Of a stretch of 64,000 nt of DNA, positions 1 through 64,000 are shown one piece after another (position 1 is the first letter of the stretch; every line of letters begins with the position of its first letter). Below the pieces are notes generated by a model. It had not been told where the DNA came from and did not search any database. It worked only from the letters and a program-made list of their open reading frames with translations. Made by a program: the position numbers and the translations under genes. The DNA comes from a virus: IMG/VR virus record IMGVR_UViG_3300026534_000102, positions 51,312 to 115,311 of that record; one strand, 5' to 3'.

Positions 1-951
1 ACTGATCCTGTTGGCATTATTTATGCCCAAAATGGCATCAAACTTTTCATCTGAAACAGATATAATATAACTAATTCTACCATCAACCCTCTCACTCTTA
101 CGCAAGGAGGGTACAATTCCAAGGGACAGTAAAACATCCCGCACACACATAACTAGCTCTAGGGAAGCAGTTTCTGCTATACATTCGGGACTAATACGTT
201 TTTTACCGGTTTTTTTATTCTTGTACCCCTCTTTTCTTATATGACCATCACCATCCCAATATCCTCTTAACAAATCCTTGTTACAGGGGTTGAATTTAAT
301 AATGGGCGAAATAAACTTTTCGTGACTGCCACTACCGAAATTCTTCTTAAAGAACTTCGCCGCATTAGCATCATTAAACATCACCTCGTAACCATTACGA
401 TCGAGCATATCCCGTTCATAAATGTTGTCATCTTTGATAGAAAAAATATCTTTCATATAGTCTTTACATATCTTCCCTAAAGTATTTTTCTCGTTGATAC
501 GGAAGGAAAACGAAACATAACTGTAGTGTCTATGAATATAGCCCTCGGCTATATACAAACCTGATAGATACGATAATTTGGATAGCAAATCAGTTTGGAT
601 AGGATGTATTGCTGATTTATCATCCCTGTATTGTATAGGTTGTTGGGAATTAATAGTGGGCTTGGGAATATATAAATAATCACCTACATTAATGTCAACT
701 ACCGCTTTTCTAACTGGGACATTATTTTCACCTAATACATATAATTTATGTTCCCCAGTCAATTCTAATTTTTCTGGGCAAGAAAAACACTTAAGTGTGT
801 AAACATCCTCATGTTCTAAAAGGGGTCTAAACTCTACTTTATTAATCTGTTTTATCTGTAAATTTTTATTAACTACCGACATTCCACTACGTAAATCACA
901 TGCCCTTTTGAAACCTTCGGTAGTTTTTACTAATGATTCCAATGACATACA
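1..951 (-). mobile_element. Intein with LAGLIDADG homing endonuclease (N-terminal part)
   Basis: Residues 310-626 of the glycosyltransferase frame are intein-like. The first residue is Cys310, followed by a block-A pattern (CMSLESLVKTTEGFKRA, then DLRSGM). Block B is TGEHKLYVL, with Thr374 and His377 in the canonical TxxH arrangement, followed by a KAVVDINVGDYLYIP segment typical of the Hint fold. Two LAGLIDADG-type motifs follow: SGLYIAEGYI at residues 439-448, and LLRGYWDGDGHI with DGDG at 542-545. The terminal splicing blocks (F and G, ending His-Asn before Cys, Ser or Thr) would lie upstream of position 1 and cannot be checked. The element is therefore a large mobile intein, not a mini-intein, inserted in the conserved catalytic half of the enzyme. 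Confidence 0.85.
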
Positions 952-1878
952 CCACGGCATTCCAAAAACTGGAGTTAGGCTATAATTTACCAAATAAGAG
1001 TTGTCTTCCTTAGCATACTCTGTACTACCACCAAAACCAGTTACTATGATGGGATTACCACAAGCGCCGGCGGTAAAAGGGCTTAAACCAAAACCTTCAC
1101 CCCTATCAAAAGATATATAACAATCACCTCTTGCATGTAGTCCCAAAATTTCTTCATTTGATAGTAAATTTAAGATTAAATAGATCTTTGGATACCGCTC
1201 CATAGGAGTTACGGCTTTAAGTCTTTTAATTGTAGTTCTAATAGCATCTTTTTCTGGTTCACTGTAGTCACTTCTATAAGTTTTTAATACCAACGCAACA
1301 TTTTCGTTATTTTGAAATGCATGCCAATAAGCTTTTACCATAGAAAGCGGATGTTTGCGTTCGGTCCATTGGAGAATACTATAGAACATATAGGTATCTT
1401 TTTCTACTCCCCGCACATCATACTCTTTAATACCATTAAATTCTGACATATCTATTCCATGGGGGACTACTCCAATAGGAATTGTAACACCACTTTCTTC
1501 AAAAACTTCTTTATTCCAACTACATCCTACTAAAACTTTATCTACATTTTCATTAATATACCCAGGCCAGTCTGGATGTAATTTAGTAGTTTCCCAAATA
1601 GTATATCCTACATTAACTTTGTCCTTTTCTCTATATTTTTGCCAGAATTCAGGAGTCGTATGTATAAACACTACGTTATAATCAATCTTCTTATCAATTA
1701 AACTTTTTAAAATCTCGCCATTTTTACCTAAGCCAGGTCGAGCTGCCTCAAAAGATATCGGTGCTAAAGTAAGAGGAATCCCTTTGTTATAAAGTGCCAT
1801 TATGTTACCTCTACAAGCTTGAGCATACCCTGAATTATCAAAAATAGGACCAATATATTTTATACCAGTAATCTCCAT
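1..1878 (-). CDS. Glycosyltransferase interrupted by an intein (3' end outside window)
   Basis: Reading from the ATG at 1878 the frame stays open for 626 codons to the window edge. Residues 1-309 form a GT-B type glycosyltransferase (GT4-like): an N-terminal sugar-acceptor half, then VPHGID, and a nucleotide-sugar motif EGFGLS at residues 261-266 followed by GNPIIVTGFGGSTEY. At residue 310, directly after VFGMPW, the sequence changes to an intein that starts with Cys310, so the glycosyltransferase C-terminus must lie beyond position 1. The start overlaps the upstream stop as TAATG and has an SD GGAG just before it. The gene follows a thymidylate-synthase-like gene and another glycosyltransferase, suggesting DNA-base glycosylation. 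Glycosylation of another substrate, such as tail or host glycans, is possible. The family call is firm; the acceptor is unknown. Confidence 0.85.
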   Translation of the reverse strand, partial: MEITGIKYIGPIFDNSGYAQACRGNIMALYNKGIPLTLAPISFEAARPGLGKNGEILKSLIDKKIDYNVVFIHTTPEFWQKYREKDKVNVGYTIWETTKLHPDWPGYINENVDKVLVGCSWNKEVFEESGVTIPIGVVPHGIDMSEFNGIKEYDVRGVEKDTYMFYSILQWTERKHPLSMVKAYWHAFQNNENVALVLKTYRSDYSEPEKDAIRTTIKRLKAVTPMERYPKIYLILNLLSNEEILGLHARGDCYISFDRGEGFGLSPFTAGACGNPIIVTGFGGSTEYAKEDNSYLVNYSLTPVFGMPWCMSLESLVKTTEGFKRACDLRSGMSVVNKNLQIKQINKVEFRPLLEHEDVYTLKCFSCPEKLELTGEHKLYVLGENNVPVRKAVVDINVGDYLYIPKPTINSQQPIQYRDDKSAIHPIQTDLLSKLSYLSGLYIAEGYIHRHYSYVSFSFRINEKNTLGKICKDYMKDIFSIKDDNIYERDMLDRNGYEVMFNDANAAKFFKKNFGSGSHEKFISPIIKFNPCNKDLLRGYWDGDGHIRKEGYKNKKTGKKRISPECIAETASLELVMCVRDVLLSLGIVPSLRKSERVDGRISYIISVSDEKFDAILGINNANRIS

Positions 1879-2675
1879 TAATTATACTCCTCTTTCATAC
1901 ATCTTATCTTTGCCAAATCTTCTGCATATCCATAAATGTGTAAACCTTTACTTTCAACAATCATTTCCCCATCATCTACTCCTATTTCGCTGGCCATGAA
2001 AGATTTTAATTCTTGAATACCAGCAAGATTTGCGGGTAAACCTCCCCATAAATCCCAAGATCTAAAATAGACGAAAAAATGCAATTGATTATCTTGAACA
2101 CGTGTATCAATTCCTCTTAAACAAGGTGGGTCTTTCAATAAAATATCATCTGGCTTTGCAACCTGCAGCACCAATTGATTATTTCTATGCCCATGTTTTT
2201 TATATGTTTCTATAATATAATCTATTTGATTAACATACGGAGAAAAACCATCCCAATAAACGCCTCGATCATTATCTGTGTATAAAATATTATCTGCTTC
2301 AAGTTCTCTAAATTCCATTATATCTTTACTTAATGTAAAGTGGGTTAGTCTTTCCCCATAAGTATAAGATTCTCCCGGTTCTTTTCTATCTGTCATTATA
2401 TATTCTATATAAGATCTATCATACCCTTCGCCACCATAAATATAAGCCTCCTCTACAGGCGCCGGTATGTTAAGATGTGGTGGAATCTCTGGAATTAAAG
2501 GTTTAATCCATGGCTTAGTAATATGTCCCGTAAAATAATCAAACTCTAATCGTGTCTGTCCTTCATAAGAACCCCGATCTATGGTTTCTTTACGACCATT
2601 TTCTAATAGTTGATAAACAGCTTGAAACCATAGGTCAGGCAATGTTATCGCATCTACTCTTATAATTTTCAACAT
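1878..2675 (-). CDS. Thymidylate synthase / pyrimidine hydroxymethylase family protein
   Basis: A 265-aa protein of the thymidylate synthase / deoxypyrimidine hydroxymethylase superfamily, which transfers a one-carbon unit from methylene-tetrahydrofolate to C5 of dUMP or dCMP. The catalytic Cys185 is in DPPCLRG, the phosphate-binding Arg205-Ser206 and Asp208 in FRSWDLW, the base-reading Asn216 in GLPANLAG, and His246/Tyr248 in LHIYGY. Asn at the base-reading position is typical of dUMP enzymes, whereas dCMP hydroxymethylases such as T4 gp42 carry Asp. The sequence looks more like the shorter archaeal-type branch than E. coli ThyA. SD AGAGGA precedes the ATG. It sits between two glycosyltransferase genes, so it may make a hydroxymethylated nucleotide and not simply dTMP. 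The methyl versus hydroxymethyl outcome cannot be read from the sequence. Confidence 0.82.
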   Translation of the reverse strand: MLKIIRVDAITLPDLWFQAVYQLLENGRKETIDRGSYEGQTRLEFDYFTGHITKPWIKPLIPEIPPHLNIPAPVEEAYIYGGEGYDRSYIEYIMTDRKEPGESYTYGERLTHFTLSKDIMEFRELEADNILYTDNDRGVYWDGFSPYVNQIDYIIETYKKHGHRNNQLVLQVAKPDDILLKDPPCLRGIDTRVQDNQLHFFVYFRSWDLWGGLPANLAGIQELKSFMASEIGVDDGEMIVESKGLHIYGYAEDLAKIRCMKEEYN

Positions 2676-2677
2676 AT

Positions 2678-3955
2678 CTAAAATTCCTCTGTTTCAATAG
2701 ACTTCTCTCCCTCAACAGGTGCTTTTTCCGATGCAGACGTGAGTTCATCATGTGCTTTATTAAAAACTTCTAACCATTTTGGAACAATGCTTTGTTGCCA
2801 ATCCATTTTTGTAAGAACCCATTCATATGCTTTTTCTGCCTTCTTCAAAGCACCATCATAATCACCGTACACCGTCAACATTTTAGCAACCATATCTTCC
2901 ACATCAACCAAGGGACGTATAACCTCATTATCATGAGGCAATACAGTGAATAAACTAGAATTAGAGCCGCTATTAACAAGGTATCCTCGCTCATCAATAA
3001 TATTTTCAGAAATAGCTGTATTATTGGGCATAATTACCGGAGTTTTAGTGGCCATGGCTTCAATCCAAGACAATCCCCAACCCTCCCCTAAACTAGTACT
3101 AATAACACAATCGCTAATATTATAGATCATATTAACAATTTGAATCGGGTAACCTTGATTGGGACCAAAATTCTCTGGAAAAATAACATCATCATTAATA
3201 TTAAAACCATAAGATTTACAGACTTCTGGCAAATGCCAGCCCTGATCTTGTCTAGCCATATGTAAGTACAACAATGATTCAGGTACATGTTTTCTAAACT
3301 CTGCAAAAGCTTGTATAGTTCTAGGTATATCTTTACGTTGCTGATTCCTATTAAGATTAGTAAAAATAAACCTATCACTATATTTACCAAAATATCTTTT
3401 TCTAAATTTTAATTTCTCATCATCATCCAAAGGGAAAAAATTAGTGGTATTAACTCCATGTGGGATAACAATAATATCCTTAGTCAAATCTGGACAAGCT
3501 TTTTCTGCTTCTCGTTTACCATATTCAGAATACGCTACAGTAAAATCGGCAGCACTTACATTTTTAATCCATTGCTCTTTAGGAGCACCATCAACTGGAA
3601 AATAACAAATACTTCTAAAAGGTTTAGAGTAGTTTGCTCTCAAATAGTCCATAAGCTCTGGAATAAAATCCATGATAAAAGAATCCTGCAGCAAGAATAA
3701 AATGTCAAAATCCATTCGAGGAATCATGTTGCAAATTTTTTTGCGGCCATACGGATCCCGCTCCGCATTAGTACCAGTTGGCCAAATTCTATAGGGAAAA
3801 TTATGTGGATCTCCCCAATAATTTATACCAAGAATATCAATATCAAACCTACCAGTTCTATATAGTCCTTCAAAAATGTTACGACTAACCGTTCCAAATC
3901 CTGTAGCACAGGTGGGTGAATCACAATATGCCAATACTTTAATCTTTTTGTCCAT
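2678..3955 (-). CDS. GT4-family glycosyltransferase
   Basis: A 425-aa GT-B retaining glycosyltransferase. It has an N-terminal Rossmann half starting KVLAYCDSPTCATGFG, HGVN at residues 166-169, NQQRKD at 204-209 and the E-x7-E signature EGWGLSWIE at 291-299, followed by TPVIMPNN. These features place the donor NDP-sugar site in the C-terminal half. SD AGGAG lies before the ATG. The gene ends 2 nt before the thymidylate-synthase-like start, and the second glycosyltransferase follows that. Together they form a compact three-gene cassette that could hydroxymethylate and then glycosylate DNA bases in one or two sugar steps. The enzyme class is secure; the sugar and acceptor are inference. The Glu/Lys-rich tail after residue 405 is probably disordered. 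Confidence 0.88.
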   Translation of the reverse strand: MDKKIKVLAYCDSPTCATGFGTVSRNIFEGLYRTGRFDIDILGINYWGDPHNFPYRIWPTGTNAERDPYGRKKICNMIPRMDFDILFLLQDSFIMDFIPELMDYLRANYSKPFRSICYFPVDGAPKEQWIKNVSAADFTVAYSEYGKREAEKACPDLTKDIIVIPHGVNTTNFFPLDDDEKLKFRKRYFGKYSDRFIFTNLNRNQQRKDIPRTIQAFAEFRKHVPESLLYLHMARQDQGWHLPEVCKSYGFNINDDVIFPENFGPNQGYPIQIVNMIYNISDCVISTSLGEGWGLSWIEAMATKTPVIMPNNTAISENIIDERGYLVNSGSNSSLFTVLPHDNEVIRPLVDVEDMVAKMLTVYGDYDGALKKAEKAYEWVLTKMDWQQSIVPKWLEVFNKAHDELTSASEKAPVEGEKSIETEEF

Positions 3956-3977
3956 TCTAATAAATTCTCCTATTCTT

Positions 3978-5135
3978 TTATAATTTTTTTACCGCCAAAA
4001 AAGGACTGGTATAATTAATATGCAAAGCTTCTTCCAATTTTTCCATTACAGCTGGATTAGCCTCCGCATATTTTTTTACTGCCTTATTATTTAATGTTGA
4101 CACTAAGGTAGCAAAAACCTCATGATCCGAAACACACTTTGCTACCTGCACCGGATCATAACTACTCCTGGAATTTTGTCGTATATACAATTGCTGTTCT
4201 TCATCCTTTATCACACTATCATGATCTCGAATACGTTCCTGCATAAGCATGGAGAGTTCCCGTTCCCTTCCCTTCAGTAGAGACATAACATTTCTTATAT
4301 TTTTCCACTCTTTAAACATCTCAGTACTGGACATATTAGAGGTTTGTAAAAATTTATAGTCTGATTTAGACAAAGTTTTCTTATATTCATCGCAAAATTC
4401 TTTATATTCACACCAAGGACAGAAAAAGTTTAGCGTAGGAGTAGCATCCTTATCTGAAAAATTCATCATTTCTTTATGAATAGTAGTCAGATAGGACGAA
4501 AACTCTAATCGCTCCTCGGGTGTTCTGTAAGTATAAACTGGATCAAATTTTAACATATCTAAACTTAAAATAATACGTTTATAACCGGGAAAAATCTTAG
4601 ATGAGACTAAGTCGTAGATAGAAAGCTGGATATCGTTTTTCAACTCATCTGCTGTGGGCACCATAGAAGAAGTCTTATAATCAGTTATAAGTAACGTATC
4701 TTCATTAATCTCACTAACCATATCCATTGCCCCAATTAAAGGCACTCCATCGTCCGTAGATACTTTATAAGTGTTTTTCCCCATCCCAAATTTTATTTCC
4801 AAACCGATAATTTTTTTGCCCAAAACAAAATTATTAAGGCGTGCCTCTACCAAGTCCTTGCCCTTAGTATGAATAGCGAAATCGCTTATACCCTCTCTTA
4901 CAGAGACCTCAGTATATTTTTGAATAATTTTCTTCTTATCAGCATCAGAAAATTTACCTTTTTTCATCCATATATTTCCTGCCAACTCTAAGGATTCATG
5001 ACACGCTATACCTAATTTAAAAGCTGGGTTCGAAATTTTTGGCAATTTATCCACATACATAAACTTGTATTTTTGCTTACAAGATAGAAAAGTTTTAATT
5101 CTAGATGCACTTAATTTAACTACTTTTTTTGACAT
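3978..5135 (-). CDS. Cas4/RecB-like PD-(D/E)XK exonuclease with Fe-S cysteines
   Basis: A 385-aa nuclease of the RecB/Cas4/AddB family. Visible motifs are His46-Glu47 (GIACHESLE), Asp138 (GAMDM), Asp152-x-Lys154 (ITDYKTS) and the QxxxY motif starting at Gln170 (QLSIY). Cys19 in the N-terminal LSCKQKY motif and Cys239, Cys242 and Cys248 in CPWCEYKEFC make the four-cysteine set that holds a 4Fe-4S cluster in Cas4 and AddB. The family processes single-stranded or double-stranded DNA ends. Here it lies downstream of RecA, SSB and a resolvase-like nuclease, so a role in phage recombination or end processing is likely. There is no CRISPR array or other cas gene in the window. The C-terminal 130 residues are helical and unassigned. 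Confidence 0.85.
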   Translation of the reverse strand: MSKKVVKLSASRIKTFLSCKQKYKFMYVDKLPKISNPAFKLGIACHESLELAGNIWMKKGKFSDADKKKIIQKYTEVSVREGISDFAIHTKGKDLVEARLNNFVLGKKIIGLEIKFGMGKNTYKVSTDDGVPLIGAMDMVSEINEDTLLITDYKTSSMVPTADELKNDIQLSIYDLVSSKIFPGYKRIILSLDMLKFDPVYTYRTPEERLEFSSYLTTIHKEMMNFSDKDATPTLNFFCPWCEYKEFCDEYKKTLSKSDYKFLQTSNMSSTEMFKEWKNIRNVMSLLKGRERELSMLMQERIRDHDSVIKDEEQQLYIRQNSRSSYDPVQVAKCVSDHEVFATLVSTLNNKAVKKYAEANPAVMEKLEEALHINYTSPFLAVKKL

Positions 5136-5138
5136 AAC

Positions 5139-5552
5139 CTAATTTCCCTCCATAGAAGCTTTATCTATGCTTTTTAATTGATATTCTAAAAGTTGTTTCA
5201 GTATTCCAAAAAACACTGTTGCATCTAAAACCACAATGGGCTCATGATGATTTCTTTTACATACCAACAACCAATTTGTATTTTCTTTTTGATTTGCTTT
5301 TGCTTGTTTTATCCAAGCTGGAAGTGACCACGTTTCTTGGTTTTTACATTCTACAGAATAATTAAACTTTTCTTGAGCCTCGCCAATTAATCTTATATCA
5401 GTGCCACTTTGTCCCATTTCCCTAGAGGCAACAACACAATCTTTTCCCCAATCACAGCTTAATAACTTCGCAATTTGTTTAGCAGTCCAGTCTTGTAAGC
5501 GTCTTGCTTTAGCTTTTTTAGACGCCACACTTATAGTCTTCTTACTCATCAT
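5139..5552 (-). CDS. PD-(D/E)XK nuclease, Holliday-junction-resolvase-like
   Basis: A 137-aa small nuclease. The core SREMGQSGTDIRL gives Glu45 and Asp52, and SVECKN gives Glu68-x-Lys70; together they form the E...D...E-x-K constellation of the PD-(D/E)XK superfamily. This arrangement is seen in Hjc-type resolvases and in phage nucleases annotated as resolvases. The N-terminus is Lys/Arg-rich, fitting DNA binding. The first of two consecutive ATG codons is chosen because the SD AGGAG is 8 nt upstream; that SD overlaps the dnaJ stop codon. It ends 3 nt before the Cas4-like gene, so the two nucleases are translationally coupled. It probably cuts branched recombination or replication intermediates, but sequence alone cannot separate this from other small nucleases. 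Confidence 0.7.
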   Translation of the reverse strand: MMSKKTISVASKKAKARRLQDWTAKQIAKLLSCDWGKDCVVASREMGQSGTDIRLIGEAQEKFNYSVECKNQETWSLPAWIKQAKANQKENTNWLLVCKRNHHEPIVVLDATVFFGILKQLLEYQLKSIDKASMEGN

Positions 5553-5563
5553 TATTTTTTCTC

Positions 5564-6325
5564 CTAATACGGTAATGTTCTTAAAAAGTCTTTTTGCTTC
5601 TCAGACATTATATTAACATCCGGGAAAAGCATAAAAATTTTAATAATTAACGTTCCTTTCGGCCCGCCAAAAACACCTGTAGCACCCTCTTGTGCAAAAG
5701 TTATAACCTGCCCATCATGAATCCCAGCCGGTAGGGTGAACTCAAAATGCTTGTGGGCTTTAATTGTACCACCTCCACTACACTCTGAACAAGGTTTTAC
5801 CGTTATCACTCCATTACCTTTACACTCGGGGCAGGGACGTGCAGATGAAATATTAAACCCTGGCGCTCTTGATACATGCTGAATAATTCCCAAACCCTGA
5901 CAATTTGAACACGTTTTGGTTTCAGAAGCACCTAGCCCATCACATGTTGCACAAACATCAGTGTAATCAAAATCAATAGAATGCTGCTCACCAAATAAAA
6001 CTTTGTAGAAAGGCACTCTCACTATAAATCTAAGATCAGCTCCTGCTTTTGGTGCTCGCGGATTATGTCTACGTAAATTCGAGAAAGGAGAAGCGCCATC
6101 GAAAAAACTAAAGGGACTAGAAGAAAAAAGGTCATACTCTTTTCGCTTGTTCGCATCTGATAAAACCGAATAAGCTTCACTTATCTTTTTAAATTTTTCT
6201 TCAGCCTCAGAATTATTTGGATTACGGTCTGGGTGGTATTTCATAGATAACTTTCTGTACACCTTCTTTAAATCCGCTTGAGTAATATTTCTACTTACAC
6301 CTAAAACATCATAATAATTACTCAC
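5564..6325 (-). CDS. dnaJ: DnaJ-like co-chaperone (GTG start)
   Basis: A J-domain protein of about 253 aa. The J domain begins NYYDVLGV and contains HPD (YHPDRN). After a short Gly/Phe-type linker come four zinc-binding repeats, [24 protein letters not shown] and CSECSGGG, then part of the client-binding beta domain. It is shorter than bacterial DnaJ (about 375 aa), having lost most of the second C-terminal domain and the dimerisation region. The start is taken as GTG at 6325 because GGGAGG lies 9 nt upstream; the more upstream ATG at 6352 has no such site and would overlap the previous gene by 35 nt. With the GTG the overlap is 8 nt. It probably recruits host DnaK to phage replication or assembly complexes. 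Confidence 0.9.
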
Positions 6326-6650
6326 TTTTATAAACCTCCCAACTAAACCCACACTTCATACATTTAAAACTATTTTCTTTTACTTCAAATGCATATTGAT
6401 TACATCGCAAACACTTATGTAAATAATCCGACATACATTCCGATGTAGCAGAAGTAACCTCGACTATATCTATGTCATCATGATACAAAAGAAACGTATC
6501 TAGCTCTTCCATATCTTGAAACTCTACAAGTTGATATACAGAGTCATCTAAAGAAGTCATAAAACCACAAATTTTACATTCTAAATACAACTCATCTTCA
6601 TCCTTATCAATATGTTCGGTAAGAACTCTTCCACAATCTGGGCATATCAT
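6318..6650 (-). CDS. Double zinc-ribbon protein, function unknown
   Basis: A 110-aa acidic protein with two zinc ribbons. The first uses Cys3/Cys6 (CPDC) with Cys25/Cys28 (CKIC); the second uses Cys80/Cys83 (CLRC) with Cys97/Cys100 (CMKC). The spacing resembles TFIIS/RPB9-type ribbons, but nothing identifies a target. The start overlaps the radical SAM stop as ATGA, and the end overlaps the dnaJ start, so the three genes are tightly coupled. It could bind nucleic acid or an RNA polymerase. No function is assigned. Confidence 0.75.
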
Positions 6651-7390
6651 ATAACAATCTCCTTATGTTTAATAGCTTCATATATAACCAAATCAATTAT
6701 ATAGGAATCTTCAAAAATTGAATCGCCAAACTCCAATGACATTTCCAACATAAATTTACTTAAATTAGTTTTATCCGGGTTAGTAAAAGTAATGTAAAAA
6801 TTAACATCTGCCACTATTAATTTAGCTAAGTTGTTTTTCAATAGATTCCAATTTAATCTTCTTTGCGTATTCTTATAAAAATCTTCTGATGTAACTCCTT
6901 TTATATTTACTGCTAATAATACATTATCCCTTCTTAATCTTAATAACCAATTAATATCATACTCTTTTTCTATTAACATTAAATCACTATGAAAAATTGT
7001 ATTTGTTGGCAACCTGTCCACAATGTCAGACCAATGCTCCAAATAAAGAGCAGGGGCGCCGCCCATCAGATGAAAGACATTAGTTCCAGAAGCCTCAAAA
7101 GCTTTTATAAGACTTTCTGTTGAATGGTGTTTTACTTTTCCAAATACTCCCGAATGTGTAACATAACAATAATGGCAATCAAGTGGACATCCATATAACT
7201 GCACCACAAATTGCTTACTTAATTCAGACTCATCTAAATTAGGAAGTAAATTTCTTTTTTTACAGATTTTAGGAAACATATCATAACCACCGCCACCACG
7301 GTATGTCTCACATAACCTAAAATCTCCAAATAAATCCTCTTGTCTAACATCTAATAACTGTCTTCCTTGTATCGGAACTACTTTCCACAT
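6647..7390 (-). CDS. Radical SAM protein
   Basis: A 247-aa protein with the radical SAM signature CxxxCxxC at Cys68, Cys72 and Cys75 (YGCPLDCHYCYV), which holds a 4Fe-4S cluster that cleaves S-adenosylmethionine. The second typical motif is MGGAP at residues 109-113, where many family members have GGEP. The length fits small radical SAM enzymes such as QueE and NrdG activases. The N-terminal 60 residues, with a GGGG turn and CKK motif, are unlike either. No queuosine-pathway gene or anaerobic ribonucleotide reductase is in the window. The position between SSB and a zinc-ribbon protein, in a phage that seems to modify bases, raises a possible nucleotide-modification role, which is inference only. 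Confidence 0.82.
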   Translation of the reverse strand: MWKVVPIQGRQLLDVRQEDLFGDFRLCETYRGGGGYDMFPKICKKRNLLPNLDESELSKQFVVQLYGCPLDCHYCYVTHSGVFGKVKHHSTESLIKAFEASGTNVFHLMGGAPALYLEHWSDIVDRLPTNTIFHSDLMLIEKEYDINWLLRLRRDNVLLAVNIKGVTSEDFYKNTQRRLNWNLLKNNLAKLIVADVNFYITFTNPDKTNLSKFMLEMSLEFGDSIFEDSYIIDLVIYEAIKHKEIVI

Positions 7391-7394
7391 AAAA

Positions 7395-7721
7395 TCACTC
7401 CTCTAGCACGATGAAGTTATCAACAACCACTTCAGTCCAATACTTCTTTTCATAGCCCCCACAATATCTGCATTTACCTGAATAAAAACGCTCTTCAATA
7501 TGTCCCTCAATTTGAACAAAAGTCCCATTTTCAAGTGGCTCCAAAGCATCAGCGCAAGAAAAAGATGAAATTTTAATATACTGAGCACCTTTTGCAGGAG
7601 CAGGTGCTGGTATAGCTAGTAAAGCGTTGAAAACCAATGAATTGTATTGGCCTACGCGCCTAACTTTAGCTTTCGTTATCTTACCCCTCAACCTTACATA
7701 ATTTAATCCTGTTAACTCCAT
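7395..7721 (-). CDS. Single-stranded DNA-binding protein (OB fold)
   Basis: A 108-aa protein with the pattern of a short SSB. It opens LNYVRLRGKIT (first OB strand), has YIKISSFSCADALEPL in the middle and NGTFVQIEGHIEERFY before the last strands, and ends VVVDNFIVLEE. This matches the SSB core order in which WxxVxxFG and GxxVxVEGxL elements occur. A short hairpin carrying CRYC (Cys84/Cys87) is inserted in the last third, which ordinary SSBs lack. The acidic C-terminal tail that recruits partners is very short (VLEE). The location between primase and recombination genes supports the role. I am fairly sure of the fold and less sure that it is the main phage SSB. Confidence 0.72.
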   Translation of the reverse strand: MELTGLNYVRLRGKITKAKVRRVGQYNSLVFNALLAIPAPAPAKGAQYIKISSFSCADALEPLENGTFVQIEGHIEERFYSGKCRYCGGYEKKYWTEVVVDNFIVLEE

Positions 7722-7728
7722 TTCACAC

Positions 7729-8787
7729 CTATATATTCTTCAAAATTTTAAGTAGTTCATTCTCTTTTAAATCAGCTGGGTCTGTCCCCTCAGGCCCATA
7801 CATGATTAAAGGAGTAATTTTAATTTTTTTACCCATCTCCACAAAAGCTTTGTTGGCACCAACAATACCTGGAACATCATTATCAAACAAAATCGCTATT
7901 CCCTTGTTAGCATATTTATAAATTAAACTTTGTTGACCCGGAGTAATTACAGAACCCATTACTGCGACCACGTTATACATCCCTATTTCATATAACTTCC
8001 AAACACTTTTAAATCCTTCAACTACAATCAGCTTCTGAGTAGTTAAAAAATCTTTGGCGTTGTTTAAGTTGTACAAAACCCGATCTTTAAGTAAACCTGG
8101 AGTAATGATATATTTTTCTGAATCATCGATGTCCTTTATTCTACGAACATCACGTAAACTATACGCTAATAATGTGCCATCCACATCTCTTATAGGAATA
8201 ATATCTCTAATATTCCCTTCTCCATCAACATAGCCGCCGCCTATTTCAAAATGGTCTAAGGTTTTTGGACTAAAACCATCCTTTAAAAACCCATTAGATC
8301 TAAAGCTTAAATGTGCATGTAAATGTTCTTCTGATACATATGAGGGTTTATGATGCGTAGTACAATGCTCTCTTATAAAAGCTTTTTTCTCTTGTTCTAT
8401 CTTCAATTTATTAAATACATCATCATTCAAGTCAACCGAACCTACTAACGTTTTTAAATAATTTACGGCGCCAAAAAAATCTAAATCTTTACTAACTCTT
8501 ATTAAAGAAATTATATCTCTACCTAATATATCATGGCATTTATGAGTAAAACAAACCCAGGTGCGGCTTTCTCTGTTGAACCTAAAAGCAGAAGAATTAT
8601 CCCCACCATGTATATGACAAGATGCCCTAAACTCTTTTGCTGTCTCCCGAACGATAGTAAAACCTAAAGACTCTAAAAGAACTCTACAATCAACAGAATT
8701 CTTCAAGACCATCAATTCTTTCTTAAACGCTTCCCAATCTTCAAAAGTATTATTCTTAGATAAGTTCTTCATCTGAATATGTTGCAT
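7729..8787 (-). CDS. dnaG: DnaG-like primase (CHC2 zinc finger plus TOPRIM)
   Basis: A primase of about 352 aa, numbered here from an alternative upstream ATG at 8811. A CHC2-type zinc-binding region is visible (Cys65, His68, Cys87, Cys92; CHIH and CFTHKC). A TOPRIM domain follows, with Glu265 (VVEGFKS) and Asp310-Asn311-Asp312 (LFDNDVPG) as the metal ligands. It is shorter than DnaG (about 580 aa) and lacks an obvious helicase-binding C-terminal domain. I place the start at the ATG at 8787 because GAGGA lies 8 nt upstream; this gives a 32-nt overlap with dnaB. It should lay down primers with the neighbouring DnaB helicase at the phage fork. Confidence 0.85.
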   Translation of the reverse strand: MQHIQMKNLSKNNTFEDWEAFKKELMVLKNSVDCRVLLESLGFTIVRETAKEFRASCHIHGGDNSSAFRFNRESRTWVCFTHKCHDILGRDIISLIRVSKDLDFFGAVNYLKTLVGSVDLNDDVFNKLKIEQEKKAFIREHCTTHHKPSYVSEEHLHAHLSFRSNGFLKDGFSPKTLDHFEIGGGYVDGEGNIRDIIPIRDVDGTLLAYSLRDVRRIKDIDDSEKYIITPGLLKDRVLYNLNNAKDFLTTQKLIVVEGFKSVWKLYEIGMYNVVAVMGSVITPGQQSLIYKYANKGIAILFDNDVPGIVGANKAFVEMGKKIKITPLIMYGPEGTDPADLKENELLKILKNI

Positions 8788-10162
8788 CCGCACTATCCTC
8801 ATTGAGTACATCGTCGTCTTTCATATAATTAATAAGCTGGTTTTCAGCGTCCACCTCTTTAATTCTTAGGTATTCTTTGAAAAAATAATAACCTATACCA
8901 GCTTCCCCAGTACTGCCGCCTCTACGAGTATCTCTAATAAGAAGTTTATGAGTTCCACCTTTATAACCACCGGCCTCAATTTCTTCTTTTTCCTTTTTAA
9001 ACCAATGAGCAATAATGTCAGCATATCGTGCTATTTTATCACTGTCCGCAACATCGTTGGCTCTATTTAATTGAACGGCACTTAGAATAGGGACATCTAA
9101 CTCCCCCGACAAATCTTTCAGTTTAGTTGCCACGTCTCCTAAAATTTGGTATTCTTTTCTCTGTTTGTCAGAATTACCATAAATAGCAGGTTCTTTCAAA
9201 TAATCAAACACTATCAAACCTATATTATGTTTTAGTTTAAACTTTTTACAAAGCGCTACTAATTTGTCAATACTATACCCAGGCATATACTCATGAAATA
9301 AAAGACCATTCGCAATTAAATTTAAACATCGTTTGATAATATTATTATACTCGTCTTCACTGTAGCCACCATGTATAATAGTTCGTTCTTTTACACCAGA
9401 CATTCCTGCTACCAATCTTGACCTAAATTGATGGAATGGAAGTTCAGTGTCAATATAAAGGGTGGGAACTCTCAACTTGTAAGCATCATATGTAGCTATA
9501 TTGGTAAGTAAAGCACTTTTTCCCATTTTCTTACGAGCAGCTATAAACATTAAAGTGCCTGGGATTAAACCATCTATTTGTTTGTCTAATATAGGATATC
9601 CAGTTGACAACCCAGACATCTCTATTTTATGTTCTTTTCGATCTTCAATCCATTCTTTAAGACCATCAGCAACATCCAAAGGTTCCTGAATAGACCTGCT
9701 TTGCGTAGAAAGGTCTAAAATATAATTTTCAAGGCTTCCTATTAGTTCTTCGCTCGTTTTTTCATCATTTACGCTGTTTTTAATAGCTTTTTCATGCTCT
9801 AAAACAGCCTCATAGAGTTTACATTTTGTGCTAGACTCTAATACATTAAACAGAACCTTATCAAAATTTTCACCTTTAGTGCTTGTACCGACTACCCCAT
9901 TAACATATTCATAGCCACCTAAATTGTCTATAATTCCTTGTTTACGGGCCTCATTTAATATGATAACTCCATCTAACTTTTTATAACCCGACAAGTATAA
10001 ATCACTGATAAGTATAAAAAACAATCGATGTTCAGCATCCAAAAAATCCTCTGGCACAAGCTTAGATGCTACAGTATAATATAAATCTTGATCGGACAAA
10101 CAAAAATTTAATAACAACCGCTCATCACCAGCAGAACAAAAAAGAGCCTTACCTTTGCCCAT
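8756..10162 (-). CDS. dnaB: DnaB-type replicative helicase
   Basis: A 468-aa RecA-fold hexameric helicase. The N-terminal domain (about residues 10-150) has the helical DnaB-N pattern with EHRLFFILISDLY. The ATPase domain has Walker A ARKKMGKSA (residues 209-217), Walker B LIVFDYL with Asp320, and the downstream PILSAVQLNRA motif typical of DnaB. Length matches the family (about 450-470 aa). SD AGGAGG lies before the ATG. The acidic tail (YSDEELI) overlaps the primase start region. It unwinds the phage replication fork and pairs with the adjacent primase. Identification is secure. Confidence 0.95.
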   Translation of the reverse strand: MGKGKALFCSAGDERLLLNFCLSDQDLYYTVASKLVPEDFLDAEHRLFFILISDLYLSGYKKLDGVIILNEARKQGIIDNLGGYEYVNGVVGTSTKGENFDKVLFNVLESSTKCKLYEAVLEHEKAIKNSVNDEKTSEELIGSLENYILDLSTQSRSIQEPLDVADGLKEWIEDRKEHKIEMSGLSTGYPILDKQIDGLIPGTLMFIAARKKMGKSALLTNIATYDAYKLRVPTLYIDTELPFHQFRSRLVAGMSGVKERTIIHGGYSEDEYNNIIKRCLNLIANGLLFHEYMPGYSIDKLVALCKKFKLKHNIGLIVFDYLKEPAIYGNSDKQRKEYQILGDVATKLKDLSGELDVPILSAVQLNRANDVADSDKIARYADIIAHWFKKEKEEIEAGGYKGGTHKLLIRDTRRGGSTGEAGIGYYFFKEYLRIKEVDAENQLINYMKDDDVLNEDSADATYSDEELI

Positions 10163-10166
10163 CCAC

Positions 10167-10625
10167 TTACCTCCTATTCATTTTAGAAAATGACAGTTCT
10201 TCGCCTCGCCGTGTCAATTCTCGTTTCAATGCGTTTATTAGTTCTAAAATAGTTTTATCCATTCCTTCAGTCATTATAAGCTCATAATTCAGTTTGTCAA
10301 GCGCTTTTCTCATGGAAGACAAGGACGCATTGTTACTAATTAAATATTCCCTAGCATCTGCCTTTGTTTTAAATTTTTTTAATATCTCTTGGCCTAACAA
10401 ATGAAATACAATCCTTTCTATTTCTTGTTTAATCTTTAAAATTTTCATTTTTAATTTATTACGTTGATATCGCATATAAACTAAATACTGTGCCAGAGCA
10501 GCACAAAACTTACTTAGCTCGACACTTTCTAAACTATCTAATTTATTAAAATTGTAAGAAAAAGCCCGTTCCACCAAATCAAGTGTGGGCGCTATTTTTT
10601 TATACATAAAAATGGTTTGATCCAT
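10167..10625 (-). CDS. Helical coiled-coil protein in the replication operon
   Basis: A 152-aa highly charged protein that is almost entirely predicted helix. Lys/Arg-rich coiled-coil stretches occur around residues 50-80 (KLKMKILKIKQEIERI) and 105-150. There is no catalytic motif. The start overlaps the upstream stop as TAATG, and dnaB starts 4 nt after its end. Position just before the helicase gene and overall character would fit a helicase loader or recombination mediator, but I recognise no family and assign no function. Confidence 0.6.
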   Translation of the reverse strand: MDQTIFMYKKIAPTLDLVERAFSYNFNKLDSLESVELSKFCAALAQYLVYMRYQRNKLKMKILKIKQEIERIVFHLLGQEILKKFKTKADAREYLISNNASLSSMRKALDKLNYELIMTEGMDKTILELINALKRELTRRGEELSFSKMNRR

Positions 10626-10873
10626 TAGGAAATTTCCTCATCTACTCCTTTAGTTTCCTCGGTAACATTCATTCCCGTACAAAAATAATCAAACTCTAAT
10701 TTTCCAGTTTCTTTATTAATGAACGATAACCAATCACTTTTCATATTAATTTGTCTACACAAAAGACTAAGAGAACAGTATTTAGTGTCTCCTACTTTGG
10801 TACCATCTTCCATTGGGCACCAATCCATACAATCCTTATTGTGTTTTTTATTTATGTTTATAATTTTACTCAT
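10625..10873 (-). CDS. Small cysteine-rich protein
   Basis: An 82-aa protein with five cysteines (Cys15, Cys19, Cys33, Cys39, Cys65; CMDWC, CSLSLLC), which suggests a metal site, perhaps an Fe-S or zinc centre. The acidic C-terminus (ETKGVDEEIS) is likely disordered. It overlaps the upstream nuclease gene by 8 nt (ATGAGTAA) and the downstream gene by TAATG. No family recognised. Confidence 0.6.
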   Translation of the reverse strand: MSKIININKKHNKDCMDWCPMEDGTKVGDTKYCSLSLLCRQINMKSDWLSFINKETGKLEFDYFCTGMNVTEETKGVDEEIS

Positions 10874-11222
10874 AAAAACCCCTATCTAAGGCTTTGTTTA
10901 TTTTTTCTTTCACAAAAGCACCAGAAATTTTTTCGTTATAATAAAATCTAACCAAACTACGTGTATTGTCCTGTTGTATGTATTCTATTTTAAGATTATC
11001 TCTTTTCTTTTGGTTCAGAAAACGCTCTTTTGTACCATGGAAATGAAGATTAAATTTAACATGTTGCTGCCCCTGAACCTCTACATACAAATTAAATTCT
11101 TTTATATAAAAATCAAAAAACAACTTAGTATTTCGATAGTTCACATAAAGTTCAGGTATAATGGTATACCTGGGAAATAGAGCTTTCAAAATTTCATGAA
11201 CACTATTTGCTATTTCGCTCAT
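10866..11222 (-). CDS. PD-(D/E)XK-like small endonuclease
   Basis: A 118-aa protein whose core resembles Vsr/DUF559-type nuclease folds. Asp37 (FFDFYIKE) is followed by Glu48-x-Gln50 in VEVQGQQH, then a QKKRDNLK helix with Asp75. This D...E-x-Q...QKxRDxxK layout is seen in VSR-like and phage-encoded homing-type endonucleases. The SD AAGGAA lies just before the ATG, and the gene overlaps the recA end by 20 nt. It could process DNA during recombination or act as a free-standing homing enzyme. The superfamily is moderately supported; the substrate is unknown. Confidence 0.6.
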   Translation of the reverse strand: MSEIANSVHEILKALFPRYTIIPELYVNYRNTKLFFDFYIKEFNLYVEVQGQQHVKFNLHFHGTKERFLNQKKRDNLKIEYIQQDNTRSLVRFYYNEKISGAFVKEKINKALDRGFYE

Positions 11223-12243
11223 ATTGTTCCTTTAGTCCAGTAAGCTCTACTATTTGAGTTCTAAGGGTTGAATAAAAGTCATCATGCTCTTTAAGATAAG
11301 CTACAGCATTTTCTTCTCCCTGCGCAAATTTTTCATCTGAATGATAATAATAAGCCCCCCTTTTTTCTATCAAACCTAACCCTTCGGATAATACCAACAC
11401 TTCCCTATAAACATCATATCCAACACCATAAATTAAAGGCACCTCCGCCGTACGATAAGGTGGCGCCAACTTATTTTTTCTAACCGTAAAAGTAGTCTTA
11501 TGACCCAAAACTTCTCCTGTAATAGGATCAACAATTCTTTGATTTTTAAATGCGCCACCAGATACTTGAATACGGCCAGTTGCATAAAAATCCAATGCGG
11601 CGCCGCCAGTAGTTGTAGTAGGATCGCCCCAACTCCCAATTTTAGTTCTTATCTGATTAATAAAAATAACCAATGTATTAGTTTCACTAGCAAGAGGACT
11701 AAAACGGCGCATTGCCTTACTCATAAGACGTGCTAACAACCCAATATGATCATCTCCTATGACTGAGTCTGCTTCCGCAGACGGCATAAGAGCAGAAACA
11801 CTATCAATAACGGCAACATCTATTTCTCCTGTCTTTACTAATGTTTCTACGGCATCTAGATTTTCTTCGCCATTAAAAGCCCTAATTAGTTCAACCTCAT
11901 CTATATTAACGCCCATAGATTTAAATAATTTAGGATCGGCTGCATGCTCGGCATCACAAAAACAACACTTCATACCCCGTTTTTGAGCTTGTGCCATTAT
12001 ACTCATAGCCAATGTGGTTTTTCCACAAGACGGCTCCCCAAATAATTCATAAATCCTACCCAGAGCCACTCCTCCACGGCCTAACGCAATATCCAAACCT
12101 AAACATCCGGTTGAAACCGTGTTGATGTCTAAGTCGCCTTGTTCACCTAAAGTACTTATAATGCTACCATACTTTTTTATTATAGCCTTCTTGGCCAACT
12201 CTAAACTATTAATCTCTTTCTTAATACTTTTCTTTTTTGCCAT
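11203..12243 (-). CDS. recA: RecA recombinase
   Basis: A 346-aa bacterial-type RecA. It shows Walker A GEPSCGKTT (residues 69-77; E. coli has GPESSGKTT), the DAEHA motif, Walker B VAVIDSVSALMP, loop L1/L2 residues around GDDHIGLLARLMS and TTTTGGAALDFYA, and NQIRTKIG. The C-terminal domain is present (AVAYLKEHDDFY), but the acidic tail of bacterial RecA is replaced by a Lys/Asn-rich end. SD GGAAGGG precedes the ATG by 7 nt. It catalyses strand exchange for phage recombination-dependent replication and repair together with the neighbouring SSB and nucleases. Many phages use UvsX or Sak/Erf proteins; a full RecA of bacterial type is less usual. Confidence 0.97.
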   Translation of the reverse strand: MAKKKSIKKEINSLELAKKAIIKKYGSIISTLGEQGDLDINTVSTGCLGLDIALGRGGVALGRIYELFGEPSCGKTTLAMSIMAQAQKRGMKCCFCDAEHAADPKLFKSMGVNIDEVELIRAFNGEENLDAVETLVKTGEIDVAVIDSVSALMPSAEADSVIGDDHIGLLARLMSKAMRRFSPLASETNTLVIFINQIRTKIGSWGDPTTTTGGAALDFYATGRIQVSGGAFKNQRIVDPITGEVLGHKTTFTVRKNKLAPPYRTAEVPLIYGVGYDVYREVLVLSEGLGLIEKRGAYYYHSDEKFAQGEENAVAYLKEHDDFYSTLRTQIVELTGLKEQYERNSK

Positions 12244-12244
12244 A

Positions 12245-12811
12245 CTAAATCCCTTCCAACCTTAAGAATTCAACACCTTTTTCCTTTAAAATTTTGTCTA
12301 ATATTTCTTTTTCAATACGTTCATCCAAACAACGTTGTTGTTCTTTATTTTTATCATGAATAATTCTAATTATTTTCTCAGTAACCCATCCCATTTTTTG
12401 CTGACCAAAAATCCCAAAATTGCTAACAGGCCCATCAAAATTAAATTCAGAACTGTTTTTAAATAATGTCTCTATAATAAGGGAACATTCTTGAAGTGCT
12501 TCTTTCTTGGTTATAGAAGATGCATCCATTCTACTTTGTACAAAATCTTTGGCAATCTTCATATCTTTTTTAATGTTCCTATAGTAACCCACGGCTTGAG
12601 GATAGTGATAATCAACCAATGCATAAAACAACTGAACTAAATCTTTGGTATTTTTCACATTTGTATATTTCGGTTCAATTGGTTCAATGATTTTATACCC
12701 CAAAAACCGTAAATATTCTTTACATTTAACTTCAATCAATTGTTCTCTTATCAATGTCTCTTGATTAAGAGCATCAAATAATTCTGATAAAATTTTTTCT
12801 TTAACTATCAT
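12245..12811 (-). CDS. Unknown helical protein between recA and dnaN
   Basis: A 188-aa protein, mostly helical and Lys/Glu-rich, with no motif I recognise. A central segment (YHYPQAVGYYRNIKKDMKIA) and a GPVSNFGIFGQQKMGW loop are the most distinctive parts. It is 1 nt from recA and 3 nt from the clamp gene, so it is co-translated with replication proteins. A role as loader, clamp partner or structure-specific DNA-binding factor is possible but not shown. Confidence 0.6.
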   Translation of the reverse strand: MIVKEKILSELFDALNQETLIREQLIEVKCKEYLRFLGYKIIEPIEPKYTNVKNTKDLVQLFYALVDYHYPQAVGYYRNIKKDMKIAKDFVQSRMDASSITKKEALQECSLIIETLFKNSSEFNFDGPVSNFGIFGQQKMGWVTEKIIRIIHDKNKEQQRCLDERIEKEILDKILKEKGVEFLRLEGI

Positions 12812-12814
12812 AAT

Positions 12815-13954
12815 TTACCGTCTTCGTAAAGGCACAATTAGAGCTTTCTGGTTATTATAAGACATAGAATCAAACAACACATTTTTAGTGGGTTCTTCAG
12901 AGAACCTTATAGCAATAATTGTGTCTTTAATCGCATCAATTGTTTTATACAACAACAATCCATTCATGTCCACTATGTGTTCTCCAGAAAAATTAAAATC
13001 ACAATCACATATAAATTGACCAGACTCATTATAAAAAGTTAATTTTTTATTTTCTATCTTAATAGACAAGCGGTTATAGTCATTAGCATCTAATGAATCA
13101 ATAAAAGGCACCAAATTACTCATAAGTACTTCTTTATCCACTGCTATTTCGTGCTGGTAGTCAGTCAGAAGACCTTTATAATCAGGGAATTTAGATCCCA
13201 CTATTGTCTTTCCCCATAACAATACATCGCCTGATTGCATTTTTATCGACTTATCACTAACTTCAAAGTTCATGATTATATCTGGAGAAATAAATCTACG
13301 CAATGCCATCACATAATCCAGTTTTACGACAAAAGCTTCATTTGTTATTTCACTCTCATTACCAATAGTAAACTCAGAAAGCGCTTTACCATCACTACCA
13401 ACAAAACAAATATCATTTTCATCGAACCTTAAACACATTCCTCTTAAAGATGCTGCCATACAATTCGGATCAACACAGTATAAGACCTTACTAACCGCCG
13501 CCTTCAGGGCATCAGAATTAAGAGTAAAAGTAGTATTCTTAATGGCAGTTTGTTTCGGAATACTATCAGCATTGTACACAGACAAGCGCATTCTTCCATT
13601 CGAAACCTTACCATTTGAATACTTGTTTTTAACAGAAATGATTATATTATGTTCGTCTCCCTTAAATACAAAATCTTTTGCACCAACCTGCTTTTCTTCA
13701 TCCCAAGCAATAAAAGGCGATACAAAAGACTTTAAACTACTAAAAATTACAGATGTCCTTCCAATTTCTTCAACTACTACATTATGAGTAAGTATAGAAA
13801 CTCCAGTAGATAAATTATTAGACAAAAACAAAACACTATCTTTTGACACTTCAATTAAAATCCTACCAGGCACTTCAGCCGTATTAACCTTAGCAGTAAT
13901 ACCCAACAAATTAACAACACCCTGTAATTCTTGAACAGGAATACTAAACTTCAT
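12815..13954 (-). CDS. dnaN: DNA polymerase III beta-like sliding clamp
   Basis: A 379-aa protein of the bacterial beta-clamp family, close to the usual 365-380 aa. It opens MKFSIPVQELQGVVNLL like DnaN proteins and shows three successive clamp-fold domains; the middle contains SLRGMCLRFDENDICFVGSDGKALSEF and the end is KALIVPLRRR, comparable with the VMPMRL end of E. coli DnaN. SD AAGGAG sits 8 nt before the ATG. It is the first gene after the 126-nt spacer, so it is probably the promoter-proximal gene of the replication operon. It should tether the replicative polymerase, whose gene is not in this window. Cellular-type clamps are uncommon in phages, where T4 gp45-type clamps are better known. 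Confidence 0.88.
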   Translation of the reverse strand: MKFSIPVQELQGVVNLLGITAKVNTAEVPGRILIEVSKDSVLFLSNNLSTGVSILTHNVVVEEIGRTSVIFSSLKSFVSPFIAWDEEKQVGAKDFVFKGDEHNIIISVKNKYSNGKVSNGRMRLSVYNADSIPKQTAIKNTTFTLNSDALKAAVSKVLYCVDPNCMAASLRGMCLRFDENDICFVGSDGKALSEFTIGNESEITNEAFVVKLDYVMALRRFISPDIIMNFEVSDKSIKMQSGDVLLWGKTIVGSKFPDYKGLLTDYQHEIAVDKEVLMSNLVPFIDSLDANDYNRLSIKIENKKLTFYNESGQFICDCDFNFSGEHIVDMNGLLLYKTIDAIKDTIIAIRFSEEPTKNVLFDSMSYNNQKALIVPLRRR

Positions 13955-14080
13955 ATTGTAATTCTCCTTTTAAATTTAATTTATCTTCACAACTGATGTA
14001 AAGTTAAGACATTATTTTAATTTGTCAAGAATTTTTTTGACTTTTTTTAATTAATTCTTTTTTTTGTACTTTTGTTAAAA
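13955..14080 (-). promoter_or_regulatory. Candidate promoter region for the replication operon
   Basis: This 126-nt A+T-rich spacer lies between the last structural gene and the clamp gene and is one of only two real gaps in the window. On the minus strand a perfect TTGACA lies at 14028-14023. Sixteen nucleotides later comes TAACTT (14006-14001), a weak -10 that extends to TAACTTTA. A short inverted repeat, GTCAA/TTGAC (14024-14028 and 14037-14041, 8-nt loop), overlaps the -35 and could be an operator. No G+C-rich hairpin followed by a T-run is visible, so I cannot show that the structural operon terminates here. Confidence 0.5.
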
Positions 14081-16192
14081 TTAATTAACGATTTCAATTC
14101 CGTCACTGTCGTATCCGACTACTGTCGAATAAGGGGCTTGCCCTAATATAAAGGCTCCAATACTTGTCTGCGCTGACTTAACATATTTTGGTACAATTTG
14201 TGCTTTGAGTTGTGCCAACATACTTTTATGGTTTAAATTAATTACAGCATTTAGATCAGAGGATGCTTCCCACGTAACAAACTCTATAATACTCCTGACC
14301 GCATCATCAATTAATCTATATTTTGATAGGTTGTGTAATGCTGCTGCTCTAAAAAGACGGCGTTTTTTTCCAGTTAATAGGTTTTCAGGAGAATACGCAG
14401 TGGCCTGTAACAACCACTTATCAAAAAAACCAGCAGCAAAAACTTTATCAGCAGTAGATAAGTAAACATACTCTTTAACGGCATCCTTTAGGGAAAACTC
14501 AACTACTTTTGATAATAACAACCTATTAGGATCAGCAACACTTGGTTTATAAACACGTTCTTTATTTTTTTGATGCTCAAAAACATAATTTCTTAAGTAA
14601 ACAGAATAAACTTTAGCTGATAAATCAGTATGCATAGGAATAGGAGTTAAATTAGCAGACATATCGCTTATGCCATTAAACAATGTAAAATAAACAGGAA
14701 GAATGTCATATACTTTAGCGGCATCACTTTTAATTCTTATTGTTAAAGGTAATTTATCTAAAACTACACGTGTAAGTGTTTCTCCAACAGAAGCTGATAA
14801 ATCGACAGGAGTCAGATCTTTAATCCCCCTCAAATACCCGCCAAGATCCGATTTAAATACAGAACTTATATAGGCACTTAAATTTGAAAATTTAGAAAAA
14901 ATACAAGACACATTTATCATAGCAGACAAGTCATAATTATTTAATGTAATCATTTTTAATATGGATGTCAAGCGAATCATTTTAGGAAATATACTGGCAG
15001 GCAAATTTCCAAATCCCGCCGGGAAAATTTTTGCAGATAACACTGAGTATGAGTCAATAAAAACATATGCCTTCAAATCCAACTTATCCCAACCATAAGT
15101 AGACGAAGGCAAATTTTTGAATTCTTTAGATGCCACAACAGGTCTTGCGTATGCAATTAAATCTTTAAATCCACCAGACCCATTAATGTAAGCCTTTAAT
15201 TGATATGGATAATCTTTACCATACAAAGAGGCTGTTAAATAAGCTTCTTGCCAACCATGAATTTTAGCAGGTAAACGTATAGGTGAAATTGAATGTATAT
15301 ACCCACCTAAATTCTTAATTTCATACGAAAAAATATAAGCTGGTAGATATCTAAACTGAAAAGCCACTATGTAAGCACTCAAGTTTCTCTTAGCTTCTCT
15401 TACCCAACCCTTTACCAAACTTCCCAAATTTATCCAAACGTGCGTTCCTATATATGAGCTTAAATCAGCATACGGCTTCCCTTTTATATACGCAGCTAAA
15501 TTTAAACTATTCCAACCATGAATTAGAGCATACAAATAACGTTCTGGCCACACCTTTAAATAGGCATTAAGATTTTTCGGCGGAACAGGATATAGAGATG
15601 AAGGTAAATTCTTTAATAACAGCCCTGCTAAAGTTGCATTTAAATTTAATGCCTGCCAGCCATAAACATTTGCCGATAGATCTTTTTGTCCACTTACAAA
15701 AATATTTATATAACCACCTAAATCCCTTGGTAAATCACTACCAATAGTGGCATTAATAATTGAAACAGCATATCCACGAATATACGAAGGTAAATCTAAA
15801 TGCTCATAAACCTTAATAAAAGCAGACAAATCGAAAGGAACCTTACTTGCCTTCAATTGCTTTAAAAACGCCGATAAATCGGCCACTCCATGCTCTGCGC
15901 CTTTTATACTTATTCGTGCTCCCAAATCACGTATTCCGCCATAAACACAACGTCCTTTTAAAATCTGAACCCCATACGCAGAATAACCAATAACATATGT
16001 GGGACAATACTTTTTATAAGTATACGTAGACTCCTGGTATATTCCCATTACTTGTATAGCAGCTTTTAAATCAGAAACACTGTATTCTGGATGAAAATCT
16101 ATATCCGTAGGATTATAAGTAGGTTTTGCATATCCAGTCTTAGTGAATTTAAAAGGAATTGCTTTACTATCTGGTGGATTATATCCAGGCAT
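14081..16192 (-). CDS. Repeat protein with about 28 short (D/N)L(S/G/P)A-type repeats
   Basis: A 703-aa protein at the end of the structural block. Between about residues 85 and 490 it consists of roughly 28 imperfect repeats of 11-16 residues with consensus [DN]-L-[SGP]-[AS]-[YK]-[IVL]-x-G-W. Examples are DLSAFIKVYEHL, NLNAYLKVWPER, LAAYIKGKPYA, NLSAYIVAFQFR and NLGGYIHSISPI. Such a short, aliphatic-and-small-residue period would suit a beta-solenoid, but I do not recognise the family. The N-terminus carries an FKFTKTGYAKPTYNPTDIDF motif shared with the next two upstream genes. Residues 500-703 are non-repetitive. It is probably a fibre or surface-adhesion component of the tail. The overlapping + strand frame at 14205-14465 is not credible. 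Confidence 0.7.
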   Translation of the reverse strand: MPGYNPPDSKAIPFKFTKTGYAKPTYNPTDIDFHPEYSVSDLKAAIQVMGIYQESTYTYKKYCPTYVIGYSAYGVQILKGRCVYGGIRDLGARISIKGAEHGVADLSAFLKQLKASKVPFDLSAFIKVYEHLDLPSYIRGYAVSIINATIGSDLPRDLGGYINIFVSGQKDLSANVYGWQALNLNATLAGLLLKNLPSSLYPVPPKNLNAYLKVWPERYLYALIHGWNSLNLAAYIKGKPYADLSSYIGTHVWINLGSLVKGWVREAKRNLSAYIVAFQFRYLPAYIFSYEIKNLGGYIHSISPIRLPAKIHGWQEAYLTASLYGKDYPYQLKAYINGSGGFKDLIAYARPVVASKEFKNLPSSTYGWDKLDLKAYVFIDSYSVLSAKIFPAGFGNLPASIFPKMIRLTSILKMITLNNYDLSAMINVSCIFSKFSNLSAYISSVFKSDLGGYLRGIKDLTPVDLSASVGETLTRVVLDKLPLTIRIKSDAAKVYDILPVYFTLFNGISDMSANLTPIPMHTDLSAKVYSVYLRNYVFEHQKNKERVYKPSVADPNRLLLSKVVEFSLKDAVKEYVYLSTADKVFAAGFFDKWLLQATAYSPENLLTGKKRRLFRAAALHNLSKYRLIDDAVRSIIEFVTWEASSDLNAVINLNHKSMLAQLKAQIVPKYVKSAQTSIGAFILGQAPYSTVVGYDSDGIEIVN
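14081..16192 (-). repeat. Protein-coding tandem array of ~12-15-aa repeats
   Basis: The array occupies about 14720-15940. The repeat is clear at protein level but the DNA copies are strongly diverged, so this is an old array and not a recent slippage product. The same DLSA-type unit recurs twice near the C-terminus of the 528-aa protein at 44835-46421 (LSDLSASITA and SDLSTSIYP), showing that the unit is shared within this adhesion block. Confidence 0.6.
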
Positions 16193-16193
16193 T

Positions 16194-16517
16194 TTATCCC
16201 CTTGATCCTATGTTGATATCAACAACATCTTCCGATGTTAATTTTTCATTGGCAGCGCCGGTATGGGACGTAGTGTAAAAATCCACAAGTTGCTTAGTAG
16301 ATAAATCAACAACAGATAAAGACGCTCCGTGACCCGTTGAAGCAGAATAAAACTTAAAAGAAGACCTGCTTGCTTTTTCGTCGGCCCAAATAGCTGTAAA
16401 ATTATTACTATTACCACCTAGTATATAAAATATATTTCCTATAAAATTGAATTCTAAAGGTTGTTTAGGCCTTTTATAAGTTGCATCCTTAAAATTAAAT
16501 ATTAAATAATCAGACAT
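16194..16517 (-). CDS. Small structural protein with shared N-terminal FNF motif
   Basis: A 107-aa protein. Residues 6-26 (LIFNFKDATYKRPKQPLEFN) match the N-terminal motif of the genes on both sides. The rest is beta-rich and includes YTTSHTGAANEKLTSEDV, resembling the YVTSHTSAGGTKNTLFIA segment of the neighbouring 254-aa protein. This suggests a single-domain relative of that protein. It sits 1 nt before the 703-aa repeat gene. Probably a minor tail-tip or adhesion protein; no enzymatic motif. Confidence 0.65.
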   Translation of the reverse strand: MSDYLIFNFKDATYKRPKQPLEFNFIGNIFYILGGNSNNFTAIWADEKASRSSFKFYSASTGHGASLSVVDLSTKQLVDFYTTSHTGAANEKLTSEDVVDINIGSRG

Positions 16518-16532
16518 ATATATATATTACCT

Positions 16533-17297
16533 CTAAGCATAATAAACATCAGTATTATAGTTTTCTTCATCTATAACATAAATTCCAGAAGATGTTGCTA
16601 TAAATAAAGTGTTTTTTGTTCCGCCGGCAGAAGTATGAGACGTAACATATAAATCATTTATCTTTAATCCTGTACCTACATTAAAAACTTCACTTGGTTC
16701 AACCCAATCCATAAGAGTAGTATTTAACTTATTTATAGAATATTCCCCGCCCGAGATAGTAATATAATATGCCGTCTCATTATCCGGAACAAAACACTTA
16801 TATGCACCAGAAACAGTTGTTTTACTTCTATACCCATTTGGTTCCATTTGAAAAAAATCTACACCAGAAGAAGTACAACACATTATTTTATCGTTGTAAC
16901 CATGAATATATTTTACATTATCAGACGTGATACGAGGATACCTCAGATAATCCATAAGATAAGCAGTCAAATCTACTGGTGTATTAATGTTTATAGTAAT
17001 ATCATTTTTTGAAAAACATTTAATCCCAGACACAGATGTGGCAACATATACAGTATAATCGTTGCCCCATACAGATTTAAAACCTGAATCAAAATGAATA
17101 TAAGCGCCCTTATGTTCACTATCTATATCTATAATATCGAGACCAGTTCCAATAGCCGCATAAACATAATTAAGATCAGTATAAATTTGATAAAGCGTCG
17201 AAGGGGCAAAATCGTATACTCCCCCACTCCACGTAGTAGGAAAATATCCCGCATCAGAAAAGTTAAATATCCCTCCGCTAATCGTTGGTATTGACAT
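16533..17297 (-). CDS. Predicted beta-propeller tail/adhesion protein
   Basis: A 254-aa protein. The N-terminus has the shared GGIFNFSDAGYFPTTWSGG motif. The rest shows repeating short strands ending in phrases such as NYVYAAIGTGLDIIDID, YTVYVATSVSGIKCFS, YNDKIMCCTSSGVDFF and LFIATSSGIYVIDEEN, the usual look of WD-like or NHL-like propeller blades (about five). Propellers of this kind in phage tails usually bind surface carbohydrate or other ligands. The gene is 3 nt from the next upstream gene. Confidence 0.65.
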   Translation of the reverse strand: MSIPTISGGIFNFSDAGYFPTTWSGGVYDFAPSTLYQIYTDLNYVYAAIGTGLDIIDIDSEHKGAYIHFDSGFKSVWGNDYTVYVATSVSGIKCFSKNDITININTPVDLTAYLMDYLRYPRITSDNVKYIHGYNDKIMCCTSSGVDFFQMEPNGYRSKTTVSGAYKCFVPDNETAYYITISGGEYSINKLNTTLMDWVEPSEVFNVGTGLKINDLYVTSHTSAGGTKNTLFIATSSGIYVIDEENYNTDVYYA

Positions 17298-17300
17298 AAT

Positions 17301-19484
17301 TTAAGTCCCTGGCTTTATTTTATCAGACGCTATAATATTATAAGAATCAGTAATTTCTGGAAGAATAACTGAAAAATGATACTCATCATATTCAGAAATA
17401 ATTTCAAAATACCCATTGCCGCTGGCAGATGTGGTACTTCCAATAAGTTCCCCTGTGTCTCTTTTATATAGGTGCACCGGTCTAGCTACTGGAACCCCGC
17501 CTTTTTGTACATATCCTGTGTACTTAAATTGGGGTGGATAAAAAGTAACTAAATTATCCCAGTTCGAATAATAAGTAGCTTTAATCCAATCGGCTGATCT
17601 TGCTATTTTTGAAACTCTTACTTCATCTATAATTCCATTAAAAAAATCACTAGTAGACGCATCATACTCTTGACCAATACTTGCTCGTCCATTGGATTCT
17701 ATAACAAAATTTGATGATGCTGTTCCAGTTTGATCTTGAACCCCATCAATATACGAGGTAAAATTTTTATTTGCAGCATTATAAACTAAATCCACAATGT
17801 GCCAATTATCATCGCAGACATTTTTTGTGCTTGTTAAACGTATAATTTCTGTAGCTGATGTGTTTAATAAAATAAAACTAAAATAATTATGATTTGGTTC
17901 AATCCAAAAAATAGCTCTATTAGAATTTCCTGTTACTCCGTGCATACTTAAAACAGTATCGCTATCACTCGATGGTAAAGTAGTTCCATGTTTAATTGCA
18001 AAAGTCGATGTAAAATAATTTCCATTTGAATTAATATCAGAGCAAATCCCATTTATTTCAGTATAATCATCATTGCCATCAAAATCTAAAGCTTTTCCAA
18101 TTTTGCCATCTACTAAGTCAGACGCGGTCATGTTTCCATGTGGGGTACCATTATTTTGATTAGAAGTGGAATCTAAAATACACCCTGTGCCGCCAGTTGG
18201 TTCTTGAGACATATGCCAAACTCCTACGAAATTGTCATCCCAAACTCTATTTGCAACATTCTTAGTCCAAACTTTTCCGTCTTCTGACGTGGCATAAAGT
18301 ATTCTATCCTTCGACCCATTATAACCCGCATACCATATTTTATATAAATTGTTGGATTCTTTTATTACAAATGGCACATGTGCTCGGGATGTATCATATG
18401 TACCTTCACTGTTTTTATTAATCACTAATTGAAAATTAGACCAGCTTATACCATCAGTAGAAGTAGCATATATTATTCTATGACTTGATCCATCATATCC
18501 AGTATACCATATTTTATAAGAAACACTAGATTCCTTAATTACAGATGGTTTAAAAGCATATTGAGTATCATACGTCCCCTCACTTCCTATGTTAATTGAT
18601 CTTTGAAAATTAGACCAACTTGTACCATTGGTAGAGGTAGCATAGATGATTCTAATATAAGCACCATCTGAACCACCATACCATATTTTATACGATGTAT
18701 CTGATTCCTTTATTACAGACAGTGAATAAATACTAGCAGTGTCATAAGTTCCCTCACTTCCAGTATTTATTACTCTTTGAAAATTGGACCAGTTTGTACC
18801 ATCAGTAGAGGTAGCATATAATACGGTTTCTTTATTTGATGAATTTCTTCCACCGTACCACATTTTGTACAAGGTATTCGACTCCTTTACAACACTTGGA
18901 TATCTAGCACCATTTGCATCATGAGTACCCTCACTGCCCTTATCAATAACAAGCTGGAAATTAGACCAAGTTTTACCATCATTGGAAGTACAATATAAAA
19001 TTCTCCAAGTTGTACCATCATAACCAGTATACCACATTTTATATGAAGTATCACTTTCTTTTATAACACAACCACCATAAGCCTTTGAGGTATCATATGT
19101 TCCTTCACTATTAACGTTTATTGATAACTTAATAGCTTTTTCACTCGCTATCCCTACAAACTCTCTATTAGATGGTTTAGTACTATCATAATACAAAGAA
19201 AGAGATTTATCCTGGCCCGCGAACAAAGACGGAACTCTTACCCATAACTGGGCGGTTTTATGAGTCGAATCCCAGTTTTCAATTTCTATAGGAAGTTGTA
19301 CTCCATATTCATCTTCAATTTTAATCTTATAAGATTCATTTCCAAGTTCATCAAAAATAAGTGATAAATCAGCATCAGAGATCCCACTTGAATTAGACAA
19401 GTTCAATAGCACTGGGAAATTAGTTAAATTACTACCTATTTTTGAACCATCTATTAAGATAGTTATTTTATTACTCCAACTCAT
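17301..19484 (-). CDS. Multidomain adhesin: DUF2341, five-bladed propeller, LamG
   Basis: A 727-aa protein with four modules. Residues 1-120 are DUF2341-like (LPIEIENWD, AQLWVRVPSL, LYYDSTKPSN). Residues about 130-415 hold five copies of a 58-aa blade with consensus YKIWYxGYDGxxxRIIYATS and WSNFQxVI, like the five-bladed propeller of GH43/GH32-type proteins. Residues about 415-630 form a LamG/concanavalin-type lectin domain (VWHMSQEP, DGNDDYTEI, IIDEVRVS). Residues 650-727 are an Ig-like regulatory-type module (GVPVARPVHLYKRDTGEL). The blades lack an obvious conserved acid set of a hydrolase, so binding is more likely than cleavage. Its C-terminal module is shared with the next upstream gene. 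Confidence 0.78.
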   Translation of the reverse strand: MSWSNKITILIDGSKIGSNLTNFPVLLNLSNSSGISDADLSLIFDELGNESYKIKIEDEYGVQLPIEIENWDSTHKTAQLWVRVPSLFAGQDKSLSLYYDSTKPSNREFVGIASEKAIKLSINVNSEGTYDTSKAYGGCVIKESDTSYKMWYTGYDGTTWRILYCTSNDGKTWSNFQLVIDKGSEGTHDANGARYPSVVKESNTLYKMWYGGRNSSNKETVLYATSTDGTNWSNFQRVINTGSEGTYDTASIYSLSVIKESDTSYKIWYGGSDGAYIRIIYATSTNGTSWSNFQRSINIGSEGTYDTQYAFKPSVIKESSVSYKIWYTGYDGSSHRIIYATSTDGISWSNFQLVINKNSEGTYDTSRAHVPFVIKESNNLYKIWYAGYNGSKDRILYATSEDGKVWTKNVANRVWDDNFVGVWHMSQEPTGGTGCILDSTSNQNNGTPHGNMTASDLVDGKIGKALDFDGNDDYTEINGICSDINSNGNYFTSTFAIKHGTTLPSSDSDTVLSMHGVTGNSNRAIFWIEPNHNYFSFILLNTSATEIIRLTSTKNVCDDNWHIVDLVYNAANKNFTSYIDGVQDQTGTASSNFVIESNGRASIGQEYDASTSDFFNGIIDEVRVSKIARSADWIKATYYSNWDNLVTFYPPQFKYTGYVQKGGVPVARPVHLYKRDTGELIGSTTSASGNGYFEIISEYDEYHFSVILPEITDSYNIIASDKIKPGT
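18240..19130 (-). repeat. Five ~175-nt coding repeats (propeller blades)
   Basis: Five direct repeats with period close to 175 nt encode one blade each of the propeller in the 727-aa protein. Landmarks for the GTYDT/GTHDA segment recur near 18395, 18570, 18745, 18915 and 19090. DNA similarity between copies is visible by eye, unlike the much older repeats in the neighbouring genes, so this array expanded more recently or is kept similar by recombination. Confidence 0.7.
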
Positions 19485-19494
19485 GTTATTTCTC

Positions 19495-22400
19495 CTATAA
19501 TCCTGAAATTGTAGTTGGTATTACATCCCCATAAATTAAATCATTATAACTATAACCCGATAAATCATCTAAACACACTATATCATGAGTACCACTATAA
19601 GTTGTTTCTAGATAAAAATAACCTGTACCACTTGCTGATATAGTTTCATCTACTAAATATCCAGTATCTTTTCTATAAGCCCTGACTTGTCTTCCGGCGG
19701 CAGGAGAACCTTGCTCCGTAACTGTACCTTCAAAATAGTATTTATTAGGTTCTGGAAATTCTATAATCTGTATTGCACTATTTGAACTAACACCATCATT
19801 GACTATTTCTCTTTTTACCTCTGTTCCAGAAGAAGTCAAAGTAAATTTAGAAAAAGCTGGATTAAAATAATTACTAGAAGTAGTGGAAACAGTTGCATTA
19901 ATAGGAGCCGTAGAAGAAACCAAACAAGTTTTATTTTCATCTACTTTATTAATACCAACCGTAGCAGATGATGTAGAATTATTAAAATTAATAATACGTT
20001 GTTGAACACTTACATCCATTTTATTATAATTATTAAATTCTATAGCAAAGATTGTATAAGAATTAGTAGAGTTATTTACCCCTTTTTGACAATATATATA
20101 TTGGATATCTCTATAAATGTAGGCACACCCATAAGAAGGAGCATTTCCTCCATAATCAGAACTATACGATCCTATTAATAAAGTTCTACCAGGATCTGGA
20201 ACATATTCAGAATAAGAAAATTTAGCAGTTGTAGAAGAACTACTTGCACGAATAGTCTGAACATAAAACTCTTCTTGTAATGCTTCTACGATAAAATATT
20301 GACCAGTTATTACCCCAGCATCATCGGTATGTCTTTTTAAAGTCAGGGTGTGGTCATCTTTAAAATAAGACTCTAAAAAAGAGGTATTATAGTAGTTACT
20401 AATCCCATAGCCATAAAAAGAAGTTACCACAAAAGCCCGATTTAGATCTATTGTATCTATAGAAACGTCAGTATATGTAGCATCTACATAAAAATCCCCT
20501 TTCTGTACTTTAATATACTTTGGATTAAATTCTACAATATCTACATGCATATCAATATCGTCCATTCCAGAAGTATATTGTCCCCTGCAAAGTGAAATCT
20601 TTTTACTATTTGCAAACACAAACGGCGCCACCATAGATTCGTATGTTCCATCGTTACCAGAACTAGATTTTAAACTAAAAAATGGAACACAATTATTTAA
20701 ATTTTGTCGTTTTGAAATATATTTTGAAGCTTGATATTCATTACCTGCTAATGTAAGAGTCATCCTTTCTATTGAATTAATCCTATTATTACCGTATTTA
20801 TGAGTATCCTCCAATTGTGGTGCATAGCCTACCCAATCTATAACAGAAAAAGCAGCTGAAACATTAACTCCTCCATTTGACCCTATACTTATTTCTAGCG
20901 TGTCATCAGAAATAAGTGTTATCATGCACCACGAATCATTAAGATAAGATCCGGTTGTAGTACTATTTGTACCTCCAGGACGGGTATTTACATAAACAGT
21001 GATACTATTTGTATGACCTACAAATTTTGGGTAGAGGCTTTGGGTAGCACTTGAAGTAGAATTATTTAAATATTGATATATATTCTGAACATGTTCTCTA
21101 TTATCTATAAATTTAATTATAAAAACACAATAATATCCCGTGCTAGCACTAGAACTTTTATTAAATCCTACCGTTCTTATACCTTGATAAGTTAATCTAG
21201 CACACACATAGGAAGGAGCGCTACTGTTATAACTACTTGCATAAGAACCAATTAAAAATGTAGTGTTGGGCTCCATTTCTAATGAGGAAATATCTCTACT
21301 ATAAGTAGTAAAACTCCCTTCATGTTGCTCAACTTCAAAAACACTTCCTAGGTCCTCAAAAGTATAGTAAGTGCCTATCCACCAAGAAGAAGAATTATAC
21401 CTATAAAACTCTATTCCACTACTAGTAGTAAACCTGCCTCTAACCAACGAGGCATCCGCTCTTGTTGTAGAGTTATCTCTAGGGCTGCCGTGAAACATTA
21501 ATGCTGTTTTTTTCCTATCTACTGGAGAAATAGAAATATTAGAATAATTATCAGTAATAAGAATAGAATTAGACCTAACTTTTACTTGTTCTGGATAAAA
21601 CTCTACAACATTTAAATTAATATAAGAAGTTGAATCCAACCCTCCTCTTTCCACGCACACTAAGGAAGGAGACTCAAACCATATATTATACATTTGTCTA
21701 CTAAAATCATTAGCAGTACCATACGAAGATGCAAAAGGTACACAATTATTAATATTTTGACCTTTGGTTAATATATACTCAGTGTATCTTTCGTGGCCAG
21801 AAATAGTTAAAACAGTATTTTCTACCGATTTAGCACAAGAAATACCTGAAGCCAATGGCGACAAATTATTTCCTTCAGGAATGTCAAGCCCATTCCAATC
21901 AAAAACTTGAACATAACTATTACCTGCAGTGCCGCTTCCTCCTCTTTTAACCTCCAAACCACTCGCTGTAGTTAATTCACAAGAAACAAAACCATTATTA
22001 ACATAGTTCCCAGCAGTCGTATTTACAGAACACATAGATTGAATATTGTCTGATACAGCCATTGAAGAATTTAAATTAACAACATAGTCTAAATCATATT
22101 GTTTAGTTGTGTCGCTATTACTGAAAGACACATATCGACGTTGTGTATGTCTTTTATCATCATTGAATGAAATAAAAAAAGAAGTCCCATAAGAAGTACT
22201 ACTTCCAGAAAACTTTGCAACACTTACAGTTCTCCTATTCCGTCTCGTAGAATATGAAAAAATGTAAGAAGGCGCGTTTGCTGTATAGTCACTATAATAT
22301 GAGGAAACTAATAAACCCCTAACATTACTCAGTGGAGTATTAAAAGAAACATTTGTAGAAGAAGCACATGACCAATCATGAGATTCCACTGAAAACTGCT

Positions 22401-22902
22401 GATTTTTAGCTTCAAAAACATAATAATGGCCATTCAAACTACCAGAGGAAGCCCCTTTTCTAAATTCTAATTGAGAACTACTTGAAAACTTTCCTCTAAG
22501 AAAAGTATAATCAGCACGATTATTATTAGGAGATTTATGATAAAAAACCATTGCAGCATAATTTAAATCTACTTCAGTTATAGAAACATTGGAAGATGAA
22601 CCAGAAAAGGAAAAAGAACCCTGTTGAACGTCTATCTCATTTGAATCAAACTCTATTACATATACTTTACAATACTGAGTTCCATTACTATTTATTCTCT
22701 CAACATTTACATAATTATTTCCACCGGCGGATGAAAAAAATACATCCATCATATGTGCTTGAAGACTATTACTATTACCTCTAGCAGAAACAAATGGAAC
22801 ACAATTACTTATATCTTGGGATTTAGACAATACACCAGAAGTAGTAGTGGTGCTTACTAAAGTAAAATCAAAAAATTCCACAGATTTAACTATATTAGAC
22901 AT
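19495..22902 (-). CDS. Large triplicated adhesin with Ig-like C-terminal module
   Basis: A 1135-aa protein built from three diverged copies of a unit of about 350 aa. Copies start near residues 1, 356 and 706 and share phrases such as ISNCVPFVSARG, INNCVPFASSYG and LNNCVPFFSLKS. Each copy splits into two half-units with a RGL/TFL/TLLIGSYxSxYxxNAPSY signature. The last 85 residues (about 1050-1135) are an Ig-like module (GRQVRAYRKDTGYLVDETIS) matching the C-terminus of the downstream 727-aa protein. The Ser/Thr/Asn/Tyr-rich composition is typical of tail fibres. No enzyme motif. Probably a trimer-forming or ligand-binding fibre component. Confidence 0.7.
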   Translation of the reverse strand: MSNIVKSVEFFDFTLVSTTTTSGVLSKSQDISNCVPFVSARGNSNSLQAHMMDVFFSSAGGNNYVNVERINSNGTQYCKVYVIEFDSNEIDVQQGSFSFSGSSSNVSITEVDLNYAAMVFYHKSPNNNRADYTFLRGKFSSSSQLEFRKGASSGSLNGHYYVFEAKNQQFSVESHDWSCASSTNVSFNTPLSNVRGLLVSSYYSDYTANAPSYIFSYSTRRNRRTVSVAKFSGSSTSYGTSFFISFNDDKRHTQRRYVSFSNSDTTKQYDLDYVVNLNSSMAVSDNIQSMCSVNTTAGNYVNNGFVSCELTTASGLEVKRGGSGTAGNSYVQVFDWNGLDIPEGNNLSPLASGISCAKSVENTVLTISGHERYTEYILTKGQNINNCVPFASSYGTANDFSRQMYNIWFESPSLVCVERGGLDSTSYINLNVVEFYPEQVKVRSNSILITDNYSNISISPVDRKKTALMFHGSPRDNSTTRADASLVRGRFTTSSGIEFYRYNSSSWWIGTYYTFEDLGSVFEVEQHEGSFTTYSRDISSLEMEPNTTFLIGSYASSYNSSAPSYVCARLTYQGIRTVGFNKSSSASTGYYCVFIIKFIDNREHVQNIYQYLNNSTSSATQSLYPKFVGHTNSITVYVNTRPGGTNSTTTGSYLNDSWCMITLISDDTLEISIGSNGGVNVSAAFSVIDWVGYAPQLEDTHKYGNNRINSIERMTLTLAGNEYQASKYISKRQNLNNCVPFFSLKSSSGNDGTYESMVAPFVFANSKKISLCRGQYTSGMDDIDMHVDIVEFNPKYIKVQKGDFYVDATYTDVSIDTIDLNRAFVVTSFYGYGISNYYNTSFLESYFKDDHTLTLKRHTDDAGVITGQYFIVEALQEEFYVQTIRASSSSTTAKFSYSEYVPDPGRTLLIGSYSSDYGGNAPSYGCAYIYRDIQYIYCQKGVNNSTNSYTIFAIEFNNYNKMDVSVQQRIINFNNSTSSATVGINKVDENKTCLVSSTAPINATVSTTSSNYFNPAFSKFTLTSSGTEVKREIVNDGVSSNSAIQIIEFPEPNKYYFEGTVTEQGSPAAGRQVRAYRKDTGYLVDETISASGTGYFYLETTYSGTHDIVCLDDLSGYSYNDLIYGDVIPTTISGL

Positions 22903-22905
22903 CCC

Positions 22906-24990
22906 TTAGTTTCCTCCAATTTGTTGTAAGTCATCAACCGAATGTAACGGCGACAAAATAGATGATTTTACCACTTTAGAATTAAATATGTAATTCAGTC
23001 GGTCATTAACAATATACACCCAACCACTGGTAGTTGTGCTATTTAAATTAGCCCAAATGTTATTAATATTATTCGAAGTACCTTCTAAAACATAATGTGT
23101 ATGCTCTTCATATGTTATCTCTTGCATTTTCCATTCATCTATAATAAACTTATCATTAGACCCCTTCCAATTGTCTTTTAAAGATAACTTATAAAGTCTA
23201 AATGGTGTAGTATTAGTAAACGGTATTTCTTGCCATCGTCCAAAATAATGAGAATCAAAGTATGGGGTTGCTGTATTATAATCTTCGAACAAACTTGTCC
23301 AAGAGATACCATCATTTGAACCATAAAAACTAATCTGTTTAGGAAAATATGCCTCATTACCACTATATAAAGAGGGCAACAAACTTAATTTAGAAACAAC
23401 ACGTTTCTTAAAAAAATCGGACACACTATACATATGCCATCTACGCACTCTAAACACTTTACCACCAAACGTGTTATGAACCAATAATCTATAATAAGGA
23501 TACTTATTGTAATTTTCAAAATAAAAAGTTTGTAAAGAGTCCGTAAATGCGCATGTCCCAGAAACTAAAGTCATCCAAGAATTTTCATCCGCGCGAAGAG
23601 GAGAAGTAAAGCCCCCTTGAAAACTGAACTCTTTAGGCATATAATCTACCCCTTCCCCTTCAAAACTAAATACATTAAAGGCTTCTCCAGGCAGAGAAAA
23701 CTCTAAAGCAATCCACCCAGATTCATCTTCAGCCTCCCAATACCTTTTCCCGGCAGCGTCATAAATTTTAGATTCATCTGATTCTTCTAAGTATAAGAGA
23801 CCTGAAGAAGAATTATACTTATATGGATACACAGCTATACTATTTTTTACCAAGTCATCCTTATTTTTACTGAAATCTATAATTATTTCAGCAGTAGAAC
23901 TGCCGGTTATTTCTAAATAACTATTGGAACTACCAGTTATATTATCAGATAATTTATACGGCTCTCCATTCGGAGTAACAGTGTGATAAAACACCACGTC
24001 AGTAATGTCTGGACCATAAGCACTAAAGTCAATTGGTGGATATTCCACATATTCGTCTGGAATATACAAATTAGACAAATCTATTTCTACCTCTTTTGAA
24101 TAAAATTTTCTAGCCAAAACCCAAGATAAATACACAAAATAAGATCCATGGTAAGAATGTCCCATAAACCCAAAATCGTTTAAACGTGTATCTCCTTCTT
24201 TTTGTCGTTCAATCGTAGTAAAATTAGTAAACCCATCATCTCTATAAACAGCATAACGAACTCTATCTGTAGGTTCATAATAACTTATAATATGTCTGCT
24301 ATAAAGATGTTGTTTGCCTGATAAATCAGAGTATGTCTTATATGATCCAAGTTGTGAATTTGAAGTTATGTCCCCGTTAGAGTAATAACGAGTATTAAAT
24401 GGATTTTCGTCGCCATTAATTTGAACTGTGAATGAAAAGTCCCCCCAACGGTGAATATCCCAAAATGTGGCAAACTCAATTTCCCATTCCACCAAACTTT
24501 TAAGGGGTTTTGTTTTTGTAATTAAATTTGGTACATAATACGCAATCTCTAGTCCATTAGGAGAAAAATGCGTGACACCACTATGATTCCATTTATTAGT
24601 ATTTAGAAAACCACTCCTAAGATCATCCACAAAATAAAATTCTAAACTATCTAAATCATCTACACCCACGTCATCAGGCCTTCCCCAAAACATATAAATT
24701 GCCTTTTTTTCGCTTTTAGCTAAAAAAGGAAGTTTTACCCAAATAAATAATTTTTTGGCTGATAAATCATAGTAATTAACCCACTGACAAAGTGCTTTGG
24801 ATCCATTCAATTCTTCTGCAAATCTAATATCCTTATCATCCGATTTTAATAAAGTAAAATTAAAATTAGATTCATTGAGCTGAATATACACTTGAGCATT
24901 TTCCCTATCACAAACACCTGGTTCAGTAATAAAAATTGGTCTTACATACGTGTATAAAGAAGTGTTTATGGTCGGCGCATAAAAAGACAT
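22906..24990 (-). CDS. DUF2341 and discoidin-like adhesin
   Basis: A 694-aa protein. Residues about 40-120 match DUF2341 (FNFTLLKSDDKDIRF, KKLFIWVKLPFL, AIYMFWGRPDD), a carbohydrate-binding-associated domain. Residues 130-330 form a jelly-roll-like region (SLVEWEIEFATFWDIHRWGD). Two F5/8C-like stretches follow: near residues 450-540 (SFQGGFTSPLRADENSW) and 545-645 (FYGSNDGISWTSLFED, ending FRLYKLSLKDNWKG). These domains typically bind glycans. It is adjacent to the 1010-aa gene with no spacer, so the pair is probably made in fixed ratio. Confidence 0.7.
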   Translation of the reverse strand: MSFYAPTINTSLYTYVRPIFITEPGVCDRENAQVYIQLNESNFNFTLLKSDDKDIRFAEELNGSKALCQWVNYYDLSAKKLFIWVKLPFLAKSEKKAIYMFWGRPDDVGVDDLDSLEFYFVDDLRSGFLNTNKWNHSGVTHFSPNGLEIAYYVPNLITKTKPLKSLVEWEIEFATFWDIHRWGDFSFTVQINGDENPFNTRYYSNGDITSNSQLGSYKTYSDLSGKQHLYSRHIISYYEPTDRVRYAVYRDDGFTNFTTIERQKEGDTRLNDFGFMGHSYHGSYFVYLSWVLARKFYSKEVEIDLSNLYIPDEYVEYPPIDFSAYGPDITDVVFYHTVTPNGEPYKLSDNITGSSNSYLEITGSSTAEIIIDFSKNKDDLVKNSIAVYPYKYNSSSGLLYLEESDESKIYDAAGKRYWEAEDESGWIALEFSLPGEAFNVFSFEGEGVDYMPKEFSFQGGFTSPLRADENSWMTLVSGTCAFTDSLQTFYFENYNKYPYYRLLVHNTFGGKVFRVRRWHMYSVSDFFKKRVVSKLSLLPSLYSGNEAYFPKQISFYGSNDGISWTSLFEDYNTATPYFDSHYFGRWQEIPFTNTTPFRLYKLSLKDNWKGSNDKFIIDEWKMQEITYEEHTHYVLEGTSNNINNIWANLNSTTTSGWVYIVNDRLNYIFNSKVVKSSILSPLHSVDDLQQIGGN

Positions 24991-27900
24991 CTAATTAACT
25001 TCTACCTCCCACCATGTTAAAATATTTGTGTTATAAACTTCATCTACCTTAAAATCATTCGAATCTGGAACATCTATTTTAAGATATGCATTTTTACTTG
25101 TAGAGGGATAAATGGACTCTACTTTAATTAGTGGTTGTAGTTGTATACTATTAATCAGTGGTGGAGTTAAATACCAATAACAATCAGAAACATTATTATT
25201 ATATTGAAACTTATCTATATATACATCATTTGGAGAATCTACTTTTATTTCTACATTTAAACTTCTATTATCATTAAACCAAATTGGATAAGCACCATAC
25301 CAACTATAGTATGCGTCACAGTACACTGATTGCCAAGATACACCATCATAGTGATATAAGTATAATTTTGGATAATCTCCACTTGTTCTACTAAACTTTA
25401 ATACCCCCGCGCCAGCAAATGTTGCAGCAGTTCCACTATAAGTAGTATCAATACCACTATAAGTAGTCATCGGTATTGTTAAAGTATTGCTTCTGTAAAA
25501 TCTATCACCCGAGCTATGATCCCTTCGTGACCCATATGCCTCCGTTTTCAAAGTCATTTCTTGTATACTCTTAGAAAAAGTCCATCTATAATATTGATCT
25601 GTGTCATTATTAATACTGTTGGGTCTAATTGAAAAAACTATAGTAGATGTGCCTGAAATAGCTGTAGAAGGAATATCATAATCAAATTGAAACTCAAACT
25701 CATTAGTAACATATTTATTTACATACCACTTATGGTGTGAGTCTATTCTAGTTGAAAAAGAACCATTAGGAATTCCATGACCCTTAAACAATAATCGTTC
25801 ATCTTTTATAATAGACCTATTATCATAAGTATTCCATCTATGTTGAGCTGGACGTCCATCAATAGTATAATTAAATTCATCACCAGGAAGCCAATCCTCA
25901 TCCAAGGTTAAATTATCATACATATCTTGTGGAGGGGCCGCCTGTAATGTCACTTCCGCTTGATAATAATTGTTTTTATGAATATAATACTCATAATTAT
26001 TAACCTTCGTATAAGGCAAACTAGACCAACTTAAATCCTGTGGCAAAGGCAATTTATCCTGCCACGGTGATTTTTCCTCTGGGCTCTTATTAATAAACCC
26101 AGGCCGACGTTGATAATCTTTCTGTACGGACATTATAGTTTTCACAACCTGCCCCAGAAATTTATCCACATAAAAACCTTGACCATGTAATGTTATTACC
26201 CAACAACCAGATAAATCTGAGTGAAAATAATATGCAAAAGGGATTTCAACATTAAACATAACTCTACCAAATTCCTCATCCACTGTTCGAATATACACCA
26301 AATTATAGCCTATTAATAACCATAACCCATCCTCACCATCTATTTCCATTTGAATAATAGTTCCAGTCTGACTAAAATTATAAATACCAGAATGGAACAA
26401 GCCCTCTGAAGTCACCCTGATCAAATCATTAATACCAGAACCCTTATCATTAATAAACCAACAACCACCATCAACCGTCCCGGCACATATTGTAGGTTTA
26501 ACTACATCTTTTCCATAATAAGATATTACCTCATTTCCAAACAAATCAAGTTTACTAACAAGCCCAGTTGAAGTAGAACTATACCAAACCCAATTACCGT
26601 CAGGAGTTATATCAAACCCGTTCAAAACTTTTGTTTTGTCAAATAATTTAAATGTAGGACCAGATAAATCACTATCAAAACGCACCAAATAGTTACCTTT
26701 TTTATCTAATAAACTACCAGAATTAACATACGATATATCCAAATCTAACCAAATACCATTAGAAGAATCTAATTTAATTTTATTAAATTTTAAGGTGTGT
26801 TTATAACTACTATACGAGCTCATTAATGTTTTGATTGGAGCTGTGGTAGCTCCATAAGAAAAAGCTATCAAATAACTGGTATAAGAAGTAGAAAAGCCCA
26901 CAGCCGAAAAACCGGTATCTTGATTTATATCCCATAAATAATTGGTTAAATTACCATAATTATTTACAATGTGAGTGATATTATCTTGATTAGTAATTTC
27001 AATCTCACCATCTACGGTAAATTCTTTGTATCCTATATAATACAATTGGTTTGCAGCCCTAGTATATAGTGTTCTATATACATCATACTTCATTATAGAT
27101 TCAGAATTTCTAATTTTAATGGTTTCTGATGAATCAGTCTTATCTACTTTAATTTTACTCCCATTAGAAGAATTTAAATCATCTATTACTAATTTAGTAT
27201 AATTATATGAATCCACCGTAGATTTAAATAAAACTGTAGTGTATGTCCCAAAAGTATGATTAAAAGAAAGACTGTCATTTACAAAAACATCTCGTGTATT
27301 ATAACTTAAAGTAAGTTTGTCATCATAAACCACGAGCTCCGGTGGTAAAGTACCTTTCGACCAGTTATCTTTATCCATAAAAATAAATTCTGAATTTCTA
27401 ACTCCAATCCATGGACCATTCTCAGAATTAGACAAATATGTTATAGTGTCCACGTTTTTGCCAGTGGGCTCTAATCTTACGTATGCGGTAGCAACGCTAT
27501 CTCCGCTATTGTAAATAGGAACTGGATATATGACACTCTCTCCTCTGCCCGCCAAAGTGTCTATTTTATCTAAACTCCCATCTGAACCAAAATCTATAAT
27601 ACTCTCATCACTTAATACCTGATACCCGTGGACCGTACCACTTGAAGAAGTCCCACTAAGAGTATGAAGAAGTCGAATAAATCTTGGTGCAGAACTTCCC
27701 GAAACAGTAGTATAAAAATAACCATTCCCTAAATCAGTCGGACTATCCATTAATGTTTCATAGTCTTCATTAATATATTGAAACCTTATTCCTGAAGCAA
27801 CAGTCCCTGAACTTTCTGTAGTTTCATAGTAATATCTAATTTCATCTATTTTTGTTCGGGCATATAAATCTAAATCAAGACACAAAATATCTGATGTTCC

Positions 27901-28023
27901 AAGCTGAACTACTGGCAAGGTAGAAGTTTTAAGAAGTGCTTCTATCTGTTTATAATCTAAAGAAACATTTCCTTCAACAAGATTAACTTTAAAATCTAAA
28001 TTTTGAGCTAAATTGATTTTCAT
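24991..28023 (-). CDS. Large tail/adhesion protein with propeller-like core
   Basis: A 1010-aa protein. The N-terminus (residues about 30-150) looks discoidin-like (LYARTKIDEIRYYYETTESS and RFIRLLHTLSGT). Residues about 460-650 contain repeated GNWVWYSSTSTGLVSKLD, GGCWFINDKGSGINDLIRV, GLWLLIGYNLVYI and GCWVITLHGQGFYVD phrases, reading as propeller blades. Residues 750-960 resemble a lectin jelly roll (EFEFQFDYDIPSTAI, LKFSRTSGDYPKLYLY). No catalytic residues recognised. It lies between two other adhesins and is probably part of the host-recognition apparatus. Confidence 0.65.
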   Translation of the reverse strand: MKINLAQNLDFKVNLVEGNVSLDYKQIEALLKTSTLPVVQLGTSDILCLDLDLYARTKIDEIRYYYETTESSGTVASGIRFQYINEDYETLMDSPTDLGNGYFYTTVSGSSAPRFIRLLHTLSGTSSSGTVHGYQVLSDESIIDFGSDGSLDKIDTLAGRGESVIYPVPIYNSGDSVATAYVRLEPTGKNVDTITYLSNSENGPWIGVRNSEFIFMDKDNWSKGTLPPELVVYDDKLTLSYNTRDVFVNDSLSFNHTFGTYTTVLFKSTVDSYNYTKLVIDDLNSSNGSKIKVDKTDSSETIKIRNSESIMKYDVYRTLYTRAANQLYYIGYKEFTVDGEIEITNQDNITHIVNNYGNLTNYLWDINQDTGFSAVGFSTSYTSYLIAFSYGATTAPIKTLMSSYSSYKHTLKFNKIKLDSSNGIWLDLDISYVNSGSLLDKKGNYLVRFDSDLSGPTFKLFDKTKVLNGFDITPDGNWVWYSSTSTGLVSKLDLFGNEVISYYGKDVVKPTICAGTVDGGCWFINDKGSGINDLIRVTSEGLFHSGIYNFSQTGTIIQMEIDGEDGLWLLIGYNLVYIRTVDEEFGRVMFNVEIPFAYYFHSDLSGCWVITLHGQGFYVDKFLGQVVKTIMSVQKDYQRRPGFINKSPEEKSPWQDKLPLPQDLSWSSLPYTKVNNYEYYIHKNNYYQAEVTLQAAPPQDMYDNLTLDEDWLPGDEFNYTIDGRPAQHRWNTYDNRSIIKDERLLFKGHGIPNGSFSTRIDSHHKWYVNKYVTNEFEFQFDYDIPSTAISGTSTIVFSIRPNSINNDTDQYYRWTFSKSIQEMTLKTEAYGSRRDHSSGDRFYRSNTLTIPMTTYSGIDTTYSGTAATFAGAGVLKFSRTSGDYPKLYLYHYDGVSWQSVYCDAYYSWYGAYPIWFNDNRSLNVEIKVDSPNDVYIDKFQYNNNVSDCYWYLTPPLINSIQLQPLIKVESIYPSTSKNAYLKIDVPDSNDFKVDEVYNTNILTWWEVEVN

Positions 28024-28028
28024 TTACA

Positions 28029-31000
28029 TTATACTCCTATATCCCATTGTGCCAATAATGGAGCTGTTCTAGTTCTTACCCTCGAAATTAAATTTTTATC
28101 CGCAGTTAAATCACTTCTTACAAAAATAGAAATTTCTCCGCCCGCGGGAACCTGTTTAAAAACAAAAGGCAGTTCAGAGGAATCTACTTTATAAAAGGTT
28201 ACATTATCCTTTGATATTTCAATTAAATCTGATTCTACTAACGGTTGTATAATATTCCCAGAAAAATCAAACAAGTCTTTATAAAAGTCTTCTTTCGCAT
28301 ATCCAAAAACTTTAACCTCACCAATAACGGCAGAAATAGATTTAGGGTTTGGCTCATTCATAAATGCATTAGAAGAACCAGTTCCTCCTATAATAAGTGT
28401 AAAAAACTTATCATCCATATATTCCCAAGTATCTTTTAAATCAAAAATAGGGACACCATTTAGATATATTCTAATAGTAGTACCTCTGGGAGAAAGTGCT
28501 GTGCCATCATTAGAAAAAGACATAGCAAAATGCCAAGGAGAATCAACTGAAATTATGTCAGAATTAGTTATAATCAAAGAGACTTTTTTAAACGAATTAG
28601 TAGATGGGTTGCCATAGTAAATCAAAAACCCACCCTCAGATAAAGCACAACCTAAAGAATCCCCCTCAGTAGATGTCATTGAAAAAATGTTTCTTGGGTG
28701 CATTTCTCCGAACGAGTCCACCCCATCTAAAGTAGTATCTGGTCTAAGCCACATACTAATGGCTCCCGAAGAGAGACTAAGATTAGAAAGCTTAATAGAT
28801 ATGTTATCATTTTCAGATAAATATAATCCTGGTACTGCATCATGGAGGTAATCTTCAAACATATTACGGGCAATACTAAAACCATCTATTTCAAATTTTA
28901 TTGGCTTTGTATTATTCCCCTTAAAATGAGTTTCTATAAAAGAGAAATCAATATATTGAACCGCTCGCGGATCTTTATCACGAGAGCCATACTCTAAATC
29001 ATAATTAACATTATCGGCGCTTTTAAATCTTAAGAACATATCATTCCAACCTGTAGAAACCTGCCCAGAAATAGTCGTAAAGTACCACTCATAGTAAATT
29101 GGACTTCTAGAACTGGTTCCATCATAACCACCAAACACAAACTTACCGTAAGTCCAATCAACAGCACTATAATCTTCTATGTACCATCGAAACTTTAATG
29201 CATCTCTCCAAGAACATTTTTCGTCTACACCAAAATCATCGCCTTCTATAAATTTAACAGTTTCTTCTAAGTTAGATTTAGGATAATCTATTACTAAAGA
29301 TCTCGTACAATAATAATACGTGGAATCATAGGAATTAGATAAATTACTATACTTAGACGACCACCAATAGTAATAATCCACTGGGTTTTCCTTATACCAT
29401 CCTATAACTTTGAGATGCTTTAAATATCTTTTACCCGATAAATGATTTGTAGCATCTAAATTCTTTGTAACCACCCATTGTTCATAATTGGGAGCTTTTC
29501 CCCACCCAGTAAATGTTATTTTTTCTGGGTCAGATAAAACTGAATCTGAAAAAGAGTAGTTATCCTCAACACTTACCCAATCCATAGAAAGGTCTTCTTT
29601 CCAAGGCCCTACAACTTCTGGAAGATCGAAAGTATAAAATTGAGATTTCATATTAATGGCTACAATTGGAGTATCATCACTATTCAAAATAGAAAAACCA
29701 TAATATTCATAAACTTCTATTTCACGTAATGTAACTCCATTAAAAACTTCTAAATCGGTCGCAGACGTGGCCAACAGAGTTTGGCCCGGCTCTATTGCAT
29801 TTACTGTAAGGCGTAGCCATCTAGCTTTAACAGGTGTAGTCACCTCATGTGTACGTTCATATTCAGTATTTCCACTAACATCAAAAAAAGTTATATATTG
29901 GCCTTCATTTTCAGCTACTTCTATAGTATAGTCTACCATCATGTGTGCTGGTAAATCTGAAGCAGGATCTGGAGATTCCTGTGCACCATGATATAAAACA
30001 ACCTTATAAATATCATACACTTTACCAAAGTCTATTATAAAATATGGAGCAGGTATATCTCCATTCACTCCCCAACACTTTAGCAAATCAAATGTATGAT
30101 CCCCATCAGTGAGAAAAGAGGTAGACATTGGTCCAAAAGTAGGAGAAGACTCTATACTCGAAGAAGCTATGCCCAAAGCTATGTTATTATTTCCCAACGA
30201 ATATAATGTAGTAGCTGGCCCTATAGCTGTCCAACTATTATTATATCCTCCAGAGGGAGCAAGTTGTGTACTAATTTCAGTAAAAACATTAAGTCGTTCA
30301 ACAAGCCTCGAAACACCATCACCATTTAATAATGTTAACATTACCCATCTAGCATTCTTAGAATCAGAATAATAAGCAGCACACTGCGTAATTTCAAATT
30401 TATTTACAAACACACCTATAGCAGGATATCCTGGATCATTACTATTTAGCGCAAAAGAACATACCATTTTAGTACAATTATTATAAACCAGTTTATAAGT
30501 AGATAGTTCAGCCCACACATCTCCAACATTTTCTCTATAATAAAAACTAAAAACATCGCCTACTCGTTTTATTCTTATATTAGCTTTTATTGGAATTGAA
30601 CTATTATTACTGTATAATTCTTTTGAAGTTGAACTATTATCATTAATAGTTAATTTATAGCCTAAAACACCATAAAAAATACCAATATTAAATTCAAAAA
30701 ACAAAGAATCATTTAAAACATCTCTTACAGTAAAAACAAAGCTCCATGGTAAAGAAGTAAAGTCCTTGATTTCATACTCAAACCATGCATCAAAATCATT
30801 ATTAAACACATATTTGAACTCAGCAGAAGCGTTATCTTGATGCTGTGTCTCTCCATTGACTTTAAATAAAAGTCTATTGTCAAAAATATATACTGAGCTA
30901 TAATCAGTAGTGTTCACAGTCCACCATTTGGGTAAAGAATAATCCTGAGCACTAAATGTAGTATCTATATCAGTTTCATTTATGTATTCAAATGCCTTAT

Positions 31001-34000
31001 TAACATCATCAGTCTCTTTACTAGAATAAATGGTATTAGTAGTCAAAGATAAATCTGTTACGCCCGAGGCGCCAAAATTTCTTATAAATTCCAAAGAATA
31101 TCTTTTTTCCAAATCGATTGCTAACATAGAGAAGTACTGCTTACTATACAAAGATCCAGCAATATAATAACTATACTGACTTGGATAAATTAAATCTACA
31201 TCACAATAATGACCATAAATAGCGTTATCATTACTTGCATAAAAAGAAATTGTGTAAAGTCTTCCGTATCGATGTTCTACTCTTGGACCAGAATAGTATA
31301 TCCGTCTATGATAGCGCCCTTTATCTTTTTGATTATTTAAATCCGTTCTAGAAATTCTCACATTAGTTATATAACCAGAAAAATACTTACCTATTTCTAT
31401 ATCATTTAATCCCGTAATATTAATTACGGATGTTGTATTAATCATCTTATTGTTGAAACCACCAATACCTACGTAAGAACCATGATCATATTCGATTCTA
31501 TATCCTTTGTTCATTATTATGTTAGTCCATCTATGCGGTTTTATATACGATTCTGTATACGAACCATTGCCTATAACAGTATCATTATAAATTAGTTCCA
31601 AAGTAAATTTATATGGATCTCTGTGTTGTCTTTTAATTATTATAGCGTATTGGTTTTCTATGTCTGAAATACCAACATCTGTTTTTCTCTGCTGTATTAA
31701 AACGGAATAATCTCTATCTCCTCTAATTAAAAACTTAGTGTATTCATCTGGAATAAATTTTCCGGCCGGCGGAGTAAAAGACGAAGACCACCTTGCAAAA
31801 CCTTTTGTAAACCTAGCTTCTTCAATAATTCCAAAACACTGATCATTAACTGTATTATTATAAAGAGCACAACCAATATTTAAATCCTGATCATTAAAAT
31901 AATTAGATCCACCAACTACACTAAACTCTTCATAGTAGCCTAGAGACCCAGAAATCACAGTTGTATTTTTTTCATCCCCATCTATAAATAGATGTAAATT
32001 ACTCCCTGCTCTACTAACAGCTAAATGATAAGTAACACTACTATCAGGATTCAGCCAAGTACAATCAATTGTATTATTTCCGCTTTCAAAAACTAATTTA
32101 TGATTTATGGCATCATAATAGAAATGTAATGTGTTTTTTCTGTAAAAGAACGTAACTTTGGAGGTAATTGAAATAAATTTGAAATAACAATCAAATGTAA
32201 AATCTTCGGTTCTTAAATCAAACAGTCTTTTATTCTTAACAATGATATAGGCATCTGAATCAACAAACTTATACCCCCACCCAACATAACCTTCTTCTGG
32301 AGGCACCATATCTACTTTGTAACTTATTACCTTGTGACCCTCACTAGATACATCATAAACCCCTTTAGGTAAACTCGTAGGGCACATCCAAAAATCTATA
32401 GTCATTAATCGATTATCTATTCTATATTCTTCCTGTTTCGGGGCAGAAAGATAAGAAGAACCATCAAAATATGCTGTCCCATTACTTTCTGGTAAAATAT
32501 TAGTATTATAAGATAGTGCAGAACTAACTTCAAAATGGTATAATTTCCCTTTAACATAATTATTAGGTGGGGTGTGGTTATAAGAACTAGCTAAACCTAA
32601 TGAAACGCTTCCCCAAATACAAGAAGAAACTAAACTTCCTTCAAAAGCCAAGGCACTACCATCGAAATCATCGGTCCAAACCTTCAAAGAGTAGTTCTCA
32701 TATCCGTCATAAACCAGTTTAAAGTAATACTTAGTATTTAAAGCACAAACCCCCAAATTATTACTTTTACTAGAGCACCCAACATCATTTGGATTTATAA
32801 TCACTATCTTAGTAGAATTTGAAGATAATCTAACACAACATCCTAACATACCAGGAGTCGAATAATAATAACCACGATATCTGTCAACATCAATAAACCC
32901 GAATTCAACCCTACCGTTTTGATAATCCGTTACCTCTAAACAAACTTTTAATTCTATTTCGGGATTATTAGTAGTATCTAATCTAGTACCGCCCCAATAA
33001 AATTCTTTTTCTTCATCTACCTTCCTTACAATTCCAGTATGTACATTATCATAATCACTTCCTTCTATAGAAAAATCCAAGTATCCTGGATACTCATAAG
33101 TCCCACTAGTGACTGTCCCACTCGAAGAAACCCAATTAAAATAAGTTAAATGTTGGAGAGAGTAATAACTCTGATTTTCATACTCGCGTGCTTCCCATTC
33201 TGAAACTGATGACCAACTACCCAAATCTAATAAATAACTACCTGAAATAGAAGTAAATTTAGATTCTATTGGTACAACACCATGCGTATTTACAGTATTT
33301 TCATAATAACTATAATCAAAAAACCTATTAGTTACTTTGTCTTCCAACAAATAAAAGGTAGTATATCTATCAACACCACAATATCGATCTATAGCAGGAT
33401 TATCAGCATCATCAATCATTTCTACCCAGTCGGGTTTAAAATCGTGATAAACAACCAATTTGTCTATAGATTTAGGACTACCTAAATCTATAGTTATATA
33501 CTGCTCATCTTTGACAGTGTAGTAACTTCCACTAGTAGAATGATCATTTAAATGGGGGGCGGTATTGATAGCAGAACTGTTAAAAACATCCATATTTTTA
33601 TTATGATAAAAAACCGCACCAGTTAGTTCTTCATCCTTGTAATAAGGTTTTATTTCTCTTATATTCCAGCTATTATATTTACATTTAAATGCCAACCTCC
33701 AATATCTGTTCCTACTAATAACAGGTATATTAATAATACTATAGGCCCCATTTGGAATATTGGAAAAATGCATGTAATCTGTTTCAATTTTTTTTCCATA
33801 ATTAAATTCAAACCAGTACTCCCCATTATCATAAGAGTAATAAGCTAATTTACCAATAATAGAATTATCCAACGTGAAACAATCACAATTTATCGCAATG
33901 TTTTTATTATCATTCCTTATAGGATATGAAGGTGACTTAGAAACAACGGGCGCAGGCCCTTTCTCAGCCCTACTCAAGGACTGGTACCCATCAAATTTAT

Positions 34001-37000
34001 CATAAAACGAAAGGGAATTAACATTTTCAACCGATTTCAAAACATCAACATATAGGTCATAAGGTTTCCCATAAATGTTTTTAAAAACAACCTCATTGAT
34101 TTGACCTTGTCTTCCAATCCCATTTGTACCAAGCACAACTAAATCCTTGCATTTTGGATTTTCTACGTATAAGTCATCTTCATTTATATTGAGCAAAATA
34201 TCTCGGAGTTTAATTGCCGTTATAGGATTAAATTCTATTGTGAAATAACGTGGGGTATCCCCAACCATAGCTTGAGCAGTTTCATTATCTAGTTCAGATA
34301 GTTCTAGAGGTATCCAATAATCTTTATATAAAGAGTAATTGATAAAAAGTCCACCAACAAAAGTGGAACCAAGATTTGGAGCAAAACCATAAAGCTCCAT
34401 CTCTAAAACTTTAGTGGAATAATGAAAATCAGTATAAATTCTAAACCCTTTGGCTTCTAAAGGCTCCCACTCATGCTGCAACAATTTCCAATCAAGGGCA
34501 ATCGCTTGATGCGCGGCCATGTTATTAGTTATATTAAACTCAGCATTATAAGTAGGATGTCCAGGTAAAGTGGAATCCCCAGGTATATACCACCCTGGAC
34601 CAGAAACATACTCTAATTGTGGTTTTCCTATAGTGGGGTTAGAAAAAAGATAATCTTTTACTGCGTCATACCTATCACTTCCTTTTTCATACCTTGTATT
34701 ATCCAAAGTTACAGCGGTGTATTCAGGAATTAAATTATAATGAGGATTATCTGCGTTCCCAGAAATATAGTAATCATCTACATAATAAGATAAAGCAAAG
34801 TTTTTAAAGTTGTTTTCTTCTTTAAAATAAATTTTTGATTTAAATATTTTCTTATTACGATTTAAAGGGAATCGGGTGTAAAAAGCCACAGGGTCACTTT
34901 CAAAATCTATAACTCTTTCATTAGTAAACCAGGGGTATTCGAAATAATGTCTCCCAATCCATTCATGATCACCATTTACCCAAAAATAATAGGGATTGTT
35001 TGGAATTACTCCAGTATCAGCATAAGATGCCCAGGAATCAGCCGCCTTACCTCCCTGGACCTTGTAAATCCCATCATTTAGTCTATTAACTCCATAAGCT
35101 ATATTCGGGACAGTAAAAAAATGCCAAAGACCCTGAAGAATATCATAATAAGCTGTTGTATGATTTAAACCAAATACATCAACATTCCAATTTATATCAA
35201 CACAGCGCATTAAATTATATTCCAAAGAAAGGGGTTTGGAAGACCCCGTAACTATTAAATCACTTATATTTATCCTGTGATTTAAATCTACATCAAGTCG
35301 AAGGCGTGTTTGTTTCTCTGAACTTCGAGCATATAATAATAAACCATCTACACCATCACCATGAATTGATCCAGGATAAATTCTATCCCCTACAAATACT
35401 TCTTCTGGGAATTCATAATATAGAGCGTTTGTATGAACGGCGTCACCCTGCGGACCTTTATATAGCTTAATATTATAGATTCCTAGCAAGTCACCTTTAT
35501 TTACGAAAATATCGCAATCTACATCTATCGACATTTGATATCTGTCATATAGTGTATGTATTGGGTCGGTCTTATCTTCAATAGGAATTGTTTCCACACA
35601 AACCAAACTTCCATCAATCTGTGGTCTAAAAATTAAAAACTTACTTCCTTTTGCCGTTATTCTACCCGCATCGCTTTCTTCACTAATAAGCCACCCGCCA
35701 TACAGGTCAGTTCTCACGCTTTGATAACCTATATCTGGAGTACCTAAAGCATGAATCTCTTTAATTCTACCAGTAGCATTAAATGGATGACAATAATCAA
35801 TAATAACTTTACCAAACCCATCAAGCATATTATAATTAGGATAAGATTGTTGTCTGTAGTCAGGGTCCATGGTGAAAAAAAGTTCGTCTTGACTACCCCC
35901 TGTCCCACAGGTATCCCAGTCTTTTCTACCAGCCTCAACATTATAAAGGTGTGGATCAAAATTTATAGATGTTGAATCATTAGCATCAAAAAGTCTTTGA
36001 ATACCATAAGTTCCTAATCTATAAGAAGATAAAAATTCAGATAAATCAGCGGGGTCTGTTCCAGAAGTAGTTGTAAAGAGAGCATTTCCTGAAGCATCAT
36101 AAAACCCCAATTCTACTGCCGCTGGAGAAAAATCTACAAGTACAGAACTCGCAGCTCTATTCGTTCCAGATATAATTTCAAATCTATTATCTTCAGTAAA
36201 ATTAACTTCGGCAGCCTCGTAACCTCCTAACGAAATCAAAGAAAGACTACGCTCAACTAATCGTGCAACCTCATGACCTGTGTAGTTTATAAACTCGCCT
36301 AATAAAACATGTTCAAACCCATAACCATCAATGTTTACCAATAAATCACTATCATTAGTACCTGACACAGTAAACATAGTTTTATTATTATAACCAGAAA
36401 TACATTTTCCTCTTAACCCAACCCCCTGACAGGGGTGTGAATAGTTCCCAGTTCTAAAATATTCACAATTAGGTTTATCACAATTAAATTTGTCAATGGA
36501 TTTTACCTGTATAGACCTAATAAAAAACTCATCACCATCTCGACCATCTTGATAAATAGGATAAACTCTTAAATCATAAACATCACCTTGCCAATATTGT
36601 GCCTCTGCTACTGAAATAGTATAAGTGTGCCATTTACTATCAGGGTAAATTTCAAATAAAGTCGATTTCTTTTCATCCCAATGTGGATCTGCTAACGTTC
36701 TCCACATCAACTTACCTTTAGAAGGTAAATTTTGGCCGGCGGCGCGGTCAATAACATTAAGTTCCATAGATATTGTAACTATAAAATAATCTTCTGCTGA
36801 AAAAGGCTGAAAAGGATGGTCTCTTCCTATTACTGCAAAATCCCCATACAAGGTAGCAAAAATAAAATCGTTCCAGCAACCATAAGTATGAATACCATCA
36901 TAGTACAACCATCCATCTACATCACCATTCCTACTAAAATCAGTAGTAAAAGCTACATTAGAATCATGCACGCATAAATAAGATTGACGCACAACAACAT

Positions 37001-37025
37001 CGCTATTAGTATATGCATTACTCAA
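28029..37025 (-). CDS. Giant modular adhesin (2998 aa)
   Basis: The longest gene in the window. Several lectin-type modules are recognisable: an F5/8C-like stretch near residues 1170-1215 (YITIDLGSPKSIDKLVVYHD), two LamG/concanavalin-like domains near 1520-1760 (LMTIDFWMCPTSLP and FTFDCYFKFISITSK, the latter ending IIEEARFTKGFARWSS), an F5/8C domain near 2335-2445 (FGKVYDIYKVVLYHG, ARWLRLTVNA), and a C-terminal LamG domain near 2740-2890 (GAISMWLRPD, STNSFKKVSLI). A Cys-rich spot near residues 185-210 (CDKPNCEYF, CQGVGLRGKC) may bind metal. No protease or glycosidase motif is seen. The start overlaps the upstream zinc protein by 8 nt. It is probably a long fibre or central host-binding scaffold. 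The nested + and - frames inside it are shadows. Confidence 0.8.
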   Translation of the reverse strand: MSNAYTNSDVVVRQSYLCVHDSNVAFTTDFSRNGDVDGWLYYDGIHTYGCWNDFIFATLYGDFAVIGRDHPFQPFSAEDYFIVTISMELNVIDRAAGQNLPSKGKLMWRTLADPHWDEKKSTLFEIYPDSKWHTYTISVAEAQYWQGDVYDLRVYPIYQDGRDGDEFFIRSIQVKSIDKFNCDKPNCEYFRTGNYSHPCQGVGLRGKCISGYNNKTMFTVSGTNDSDLLVNIDGYGFEHVLLGEFINYTGHEVARLVERSLSLISLGGYEAAEVNFTEDNRFEIISGTNRAASSVLVDFSPAAVELGFYDASGNALFTTTSGTDPADLSEFLSSYRLGTYGIQRLFDANDSTSINFDPHLYNVEAGRKDWDTCGTGGSQDELFFTMDPDYRQQSYPNYNMLDGFGKVIIDYCHPFNATGRIKEIHALGTPDIGYQSVRTDLYGGWLISEESDAGRITAKGSKFLIFRPQIDGSLVCVETIPIEDKTDPIHTLYDRYQMSIDVDCDIFVNKGDLLGIYNIKLYKGPQGDAVHTNALYYEFPEEVFVGDRIYPGSIHGDGVDGLLLYARSSEKQTRLRLDVDLNHRINISDLIVTGSSKPLSLEYNLMRCVDINWNVDVFGLNHTTAYYDILQGLWHFFTVPNIAYGVNRLNDGIYKVQGGKAADSWASYADTGVIPNNPYYFWVNGDHEWIGRHYFEYPWFTNERVIDFESDPVAFYTRFPLNRNKKIFKSKIYFKEENNFKNFALSYYVDDYYISGNADNPHYNLIPEYTAVTLDNTRYEKGSDRYDAVKDYLFSNPTIGKPQLEYVSGPGWYIPGDSTLPGHPTYNAEFNITNNMAAHQAIALDWKLLQHEWEPLEAKGFRIYTDFHYSTKVLEMELYGFAPNLGSTFVGGLFINYSLYKDYWIPLELSELDNETAQAMVGDTPRYFTIEFNPITAIKLRDILLNINEDDLYVENPKCKDLVVLGTNGIGRQGQINEVVFKNIYGKPYDLYVDVLKSVENVNSLSFYDKFDGYQSLSRAEKGPAPVVSKSPSYPIRNDNKNIAINCDCFTLDNSIIGKLAYYSYDNGEYWFEFNYGKKIETDYMHFSNIPNGAYSIINIPVISRNRYWRLAFKCKYNSWNIREIKPYYKDEELTGAVFYHNKNMDVFNSSAINTAPHLNDHSTSGSYYTVKDEQYITIDLGSPKSIDKLVVYHDFKPDWVEMIDDADNPAIDRYCGVDRYTTFYLLEDKVTNRFFDYSYYENTVNTHGVVPIESKFTSISGSYLLDLGSWSSVSEWEAREYENQSYYSLQHLTYFNWVSSSGTVTSGTYEYPGYLDFSIEGSDYDNVHTGIVRKVDEEKEFYWGGTRLDTTNNPEIELKVCLEVTDYQNGRVEFGFIDVDRYRGYYYSTPGMLGCCVRLSSNSTKIVIINPNDVGCSSKSNNLGVCALNTKYYFKLVYDGYENYSLKVWTDDFDGSALAFEGSLVSSCIWGSVSLGLASSYNHTPPNNYVKGKLYHFEVSSALSYNTNILPESNGTAYFDGSSYLSAPKQEEYRIDNRLMTIDFWMCPTSLPKGVYDVSSEGHKVISYKVDMVPPEEGYVGWGYKFVDSDAYIIVKNKRLFDLRTEDFTFDCYFKFISITSKVTFFYRKNTLHFYYDAINHKLVFESGNNTIDCTWLNPDSSVTYHLAVSRAGSNLHLFIDGDEKNTTVISGSLGYYEEFSVVGGSNYFNDQDLNIGCALYNNTVNDQCFGIIEEARFTKGFARWSSSFTPPAGKFIPDEYTKFLIRGDRDYSVLIQQRKTDVGISDIENQYAIIIKRQHRDPYKFTLELIYNDTVIGNGSYTESYIKPHRWTNIIMNKGYRIEYDHGSYVGIGGFNNKMINTTSVINITGLNDIEIGKYFSGYITNVRISRTDLNNQKDKGRYHRRIYYSGPRVEHRYGRLYTISFYASNDNAIYGHYCDVDLIYPSQYSYYIAGSLYSKQYFSMLAIDLEKRYSLEFIRNFGASGVTDLSLTTNTIYSSKETDDVNKAFEYINETDIDTTFSAQDYSLPKWWTVNTTDYSSVYIFDNRLLFKVNGETQHQDNASAEFKYVFNNDFDAWFEYEIKDFTSLPWSFVFTVRDVLNDSLFFEFNIGIFYGVLGYKLTINDNSSTSKELYSNNSSIPIKANIRIKRVGDVFSFYYRENVGDVWAELSTYKLVYNNCTKMVCSFALNSNDPGYPAIGVFVNKFEITQCAAYYSDSKNARWVMLTLLNGDGVSRLVERLNVFTEISTQLAPSGGYNNSWTAIGPATTLYSLGNNNIALGIASSSIESSPTFGPMSTSFLTDGDHTFDLLKCWGVNGDIPAPYFIIDFGKVYDIYKVVLYHGAQESPDPASDLPAHMMVDYTIEVAENEGQYITFFDVSGNTEYERTHEVTTPVKARWLRLTVNAIEPGQTLLATSATDLEVFNGVTLREIEVYEYYGFSILNSDDTPIVAINMKSQFYTFDLPEVVGPWKEDLSMDWVSVEDNYSFSDSVLSDPEKITFTGWGKAPNYEQWVVTKNLDATNHLSGKRYLKHLKVIGWYKENPVDYYYWWSSKYSNLSNSYDSTYYYCTRSLVIDYPKSNLEETVKFIEGDDFGVDEKCSWRDALKFRWYIEDYSAVDWTYGKFVFGGYDGTSSRSPIYYEWYFTTISGQVSTGWNDMFLRFKSADNVNYDLEYGSRDKDPRAVQYIDFSFIETHFKGNNTKPIKFEIDGFSIARNMFEDYLHDAVPGLYLSENDNISIKLSNLSLSSGAISMWLRPDTTLDGVDSFGEMHPRNIFSMTSTEGDSLGCALSEGGFLIYYGNPSTNSFKKVSLIITNSDIISVDSPWHFAMSFSNDGTALSPRGTTIRIYLNGVPIFDLKDTWEYMDDKFFTLIIGGTGSSNAFMNEPNPKSISAVIGEVKVFGYAKEDFYKDLFDFSGNIIQPLVESDLIEISKDNVTFYKVDSSELPFVFKQVPAGGEISIFVRSDLTADKNLISRVRTRTAPLLAQWDIGV

Positions 37026-37413
37026 TCGGGAACTCCTTTATCTCACAATTTTTAAATACATTATAAGAACAACTACCTTTACCGTCTTGACCAGAACACT
37101 TACCGCAATATATTAGATAAGCAGGTCGATGTTTAAAGCTTTCTTTTACAAGTTTTATTTGAACTATATTTTTTAGTAATTTATCTACTATGACCTTATG
37201 TCTTTTTTTCAAAACCTCTTCATCAGTATATCTAAATAATTTTTCACAAGACGTGCATTTATAAATCATGTAACTATTTAAAAGTTGATTTAAAATATCA
37301 GTAAATTTCAGTGCGGTATCAATGTTTTCATATAAGTATGCTTCTATTGTTTCTACAGAATCCAGTTGCAATGGGCTCTTGCACACTTCGCATTCCAAAT
37401 ACTCTATAGCCAT
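37018..37413 (-). CDS. Zinc-binding protein with four cysteine pairs
   Basis: A 131-aa protein. Eight cysteines are arranged as Cys8/Cys11 (CEVC), Cys53/Cys56 (CTSC), Cys103/Cys106 (CGKC) and Cys115/Cys123, consistent with two zinc sites. The centre is a Lys-rich helix. It lies between the two largest structural genes and overlaps the 2998-aa start by 8 nt, so its product is coupled to the giant protein. It could be a chaperone or small structural linker; nothing identifies it further. Confidence 0.65.
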   Translation of the reverse strand: MAIEYLECEVCKSPLQLDSVETIEAYLYENIDTALKFTDILNQLLNSYMIYKCTSCEKLFRYTDEEVLKKRHKVIVDKLLKNIVQIKLVKESFKHRPAYLIYCGKCSGQDGKGSCSYNVFKNCEIKEFPIE

Positions 37414-37430
37414 AAAAACACCCCTTTAAT

Positions 37431-40400
37431 TTAATATTTATGTGGTTTAGAAGCAGGAATAATACCATGAGAAGCTATAACATTTCCAACCTGATCTGAG
37501 TCATACGGTAAATTTCCTAGCAATTCATTAACAGCAAACTCATATTTAACCTTTCCCCAACTTAGTGAGTCTGCTGGAGTCATAAAATCAACTGCCATAA
37601 ACTCTCTATGATTAATATGAGCTAATAAGGGGGATTGTATATCTCGAATAACAGGAGGATTCACCATGCAATTTACTCGATCAACAACACTATCCCATCC
37701 CCATCTATGACCGCCGGGGCGCCAATGAGGATAAACCTTATACGCATTATGATATGCTTTATAGTCATCCCACCTATAAACAGGACCTTTAAACTCCGCA
37801 GATAAAAAATTAATACTAACTGGATTACCAGTTTTATTTAAACCACCCAAAAAACTTTCAAAATAAGGAGGAACAACAGAAGAAAAATTAAGAACATCAG
37901 CTTGAGCTAAATCTAATTGCCATGCTTTAATATATTCTTTATGTTGGTCATCTTTTTCAACTTTAGTAAGTGTACTAATAGAAATAGACAAAGGCGTTTT
38001 ACCTAACAATTTAAAGAATTCACTCGCCCAACAACCACGCAATTTATTCATTGATTGATAACCAGATTCAAAAAAAGGTTGTTCATAAGGAAAATGTGGG
38101 GCGCCAGAGCCCCAACGAGGTAATAACACACCATCTTTATGGTCTGGATTAGCATCTGGACCAGGATTCGTAAACGTAGATGTATAATATTTTCTTTCCC
38201 AAACCTTAATTTCATCTTCTATGTTTTTATATTGATCAGCAAAAGAAAGTTTGGGGAGATCAATTGAACATATATCATCTATAATTTCAATATTCAAACT
38301 AATGGTTGAAGCGCGCCAGTTAATTAAAGTATAAGGTGTTATCACATTTTTCAAATTTAATGTATAATTTTCTAAATAACTAATTTTTTCAGCTCTTGCA
38401 GATTTTCCAGCATAACCTTTTAATTCAATATTTTTTCCTTCTGGGGTTTCAATAGTAATAGTAATTTTTGGAATACCCACATATAATTCATCAGAAGCTA
38501 AATACCCCCAAATTCCTTCAACAACTAAACTTTCCAAAGACAGCTCATCACTAGTAATAAACATTTCAGACACTACAACAGAAAAATCAGATGTTTTTCT
38601 CCATGTATATTCTTTTAATGACCGCCCTATATTTGATAAAGGTAAGTCCCCAGTAAATAAAGAATTTTTAATAGAATATTCAAACCCTAGAATATCTCGT
38701 TTAGACATCTTCACAATGAGGCCCCTATTAAACACCGATTTAGTCTCCTCGCCTGTAAACATATCAACACCAATCACCCTAGATTTTCCATCATTTTCAG
38801 CTTCTTCTGGAGTACTACTAAAGGATGCGTCAAATAAGGTGTTTTCATCATGATCAAATTTACTATTACTATTAACTTCAGAATAAACCTTATGCTTTTT
38901 ATCATAATCATCTAACCACACAAGAGGTGTATCATTATATTCAGATAAATTTTCATATACGAATTCAAACATTCTTGGTGGTCCCGATCCAAGTTGTAAA
39001 GTTGGTGGATAGTTATCCACATATTTGCTACCTTCTCTTACGGGTGCTTTAAAAGATATTGTAGTCTTTCCTTCATCCGTTATGTACCGATATTCTTTTT
39101 TATATATATCATATGCATAACTTGGAGGAATTAAATGTACATTTTGCAAATTTTCACCGCGCTCAATTGGCAGCCAATACTCTCTCCATGCCCAAGCAAA
39201 ATTAGACTCTTTAAACGTATAACCAATAGCAGAAGTTCCTACAGGAGTAAATATAAGAGGTTTAGGATACGCACCATGTACAAATCTTCTAATTTCAAAC
39301 ACCTCTTCCCACCGTAATCTATGTTTGTAATCTATTTTTTCAGAAATAGCCCCACACAAAAGATAATTTAAAGGTTCACTAAAGCTCACTGGATCTGAAG
39401 CATTCGTATCCGACCATTCGTCAAACGCATTAAAAGAAACATGAAACATACTATTGTCTGCTACCATAGGTGCCCAAGCAGACCTAAAATCATTATCAAC
39501 TCTATATACTACATAATCCTTACATAACGCTCTATCTACAAAATTTCGTGAAAAATTACCAAACGGTGGTAAACGCCATTTATTAGCAACATACTCAGCC
39601 TCATTGACAGAATTTACAAGATTGGCATAACCACCAAATGACTCGTCTTTAAAATTAGCATACAAATAGTAACAAGAAACACCACAGGTACTTGCCCAAT
39701 TACCCCGTGGCATGTCGCCCCACGTTTTTTCCCGTACAACTCCACAAAACCTCATATCATTTCTGGGAGTACCTTCATATGGCGACGCACAATAAGCACA
39801 CATAGACCATTCTTGATAAATAGCTTTATTATCACAGGCAGCATGGGGATACCACATAGGCCCTTCGGCAGAAGCGGCTGAAGTCAAATGATCTCCACAA
39901 GGAGCATGAAAATAAACAGACCTTTGTACTCCAGTAGGGGAGTAACCACCTCCTGGTGCTAACGCCCATCCATGACTAGGATTTAATTCTTGCAAAGGAG
40001 CTGTAGCTCTATAAGCATGATTAACTTCGACAGACCTAAAAAAAATGGTTCCAGCATATGTATACAACTTTGCAGCATCAGCCGTAACAAACTTACCATC
40101 TGGCGCTTTTCCAAAACCCACTACCCCTACTGGCCCTGTTTTAAATTTAGAAATCTTAAATTCATTACCAAGGTCCTCAAATTTAAAGGGAATCGCCACA
40201 TTTTGATATGTATGAACAAACCCTGAATCATTTTTATTATAACCCACACGAGGTGCCGTAACTTCACCAACATCGCCTCTATAATTATCCAAAACAGCAT
40301 AAGAAGTGTCTTGCGGTAAATCAGTTTCTGGTCTCTGTGGATTTGCTTCAAATTTGTATGTCCAAATTGTAAAATCGAGTGTCCATTTTAATTTGGAATA

Positions 40401-42812
40401 TCGTCTATATCTGTCTTTTTCCTGTTTAGGTCTAAAAATACCTACACCAGGAGTAGTAAAACTATAAGCTTGAGAAACACTATATTCTGTAGAATTAAAA
40501 TTGTAATCATCATTATCTATATAAAACTCAATTGGTTGATTGTTTGGATACACCATTTCAAATTCTATTTCTTGTGGAGAACTACACTCATCTAATTCTA
40601 ACAAACCAGTATCATTGTCATCTGCAATACGCTTAACACTGATAGAAACAGCAGCCCACTTAAAAAGATAATTAATATCATCATCCCTTACATATACCAT
40701 TATGTAACTAGAATTACCAACTGGACTCCATTCAAAATCCGCAGGTGGAAAAGACACTTTTTTTATAGAGTAGGCGTAAAGATCATACTCTCCCATAAGA
40801 GAAATAGCATGCATACTATGAATTGGTTTTACTTTTACATCTATCACGGGACCTATAGTGGCATAAGTACCTTCAATTTCTGGGGTAGGATTAAAATACC
40901 CAAAAAGCGATTGCGCCAACCCATTTTTACTCGGCTCATAAGTGAAAGATGTCTGCTGTAATAACCCGCCACAAAATTTACTTTGCACGAGTCGATGCCT
41001 AAACTCTATACGATCATCACTTATCTTAACTATAATGACTAAATGGTTCAGTCTATTTAAAATAAGTCGTACAGGATTAGAAATAAAAAATCCAGAAACA
41101 GCGTCCGTAGTTGTTTTACTAACCGCTGATGGAAAATCAATTTTAAAGTTGGAAATTTGAGTAAATAATGAAGTCTCTATCTCTATTCTTTGTTTTTGAC
41201 TTAATCTAGTAGAATTTAAATTATTTTCTACTCCTACTAAAGAATCACCAACAATACTTAAATTAATTAAATACACTTCTTTGTTACGTATAGTTTGTCC
41301 GACACTTACTATAAAATCGTGCCTTGGTTGATTAGTATACTTTACAAAAACTCCATGTGATACTTCATCTTTATTACACCCTACCTTATCACTGTGCTCT
41401 AAATAAGAATCATTAACAAATGGGTATAAAACCAACAACTGATTAAAATCTTCATAAGACCAAGAAGAACGCATCAATGTGGGATAATACAAAGAGGTGT
41501 CGTCTTCAATGGGTATTCCAGTACCATCCTGATCAAATACCGTTGTTGCACCGCTTGAAAACACCACCGGATCTAGTTGTAAATAAACATCAGGATCAAA
41601 GTATTTTAACCAAGCATCTGACGGCATACACATATGTAAACGGTAACCTTGCATAATTCTTTCAGAAACATTACTTTCATCACTATAATGACTAAAAGCA
41701 AACAAATCTGCAGTAGTGGTATCCACCCAATTCGGTCTATTTTCAAAATACCTATCATAATCCCACTGAGAATCCCACTCATTTGTCCAAAACCGTAATT
41801 CCATAATTTGATTTACAGTCACCCTCATACCATTTTCCATGGCATCATTAGTACAATATAACCACTCCCCTGAATAACAAGGACATTTTGTGTGGGCGCC
41901 ATTACAAACAACTCCTCCTGCCTCTGTGGACCAAATCTCTCGTAAGAGCCAAGAATTTGAACCGGAATCTGGGGTGGAATACTTATTTGACACCTCATAT
42001 GGACAAATACACCGGCTTTCAGATAGTTTTATAGTATAAGATTCATTACTTTTATCAATAAAAAACTTAGCACCATAGTCTGAATCCCAAAACAAACATT
42101 TCTGCATGTGGGCTCGCATATTCAAAACTTCAAAGTAAAAAGGAAGCCTAACACCAAAAGAATGACTTTTCTCATACTTAGCCAAAGACCTGTAATAAGC
42201 TTCACTATAAGTAGTAAGTAATTTATATTCACGTATAGCGTCCTCATAACTTTGTGGCAAAGTAAACCCAACACTCATCTGCCACGGCCTATAATATGGG
42301 CAAACTATAGGTAATTTCATAGCTTGACTTACTGAAGAAGACGTCATATCAAGTTGATTTCCACGCCCCATTCCTTGAAAATCACAATTACCTTTATTAT
42401 ATGCTGAACTAAAAGACTGTGATGAAATAGGCTTTCCTTCAGAATCCAAAACCCCAGATAAAAATGGATTTATCAAAACACAATGATATTCTGGATCCGA
42501 CCCTTCACCCGAATATTTAGTACATTCAACTTGTCTGCCCATAAAATCACAATTACCATCATTGTAGGAAGACGGAACATCATTTTCAGTTTGAATTTTA
42601 AAAGTACATTTATTCTCGTCCTTAGACCAAAACCCACAAACATTCGGAAGCCCATTAATATAGTATTGACAAGATGTTATACTTTTTTTTCTATAACCAG
42701 ACTCAATCAAAGCAGGCTTGGCACGTAGATCAAATTCATAGGAGCCAAACCATGTTTCCTGAGGGATATTAACATCTCTAAAAAACTTGCTATTTTTCTC
42801 ATCTGAAGCCAT
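37431..42812 (-). CDS. Large structural protein with Cys-rich N-terminus (1793 aa)
   Basis: A 1793-aa protein with no family I recognise. The first 330 residues carry many cysteines, including a repeated motif SYNDGNCDFMGR and AYNKGNCDFQGM and pairs such as CICPYE and CPCYSGEWLYC, suggesting metal-binding or disulphide-stabilised knots. The remainder is Trp/Tyr/Pro-rich beta-type sequence, as in large tail-tip proteins. It sits in the centre of the adhesion block, 17 nt upstream of the zinc protein gene. No enzymatic motif or coiled coil is evident. Role inferred from size, composition and location only. Confidence 0.65.
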   Translation of the reverse strand: MASDEKNSKFFRDVNIPQETWFGSYEFDLRAKPALIESGYRKKSITSCQYYINGLPNVCGFWSKDENKCTFKIQTENDVPSSYNDGNCDFMGRQVECTKYSGEGSDPEYHCVLINPFLSGVLDSEGKPISSQSFSSAYNKGNCDFQGMGRGNQLDMTSSSVSQAMKLPIVCPYYRPWQMSVGFTLPQSYEDAIREYKLLTTYSEAYYRSLAKYEKSHSFGVRLPFYFEVLNMRAHMQKCLFWDSDYGAKFFIDKSNESYTIKLSESRCICPYEVSNKYSTPDSGSNSWLLREIWSTEAGGVVCNGAHTKCPCYSGEWLYCTNDAMENGMRVTVNQIMELRFWTNEWDSQWDYDRYFENRPNWVDTTTADLFAFSHYSDESNVSERIMQGYRLHMCMPSDAWLKYFDPDVYLQLDPVVFSSGATTVFDQDGTGIPIEDDTSLYYPTLMRSSWSYEDFNQLLVLYPFVNDSYLEHSDKVGCNKDEVSHGVFVKYTNQPRHDFIVSVGQTIRNKEVYLINLSIVGDSLVGVENNLNSTRLSQKQRIEIETSLFTQISNFKIDFPSAVSKTTTDAVSGFFISNPVRLILNRLNHLVIIVKISDDRIEFRHRLVQSKFCGGLLQQTSFTYEPSKNGLAQSLFGYFNPTPEIEGTYATIGPVIDVKVKPIHSMHAISLMGEYDLYAYSIKKVSFPPADFEWSPVGNSSYIMVYVRDDDINYLFKWAAVSISVKRIADDNDTGLLELDECSSPQEIEFEMVYPNNQPIEFYIDNDDYNFNSTEYSVSQAYSFTTPGVGIFRPKQEKDRYRRYSKLKWTLDFTIWTYKFEANPQRPETDLPQDTSYAVLDNYRGDVGEVTAPRVGYNKNDSGFVHTYQNVAIPFKFEDLGNEFKISKFKTGPVGVVGFGKAPDGKFVTADAAKLYTYAGTIFFRSVEVNHAYRATAPLQELNPSHGWALAPGGGYSPTGVQRSVYFHAPCGDHLTSAASAEGPMWYPHAACDNKAIYQEWSMCAYCASPYEGTPRNDMRFCGVVREKTWGDMPRGNWASTCGVSCYYLYANFKDESFGGYANLVNSVNEAEYVANKWRLPPFGNFSRNFVDRALCKDYVVYRVDNDFRSAWAPMVADNSMFHVSFNAFDEWSDTNASDPVSFSEPLNYLLCGAISEKIDYKHRLRWEEVFEIRRFVHGAYPKPLIFTPVGTSAIGYTFKESNFAWAWREYWLPIERGENLQNVHLIPPSYAYDIYKKEYRYITDEGKTTISFKAPVREGSKYVDNYPPTLQLGSGPPRMFEFVYENLSEYNDTPLVWLDDYDKKHKVYSEVNSNSKFDHDENTLFDASFSSTPEEAENDGKSRVIGVDMFTGEETKSVFNRGLIVKMSKRDILGFEYSIKNSLFTGDLPLSNIGRSLKEYTWRKTSDFSVVVSEMFITSDELSLESLVVEGIWGYLASDELYVGIPKITITIETPEGKNIELKGYAGKSARAEKISYLENYTLNLKNVITPYTLINWRASTISLNIEIIDDICSIDLPKLSFADQYKNIEDEIKVWERKYYTSTFTNPGPDANPDHKDGVLLPRWGSGAPHFPYEQPFFESGYQSMNKLRGCWASEFFKLLGKTPLSISISTLTKVEKDDQHKEYIKAWQLDLAQADVLNFSSVVPPYFESFLGGLNKTGNPVSINFLSAEFKGPVYRWDDYKAYHNAYKVYPHWRPGGHRWGWDSVVDRVNCMVNPPVIRDIQSPLLAHINHREFMAVDFMTPADSLSWGKVKYEFAVNELLGNLPYDSDQVGNVIASHGIIPASKPHKY

Positions 42813-42815
42813 ATA

Positions 42816-43118
42816 TTAAATTTCCTCTACAGTCATTTTCATTTGGCCTGTGTCTTCATTAACTGTGTACCACACTTTACAATCTTTTTCATAGTAACCA
42901 ATAGATCGAGATTCTATTCTAAAACTCCCAGGAATTGAAGGAATCACAGAGCCTTTTTTTCGCTGAGTATAAGCAAGTTTATTATGTAAGTTCCACTCTC
43001 TACCATCGTATCTCAAAGTTAATCTTTTAATATTTCTTTTAATAACTTTACTCCATGGAATCTGTTCCTCATTCACAACAGTTCCATCATAATATTCAAC
43101 TTCCCATCCTCTAACCAT
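42816..43118 (-). CDS. Small protein of unknown function (start revised)
   Basis: A protein of about 100 aa, beginning MVRGWEVEYYDG. I choose the ATG at 43118 because a perfect GGAAGGAGG lies about 10 nt upstream. The frame is open to an ATG at 43163, but that would put the SD inside the gene. The sequence is beta-rich (IKRLTLRYDGREWNLHN, SIGYYEKDCKVWYTV) and could be a small structural accessory protein. It is preceded by the 163-nt gap with a hairpin, so its strong ribosome site and separate leader are unusual among the structural genes. Confidence 0.65.
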   Translation of the reverse strand: MVRGWEVEYYDGTVVNEEQIPWSKVIKRNIKRLTLRYDGREWNLHNKLAYTQRKKGSVIPSIPGSFRIESRSIGYYEKDCKVWYTVNEDTGQMKMTVEEI

Positions 43119-43281
43119 TATCGTACAACCTCCTTCCATATAAATAAAATAGGCAAGAAACACCTATACAGTTGCGGTTTAAAAGCACATATAGATAACC
43201 TTGCCTTTTTATAAAAATCTTTATGTGACAATATAATTTTACTACCTCAACTTAAAGGTATCCATGGAACTTTGCTAAAAA
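43119..43281 (-). ncRNA. Structured non-coding gap (hairpin 43151-43206)
   Basis: This 163-nt gap is the longest in the window. On the minus strand, AGGCAAG (43206-43200) pairs perfectly with CTTGCCT (43157-43151). An inner CTATA/TATAG pair (43194-43190 and 43168-43164) closes a 21-nt loop, giving a two-tier stem of 56 nt. The 3' side runs into an A/T stretch before the SD of the next gene. It could be a weak terminator or attenuator, an RNA-processing site or a small RNA. The seven-pair end stem recalls a tRNA acceptor, but there are no D or T arms. No good promoter is visible. Confidence 0.4.
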
Positions 43282-44811
43282 TTAACTATAATCAAAGAAT
43301 ATACGATAATTAATCGTACTATTCGCACCTACTTCACTAGCTCCAAGATGTATACACAACCAAATTGGATCTGCTGTCATCCCATAATAAGTGCTTCCAC
43401 CAATACTTTCACTCGTGTCTGCATCAGCCACCACATGCAAATTCTCACGTGTAGCGTATAAATATGAAGGAGGAGTATCACTCGAAATATCATTGGGTAT
43501 TACATTGGATCTCCACTCTTTACCAGAAATTGGTGATGTGCCTGCATTATTTCCAGGACCAACCGTACCAAATCTAAATTTAGTATCATTGTTACCTTGA
43601 GTATGATGTACAAAACTTCCATGGTTTTGAAGTCCAAACTTTACAGTACTAATTTCTATAGCCCCAGACAAAATTTCAAACATAACATTTTTAACAGGAG
43701 ATTCAGTAGACACGGTCACATTTCCATAATTCAAATTGGTTATGTCGTACGATTTTGGTTGCGGTGCCCTGCACAGAATTCTAAATTCATCGCCCGCATT
43801 AAAATTACTAGTCCCAGTAAATTTTATATATAAGCCACGGGTTCCAAGTTGAGTAAATGAATTTGAAGACGTGGTGTAAGTACTAGTAGCATTATCTCCT
43901 CTATCACTACCCCAAAAATACTTAGCTGTGCCTGCAGGAGCTGAAGTATTACTGCCTTCTGCATATTGGACAGCATTACAAACAATTGTCCACGCTGGAT
44001 CACAAGTATTAAATACAGCATCAGTAAATTTAACCATTAATCCTTTGGTGCCGAGCTTATACCAATAGTTGGGATACAACAATTCAACCGGACCGCCATT
44101 ATCTACATTACCCGTAGACACCCAAGACAGAGTAGGTACATTCCCTGTGCCCGCACCCATAGTTGTACCATTTGAAGTATCAATGGATAGAGTATAGGTT
44201 ATAGCCGTATTATAGTTATAGGCACCACCAGCAGTTATGGAGCCGCTGTAAGAATTAGAACCGCCTTTAGTAGGAGTTTGAACGGGAATTTCAGTATCAA
44301 TTACTATTTTGTAAACTTCATCAAAAAACCCATCATAAGTACCCGAAATCGTAATTCCTCCATTATAACTATTATTTGAAGCCAAGCCACCGACCTCTGT
44401 CTTAGTACCAAAACCAAGTGTTAAATGGGCAGTATTTGTTCCACTTACCACAGAAGCACTGGACGAAGATCCTAAAGTTCCAGAATATAATTTGAATGCA
44501 TTGTTTTCCCACACACATTTTGCATGTTGATGTTTAGTAGAAGCCTCATTTAAATTATGTATTTTTTCACTTATATCTTTGGCAATAAAACGCGGGTCCA
44601 AATCAGTGCCACTAACTATTGTTACATATTCTGTGGTAACACCATCTAAAGTAAAGTGTAGTCTATTATTACTATAAGCTATACCAAAAGTGTCACCAAC
44701 ACTAGCCGTAGCCAAAGCATAGCCTCTAGTCCCCAAACCATCACTTCCTCCCGTAGATGCTACTCCTGAAGCAGTTACATCATATTCTACCCACCTAGTT
44801 ATAGCTGTCAT
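43282..44811 (-). CDS. Tail/adhesion protein, Gly/Ser/Thr-rich
   Basis: A 509-aa beta-rich protein. Residues about 45-150 contain a pattern (IAKDISEKIH, WENNAFKLYSGTLG, LTLGFGT) common in phage tail and hook-like proteins where a short helix precedes an SSA-strand pair and a GF turn. The 327-aa protein at 54788-55771 shows a weakly similar segment (IADDMETKI, AVLGFDTPIDS), so the two may be distant relatives. The C-terminal third has a compact sandwich (WLCIHLGASEVGANSTINY). No enzyme motif. Probably a structural tail component. Confidence 0.6.
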   Translation of the reverse strand: MTAITRWVEYDVTASGVASTGGSDGLGTRGYALATASVGDTFGIAYSNNRLHFTLDGVTTEYVTIVSGTDLDPRFIAKDISEKIHNLNEASTKHQHAKCVWENNAFKLYSGTLGSSSSASVVSGTNTAHLTLGFGTKTEVGGLASNNSYNGGITISGTYDGFFDEVYKIVIDTEIPVQTPTKGGSNSYSGSITAGGAYNYNTAITYTLSIDTSNGTTMGAGTGNVPTLSWVSTGNVDNGGPVELLYPNYWYKLGTKGLMVKFTDAVFNTCDPAWTIVCNAVQYAEGSNTSAPAGTAKYFWGSDRGDNATSTYTTSSNSFTQLGTRGLYIKFTGTSNFNAGDEFRILCRAPQPKSYDITNLNYGNVTVSTESPVKNVMFEILSGAIEISTVKFGLQNHGSFVHHTQGNNDTKFRFGTVGPGNNAGTSPISGKEWRSNVIPNDISSDTPPSYLYATRENLHVVADADTSESIGGSTYYGMTADPIWLCIHLGASEVGANSTINYRIFFDYS

Positions 44812-44834
44812 AAAACATTACCTCCTTTAATACC

Positions 44835-46421
44835 TTATACGGTATCTTTTTTATCTAAATTTTCAACTTTAAATTTAAGAATGAATGGTGGCATCTCATT
44901 CCCATTAAAGTCTTTTACAGTTACTTCCATTTTAAATATCTTATCATAAAAATACGCAGTGCTATTTGGATAAATAGACGTAGACAAATCTGAATTGCCT
45001 TTTGATCCGCTACGTAAAGCAGTTATACTAGCAGACAAATCACTTAATACATGATTTTTACTAACAAACCAAAATCCAAACGCGGTATCAATCGGACATT
45101 CCAATAAATTAGAAGCTTCTACTCTAACTCCTATTTTATTTTCAAATCCATAATCAATTCCACCAACTTTTGAATTATCATACCCTACTACATATCCAAA
45201 GGTTACATAAAAATCTCTAGTTAATACATCCCCGTTACTATTTTGCCCGCGGGCGGTAATTTTAGTGGGGCCTGAAACTGATCCAAAATTATCAGGAGAA
45301 TTATAACACATCCTATATCCATCACTTAAAGCTGTGTAAGTACAAGCAACAGGAATATCATCAACTAAAAAATAAGTCCCAGATGTAACGACAGGGTATA
45401 AAGCATCATGAACATCAATACATAAAGTGCCTGAAGCAGGGATAAATTCTCCCACACCAACATTAAAATTATCAAAATACATTGAAAACAGACCAACATC
45501 TATACCCAAACCAGCTTCTTTATGAACGCTGGACCAAACATCAAAGTCTAATTTAGGAACGTGTCCTAATATAGAAATTACATCGGTATCTATACTTGAA
45601 ATACTTAATGATGTAGCTAACACATCACAAAAATAGTTCTTTAAAGATAATTTAGTGGAAAACAAATCCCCCCGTATTCCAGTTAATCCTCCAGAAATAC
45701 AAGTACTTTCAAAGTAAAAATTAAGGTTATTACCTTGTTGTATATTTTCTAAAACAGAATAAATATCAGCAGTTAAATACCCTGGAACCCATCCTGAAAA
45801 TACCACATCAATGTAGTTGCTCAATATACCACTATTAGTATTTGCTTCTGTTTCGTAGTCATTATATATATATCGTATTCCACTATAACTAGGAATAGGA
45901 ACTCCGCCATGAATAAAATCATATGCCCCAGTAAAATTTAAATACTTCATGTTTACATTTTCTGTACCACTGGAGGCCAGTATACTTTTTAATCCTACAG
46001 AAACAGACGAAGTAGTCTCTAATAAGGAATCACTAGTAAATGTTATATAAATTATCTGATCACCTAACGAGTAATCATGTTTATTAAAATACTCTATTAT
46101 GGCGGACGTCGTTCCAGACAAACTTGCTGAAGAAGTTGTATATTCCAAGCCTACCGCTGTACTTGAATCTAATAAAGATTGTTCCCTAAAATACTCTACA
46201 ACATACATCAAAGGCACACCGCTCACGGTTGGAGCTGTGGAATAAAGAGTGGTTATATTTTGTTCAACTTCCTGAGGAACCAGATATGCCAACGAAACTA
46301 TCAAATCTCGTCCACCAACATTATCTGCGCGTTCAAAATCAGTTTCTATAACAACCTCATTCCCTTCCCCAACATGTGGTGATAAGAATGAGGAGTCTAT
46401 ATAAATGTCAGAAGTGGCCAT
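44835..46421 (-). CDS. Beta-rich structural protein with DLSA-type C-terminal repeats
   Basis: A 528-aa protein. The N-terminus (VGEGNEVVIETDFERAD) and most of the chain look like Ig-like or jelly-roll modules. Residues about 455-490 carry two DLSA-type units (LSDLSASITA, SDLSTSIYP) similar to the repeats of the 703-aa protein at 14081-16192. The last 30 residues, KMEVTVKDFNGNEMPPFILK, form an Ig-like edge ending in a Lys/Asp tail. Likely a fibre or spike component; no enzymatic motif. Confidence 0.6.
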   Translation of the reverse strand: MATSDIYIDSSFLSPHVGEGNEVVIETDFERADNVGGRDLIVSLAYLVPQEVEQNITTLYSTAPTVSGVPLMYVVEYFREQSLLDSSTAVGLEYTTSSASLSGTTSAIIEYFNKHDYSLGDQIIYITFTSDSLLETTSSVSVGLKSILASSGTENVNMKYLNFTGAYDFIHGGVPIPSYSGIRYIYNDYETEANTNSGILSNYIDVVFSGWVPGYLTADIYSVLENIQQGNNLNFYFESTCISGGLTGIRGDLFSTKLSLKNYFCDVLATSLSISSIDTDVISILGHVPKLDFDVWSSVHKEAGLGIDVGLFSMYFDNFNVGVGEFIPASGTLCIDVHDALYPVVTSGTYFLVDDIPVACTYTALSDGYRMCYNSPDNFGSVSGPTKITARGQNSNGDVLTRDFYVTFGYVVGYDNSKVGGIDYGFENKIGVRVEASNLLECPIDTAFGFWFVSKNHVLSDLSASITALRSGSKGNSDLSTSIYPNSTAYFYDKIFKMEVTVKDFNGNEMPPFILKFKVENLDKKDTV

Positions 46422-46432
46422 AGTATAAACCT

Positions 46433-47944
46433 TTATGTGTAACTGTAATGCAATACAATCACAAAATCATGAACTCCATATGGCACGGAAGTATCTATAA
46501 CTAAATGTGGTTTAAATATTAGAAAGTCTCCTATTACATTTGATTGTGGACGGTATACTAAATCAAAATCACCATAGTAATACTTTGTCCCGTTATAAAC
46601 AGTGTTCCCTTTAAAAATTCTATTGTGTATTGGAGCAAAAACATAATTTAATGGGCTGTAACTTTCTTGCGGGTCATTAACATCATTCGTAGCACAAAAA
46701 GCCAATGATGAGACACGAACCCTGTCATTCGCAATGAGGTTATTTAGTGTAGTACTATGAGTAACATCATCCCAAGCTGTAAGTCTACAATTATAAGCCT
46801 CTCCAGCTGTAACCGTAAACACAACGGAGTCTTCTGTACTATAATCAATTTTACCAGTTAAAGTGCCCCAAGACTTTAATTCCGAGCCATCAGAAATAAT
46901 ACCAGAACCAGTAACATGATCCACTTCCATTTTGTAAGTGCCGTTTCCCAGGTCTGTAATATCATCTACAAAAACTATCTTTGCTGAACCATCATCAGCA
47001 AAAGCATACAATGGCTTCACTCGTGTACTAATGTCATTATAAGCAAATTTGTAAAACTTCAAATTTCTTATAGCATACCTACTTCTATCAAAAACCCCAG
47101 TACTTAAACTATCATTATTATCTATCAATATTCTATAATATTTAAAGTAATTATCATTACTACTTAAATATAAATAACTGTCTATGTCGGTAGAATTAGC
47201 TACAGTCATTAATGTCGTCCAAGAATCCTCAGAATTTAATTTTCCTTCTATTTTATAATTTCCTATAGACCATCTATGATAAGTATCAGCACTAACATTA
47301 TGATAATAAAAGCTGCCAAATGTTATCTTAGTTATTTTATACGGTCTGTCAAACGTAAACTCAATAAAACATTCTTTATCACTACCAATCACTTGAACTG
47401 CCCAACAATGTTCTGTAATCTCATCACTAGGAGCAAGGGTGAATGTGTAATCTGCTATGGTTTTATTTTCACTGCTTCCACCATTATTAGTATATACATC
47501 ATCTGTATATAAATAATCTAAATTTCCAGAAGTATACTCAACTTTTACAAGTGTGTTTTCTATATGAGGGTCCTTAGTGATTTCTGTATATCCCACGGCT
47601 GAACAACCAACTCCCTCTTTTATATAATCATAATAGACCTCATAATTAGCAGTAGTTCCCGTAATAGTTATATATTGCGGTTGAGTATCCAAATCATATT
47701 CCTCGGAGATAGAAATGTAATTATAATAATCAGTACTCGTAGATTCCTGTTTCATAGCTATTCTATACATATTTGTGGTATCTTCATACCACATCCCTAA
47801 ATCTCCCTGCCCAGGCAAAATATGGGATCTTGTACCAGCAGTATTTGGAGTAGCCATATTAGGACTTGTATAAACAACCTTTGCTAAATCATGCCACTGC
47901 AAATTATGGCTTTCATAAAATTTTGTAGTAATAGTTACAGCCAT
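46433..47944 (-). CDS. Discoidin-domain tail/adhesion protein
   Basis: A 503-aa protein. Residues about 170-305 form an F5/8C (discoidin) domain: WAVQVIGSDKECFIEFTF, YKITKITFGSFYYHN, a WSIGNYKIEGKLNSEDSW strand and YFKYYRILIDNNDSLS. This fold binds carbohydrates or lipids at its loop tips. The C-terminal 120 residues describe another sandwich (RPQSNVIGDFLIFKPHLV, HDFVIVLHYSY). Its ending is like that of the 225-aa protein. Gap to the next gene is 11 nt. Confidence 0.68.
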   Translation of the reverse strand: MAVTITTKFYESHNLQWHDLAKVVYTSPNMATPNTAGTRSHILPGQGDLGMWYEDTTNMYRIAMKQESTSTDYYNYISISEEYDLDTQPQYITITGTTANYEVYYDYIKEGVGCSAVGYTEITKDPHIENTLVKVEYTSGNLDYLYTDDVYTNNGGSSENKTIADYTFTLAPSDEITEHCWAVQVIGSDKECFIEFTFDRPYKITKITFGSFYYHNVSADTYHRWSIGNYKIEGKLNSEDSWTTLMTVANSTDIDSYLYLSSNDNYFKYYRILIDNNDSLSTGVFDRSRYAIRNLKFYKFAYNDISTRVKPLYAFADDGSAKIVFVDDITDLGNGTYKMEVDHVTGSGIISDGSELKSWGTLTGKIDYSTEDSVVFTVTAGEAYNCRLTAWDDVTHSTTLNNLIANDRVRVSSLAFCATNDVNDPQESYSPLNYVFAPIHNRIFKGNTVYNGTKYYYGDFDLVYRPQSNVIGDFLIFKPHLVIDTSVPYGVHDFVIVLHYSYT

Positions 47945-47955
47945 TAGACTTCCTC

Positions 47956-48417
47956 CTAACTAGTATATTTCCAAGACTTATCTTTTTCTATATTATCAGG
48001 TATCGGTTCTCTACTCCACACCCTATCCCCAATTTTGTATTTAGAAAACAAATCTTGTATTAAAATAATCTTGTCTATTACAATGCTATTAGTATCTAAA
48101 CATTGTACTCTTATTGAATGGAAGATCCTACTCCCATCCATCCCAACACTACATTCTATAAGAGGTTTATAGGCCTTATATCGTGGAATTTCTATTAATT
48201 GACCAGTACTTAAGATATACTCTAGTCTGCTCAAGCCCTGTGGGATATCATCCCATCCTGTTACAAATAAGTTATTTCCAGTTATTACTGATCTATTAGG
48301 ATACGTAGCAATAAAATGACATTTATATGGATTAACACTTATAACTTTATTATAAGTTCCATAAATCCTACCATCTTCTTTTGTAACATGTTTAAAATTA
48401 GGCAGATTTAAGTCCAT
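47956..48417 (-). CDS. Small structural protein, unknown
   Basis: A 153-aa beta-rich protein (ITGNNLFVTGWDDIPQGLS, SIRVQCLDTNSIVIDKIIL). No motif recognised. Tightly packed between two adhesion genes, so probably part of the same tail substructure. Confidence 0.55.
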   Translation of the reverse strand: MDLNLPNFKHVTKEDGRIYGTYNKVISVNPYKCHFIATYPNRSVITGNNLFVTGWDDIPQGLSRLEYILSTGQLIEIPRYKAYKPLIECSVGMDGSRIFHSIRVQCLDTNSIVIDKIILIQDLFSKYKIGDRVWSREPIPDNIEKDKSWKYTS

Positions 48418-48430
48418 CGTTGTCTCCTCA

Positions 48431-49108
48431 TTATGTATATAAATATCTAAACCCCAAAATAGGAGTATTATGAAATATAGAACAATCCGTTTCTAATCTA
48501 ATATAAATATTGTAATATACAGCCTCGTCCTCAATATATGACGCATTTTTTAAACCAAGTCTATACTGTGTTCCTCTTAAATAAGTAGCCTCAGAGTCAT
48601 CTCCAGACCATTCAGGATGCCAGGGCGGAGTATTTTGTGTAGTTCTAATAGCGTTTATTAGGCTTTTCCAATTGCTATTTGAAGTACCCACCAATACTTC
48701 ACTATTAGTAGTTGTAAATGTCGAATCATCCCAAGCTTCTAAATAAATATCAGACTCTACTCGTCCCTCAACATAAACCCCAAACACATATCTAAAAGGA
48801 GAATAATTCCCGCCGCCAAAACCAGCCAAAGGAACATTATACATCAACGTACTGGTCTCTATATATGTTTGAGGAATCACATATGAATTTAGATCTGGTT
48901 TTATAGTGGCGTCTCTAGTACCAGAGGCACAGGTAGGTGTAGGTAATGTCCCCAAAATACCACCACCAGTAAAAATCATTTTGTCTGTTATAATGTTTGT
49001 CCCAGACACAGTACTCATAGTTTTCCAATCACCTTGTGGACCAACAATACCAGGATAAGCTGTGTCATTTGTTCCATGATTATAAATAAAATGTAATTTT
49101 GGTTCCAT
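48431..49108 (-). CDS. Small structural protein of the 503-aa neighbour's type
   Basis: A 225-aa beta-rich protein. The central GVYVEGRVESDIYLEAWDDS and the terminal YRLGLKNASYIEDEAVYYNI read as a jelly-roll or Ig-like fold. Its AWDDSTFTTTNSEVL segment resembles AWDDVTHSTTLNNL of the 503-aa protein downstream, so the two share at least one domain. No catalytic residues. Likely a tail decoration or adhesion subunit. Confidence 0.6.
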   Translation of the reverse strand: MEPKLHFIYNHGTNDTAYPGIVGPQGDWKTMSTVSGTNIITDKMIFTGGGILGTLPTPTCASGTRDATIKPDLNSYVIPQTYIETSTLMYNVPLAGFGGGNYSPFRYVFGVYVEGRVESDIYLEAWDDSTFTTTNSEVLVGTSNSNWKSLINAIRTTQNTPPWHPEWSGDDSEATYLRGTQYRLGLKNASYIEDEAVYYNIYIRLETDCSIFHNTPILGFRYLYT

Positions 49109-49120
49109 AAAAACTTCTCC

Positions 49121-51937
49121 TTATTTTAACCTGTACAATACTGGTAGTATAGATGTACGTGGATCTTTGGTGACGTCTTTTTCATAGATCTGCAATCTTA
49201 AAGAGTTTTTATTAACTCCACCGCCCTCCCCTAAAACTAACACTTCGACGTCATTAAATCTAGGAACTCCCCAAGAACATTTTTTGGGATTTTCGACAAC
49301 AAAATCTACTGAAAATCCATCATCAATATAAAAAGGATAACTCGTATGTAATACATTTGCCTGCTCTGCATTATCCGCGCAGCTAACCTTTATAATCACT
49401 TCTTCACCATATAAAAAGGGTGTGGGTGGAGAATATTTTACCTTATAAAAATTTCTATTTACTTTAGTAATCTGCTGGGGGCTTACTAAAATTGAATTAA
49501 CAGTTATATCTAAGGTATTAATATTAATTCCCGTTCCAGTATCTTTCAAATCAAAACTAATAAAAGTGTCAGGAGAAACATTTGTCTCACCAGCAGCTGG
49601 CAATAGATTTTCTATAAATGGCCCTTTAAAATCAGGAATTATCTCAAACCAATAATTAACATAAATTCTATTGGGATAAGGAGCAGTATCATAAAGCTCA
49701 ATATAAACATAAACAAAAGCTCTATTATGAAAATCCACTGGTGGGTCATATAAAATTTCGACCCCTAAAAGACCACTTCCAGCATCATAGTATGTTTTGG
49801 AAATAACATTACTTACATCTTGATATCCCGTATCTCCAATATATGATAGTTCCCTCACTTTCATAACCACAGTATCAGCATTTAAATTATGTGCAAACGG
49901 ACGTAATCTAATCCATATATTAGTATCAACTGGATTTTTCTCGCTCCAAAACTTAGGAATAGCATCTTCCACAAAAACAAACTGATCCAACCTAACATTT
50001 GTAAACAACTCATCATAAGGATGACCATCCACCCAATTTGTATGTAAGCTCAACTTTAATTGACTAAATGTCATAGAATTGCCTTCATGTTGTTGCTCTA
50101 TCCTATTAAAAGGCGGTAACATTTTATGGGTTTTACCATGTTCTACATAATCAGGATCATCTTTAGACATCTCCTGATATACTAAAAAATAATTTAATTC
50201 CCAAATACTAGTAGATGACACTAAATCCTCTACAAGAGTTATTCTATCTGAAAGACTGGAGTTAAAATCAAGAATCCCATGATTCCAAACAGAAAACTTA
50301 CCATCCGGCGGGCCTAAACTATCATTAGGCCCATAGTTTATAAGCTCTGGTAGCCAGTTTGATATAGTTTCGGGAGAAGAAGAATAAACCCAATTTCCTC
50401 CAGGCGTTGTAAAATAATTATGACATAGAATGCTAATTTCTGGTGGCACTAAATGAGTACTATTAGGGTTTTCAGGAATTTTATACATATCTGAAATTTG
50501 TTGCAAAGCAGTCCTATTAATACTTTTAAATTCTTTATCTTGAAACAACCGTACAAACAACGAGTTACTAATTTCTGGAAAGTTTGAATAACTTCTTACA
50601 TAACCTCTATCCCAAACAAACTCACTTCCAGTAAAACTAGAACCACCAGTAGCTTTATAACTAAGTTGAGTCATTCCTGTATAAAGAGCACCAGCCCTAT
50701 AAATCACCGAAGCCTGCCCATTTATATCTGTAGTAACTTCTCCACTCAAAGGATCTAACAAAGCTCCCTGATCTCCAGTAACTATAGCTACACTAACAGG
50801 GACATCTCTTAAAGATACGTTATATTGGTCTCTAACTGTAAGTCTCAAAGTAGTAGTATCATAGGATCCTATTGTAAAATTATCATCTGAGTAATTAGTA
50901 ACATTATGGGTATAAGGGGCTAATGTATCTTGTTTAAAATTATAATAGGGTGTCCAGTTTACTTGTTGCAAGTTTCCGTCCGCTGTTCTAAAAGTAGCAA
51001 TTTGAGATAATTTAAAAATATCTGTACCATCAAAACAAAAGTCATAAATATCATATGGTGTACTTTTATCAGATTGATAATTATCAACTATTTGGGAACG
51101 AACCACTTTATAACCCTGCTGAGGATCAATATACAAAATGTTTAAATTACACAATGAAGCAAGTGTATTATATTCTTCACACCACCTGCTAACATTAATT
51201 CTTTTATAAACACCATCATTTGTTACTTCAATTATAGAGCCCGTGTCAGAATCAAGTTTAAATAACGTACCCTTATCTGTACTAGCACCTATACCACCAT
51301 TACTAATCACATAAAAACATTTATAAAAACTTATAGAGTCTGTCTTTATATAATCGTAACTAATATTACTCGTTAAAGTCAGTTTATTATCGAAAGAGTC
51401 AATTGCTTGAATATATACTACCTCTATTTCTCCTAAATTATCAGGGTCAAAACTAGGCCCTAAAAATAATTTTTGATTTACAGTTAACCCTGTAATATCG
51501 TCTATAAAAATGTGATTACTTCCAGCTTCTTGGTCTTTCTTAAACCGCCGGCGAATAATTTCCGGCGCCATACTATTCACATCAAAATGGTACAAACCAG
51601 TATCTTGTAATAAAAACGTCTTTTTTAAGTTTAATTGCTGATGATCTAAATCCACTTCCCACTTTTTTATTAATGCTTTCGCATTTGTAACCCATTCTAG
51701 TGTAACAAACTCAAGACCACTTATAAACTTATATGATCTAATCGGTCCTAAATATTCCAATGCTTTTAATTCCCCTACAATATTAAAAGAAAAAGTAAAA
51801 GAAGAAACCAAGGCGCCGCCTTTATTCTTAACATCCAATACCGTAGTAGGGTTTTCATTATTTACATTACAAAAACTACCATCAATTGGACTCAAACAAA
51901 AATTAGGAGTTCTTATTTGTAAATTTTCAAATGGCAC
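49121..51937 (-). CDS. Tail adhesin with Big_1 and Ig-like domains (paralog of next gene)
   Basis: A 938-aa protein. The N-terminal 330 residues are paralogous to the 407-aa protein at 51952-53175: both open MPxENxxxR, and both contain a SFYK...NGG/NYYG...G(T/A)LxKxxxxTGxI segment. A Big_1 (invasin-type) Ig domain follows at about 355-430 (LRLTVRDQYNVSLRDVPVSV, then GQASVIYRAG). Residues about 770-870 hold a Big_5/SbsA-like Ig domain (PFIENLLPAAGETNVSPDTF). These domains are common in bacterial and phage adhesins. The C-terminus ends in a short conserved segment (SCSWGVPRFNDVEVLV without the first residues). Likely a fibre or baseplate-attached spike. Confidence 0.7.
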   Translation of the reverse strand: MPFENLQIRTPNFCLSPIDGSFCNVNNENPTTVLDVKNKGGALVSSFTFSFNIVGELKALEYLGPIRSYKFISGLEFVTLEWVTNAKALIKKWEVDLDHQQLNLKKTFLLQDTGLYHFDVNSMAPEIIRRRFKKDQEAGSNHIFIDDITGLTVNQKLFLGPSFDPDNLGEIEVVYIQAIDSFDNKLTLTSNISYDYIKTDSISFYKCFYVISNGGIGASTDKGTLFKLDSDTGSIIEVTNDGVYKRINVSRWCEEYNTLASLCNLNILYIDPQQGYKVVRSQIVDNYQSDKSTPYDIYDFCFDGTDIFKLSQIATFRTADGNLQQVNWTPYYNFKQDTLAPYTHNVTNYSDDNFTIGSYDTTTLRLTVRDQYNVSLRDVPVSVAIVTGDQGALLDPLSGEVTTDINGQASVIYRAGALYTGMTQLSYKATGGSSFTGSEFVWDRGYVRSYSNFPEISNSLFVRLFQDKEFKSINRTALQQISDMYKIPENPNSTHLVPPEISILCHNYFTTPGGNWVYSSSPETISNWLPELINYGPNDSLGPPDGKFSVWNHGILDFNSSLSDRITLVEDLVSSTSIWELNYFLVYQEMSKDDPDYVEHGKTHKMLPPFNRIEQQHEGNSMTFSQLKLSLHTNWVDGHPYDELFTNVRLDQFVFVEDAIPKFWSEKNPVDTNIWIRLRPFAHNLNADTVVMKVRELSYIGDTGYQDVSNVISKTYYDAGSGLLGVEILYDPPVDFHNRAFVYVYIELYDTAPYPNRIYVNYWFEIIPDFKGPFIENLLPAAGETNVSPDTFISFDLKDTGTGININTLDITVNSILVSPQQITKVNRNFYKVKYSPPTPFLYGEEVIIKVSCADNAEQANVLHTSYPFYIDDGFSVDFVVENPKKCSWGVPRFNDVEVLVLGEGGGVNKNSLRLQIYEKDVTKDPRTSILPVLYRLK

Positions 51938-51951
51938 TTATATCCTCCCTA

Positions 51952-53175
51952 TTATTGTTGAGCTGTGGCTGTTACTCTAACTTCTCTAGCACTAATCCCA
52001 GCTCTATATACAGTATGCGCTATGCCTAAAGCATCCGTATTAACTGGTGAAGATAAAATTGCACCATCTGGGTCATCTGCAGTAAAATATACTAATTTTC
52101 CTACAATTGGCAAATTAAATTGATCTTTAACTATAGCGGTAATATCTGCTGTATTAGTTCCATTTGCGGGTAAAATTGCCGGCTCAGATCTAAGACTTAT
52201 ACTAGTAATAAACTTATTTAATGTTGATAGTTGATAATTATAAGGACCATATGCAAAATCGGAAGTCTGCCCATAATAAGTAGCCTTAAGTTGAAGTCTA
52301 TAAACATTGGTGCCAAACATACTAATATCAAAAATTGGAATTACCGTGGCCAGATCACTTTCCACATTGTCCATAGTCATAGCCCCATGACTATGATTTA
52401 AATCTTCTGGATCCAAAAACACAGTATTTGTTCCTTTAACATAAGCTATAGAATGTGCCACACTGCCAAAAACACTACTTGGAGTAGTGTAAAATGTAGC
52501 CGCACCTATATCTTTATAAGAAGAATCTTGTGTCTTACTAATTATTGCTCCTGTATAGGCATTTATTTTATACAAAGCACCTGTTGATGGATCATTTCCA
52601 TAGTAATTATTAAATAACCAGATATTTTTATAAAAACTAACAGGATCGCCACTTTCAAAATCATAAAGAGTTGTACCATTAATATTTACAAAATCAGCTC
52701 CAGCAGAATTTACAGTGGCTTCTTGAAGCTGGCCAAATCTATTTGGACCCAAAACAACCGTGTAACCACTCTGCATCTTGGAACCATCGCTTATACTTAA
52801 ACTAGCACTACCTGCAGACTCATTAGCAGTAAAAGTCAAATGATAATGTTCAATCGTCATCGCCTCTGAAGAAAATGTATCTGTACCACTATTAATAAAA
52901 GAGAAAGTATTTCTTAATTTACAAACATAGTTATTAATATACCACCGCCTAATCACAACCCCATTGCTTAATTGCTCTAAAGACCAAAAATTATACCCAT
53001 CATGTTCTAAACTTAAAACCTGTGATGTAATGGCGGTATCCAAAGGATAGGTAAACGCATAAGTACCATCATCTGTTTTCATTACTAATGCATCTAAATT
53101 ATCATCTATATTATAGAAATAACCATCTGCCATCACTAAATTTTGTTTCCTAAATTTTATATTTTCATATGGCAT
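51952..53175 (-). CDS. Tail adhesin ending in a Big_1 domain
   Basis: A 407-aa paralog of the 938-aa protein downstream. Residues 1-320 align in order with its first 350, and residues 325-407 form a Big_1 Ig-like domain (PANGTNTADITAIVKDQFNL, then GIAHTVYRAG), after which the protein stops. It therefore looks like the shorter copy of a duplicated gene. Its start overlaps the end of the PP-domain-like gene by 11 nt, so the adhesin is translationally coupled to the decarboxylase-like pair. Probably structural. Confidence 0.72.
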   Translation of the reverse strand: MPYENIKFRKQNLVMADGYFYNIDDNLDALVMKTDDGTYAFTYPLDTAITSQVLSLEHDGYNFWSLEQLSNGVVIRRWYINNYVCKLRNTFSFINSGTDTFSSEAMTIEHYHLTFTANESAGSASLSISDGSKMQSGYTVVLGPNRFGQLQEATVNSAGADFVNINGTTLYDFESGDPVSFYKNIWLFNNYYGNDPSTGALYKINAYTGAIISKTQDSSYKDIGAATFYTTPSSVFGSVAHSIAYVKGTNTVFLDPEDLNHSHGAMTMDNVESDLATVIPIFDISMFGTNVYRLQLKATYYGQTSDFAYGPYNYQLSTLNKFITSISLRSEPAILPANGTNTADITAIVKDQFNLPIVGKLVYFTADDPDGAILSSPVNTDALGIAHTVYRAGISAREVRVTATAQQ

Positions 53176-53815
53176 TTATTTCTTTCTCCTTTACAGTATC
53201 CAAATTAAAAGTATCCAAAGGGGGTGGATTAAACATAGCTGTTTTGTCGTCCAACAAAAATTTCTTTAATCTATTAATGAAAAAAGAATTAGGCTTGTCT
53301 ATTTTCTTATAAGTACTTTTTCTAGGCAATACGTTTATAATAATAGACGCAGGACCTACCATAGTACTAATAATATTAGACATTTCTTCTAATTTCTCAG
53401 AAGATTTAAAATAGCTATCAAAAATAAACGATGTAAAACCCATTCTAAATAAGAGACCTTGTGGATGGGAAGAGCTATAAAAAACATTAGGATGCCCTCC
53501 TGCACTAATATAACTCCCACTTACTAATAAAACATAATATATATTTTTACACTGACTTACAGCCATCTGAAAAGCAGTACTAATAAATCTAAGAAAAACA
53601 TTATCCGTAGTTACAACAAAAACACGTTTAATTGAAGTCATTGCAATTCCCAATGCCAAAGCAGCCAAATCACAAGAAGGCGCCTTATAATAAAAGTTTC
53701 CACTCCGATCATTGACATAAGCCTCTTCACAAAGCCTGTCACCGAAAAAAATCACTACATCGTCTGGCGACAATTTTTTTGTAAATTCTTTTACTGCCTT
53801 ATATCTAGTTACCAT
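53165..53815 (-). CDS. ThDP-enzyme PP-domain homolog (ComE-like), cofactor site degenerate
   Basis: A 216-aa protein that aligns along its length with sulfopyruvate decarboxylase beta subunits (ComE) and the C-terminal half of phosphonopyruvate decarboxylase. Shared positions include DDVVIFFGD, GNFYYKAPSCDLAALALGIA, KRVFVVTTDN, KNIYYVLLVSGSY, SAGGHPN and the closing GPASIIINVLP. In working enzymes the thiamine-diphosphate/Mg motif is GDG about 26 residues before an Asn; here it is TDN (Asp71 kept, both Gly lost) and the Asn position is Ser99. Catalysis is therefore doubtful. The C-terminal 45 residues are extra. It follows the PYR-like gene by 1 nt and overlaps a tail adhesin gene. It is either a repurposed structural or ligand-binding fold or a divergent enzyme. 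Confidence 0.7.
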   Translation of the reverse strand: MVTRYKAVKEFTKKLSPDDVVIFFGDRLCEEAYVNDRSGNFYYKAPSCDLAALALGIAMTSIKRVFVVTTDNVFLRFISTAFQMAVSQCKNIYYVLLVSGSYISAGGHPNVFYSSSHPQGLLFRMGFTSFIFDSYFKSSEKLEEMSNIISTMVGPASIIINVLPRKSTYKKIDKPNSFFINRLKKFLLDDKTAMFNPPPLDTFNLDTVKEKEINAI

Positions 53816-53816
53816 A

Positions 53817-54254
53817 CTATATATCCTTTTTAATATTTACTATGCCTGGAATCTTACGTCTAACAATTTTTTTATCAAACTTGATTAATTCACTTTTAAG
53901 TTCAAATAAATTAATATCTATTTTTAAAAGCCCGCGAGAATTAATTTCGTTTTTGTCTGAAGAATACACAAACACCATAAATGGACATGAACACTCTTTT
54001 ATAAATTTAATGGTGTCTACAGGAATAACATTAAAAAAAGACGAGTCCAAGAAAACTCCAGATTTAATATTATTCAAAGCAGCACCTAAAGCTAAATTAA
54101 TTGCAATACTTCCATCTATAGCCGGTATATAGTGCATTTTTTTAGGATTCATTTTCCTATACACAGAATCAAACCCAGCACACGCCACCCCGGAAAAAAA
54201 CCTATAATCTAAAACATCACATACAACATTCCAAAACTCTTTTACTTTAATCAT
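53817..54254 (-). CDS. ThDP-enzyme PYR-domain homolog (ComD-like)
   Basis: A 145-aa protein resembling the alpha subunit (PYR domain) of sulfopyruvate decarboxylase and the N-terminal half of phosphonopyruvate decarboxylase. Matching positions are YRFFSGVACAGF, HYIPAIDGSIAINLALGAAL, NNIKSGVFLDSSFFNVI and CPFMVFVYSSDKNE. The Glu that activates the thiamine pyrimidine ring (AxNE in active enzymes) is absent; the nearest acid is Asp47. The two halves lie in the same order as comD-comE, 1 nt apart, preserving a heterodimer gene layout. SD AAGGA lies just before the ATG. Family membership is inferred from pattern by eye and needs a profile search. Confidence 0.65.
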   Translation of the reverse strand: MIKVKEFWNVVCDVLDYRFFSGVACAGFDSVYRKMNPKKMHYIPAIDGSIAINLALGAALNNIKSGVFLDSSFFNVIPVDTIKFIKECSCPFMVFVYSSDKNEINSRGLLKIDINLFELKSELIKFDKKIVRRKIPGIVNIKKDI

Positions 54255-54271
54255 AATCCTTTTTTAATTCC

Positions 54272-54772
54272 TTATTCATATGTATCGTAAATAATAAGCG
54301 GTGGTCTCCATTTTATATGATATTCATACGGATTACCTGTAATTTCTAAATCATTAGTTATATCAAACCCATTTGCCGTTACTTTTAAAGTAGTTAAATC
54401 GATACCAGTAGACGGTATATCATCCTTGATCACAAACTCAACCGGATCATTTATCTTTGCAATGTATTCTGTAGGATACACACTATCTACATAAGGAGGA
54501 GAAATATCCTCCTCATACGGTTCCCAATCAATTTGTTTGGATATTTGAGCAGCTAATTTCTCTATTTCTTTATCAACTGAATCTAAAGTAATTAAATTAG
54601 CAAAAACATTCTTTATTTTATTACCATTTTTATCTAACGCATCAGTCCCTACTGATAATAACCAAATCGGCTCTCCATCATGCCTATTATAATCCACATA
54701 TTGAGTTAATGTAACTCCACACTTGATTACTTTATGGGGATTTAATGAATTTTTTATTAAAAAATTTGCCAT
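54272..54772 (-). CDS. Small tail protein with truncated Ig-like C-terminus
   Basis: A 166-aa protein. Residues about 5-90 contain a helical segment (VDKEIEKLAAQISKQID). Residues 95-166 match the Big_5/SbsA-like Ig domain of the 938-aa protein (PPYVDSVYPTEYIAKINDP, ending YHIKWRPPLII), but stop at the point where that domain needs two more strands. It therefore looks 3'-truncated relative to its relative. The ThDP-like pair begins 17 nt after the stop, so that pair may have been inserted near this break. Confidence 0.6.
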   Translation of the reverse strand: MANFLIKNSLNPHKVIKCGVTLTQYVDYNRHDGEPIWLLSVGTDALDKNGNKIKNVFANLITLDSVDKEIEKLAAQISKQIDWEPYEEDISPPYVDSVYPTEYIAKINDPVEFVIKDDIPSTGIDLTTLKVTANGFDITNDLEITGNPYEYHIKWRPPLIIYDTYE

Positions 54773-54787
54773 AATTATTTTTTACTC

Positions 54788-55771
54788 TTATGTAGTACTA
54801 TAATCTATTTGATTAACCATTGTTTTTATACCTAATCTAGCCAATTGATCAATATTAGTATACCACATACTTGGTCCATTATTAGGATCTTGCTCTCTCA
54901 AAATTTGAATACGGGTGCCCGACACAGTATAGCTGTGTTTAATTCCTACATAATTATTAGCAGCATTTGTAGGAACAATAATTTGTAAATCATTTGTACC
55001 AGCCAAAGCGGTAAAATAATCCGTATTAACTCCATCAGTAATCATTAAACAATCGCCTTCACCTACCCCAGATCCACCAACTATTGATAACGTACTTGTA
55101 TCAGTGGTGTAATTAGCTGTTAACTTTGTTTCATTTACAGTTATATTAGCCAAAGATTCACTATCTATCGGAGTATCAAACCCTAACACTGCCGTTGCAT
55201 CCATAGTATCTGCAGGAGATACTTTAACAGAGCTTCTATATGGACCAGTGTAATATTTACCTACACTTCCAGAAACAATCCAAAAACGACCCTCTTTAAA
55301 ATAGACGGATGTATTAACATATGATAATTTAAATCCAGCATCTCCTACATTTAAATTATCTCCTATCGCGCGAATTTTTGTTTCCATATCGTCTGCGATA
55401 GCTTCTCCAGAAATTTTGGTTCCATCATTATTATAGGCTAAATCAATGGTATACCATCCGGAACCATCTGATCCGCTGATAGTAGCATCTATTTTTACTT
55501 TCATTTTATAATGACTTGAATCTAAGGCAAACTTCCCACCTACTCCTCCGAAACCAGAGCTTTTACACCAACCAGCCTTAAAATCCATTATTTGTAAGTC
55601 CTGAATGGCGGTTCTGTTTACGTTATCACTATATGCTGTAGTTGAAGCCACCATTAAAAACTGCTCGTCTCCTTCGAATCCGACGGGCACCAAACTACTT
55701 AAATCCACAGTAACCCTTTGTGTATTACCAGGATAATGCTCCAAATCCTGGGTATTAATATTTAATGCCAT
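54788..55771 (-). CDS. Structural tail protein, beta-rich
   Basis: A 327-aa protein. It starts MALNINTQDLEHYPGNTQRV and contains an ISGEAIADDMETKI helix, then strand pairs ending TAVLGFDTPIDSESLA, similar in pattern to the 509-aa protein at 43282-44811. The second half (GEGDCLMITDGVNTDYF, SGTRIQILREQDPNNG) looks like another sandwich. It is the first gene of the adhesion block after the small baseplate-type proteins. Possibly a tail-tube-related or baseplate-peripheral subunit, but no family is recognised. Confidence 0.6.
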   Translation of the reverse strand: MALNINTQDLEHYPGNTQRVTVDLSSLVPVGFEGDEQFLMVASTTAYSDNVNRTAIQDLQIMDFKAGWCKSSGFGGVGGKFALDSSHYKMKVKIDATISGSDGSGWYTIDLAYNNDGTKISGEAIADDMETKIRAIGDNLNVGDAGFKLSYVNTSVYFKEGRFWIVSGSVGKYYTGPYRSSVKVSPADTMDATAVLGFDTPIDSESLANITVNETKLTANYTTDTSTLSIVGGSGVGEGDCLMITDGVNTDYFTALAGTNDLQIIVPTNAANNYVGIKHSYTVSGTRIQILREQDPNNGPSMWYTNIDQLARLGIKTMVNQIDYSTT

Positions 55772-55795
55772 AATTTTGCTCCTCCTAATAAATTT

Positions 55796-56245
55796 CTATG
55801 CGTAAAAATAATGTGTGCCATGAGCCAAATAATAAGGACACCCAGAATAAGTACATTCATAACCCCAAACACCTCTTCTAGTTGGTCTCATAAACACTTC
55901 TTTATTAATAGTACCACTGCCCACTGGCACTGTAACACTGTGGTCAACTAAACTGGGCAACGTGTCGTTTGGACCTAAACCTAACATAGTTCTTATTCTA
56001 TCATACCTATCTACTGGACCAAATGTGGCTTCATATTCCTGAATAGTAGTTCCATAATAAACAGGCCAATTTGTAAAATCTAAAACAGCTTGTGTAGAAT
56101 AGGGGCATGGCATCCATTTGTTGCCTTTATGTTTGGACTTTTTATATTGTGGCAAGTTGCCTGTTGCAGAAGTTCCATAAAACTCCTCCCAGGTCATTCC
56201 GCAAGGATCTTCTTTGCAGTGTGTGTATCTACCACCTTTACCCAT
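55796..56245 (-). CDS. Small Cys/His-containing structural protein
   Basis: A 149-aa protein with potential metal ligands (YTHCKEDPCGMTW; YECTYSGCPYYLAHGTHYF) at both ends and a mixed middle section. It is rich in Pro, Gly and Tyr. No family recognised. It overlaps the upstream gene by 8 nt and belongs to the run of small tail proteins. Confidence 0.58.
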   Translation of the reverse strand: MGKGGRYTHCKEDPCGMTWEEFYGTSATGNLPQYKKSKHKGNKWMPCPYSTQAVLDFTNWPVYYGTTIQEYEATFGPVDRYDRIRTMLGLGPNDTLPSLVDHSVTVPVGSGTINKEVFMRPTRRGVWGYECTYSGCPYYLAHGTHYFYA

Positions 56246-56732
56246 TACCCATTCCTACTTTCCTATAATTTCCGTGGTACTTCCAGAAATTATACGCTCT
56301 GCCTTCTTTATTAACGACTATAGTTACATAAGTCGGATAAAAAACATGCGTTTCCACATCATGCCCTTTTGTATCAATCACTAAATAATCATCATCCTTA
56401 AGTTTAGGTACTCTGTTCAACTCGGTATCATGACTAATAATTGCATCCTTTAAACTCACTATTAAATCATCTTGATAAGTAACTTCGCCCCAAGACAAAG
56501 TTGCTATGTAGATATTCTCAGCAAAAATATAATACTGCTTATAAAAATCCAATAACATACTGTTGTTAGGTTCTATTTTTTCAGCAAACTGTAAAACAGG
56601 ACCTGAAAAACAAGCTCCTTCTAACTTGCAGTACCCTTCTTGCTCATACACCGCTTTTTTCCAGCGAACCTCTAATCTGTATTTCTCGCCCAACAAAAAG
56701 CCTATATTCTTTTCAAAACCTTTGTCATCCAT
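56238..56732 (-). CDS. Small structural protein (start at internal ATG)
   Basis: A protein of about 164 aa beginning MDDKGFEKNIGFLLGEKYRL. The frame is open to a GTG at 56756 overlapping the previous gene by 10 nt, but AAGGA precedes the ATG at 56732 by about 11 nt, whereas the GTG has no SD. It is beta-rich and acidic (LKDDDYLVIDTKGHDVETHV). No catalytic motif or family recognised; likely a minor tail or baseplate protein. Confidence 0.58.
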   Translation of the reverse strand: MDDKGFEKNIGFLLGEKYRLEVRWKKAVYEQEGYCKLEGACFSGPVLQFAEKIEPNNSMLLDFYKQYYIFAENIYIATLSWGEVTYQDDLIVSLKDAIISHDTELNRVPKLKDDDYLVIDTKGHDVETHVFYPTYVTIVVNKEGRAYNFWKYHGNYRKVGMGNG

Positions 56733-56746
56733 AATATACCCATTCC

Positions 56747-57370
56747 TTAAATCCACATTGGTGTATGAGGAGTAGAAACGTCTCCCCTAGCTGTTTGACC
56801 GGCGGCAATAGTTACCCCTCCATATGCTCTTACAGCACCTAAAGTTATTACATCTGCTCGCCCAACGCCGCCCGCCGAAACACTACCTTGTGTAGATGTG
56901 GTAGTAGTCCCTTCAAACTGAATACCAGAATGAACCGTACCTGAGCCTTCAGAAATACCTCTAATAACTACATCAGGCTCCACACCGGTCCAACGTATCA
57001 TCCCAAAACTAGATTGGGGTGGCATTCTCGCGTCTTCCTTAGATACACTGTAACTGTTTATAACCATTCTATAATTAATTGGAGGAAATGCTGCCTGATC
57101 CCCGCATCCAGTAGGGCTGATATTCACATCTGCTTCAGCTACTTGATCTTGGGTAGTACAACTATTAGACGGTGTAACATCAATATGAGGGCCGGTTCCA
57201 TAAATTGTCATACTAACATTAACTGTAGGACGATCAATCTCCAAAAAAGGACTAAAGCTGCCATCTAAACAATACAATCTTTGGGTGTTAGGATTAGCCC
57301 CCCAACTAACATTAGCTGCACAATACCCATTTAAATTTGCAATAGTTCCAAATCCTATTACTACTCCCAT
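56747..57370 (-). CDS. Small structural protein, beta-rich
   Basis: A 207-aa protein. The sequence is beta-rich (RPTVNVSMTIYGTGPHIDV, GQTARGDVSTPHTPMWI) with several cysteines, including an NSCTTQD loop. It shares a SVTISAYATKELHLN-like pattern with the 195-aa protein at 58140-58727, so the two may be distant paralogs. Part of the small-protein run between the hub and adhesion genes. Confidence 0.6.
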   Translation of the reverse strand: MGVVIGFGTIANLNGYCAANVSWGANPNTQRLYCLDGSFSPFLEIDRPTVNVSMTIYGTGPHIDVTPSNSCTTQDQVAEADVNISPTGCGDQAAFPPINYRMVINSYSVSKEDARMPPQSSFGMIRWTGVEPDVVIRGISEGSGTVHSGIQFEGTTTTSTQGSVSAGGVGRADVITLGAVRAYGGVTIAAGQTARGDVSTPHTPMWI

Positions 57371-57406
57371 TGTAATTCCTCCTATTCTATCTATAATAAG
57401 GTTACT

Positions 57407-57607
57407 TTATTGTGGTCTTTTATCACAAGTTTTATACCTCGCAAAATCACATTCATACCTATTCTCGCATTCTTTACAATAAATCCTTTTATATCTCTCT
57501 AGCCTTGCTTTTATTTGCCTATCTGTCAAATACTTATTGCCTCCTGTAACGCTGTATGGTTTAGCATTCCTAGCAGAATGCCTTGCTCTGCATCCTCCGC
57601 ATGCCAT
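57407..57607 (-). CDS. Small Arg/Lys-rich zinc-type protein
   Basis: A 66-aa protein starting MACGGCRARHSARN. Six cysteines (Cys3, Cys6, Cys44, Cys47, Cys53, Cys61) with CKEC spacing suggest one or two zinc sites. It is strongly basic (Lys/Arg about 25%), fitting nucleic-acid or protein binding. It sits between tail genes with ordinary spacing. Function unknown. Confidence 0.6.
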   Translation of the reverse strand: MACGGCRARHSARNAKPYSVTGGNKYLTDRQIKARLERYKRIYCKECENRYECDFARYKTCDKRPQ

Positions 57608-57621
57608 CAGTAATACCTCCC

Positions 57622-57852
57622 TTAAGTAGTAGTTGCTATTAATGTCACATGATTCTCAAACCAATTCGAAGTTCCTGGAATTTGATTAGTCGAAATACTT
57701 GTCACATAACCACTAAAATTCTGGCCTCCGGCCGATATATGATCATAAGCTTTTATTCCAGGAGAATCAGCGACAATTGTGTAACTTACTGTAGCTACAC
57801 CCATCACATTAAATGATATATTTAAAGATGTACAATCTATAAATTCTGCCAT
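57622..57852 (-). CDS. Small beta-rich baseplate-type protein
   Basis: A 76-aa protein with the flow ISFNVMGVATVSYTIVADSPG, then ISAGGQNFSGYVTSIS and FENHVTLIATT. It looks like one small beta domain, of the kind found in tail-tip assemblies. The stop overlaps the start of the upstream 92-aa gene by one base. No named family. Confidence 0.55.
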   Translation of the reverse strand: MAEFIDCTSLNISFNVMGVATVSYTIVADSPGIKAYDHISAGGQNFSGYVTSISTNQIPGTSNWFENHVTLIATTT

Positions 57853-58130
57853 TAGATACTATCCTCATCGACAAAAATGGGTTCGTGAACAATTTTCCCC
57901 TGAAACAAATTACCAGATCTATCCGACAAACGGGAATAATTAGCAGACATAAAACTTCCACCCTGGCCTCTAAATTCAGAACTACCTACAATAGTGTCTG
58001 TAGCTGGATAAAAGTCTACATCTGAAATTTCTGCGCCAAATGTATGCAAAACAAATTTTCCCAAACCTATGGGCATGGGGGCACCAGCCCGAAGTCTGTA
58101 CTCTTTACCCACATAAACTGAACCTGCCAT
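57852..58130 (-). CDS. Small beta-rich tail protein
   Basis: A 92-aa protein (GKEYRLRAGAPMPIGLGKFV, SSEFRGQGGSFMSANY). No motif recognised. The context of small beta-type proteins between hub and adhesins suggests a baseplate or tail-tip role. Confidence 0.52.
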   Translation of the reverse strand: MAGSVYVGKEYRLRAGAPMPIGLGKFVLHTFGAEISDVDFYPATDTIVGSSEFRGQGGSFMSANYSRLSDRSGNLFQGKIVHEPIFVDEDSI

Positions 58131-58139
58131 AATTACCTC

Positions 58140-58727
58140 CTATGAATTAGAATAAACAAACAACAAACTATAAGTAGCAGTAGGTACCTGCCCAGGAGTG
58201 CATTGTAACGAAAAATTTTGCAAATACAAATTTCCAACATTTATTCCTTTAAAAGGAATTATTACCGCACCTTCATCATTTGTACTAAATGAAAACGGAG
58301 CCCCTGCATAAACTAAACCATAGCCATCAGTTTGAGTGCTTTTTTCATATAGTGCAGTAGGACCTGATGCTGCGGACGCGTTTACAACACCATAAGTAAC
58401 TACACTTTGTCTATTAGGAATAGAAGCTAAATTTTCTACATCCCCAGAAATATAAGATTTTCCGGCTCCGGCGAAAAGAAAATGAACTTGATCCGAATCA
58501 CAATCATATTTACGTATCCAGTTTATACTCACTCCGGCCCTACCAGGACAAGCATTTAAATGAAGTTCTTTAGTTGCATAAGCACTTATAGTGACACTAC
58601 CAATAGTAGGCCCTACAATAATAGAATTTGCGGCCTTACTCATTTCTGTATCACTTCTAACCTGAACAGAAATTATTCCAGGGTCACCCACATTTAAATT
58701 TCCAACAAGTTGACAACACCCTGCCAT
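58140..58727 (-). CDS. Small structural protein
   Basis: A 195-aa beta-rich protein starting MAGCCQLVGNLNVGDPG. It has a cluster of cysteines at both ends, an Ala/Gly-rich central part (AGAGKSYISGDVENLASI) and the terminal YLQNFSLQCTPGQVPTATYS. No enzyme motif; the GAGKS in the middle lacks a surrounding P-loop context and is not read as an ATPase. Likely tail or baseplate. Confidence 0.58.
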   Translation of the reverse strand: MAGCCQLVGNLNVGDPGIISVQVRSDTEMSKAANSIIVGPTIGSVTISAYATKELHLNACPGRAGVSINWIRKYDCDSDQVHFLFAGAGKSYISGDVENLASIPNRQSVVTYGVVNASAASGPTALYEKSTQTDGYGLVYAGAPFSFSTNDEGAVIIPFKGINVGNLYLQNFSLQCTPGQVPTATYSLLFVYSNS

Positions 58728-58730
58728 TTT

Positions 58731-59123
58731 CTATACCCCCGTAACTACTTCATCATCATTAAAATAAGTAGCATAAGCAGGACCACCTTGAACGATTGAA
58801 CTATGGTCATGCACTGGAACAGACACAATGCTAACTACTCCTATTTCTCCAGTTAATGAAAAAAAATTAATAAAATTCTTTTCTGGTCTTTTATGAGTAT
58901 AAACAACAGACATCCCTTCATTATGATCTGTTAAAGTCCCTACTATTTCATCCCCGACTCCAAACCCATTGACTAAATTATATTGTTTGCCGCCAAAAAT
59001 AATTGTCTGCTCTGGCCAGGCAAAAAACCCTATCCCTCTAGTTCCAGGGGTATTCTCCATTAGTATTGATATTATCAACTGCATTCCTGGAATCAAAAAA
59101 ATTGACTTTTCAGATGCTGACAT
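58731..59123 (-). CDS. Small conserved tail protein (HDHSS motif)
   Basis: A 130-aa protein with a GRQYN-like section (IIFGGKQYNLVNGFGVGDEI) and near its end the motif VPVHDHSSIVQGGPAYATYF. A very similar HDHSSxxxGGPAxxTY segment occurs in tail-associated proteins of other phages I know, but I cannot name the family. The His/Asp cluster could hold a metal ion at a spike tip. The neighbours on both sides are hub-like proteins. Confidence 0.6.
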   Translation of the reverse strand: MSASEKSIFLIPGMQLIISILMENTPGTRGIGFFAWPEQTIIFGGKQYNLVNGFGVGDEIVGTLTDHNEGMSVVYTHKRPEKNFINFFSLTGEIGVVSIVSVPVHDHSSIVQGGPAYATYFNDDEVVTGV

Positions 59124-59137
59124 TTAATTCACCTCTC

Positions 59138-59716
59138 CTATTGACTTTTAATAGATACTCTAATTGGAACATTATTGTCTTTATTACCTCTTTGTACATT
59201 TCTGCCCACAGACTCAGGTAGTTTATTAATACTAGTGGTCTTAATAACTTCATTGTCCGTCATAACATCACCATCCGTAACCATTAACAAATTATTAGTA
59301 CTTAAATATTTAAACTTTTGACTCTTTAAATGTTGCCGTGTTACCCCAGTTATTTCACACCAACAGGCTTTTGTACTAATCTGTCTTCTAGTATACTTTT
59401 TATTTTCAAGTAATTTAAACATATCAGTACCCGACGCATTTACTATTACATATCTGGGGTCATCCCAAGAGGGTGACAAAGTAGCTTTAGTTATAATTCC
59501 CGTAATCAACAAATTACTATTCCCACCAGAACCCGCATAGATTCTAACTACTCCTTTAATAGAAGCTAAATCTATTTTAGGTACTTTCACTGAAAAATTA
59601 AAAGTCGAAGCTTGCCCTCGGGCTTTATGCACACTGAATGATTGAATAAAAGGAGTTTCTGCACTAATTCCAGCCCCCTCAATTCTAGCTCTTACTTTTA
59701 CTTGTTCAATAGCCAT
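59138..59716 (-). CDS. Tail hub / baseplate protein (late-control-D-like N-terminus)
   Basis: A 192-aa protein. The order of strands (FSVHKARGQASTFNFSVKVP, GVVRIYAGSGGNSNLLITG, NASGTDMFKLLENKKYTRR) fits the N-terminal domains of phage hub proteins such as late control gpD/T4 gp27. Here it is split from the 635-aa protein upstream, which may supply the rest. Function: hub around the tail tip that holds the spike. The call is by pattern only. Confidence 0.6.
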   Translation of the reverse strand: MAIEQVKVRARIEGAGISAETPFIQSFSVHKARGQASTFNFSVKVPKIDLASIKGVVRIYAGSGGNSNLLITGIITKATLSPSWDDPRYVIVNASGTDMFKLLENKKYTRRQISTKACWCEITGVTRQHLKSQKFKYLSTNNLLMVTDGDVMTDNEVIKTTSINKLPESVGRNVQRGNKDNNVPIRVSIKSQ

Positions 59717-59722
59717 AAAATA

Positions 59723-61618
59723 CTATCCCTCCACCGGATTATTGTGCATACTCACAGATACCCTATCCCCAACTCTAATAATACTAGAAGTGGTATTTAT
59801 CGCTTGTCTTACACCAACACCATCCAATAAAACTTTAAACATCACATGATTACCCTCATCCTCTATGACTGTTCCATTTGCAGGAACCTCCTCGGTTAAC
59901 TTAGAAACTATTCCCGTTGTATTAGATGGAAGCCCATTAGATAAAAACGATCCCTCTGTTACAGACACAGTATACGATCCACTATCCGAATAAGAATAAG
60001 TCACTTCGTTTATAATGCCCCCAGAAGGGCCACGAGCACCAACATCGGGATTACAATTAGGACCGCATATATAAATAGTAGAAATACCCTTATCCGAAAT
60101 AAATAATTTATATAGTTCGTTAGATAGCCTCTCTGTTCCCGCCTCGTCCAACGATGACAGACTTAAACTTAATCCCGCCCCACCACTCATATCCTCTAAT
60201 ACCTGCTCCATTTCTGTATCTGTGAAAGATTGAGTAGTAGTGGGATCATGGTCAGCATATCCATCAGTTAAATCTATCAACTTACCGTTATAAGCTATTG
60301 GAGCTGGTTTTTGTGTCATCATTAATGGAGTAATTTGATATTTTAATCTGTCTCCTATGTCCGCAGCCGCGCCAAGTGGATCCTGAATAGTTATACACGG
60401 CGTATCTAAATCAATAATGGCATAAACTTGATGCACCCACAACCCTCTAACATTATCTGTGGGTAAAATACTACCTTTAATAATTGTATGGTCTTTACCG
60501 TATGTACAATCACTTCTTACAAAGGCAGTGACATCGTCACCATATAAAGGATTCAATCTTGGATCAGAACGATCAGCAAACTGTACAAAAACGGTACCTT
60601 CTTTATAACCAACTGCATAATGAATGCCCTCTTCCAATTTAAACACCGATTTTACTGGGTTGTTTAAAGCCACCCATAAATCAGTATTAGTAGGATCACT
60701 TTTTCCAGATTTAGCGGCCTCTATACTATTAGGAACGCCTACACAATATTCTAATTCCGTAGCAACAACAAAAACATTGGCAACTTTTATGAATTTATCA
60801 TATGGTACGCCCCTTATAGTAGTAAACCTTAATTCTGCAGGTAAGTCAATACTAATACCACTTATGGGGTTAGGTTCTTCTATGTCTCCATAACAATTGT
60901 AATCCTCTCCAGAAACCTGTTTTATTTTGGCCAAAGTTCCTATTTTTCCATCCGGGCTAATCAAAACAGGCACAGAAGCTTGCTTATTAAAAGAAATAGT
61001 AACATCCTCATTAACTTCTCCAGGATCTATATAATAAGCATACCCTATTATTCTGTCAAAGGGATTTAAAATTTCATATAAATTATCAATTCCATCCTTA
61101 TAACTACTAGATAAATGAGGATCATCATAGGTTATAATGTGATATGATTTAAAATATGGCCGCATACAATTACTAACCATATAATTTGCATCATAAAACC
61201 TAACTGCGTTACAAACCTCTAAGATATCAGATGTCTCTCCCATATATCTCTTAGGAAGGGGCTTTCCTCCAGTAACTAAAACCCCACTCTTTCTGGTAAC
61301 ATAATCTTGAGATTGTATTGTGTAGTATAAATCAGTTACACCTCTGCCTTCTTCTCCCACCCTAATAAACTCAGCTTTGCCCTCATTATTAATAATTAAT
61401 TCTTTATATTCTCCAGTTAAAGCTAGCTCTTCTAATAACGACAGTCTTATAGCTGTTAAAGCATCTAGTCGTTTAATGTCTACATGAGATAAAGGTCCTC
61501 CGCCCTGTCCGGTATATTCCACATCAAAAGCTTTAAGCACACTTTCAGCAACACTTTCAGTGGCCGCCGGCACCTCTTTAAATTCCCCTATTCCAAAATC
61601 CTTCCAAAAATTCTCCAT
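59723..61618 (-). CDS. Baseplate/tail hub-like protein
   Basis: A protein of about 631 aa beginning MENFWKDFGIG. The ATG at 61618 is preferred because GGAGGG lies 4-5 nt before it; the ATG at 61630 would place the SD within the gene. The C-terminal third is beta-type (NEVTYSYSDSGSYTVSVTEG, DRVSVSMHNNPVEG), as in hub or baseplate wedge proteins. A DLYYTIQSQDYVTRKSGVLV segment near residue 100 looks like a conserved tail module. It directly follows the tape-measure gene, where hub proteins are usually encoded. Confidence 0.6.
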   Translation of the reverse strand: MENFWKDFGIGEFKEVPAATESVAESVLKAFDVEYTGQGGGPLSHVDIKRLDALTAIRLSLLEELALTGEYKELIINNEGKAEFIRVGEEGRGVTDLYYTIQSQDYVTRKSGVLVTGGKPLPKRYMGETSDILEVCNAVRFYDANYMVSNCMRPYFKSYHIITYDDPHLSSSYKDGIDNLYEILNPFDRIIGYAYYIDPGEVNEDVTISFNKQASVPVLISPDGKIGTLAKIKQVSGEDYNCYGDIEEPNPISGISIDLPAELRFTTIRGVPYDKFIKVANVFVVATELEYCVGVPNSIEAAKSGKSDPTNTDLWVALNNPVKSVFKLEEGIHYAVGYKEGTVFVQFADRSDPRLNPLYGDDVTAFVRSDCTYGKDHTIIKGSILPTDNVRGLWVHQVYAIIDLDTPCITIQDPLGAAADIGDRLKYQITPLMMTQKPAPIAYNGKLIDLTDGYADHDPTTTQSFTDTEMEQVLEDMSGGAGLSLSLSSLDEAGTERLSNELYKLFISDKGISTIYICGPNCNPDVGARGPSGGIINEVTYSYSDSGSYTVSVTEGSFLSNGLPSNTTGIVSKLTEEVPANGTVIEDEGNHVMFKVLLDGVGVRQAINTTSSIIRVGDRVSVSMHNNPVEG

Positions 61619-61633
61619 ATAACCCTCCATAGA

Positions 61634-64000
61634 TTATATTAATGCATGAGTTTGATTTTTCAACAAGTTAGTAGTTCTTTCATATTTTTCATCTATATAA
61701 CTCACCCGACCTTTTAGTTGTTCTAATTCAGATCTGGAAGCATCGGCTGAAGTAGCCACATTATTTAAATCAATAGTTATTTTACCTACCATCTGATCTA
61801 CATTCTCTTTAGCTATTTGTTGAGCAGTATTGTAGTCTACACTTTTTTTACTCAAATCTTGTAAATCAGTATTCAGCATCACTATTTTATCTTTAGTAGT
61901 TTTATGATCATCCGCCAAATTAACTAAACTTTCTGCTATCACCCCTACTTGCTCGACAATATTATTGAACGTATCTGCACCAACGGAGGGATTATTATTC
62001 TCTACCCTCACAGTGTCTTTATCTAATTTTGCTGTCACAGTAATGTTATTTAAACTATCTGTATTTAAATCTACTTTCTTATCTGCTAACTCAAGTTTAG
62101 GAAAACTAACACTTTCAGCGGCGGTCTTCAAATGCTCCGCTATAGTGCTTCCAGCTAAGTCTGCATCTACTTTCACCGTCAAGTCTTCTGGTACATTAAT
62201 TTTTACTTCGGATCCTTCTATAGCAGATTTAGTTTTGTCTGCCAGCGTAGATGCTGCTTCTTTCACATCTAATTTAATTTCTTTATCTTCTTCTTTTAAA
62301 CTAACAGTTAAATCTGTATCCTTTATTTTATCAGAAATGTCTTTACCCACATCAGACATGGCTTTTTTCAGTTCCTTAGATAATTCTGTTAAATCCAATT
62401 TAGAACTGTTAAGGGAGGCTTTGTTAGTAGAGTTATTCAAAATAGAAGTTAAGCTAGTGCTATCCTCAGAAGAAATCTTTTTAGGAATAACTACTTCACC
62501 GCCTTCCATGTAGTACGGCCCTGATTTTGGAATCAGCCCTCCACCATGCTTAGTATAAGCCGTTGTCTCTTTTGCTTTAAAAAACTTAGCAAATATTGAT
62601 TTAAACTGGGCTGTCATGTTAGATTTCAAAACCTGCATCATATCAGAAGCATTTACATTCTCACCTAACCCTAAAGAACTAACATTAGTAGTTGCAGTGG
62701 GATTAAACAAACCCGTTATAAGTTTATTTATCTGGGTCTTACTTAGTGCTGGAGACCCAATCACTTTTTCTGTCTGTTGAGCTTTTTTAAAACTCTTAGA
62801 AAACAATAAATTTTGAGCTCTACCTGCCAAAGGACCAAAAGCACCATTATTTTTATCCCCATATTTAGATAAAATAGACTTTTTTCTAAAGTCCATGCCT
62901 ATGTAATATTGAGGCATTGCTGCTAATTTTGATCTACGTTGAGCATTTTCCAACTCTATATAAGCATCCCGTATCTTTTTATTTGGGCTCAACCAAGCCC
63001 TATCACGACTATTCCTGACTTTCTGAAGTAGGTTGGTTAATTTTGTAAAACGATCTATCTTTCTCTTAGCAGCTTCAAATTGCTGTTCTCCATTTTTCTG
63101 AACAGAGTAATACTGTTGTAAATAACCTCTTTTAATTATGTTATTAAAATTCTTAGAAATAGTTAAATCATTTGCACCTTGATTATCTACGTCCATATTA
63201 GAAATACCTCTACCAGAAACACCTTTTTTGGTAGTATATTTCCAATTGGGCACATTTTTAGAAGTTACTAATGCCTTTTTAAGCTCTGTATTAGCTATAT
63301 CAGACACAGGCATTCTATGGTATGTGGTGCCTTTCCCCGCGACCGGAGAAAAAGTAGATTTATAAGTCCCTTTTCTAATAGCTTCATCATACGCCAACCG
63401 ATCTCTTATTAATTTAGATTCCTTGGTTAAAGGTTTTTTTACAGCCAAACCAGACATATAACTTTTGCCTGGTTTAAAATCACCCATATTTAAATTCATT
63501 GGACCAGGACCAACAGTTTTCTTATAATTCTCTAAGTGTACACTAGCTATCTTGTCTATAAAATTACCTATCTTACTCATTCCCAACGATACACTTCTTT
63601 TATCATAAACAGGAATCCCAAAAACGGCCCCTAATTGATTAGTCCCAACAACACCAAAAGGATTTCCAATACTATCGTTTGTAGTAGTACCGGTAATAGA
63701 AATCTTATTTATGGGGGAAGTTGTTACCTTTTTTCTATTTAATCTAATCTGATCTCTTAAAATTTTACGTGCTTTCTCATACTCATCTCTATCTGTAAAT
63801 TCCTTATATTCATTTCCAGGCCCAGCTAAATAATACCTTACTTTTTTATCTTCCGTTATTCCACCACTAGCATATTTATTAGGATCAGCTTGATTCAAAA
63901 TCCTATATTGAGCGTCTCTATTATAAGAAATTTCGTGCCACTTCTTAATATTAGGTGGATGCTTGCTAAAATCATTCTCGCCTATGAAAAACTTTTTCAT
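61634..64000 (-). CDS. Tail tape-measure protein (C-terminal part)
   Basis: 788 codons open to the window edge. The Met at 63998-64000 coincides with the edge and may be internal. The first half is Lys/Asn-rich helix and loop. Near residues 488-512 is the motif GGLIPKSGPYYMEGGEVVIP, very typical of tape-measure C-terminal regions. From about residue 515 a long low-complexity helical/beta alternation rich in Lys and Asp leads into coiled coil (LTDLSKKSVD-type, KGRVSYIDEKYERTTNLLKN). Tape measures set tail length and are placed before hub genes, as here. Membrane-spanning segments expected in such proteins would be upstream and are not seen in this part. The opposing frame at 61965-62513 is a shadow. 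Confidence 0.82.
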   Translation of the reverse strand: MKKFFIGENDFSKHPPNIKKWHEISYNRDAQYRILNQADPNKYASGGITEDKKVRYYLAGPGNEYKEFTDRDEYEKARKILRDQIRLNRKKVTTSPINKISITGTTTNDSIGNPFGVVGTNQLGAVFGIPVYDKRSVSLGMSKIGNFIDKIASVHLENYKKTVGPGPMNLNMGDFKPGKSYMSGLAVKKPLTKESKLIRDRLAYDEAIRKGTYKSTFSPVAGKGTTYHRMPVSDIANTELKKALVTSKNVPNWKYTTKKGVSGRGISNMDVDNQGANDLTISKNFNNIIKRGYLQQYYSVQKNGEQQFEAAKRKIDRFTKLTNLLQKVRNSRDRAWLSPNKKIRDAYIELENAQRRSKLAAMPQYYIGMDFRKKSILSKYGDKNNGAFGPLAGRAQNLLFSKSFKKAQQTEKVIGSPALSKTQINKLITGLFNPTATTNVSSLGLGENVNASDMMQVLKSNMTAQFKSIFAKFFKAKETTAYTKHGGGLIPKSGPYYMEGGEVVIPKKISSEDSTSLTSILNNSTNKASLNSSKLDLTELSKELKKAMSDVGKDISDKIKDTDLTVSLKEEDKEIKLDVKEAASTLADKTKSAIEGSEVKINVPEDLTVKVDADLAGSTIAEHLKTAAESVSFPKLELADKKVDLNTDSLNNITVTAKLDKDTVRVENNNPSVGADTFNNIVEQVGVIAESLVNLADDHKTTKDKIVMLNTDLQDLSKKSVDYNTAQQIAKENVDQMVGKITIDLNNVATSADASRSELEQLKGRVSYIDEKYERTTNLLKNQTHALI

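What the first reader, a model, noticed from the sequence alone, without database searches (positions are those of the whole stretch)
53165..54254. Split ThDP-decarboxylase pair with eroded active site inside a tail-adhesin operon
Two adjacent genes match, in order, the PYR (ComD-like) and PP (ComE-like) subunits of sulfopyruvate/phosphonopyruvate decarboxylases. They are embedded between tail adhesin genes and coupled to one of them by an 11-nt overlap. The cofactor residues are altered: the GDG is TDN, the downstream Asn is Ser99, and the PYR Glu is missing. Conservation of fold-defining positions alongside loss of catalytic ones suggests a non-catalytic, structural or ligand-binding use of a metabolic fold in a phage tail. 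I know of no described system like this. Sequence pattern: seen; family features: established; repurposing: inference.
Basis: partly seen in the sequence, partly recalled or inferred. Interest (0 to 1): 0.85.

Follow-up and report, generated by a model that had tools for sequence, protein, structure and literature searches.

The report
Dead-enzyme pair in phage tail genes
A group of uncultured bacterial viruses carries, among the genes for its very long tail, a matched pair of proteins descended from a vitamin-B1-dependent enzyme that has lost parts of its active site in every copy found, which suggests that a metabolic enzyme was turned into a tail part or tail helper.

Summary
The two genes at 53165-54254(-) are PYR and PP subunits of the split ThDP decarboxylase family (ComDE/RhiEF). 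The window's PP protein matches TIGR03846 (E 1.5e-8). Foldseek's best solved structure for both predicted models is RhiEF (E 2.8e-9 and 2.3e-7). Profile comparison confirms the PYR gene, which has no hit alone.

The pair is not a one-off. Ten more IMG/VR records carry it, and it was not found in GenBank phages. All copies sit in a tail module (capsid, giant tape measure, hub-like genes, pair, adhesins) with PYR-PP coupling kept. In ten of eleven the pair lies directly before the Big_1 adhesin gene. Five related records lack it there, so it is an accessory cassette.

The erosion is real but uneven. GDG/Asn/Glu are all present only in L006, and GEG/Asn/Glu in L004 and L028. But all eleven lost the QNSGxGN loop and the RG segment of the PYR subunit, and none has an intact GSMG. 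New residues are invariant instead (PYR C12, R18, H41, P44; PP S87, C89). That points to a selected non-catalytic function. The GDG centre stays acidic 11/11, so metal or phosphate binding is not excluded. Presence in the virion is inferred, not shown.

The parts
53817..54254 (-). PYR (ComD/RhiE-like) subunit, 145 aa; Glu position is G48; QNSGxGN loop replaced by DSSFFNV (70-76); RG..E..Q..MG segment deleted after residue about 101
   Evidence: (9iz3_A E=2.3e-7, TMq 0.84)
53165..53815 (-). PP (ComE/RhiF-like) subunit, 216 aa; GDG is T70-D71-N72; Asn is S99; GSMG is replaced by APSC (45-48); phage-specific C-terminal tail 192-216
   Evidence: (9iz3_B E=2.8e-9)
53165..53175 (-). 11-nt overlap of the PP gene with the start of the adhesin gene; the PYR-PP gap is 1 nt
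51952..53175 (-). adhesin-type protein, 407 aa, C-terminal Big_1 domain; next gene after the pair in 10 of 11 copies
   Evidence: (Big_1 E=7.1e-11)
54272..54772 (-). small protein gpX (166 aa), no family hit; flanks the cassette upstream and lies directly before the adhesin gene in the five records without the pair
   Evidence: an Ig-like C-terminal half is my reading of the sequence
49121..51937 (-). second adhesin-type protein, 938 aa, weak Big_1 and a paralogous N-terminus
   Evidence: Big_1 E=0.0011
61634..64000 (-). C-terminal 788 aa of a giant tape-measure-like ORF, cut by the record end
   Evidence: motif PYYMEGGEVVIPKK; full-length counterparts of 8639 and 8048 aa in related records

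Best explanation
The pair is a phage-domesticated split ThDP-fold heteromer of ComDE/RhiEF ancestry that no longer works as a decarboxylase. Steps shown: homology and fold; tight coupling of the two genes, so probably equal expression; a family of 11 found only as a cassette in the distal tail module; loss in all copies of the PYR QNSGxGN loop and RG segment; new phage-specific invariant residues. Steps inferred: the two subunits still assemble as a PYR-PP heteromer (likely, because both are kept together and coupled). This heteromer acts with the adhesins, either as an accessory part of the tail tip or as an assembly factor for it. The old cofactor cleft is now an interface or binds another, perhaps metal- or phosphate-containing, ligand. 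My step estimates: ThDP-enzyme ancestry 0.98; not a canonical ThDP decarboxylase 0.93 for the window's copy and 0.85 for the whole family; heteromer kept 0.85; acts in or on the tail 0.6; physically in the virion 0.45.
For: NCBIfam, hhalign and Foldseek agree on the family for both subunits. Eleven of 16 related records carry the PYR gene. All 11 have it inside the tail gene order with 4-nt PYR-PP overlaps in nine and gaps of 1-2 nt in two. In L005's record the order is terminase-like match at 9 kb, major head protein at 17 kb (phrog_2522 E=6.3e-10), tape measure 32-57 kb, pair at 64 kb. The phage pairs are monophyletic against cellular enzymes with support 100. Of 13 columns invariant in seven cellular PYR sequences, those in the QNSGxGN loop and RG segment are kept in 0-3 of 11 phages, while G57 is 11/11. 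Phage-invariant residues C12, R18, F20, G22, M35, H41, P44 and F84 (PYR) and D19, G25, S87 and C89 (PP) are not invariant in the enzymes. Third codon positions differ about twice as often as second positions, and no frame is broken, so the proteins are under selection. No PEP mutase was found in any of 14 records.
Against: No proteomics or structure shows the pair in a virion. Five related records lack the pair, so it is dispensable for that tail plan, and L036 has it one gene earlier. L006 keeps GDG, Asn and Glu, and L004/L028 keep GEG, Asn and Glu, so loss of the cofactor site is not complete everywhere. The AF2 models come from seven sequences, and the PP cofactor loop is low in confidence (residues 103-110).
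Confidence: 0.55

Rival explanations
1. Non-virion accessory gene (moron): the pair rides in the late tail operon but acts in the infected cell, for example by capturing or disturbing host ThDP enzyme subunits or a metabolite, or by countering a host defence.
For: Accessory presence (11 with, 5 without); a slot next to homing endonuclease genes in relatives; L036 shows a different position in the same module.
Against: Conserved tight coupling to the adhesin and PYR genes; co-inheritance with the same tail module over deep divergence; no counterpart outside this tail setting found in viral contigs.
Confidence: 0.2
2. A working but remodelled ThDP or metal/phosphate-dependent enzyme: the pair still binds a diphosphate cofactor and acts on a surface-linked 2-oxoacid, phosphonate or sulfonate, with the window's copy a diverged or decayed member.
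For: L006 has GDG, Asn and Glu; L004 and L028 have GEG, Asn and Glu; the GDG centre is acidic in 11/11 copies and the Asn position holds N, S, T, C or E in all. The PYR Glu is kept in 8/11. Glyoxylate carboligase shows that Glu is not essential (own knowledge).
Against: QNSGxGN loop and RG segment lost in all 11; GSMG intact in none, nearest GSVG in L004; all below curated family cut-offs; no partner metabolic gene found.
Confidence: 0.15
3. A decaying, functionless passenger (recent metabolic gene capture in the course of loss).
For: Loss of many enzyme-invariant positions; faster divergence (28-41% identity) than the adhesin (55-60%).
Against: Eleven intact reading frames for both genes at about 30-50% identity, coupling kept, codon-position pattern of purifying selection, 9-11 invariant residues per subunit.
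Confidence: 0.04

Closest known systems
RhiEF, split phosphonopyruvate decarboxylase of Bacillus subtilis ATCC 6633 (PDB 9iz3/9iz4; review PMC12141560)
   Same: Two separate genes in PYR-PP order, same folds, best structural hit for both subunits
   Different: RhiEF is a ThDP-binding enzyme of rhizocticin biosynthesis; the phage pair lacks the QNSGxGN loop, RG segment and mostly GDG/Asn, and lies among tail genes
ComDE, sulfopyruvate decarboxylase (TIGR03845/TIGR03846)
   Same: Best sequence models for the subunits
   Different: Phage proteins score far below curated cut-offs (window PP 34.8 against 221.5 bits) and lack partner coenzyme M or sulfonate genes as far as tested
Fused phosphonopyruvate decarboxylase AepY/Ppd (TIGR03297)
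   Same: PYR and PP domains both align
   Different: One chain, in aepX-aepY-aminotransferase clusters; catalytic motifs intact
T4 baseplate reports of phage dihydrofolate reductase and thymidylate synthase as structural parts (own knowledge, not found in the library searched)
   Same: Idea of a metabolic enzyme in a phage tail
   Different: Those enzymes are catalytically active and lie outside the tail operon; the present pair is eroded and encoded in it
P23-45/P74-26 long-tailed Thermus phages (PMC10770324, PMC10034513)
   Same: Giant tape measure protein, no sheath found here
   Different: Their tape measure has 5,002 residues; here 8,048 and 8,639; no pair is known to me there

Membership tests
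Split ThDP-dependent 2-oxoacid decarboxylase (ComDE/RhiEF) | PYR and PP domain folds on two adjacent genes | tested here: met
Split ThDP-dependent 2-oxoacid decarboxylase (ComDE/RhiEF) | GDG...N metal and diphosphate motif in PP | tested here: not met
   Window TDN...S99; intact only in L006, conservative (GEG, N) in L004 and L028
Split ThDP-dependent 2-oxoacid decarboxylase (ComDE/RhiEF) | Catalytic Glu of PYR that activates the aminopyrimidine | tested here: not met
   G48 in the window; I in L002, A in L003; E in the other 8
Split ThDP-dependent 2-oxoacid decarboxylase (ComDE/RhiEF) | Q[NS]SGxGN loop and RG segment of PYR (invariant in 7 cellular enzymes used) | tested here: not met
   Absent in all 11 phage proteins
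Split ThDP-dependent 2-oxoacid decarboxylase (ComDE/RhiEF) | Score above NCBIfam curated cut-off | tested here: not met
   PP 34.8 bits against 221.5; no record over the cut-off
Split ThDP-dependent 2-oxoacid decarboxylase (ComDE/RhiEF) | Neighbouring phosphonate or sulfonate pathway genes | tested here: not met
   PEP mutase PF13714 in 0 of 14 records; records are partial; sulfonate genes not searched
Split ThDP-dependent 2-oxoacid decarboxylase (ComDE/RhiEF) | ThDP binding and decarboxylase activity | not testable with these tools
   needs protein
Phage tail structural or tail-assembly protein | Encoded in the tail module, conserved with it | tested here: met
Phage tail structural or tail-assembly protein | Present in virions or needed for tail assembly | not testable with these tools
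   uncultured phages

The most novel reading that the evidence does not exclude
A heteromeric metabolic enzyme was captured once by a lineage of very long-tailed phages and turned into a tail-tip component or adhesin assembly factor, with the cofactor cleft rebuilt for a new ligand or protein interface; the lineage preserves intermediate states (L006, then L004/L028, then the window's copy).
Probability: 0.4. Interest if true: 0.82.

Novelty: new variant of a known kind. Interest (0 to 1): 0.68.

Why it matters
If true, it is a documented series from near-intact to clearly non-catalytic copies of a ThDP enzyme within one phage gene family, tied to host-recognition genes. It would show how phages recruit metabolic folds as tail parts, and it gives residue-level predictions that can be tested with recombinant pairs. 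It also warns against reading such genes as auxiliary metabolic genes on family name alone.

Tried and rejected
Single-protein scans of viral contigs with the window's PP and PYR, the 938-aa adhesin and L006's PP and second adhesin gave no new relatives. The PP alignment was too variable to scan with. The one 'phage' GenBank hit, MT836947, is a bacterial aepX-aepY-aminotransferase fragment and was not counted. Literature searches for a phage or virion ThDP pseudoenzyme gave nothing on point; the library holds only open-licence papers. Pfam and PHROGs name neither gene. Chance similarity was rejected by agreement of sequence, profile and fold. A metabolic-cassette reading was rejected for lack of pathway partners. 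dN/dS was not fitted, because third positions are near saturation; only codon-position counts were made. Order among the deepest phage branches is not resolved (supports 33-83), so 'L006 is basal' is only suggested. The set of cellular enzymes compared is small (7).

Full report
What is there. On the minus strand the window holds two short genes between a 166-aa protein (54272-54772) and a 407-aa protein with a C-terminal Big_1 domain (51952-53175, Big_1 E=7.1e-11). The first (53817-54254) gives 145 aa, the second (53165-53815) 216 aa; they are 1 nt apart, and the second overlaps the adhesin gene by 11 nt. The record is an IMG/VR virus sequence of 115,311 bases.

Family and fold. The 216-aa protein matches sulfopyruvate decarboxylase subunit beta, TIGR03846, over residues 4-184 at E=1.5e-8, and phosphonopyruvate decarboxylase TIGR03297 at 1.7e-5. 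The 145-aa protein has no hit alone, but six of seven relatives hit TIGR03297 and five TIGR03845. Profile against profile with five cellular split pairs gives E=8.6e-24 for PP and 2.5e-8 for PYR. AlphaFold2 models (pLDDT 78 and 88) have, as best solved structures, the two chains of RhiEF (9iz3/9iz4), PP to chain B (2.8e-9) and PYR to chain A (2.3e-7). RhiEF is a ThDP-dependent heteromer homologous to ComDE (PMC12141560).

Other phages. A scan with the adhesin found relatives that carry the same gene order, an alignment of the adhesin extended the set, and a PYR alignment added two more. In all, 11 records including the window have the pair; five more distant ones (L013-L017) have the 166-aa gene and the adhesin gene 12-15 nt apart with nothing between. 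A PYR profile search of 16 records found it exactly once in each of the 11 and in none of the five; TIGR03846 gave the same split on 14 of them. The adhesin tree separates the pair-bearing from the pair-less set with support 100 (L028 and L036 were found later and are not in that tree). In L036 the pair lies one gene earlier, before the 166-aa gene. The pair is therefore an accessory cassette of this tail module, gained or lost as a unit. No GenBank phage relative was found.

The setting is a tail module. In L005's record a terminase-like match lies at 9 kb, a major head protein at 17 kb (phrog_2522, E=6.3e-10), then an ORF of 8,048 aa at 32-57 kb, then small hub-like genes, the pair at 64 kb and the adhesins. 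L002's record has an ORF of 8,639 aa in the same place. Their C-terminal motifs (GEVVIPQ; in the window GGEVVIPKK) and place make them tape measure candidates; PHROGs support is weak, so the name is inference. No sheath gene was found in eight records.

The active site. Cellular pairs used for comparison are from UBP3 (L010), Priestia (L019), Haematobacter (L021), Shinella (L022) and Sphingobium (L023), plus two fused AepY. Positions, order window, L002, L003, L004, L005, L006, L007, L011, L012, L028, L036. PYR Glu: G, I, A, E, E, E, E, E, E, E, E. GDG: TDN, DDA, EDS, GEG, EDI, GDG, EDQ, NDG, SDC, GEG, EDQ. Asn: S, S, S, N, C, N, S, T, E, N, T. GSMG: intact in none, GSVG in L004. QNSGxGN loop of PYR: absent in all 11. 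The RG...E...Q...MG segment of PYR is deleted or replaced in all. That these motifs bind or shape the cofactor and substrate site follows from established knowledge of ThDP enzymes; I could not measure contacts in 9iz4.

What this means. Two features argue that the change is selected and not mere decay. First, reading frames and coupling are intact in all 11 at 23-51% identity, and third codon positions differ about twice as often as second positions. One copy (L007's PYR) ends a few residues early relative to the profile at a TAG. Second, residues that vary in the enzymes are invariant in the phages: C12, R18, F20, G22, M35, H41, P44 and F84 in PYR, D19, G25, S87 and C89 in PP. R18-G22 and H41-P44 lie in the two PYR strands that lead to the cofactor side of the domain, so the old cleft looks rebuilt (inference from alignment). 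Phage PP also has a C-terminal extension with a loose T-S/A-L/M-F/Y-x-P-P motif in most copies and no counterpart in the enzymes; it is a candidate docking peptide (inference).

Limits. Loss is graded. L006 has the complete GDG/Asn/Glu set and is the first branch of the phage clade with the shortest branch, though support is modest (64-83). An acidic residue persists at the GDG centre in 11/11, so binding of a metal or phosphate group is not excluded. Glu loss alone would not prove inactivity. Family membership as an enzyme fails on tested features; descent from that family is firm.

Mechanism. I take as most likely a non-catalytic PYR-PP heteromer acting on or in the distal tail with the adhesins, accessory to the core tail. 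Ranked below it are a non-virion moron (0.2), a remodelled enzyme (0.15) and a decaying passenger (0.04). No tool here can show presence in the virion or a ligand.

Novelty. The fold and the split arrangement are known. A conserved phage family of eroded ComDE/RhiEF pairs in a tail module is, as far as the searched literature and databases show, undescribed. I rate it a new variant of a known kind.

Noticed in passing
window 61634-64000(-); L039:4130 to L002:1470 (G001:C1:4130-30049); L040 15475 to L005 (G004:C1:32474-56620): Giant tape-measure-like ORFs of 8,639 and 8,048 aa in related records; the window holds only the C-terminal 788 aa. If tape measures, they exceed the 5,002 residues of Thermus phage P23-45 (PMC10770324) and predict tails well over 1 micrometre by the usual 1.5 A per residue rule.
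   Followed up: partly
L014:4096-5031, L015:8537-9463, L016:8139-9074; L003:60-830; L004:14386-15093; L005:13913-14269; L002:14771-15394: Homing-endonuclease-like ORFs sit between the tail genes of relatives, three of them next to the slot that holds the pair in other phages.
   Followed up: no
L010:12-5915: In a UBP3 MAG an intact split ComDE-type pair lies with a threonine/cysteate-synthase-like gene, a NeuB-like gene and an aldehyde dehydrogenase, beside polysaccharide genes: perhaps a sulfonate or phosphonate surface decoration pathway.
   Followed up: no
window 17301-19484, 28029-37025 (-): Very large adhesin-type genes with LamG-like, F5/8 type C and DUF2341 domains (up to 2,998 aa).
   Followed up: partly
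L026:2819-10949 (G000:C1 about 42.8-51 kb): A run of sugar-nucleotide, aminotransferase, acyl/hexapeptide-transferase and glycosyltransferase-like genes in the phage record, read from the sequence only.
   Followed up: no
L018 (MT836947.1): GenBank record labelled 'Bacteriophage sp.' is a bacterial fragment with a phosphonate (PEP mutase-like, aepY, aminotransferase) cluster.
   Followed up: yes
L036:10004-11583: In the most divergent copy the pair lies before, not after, the 166-aa gene; either the cassette or that gene moved.
   Followed up: no
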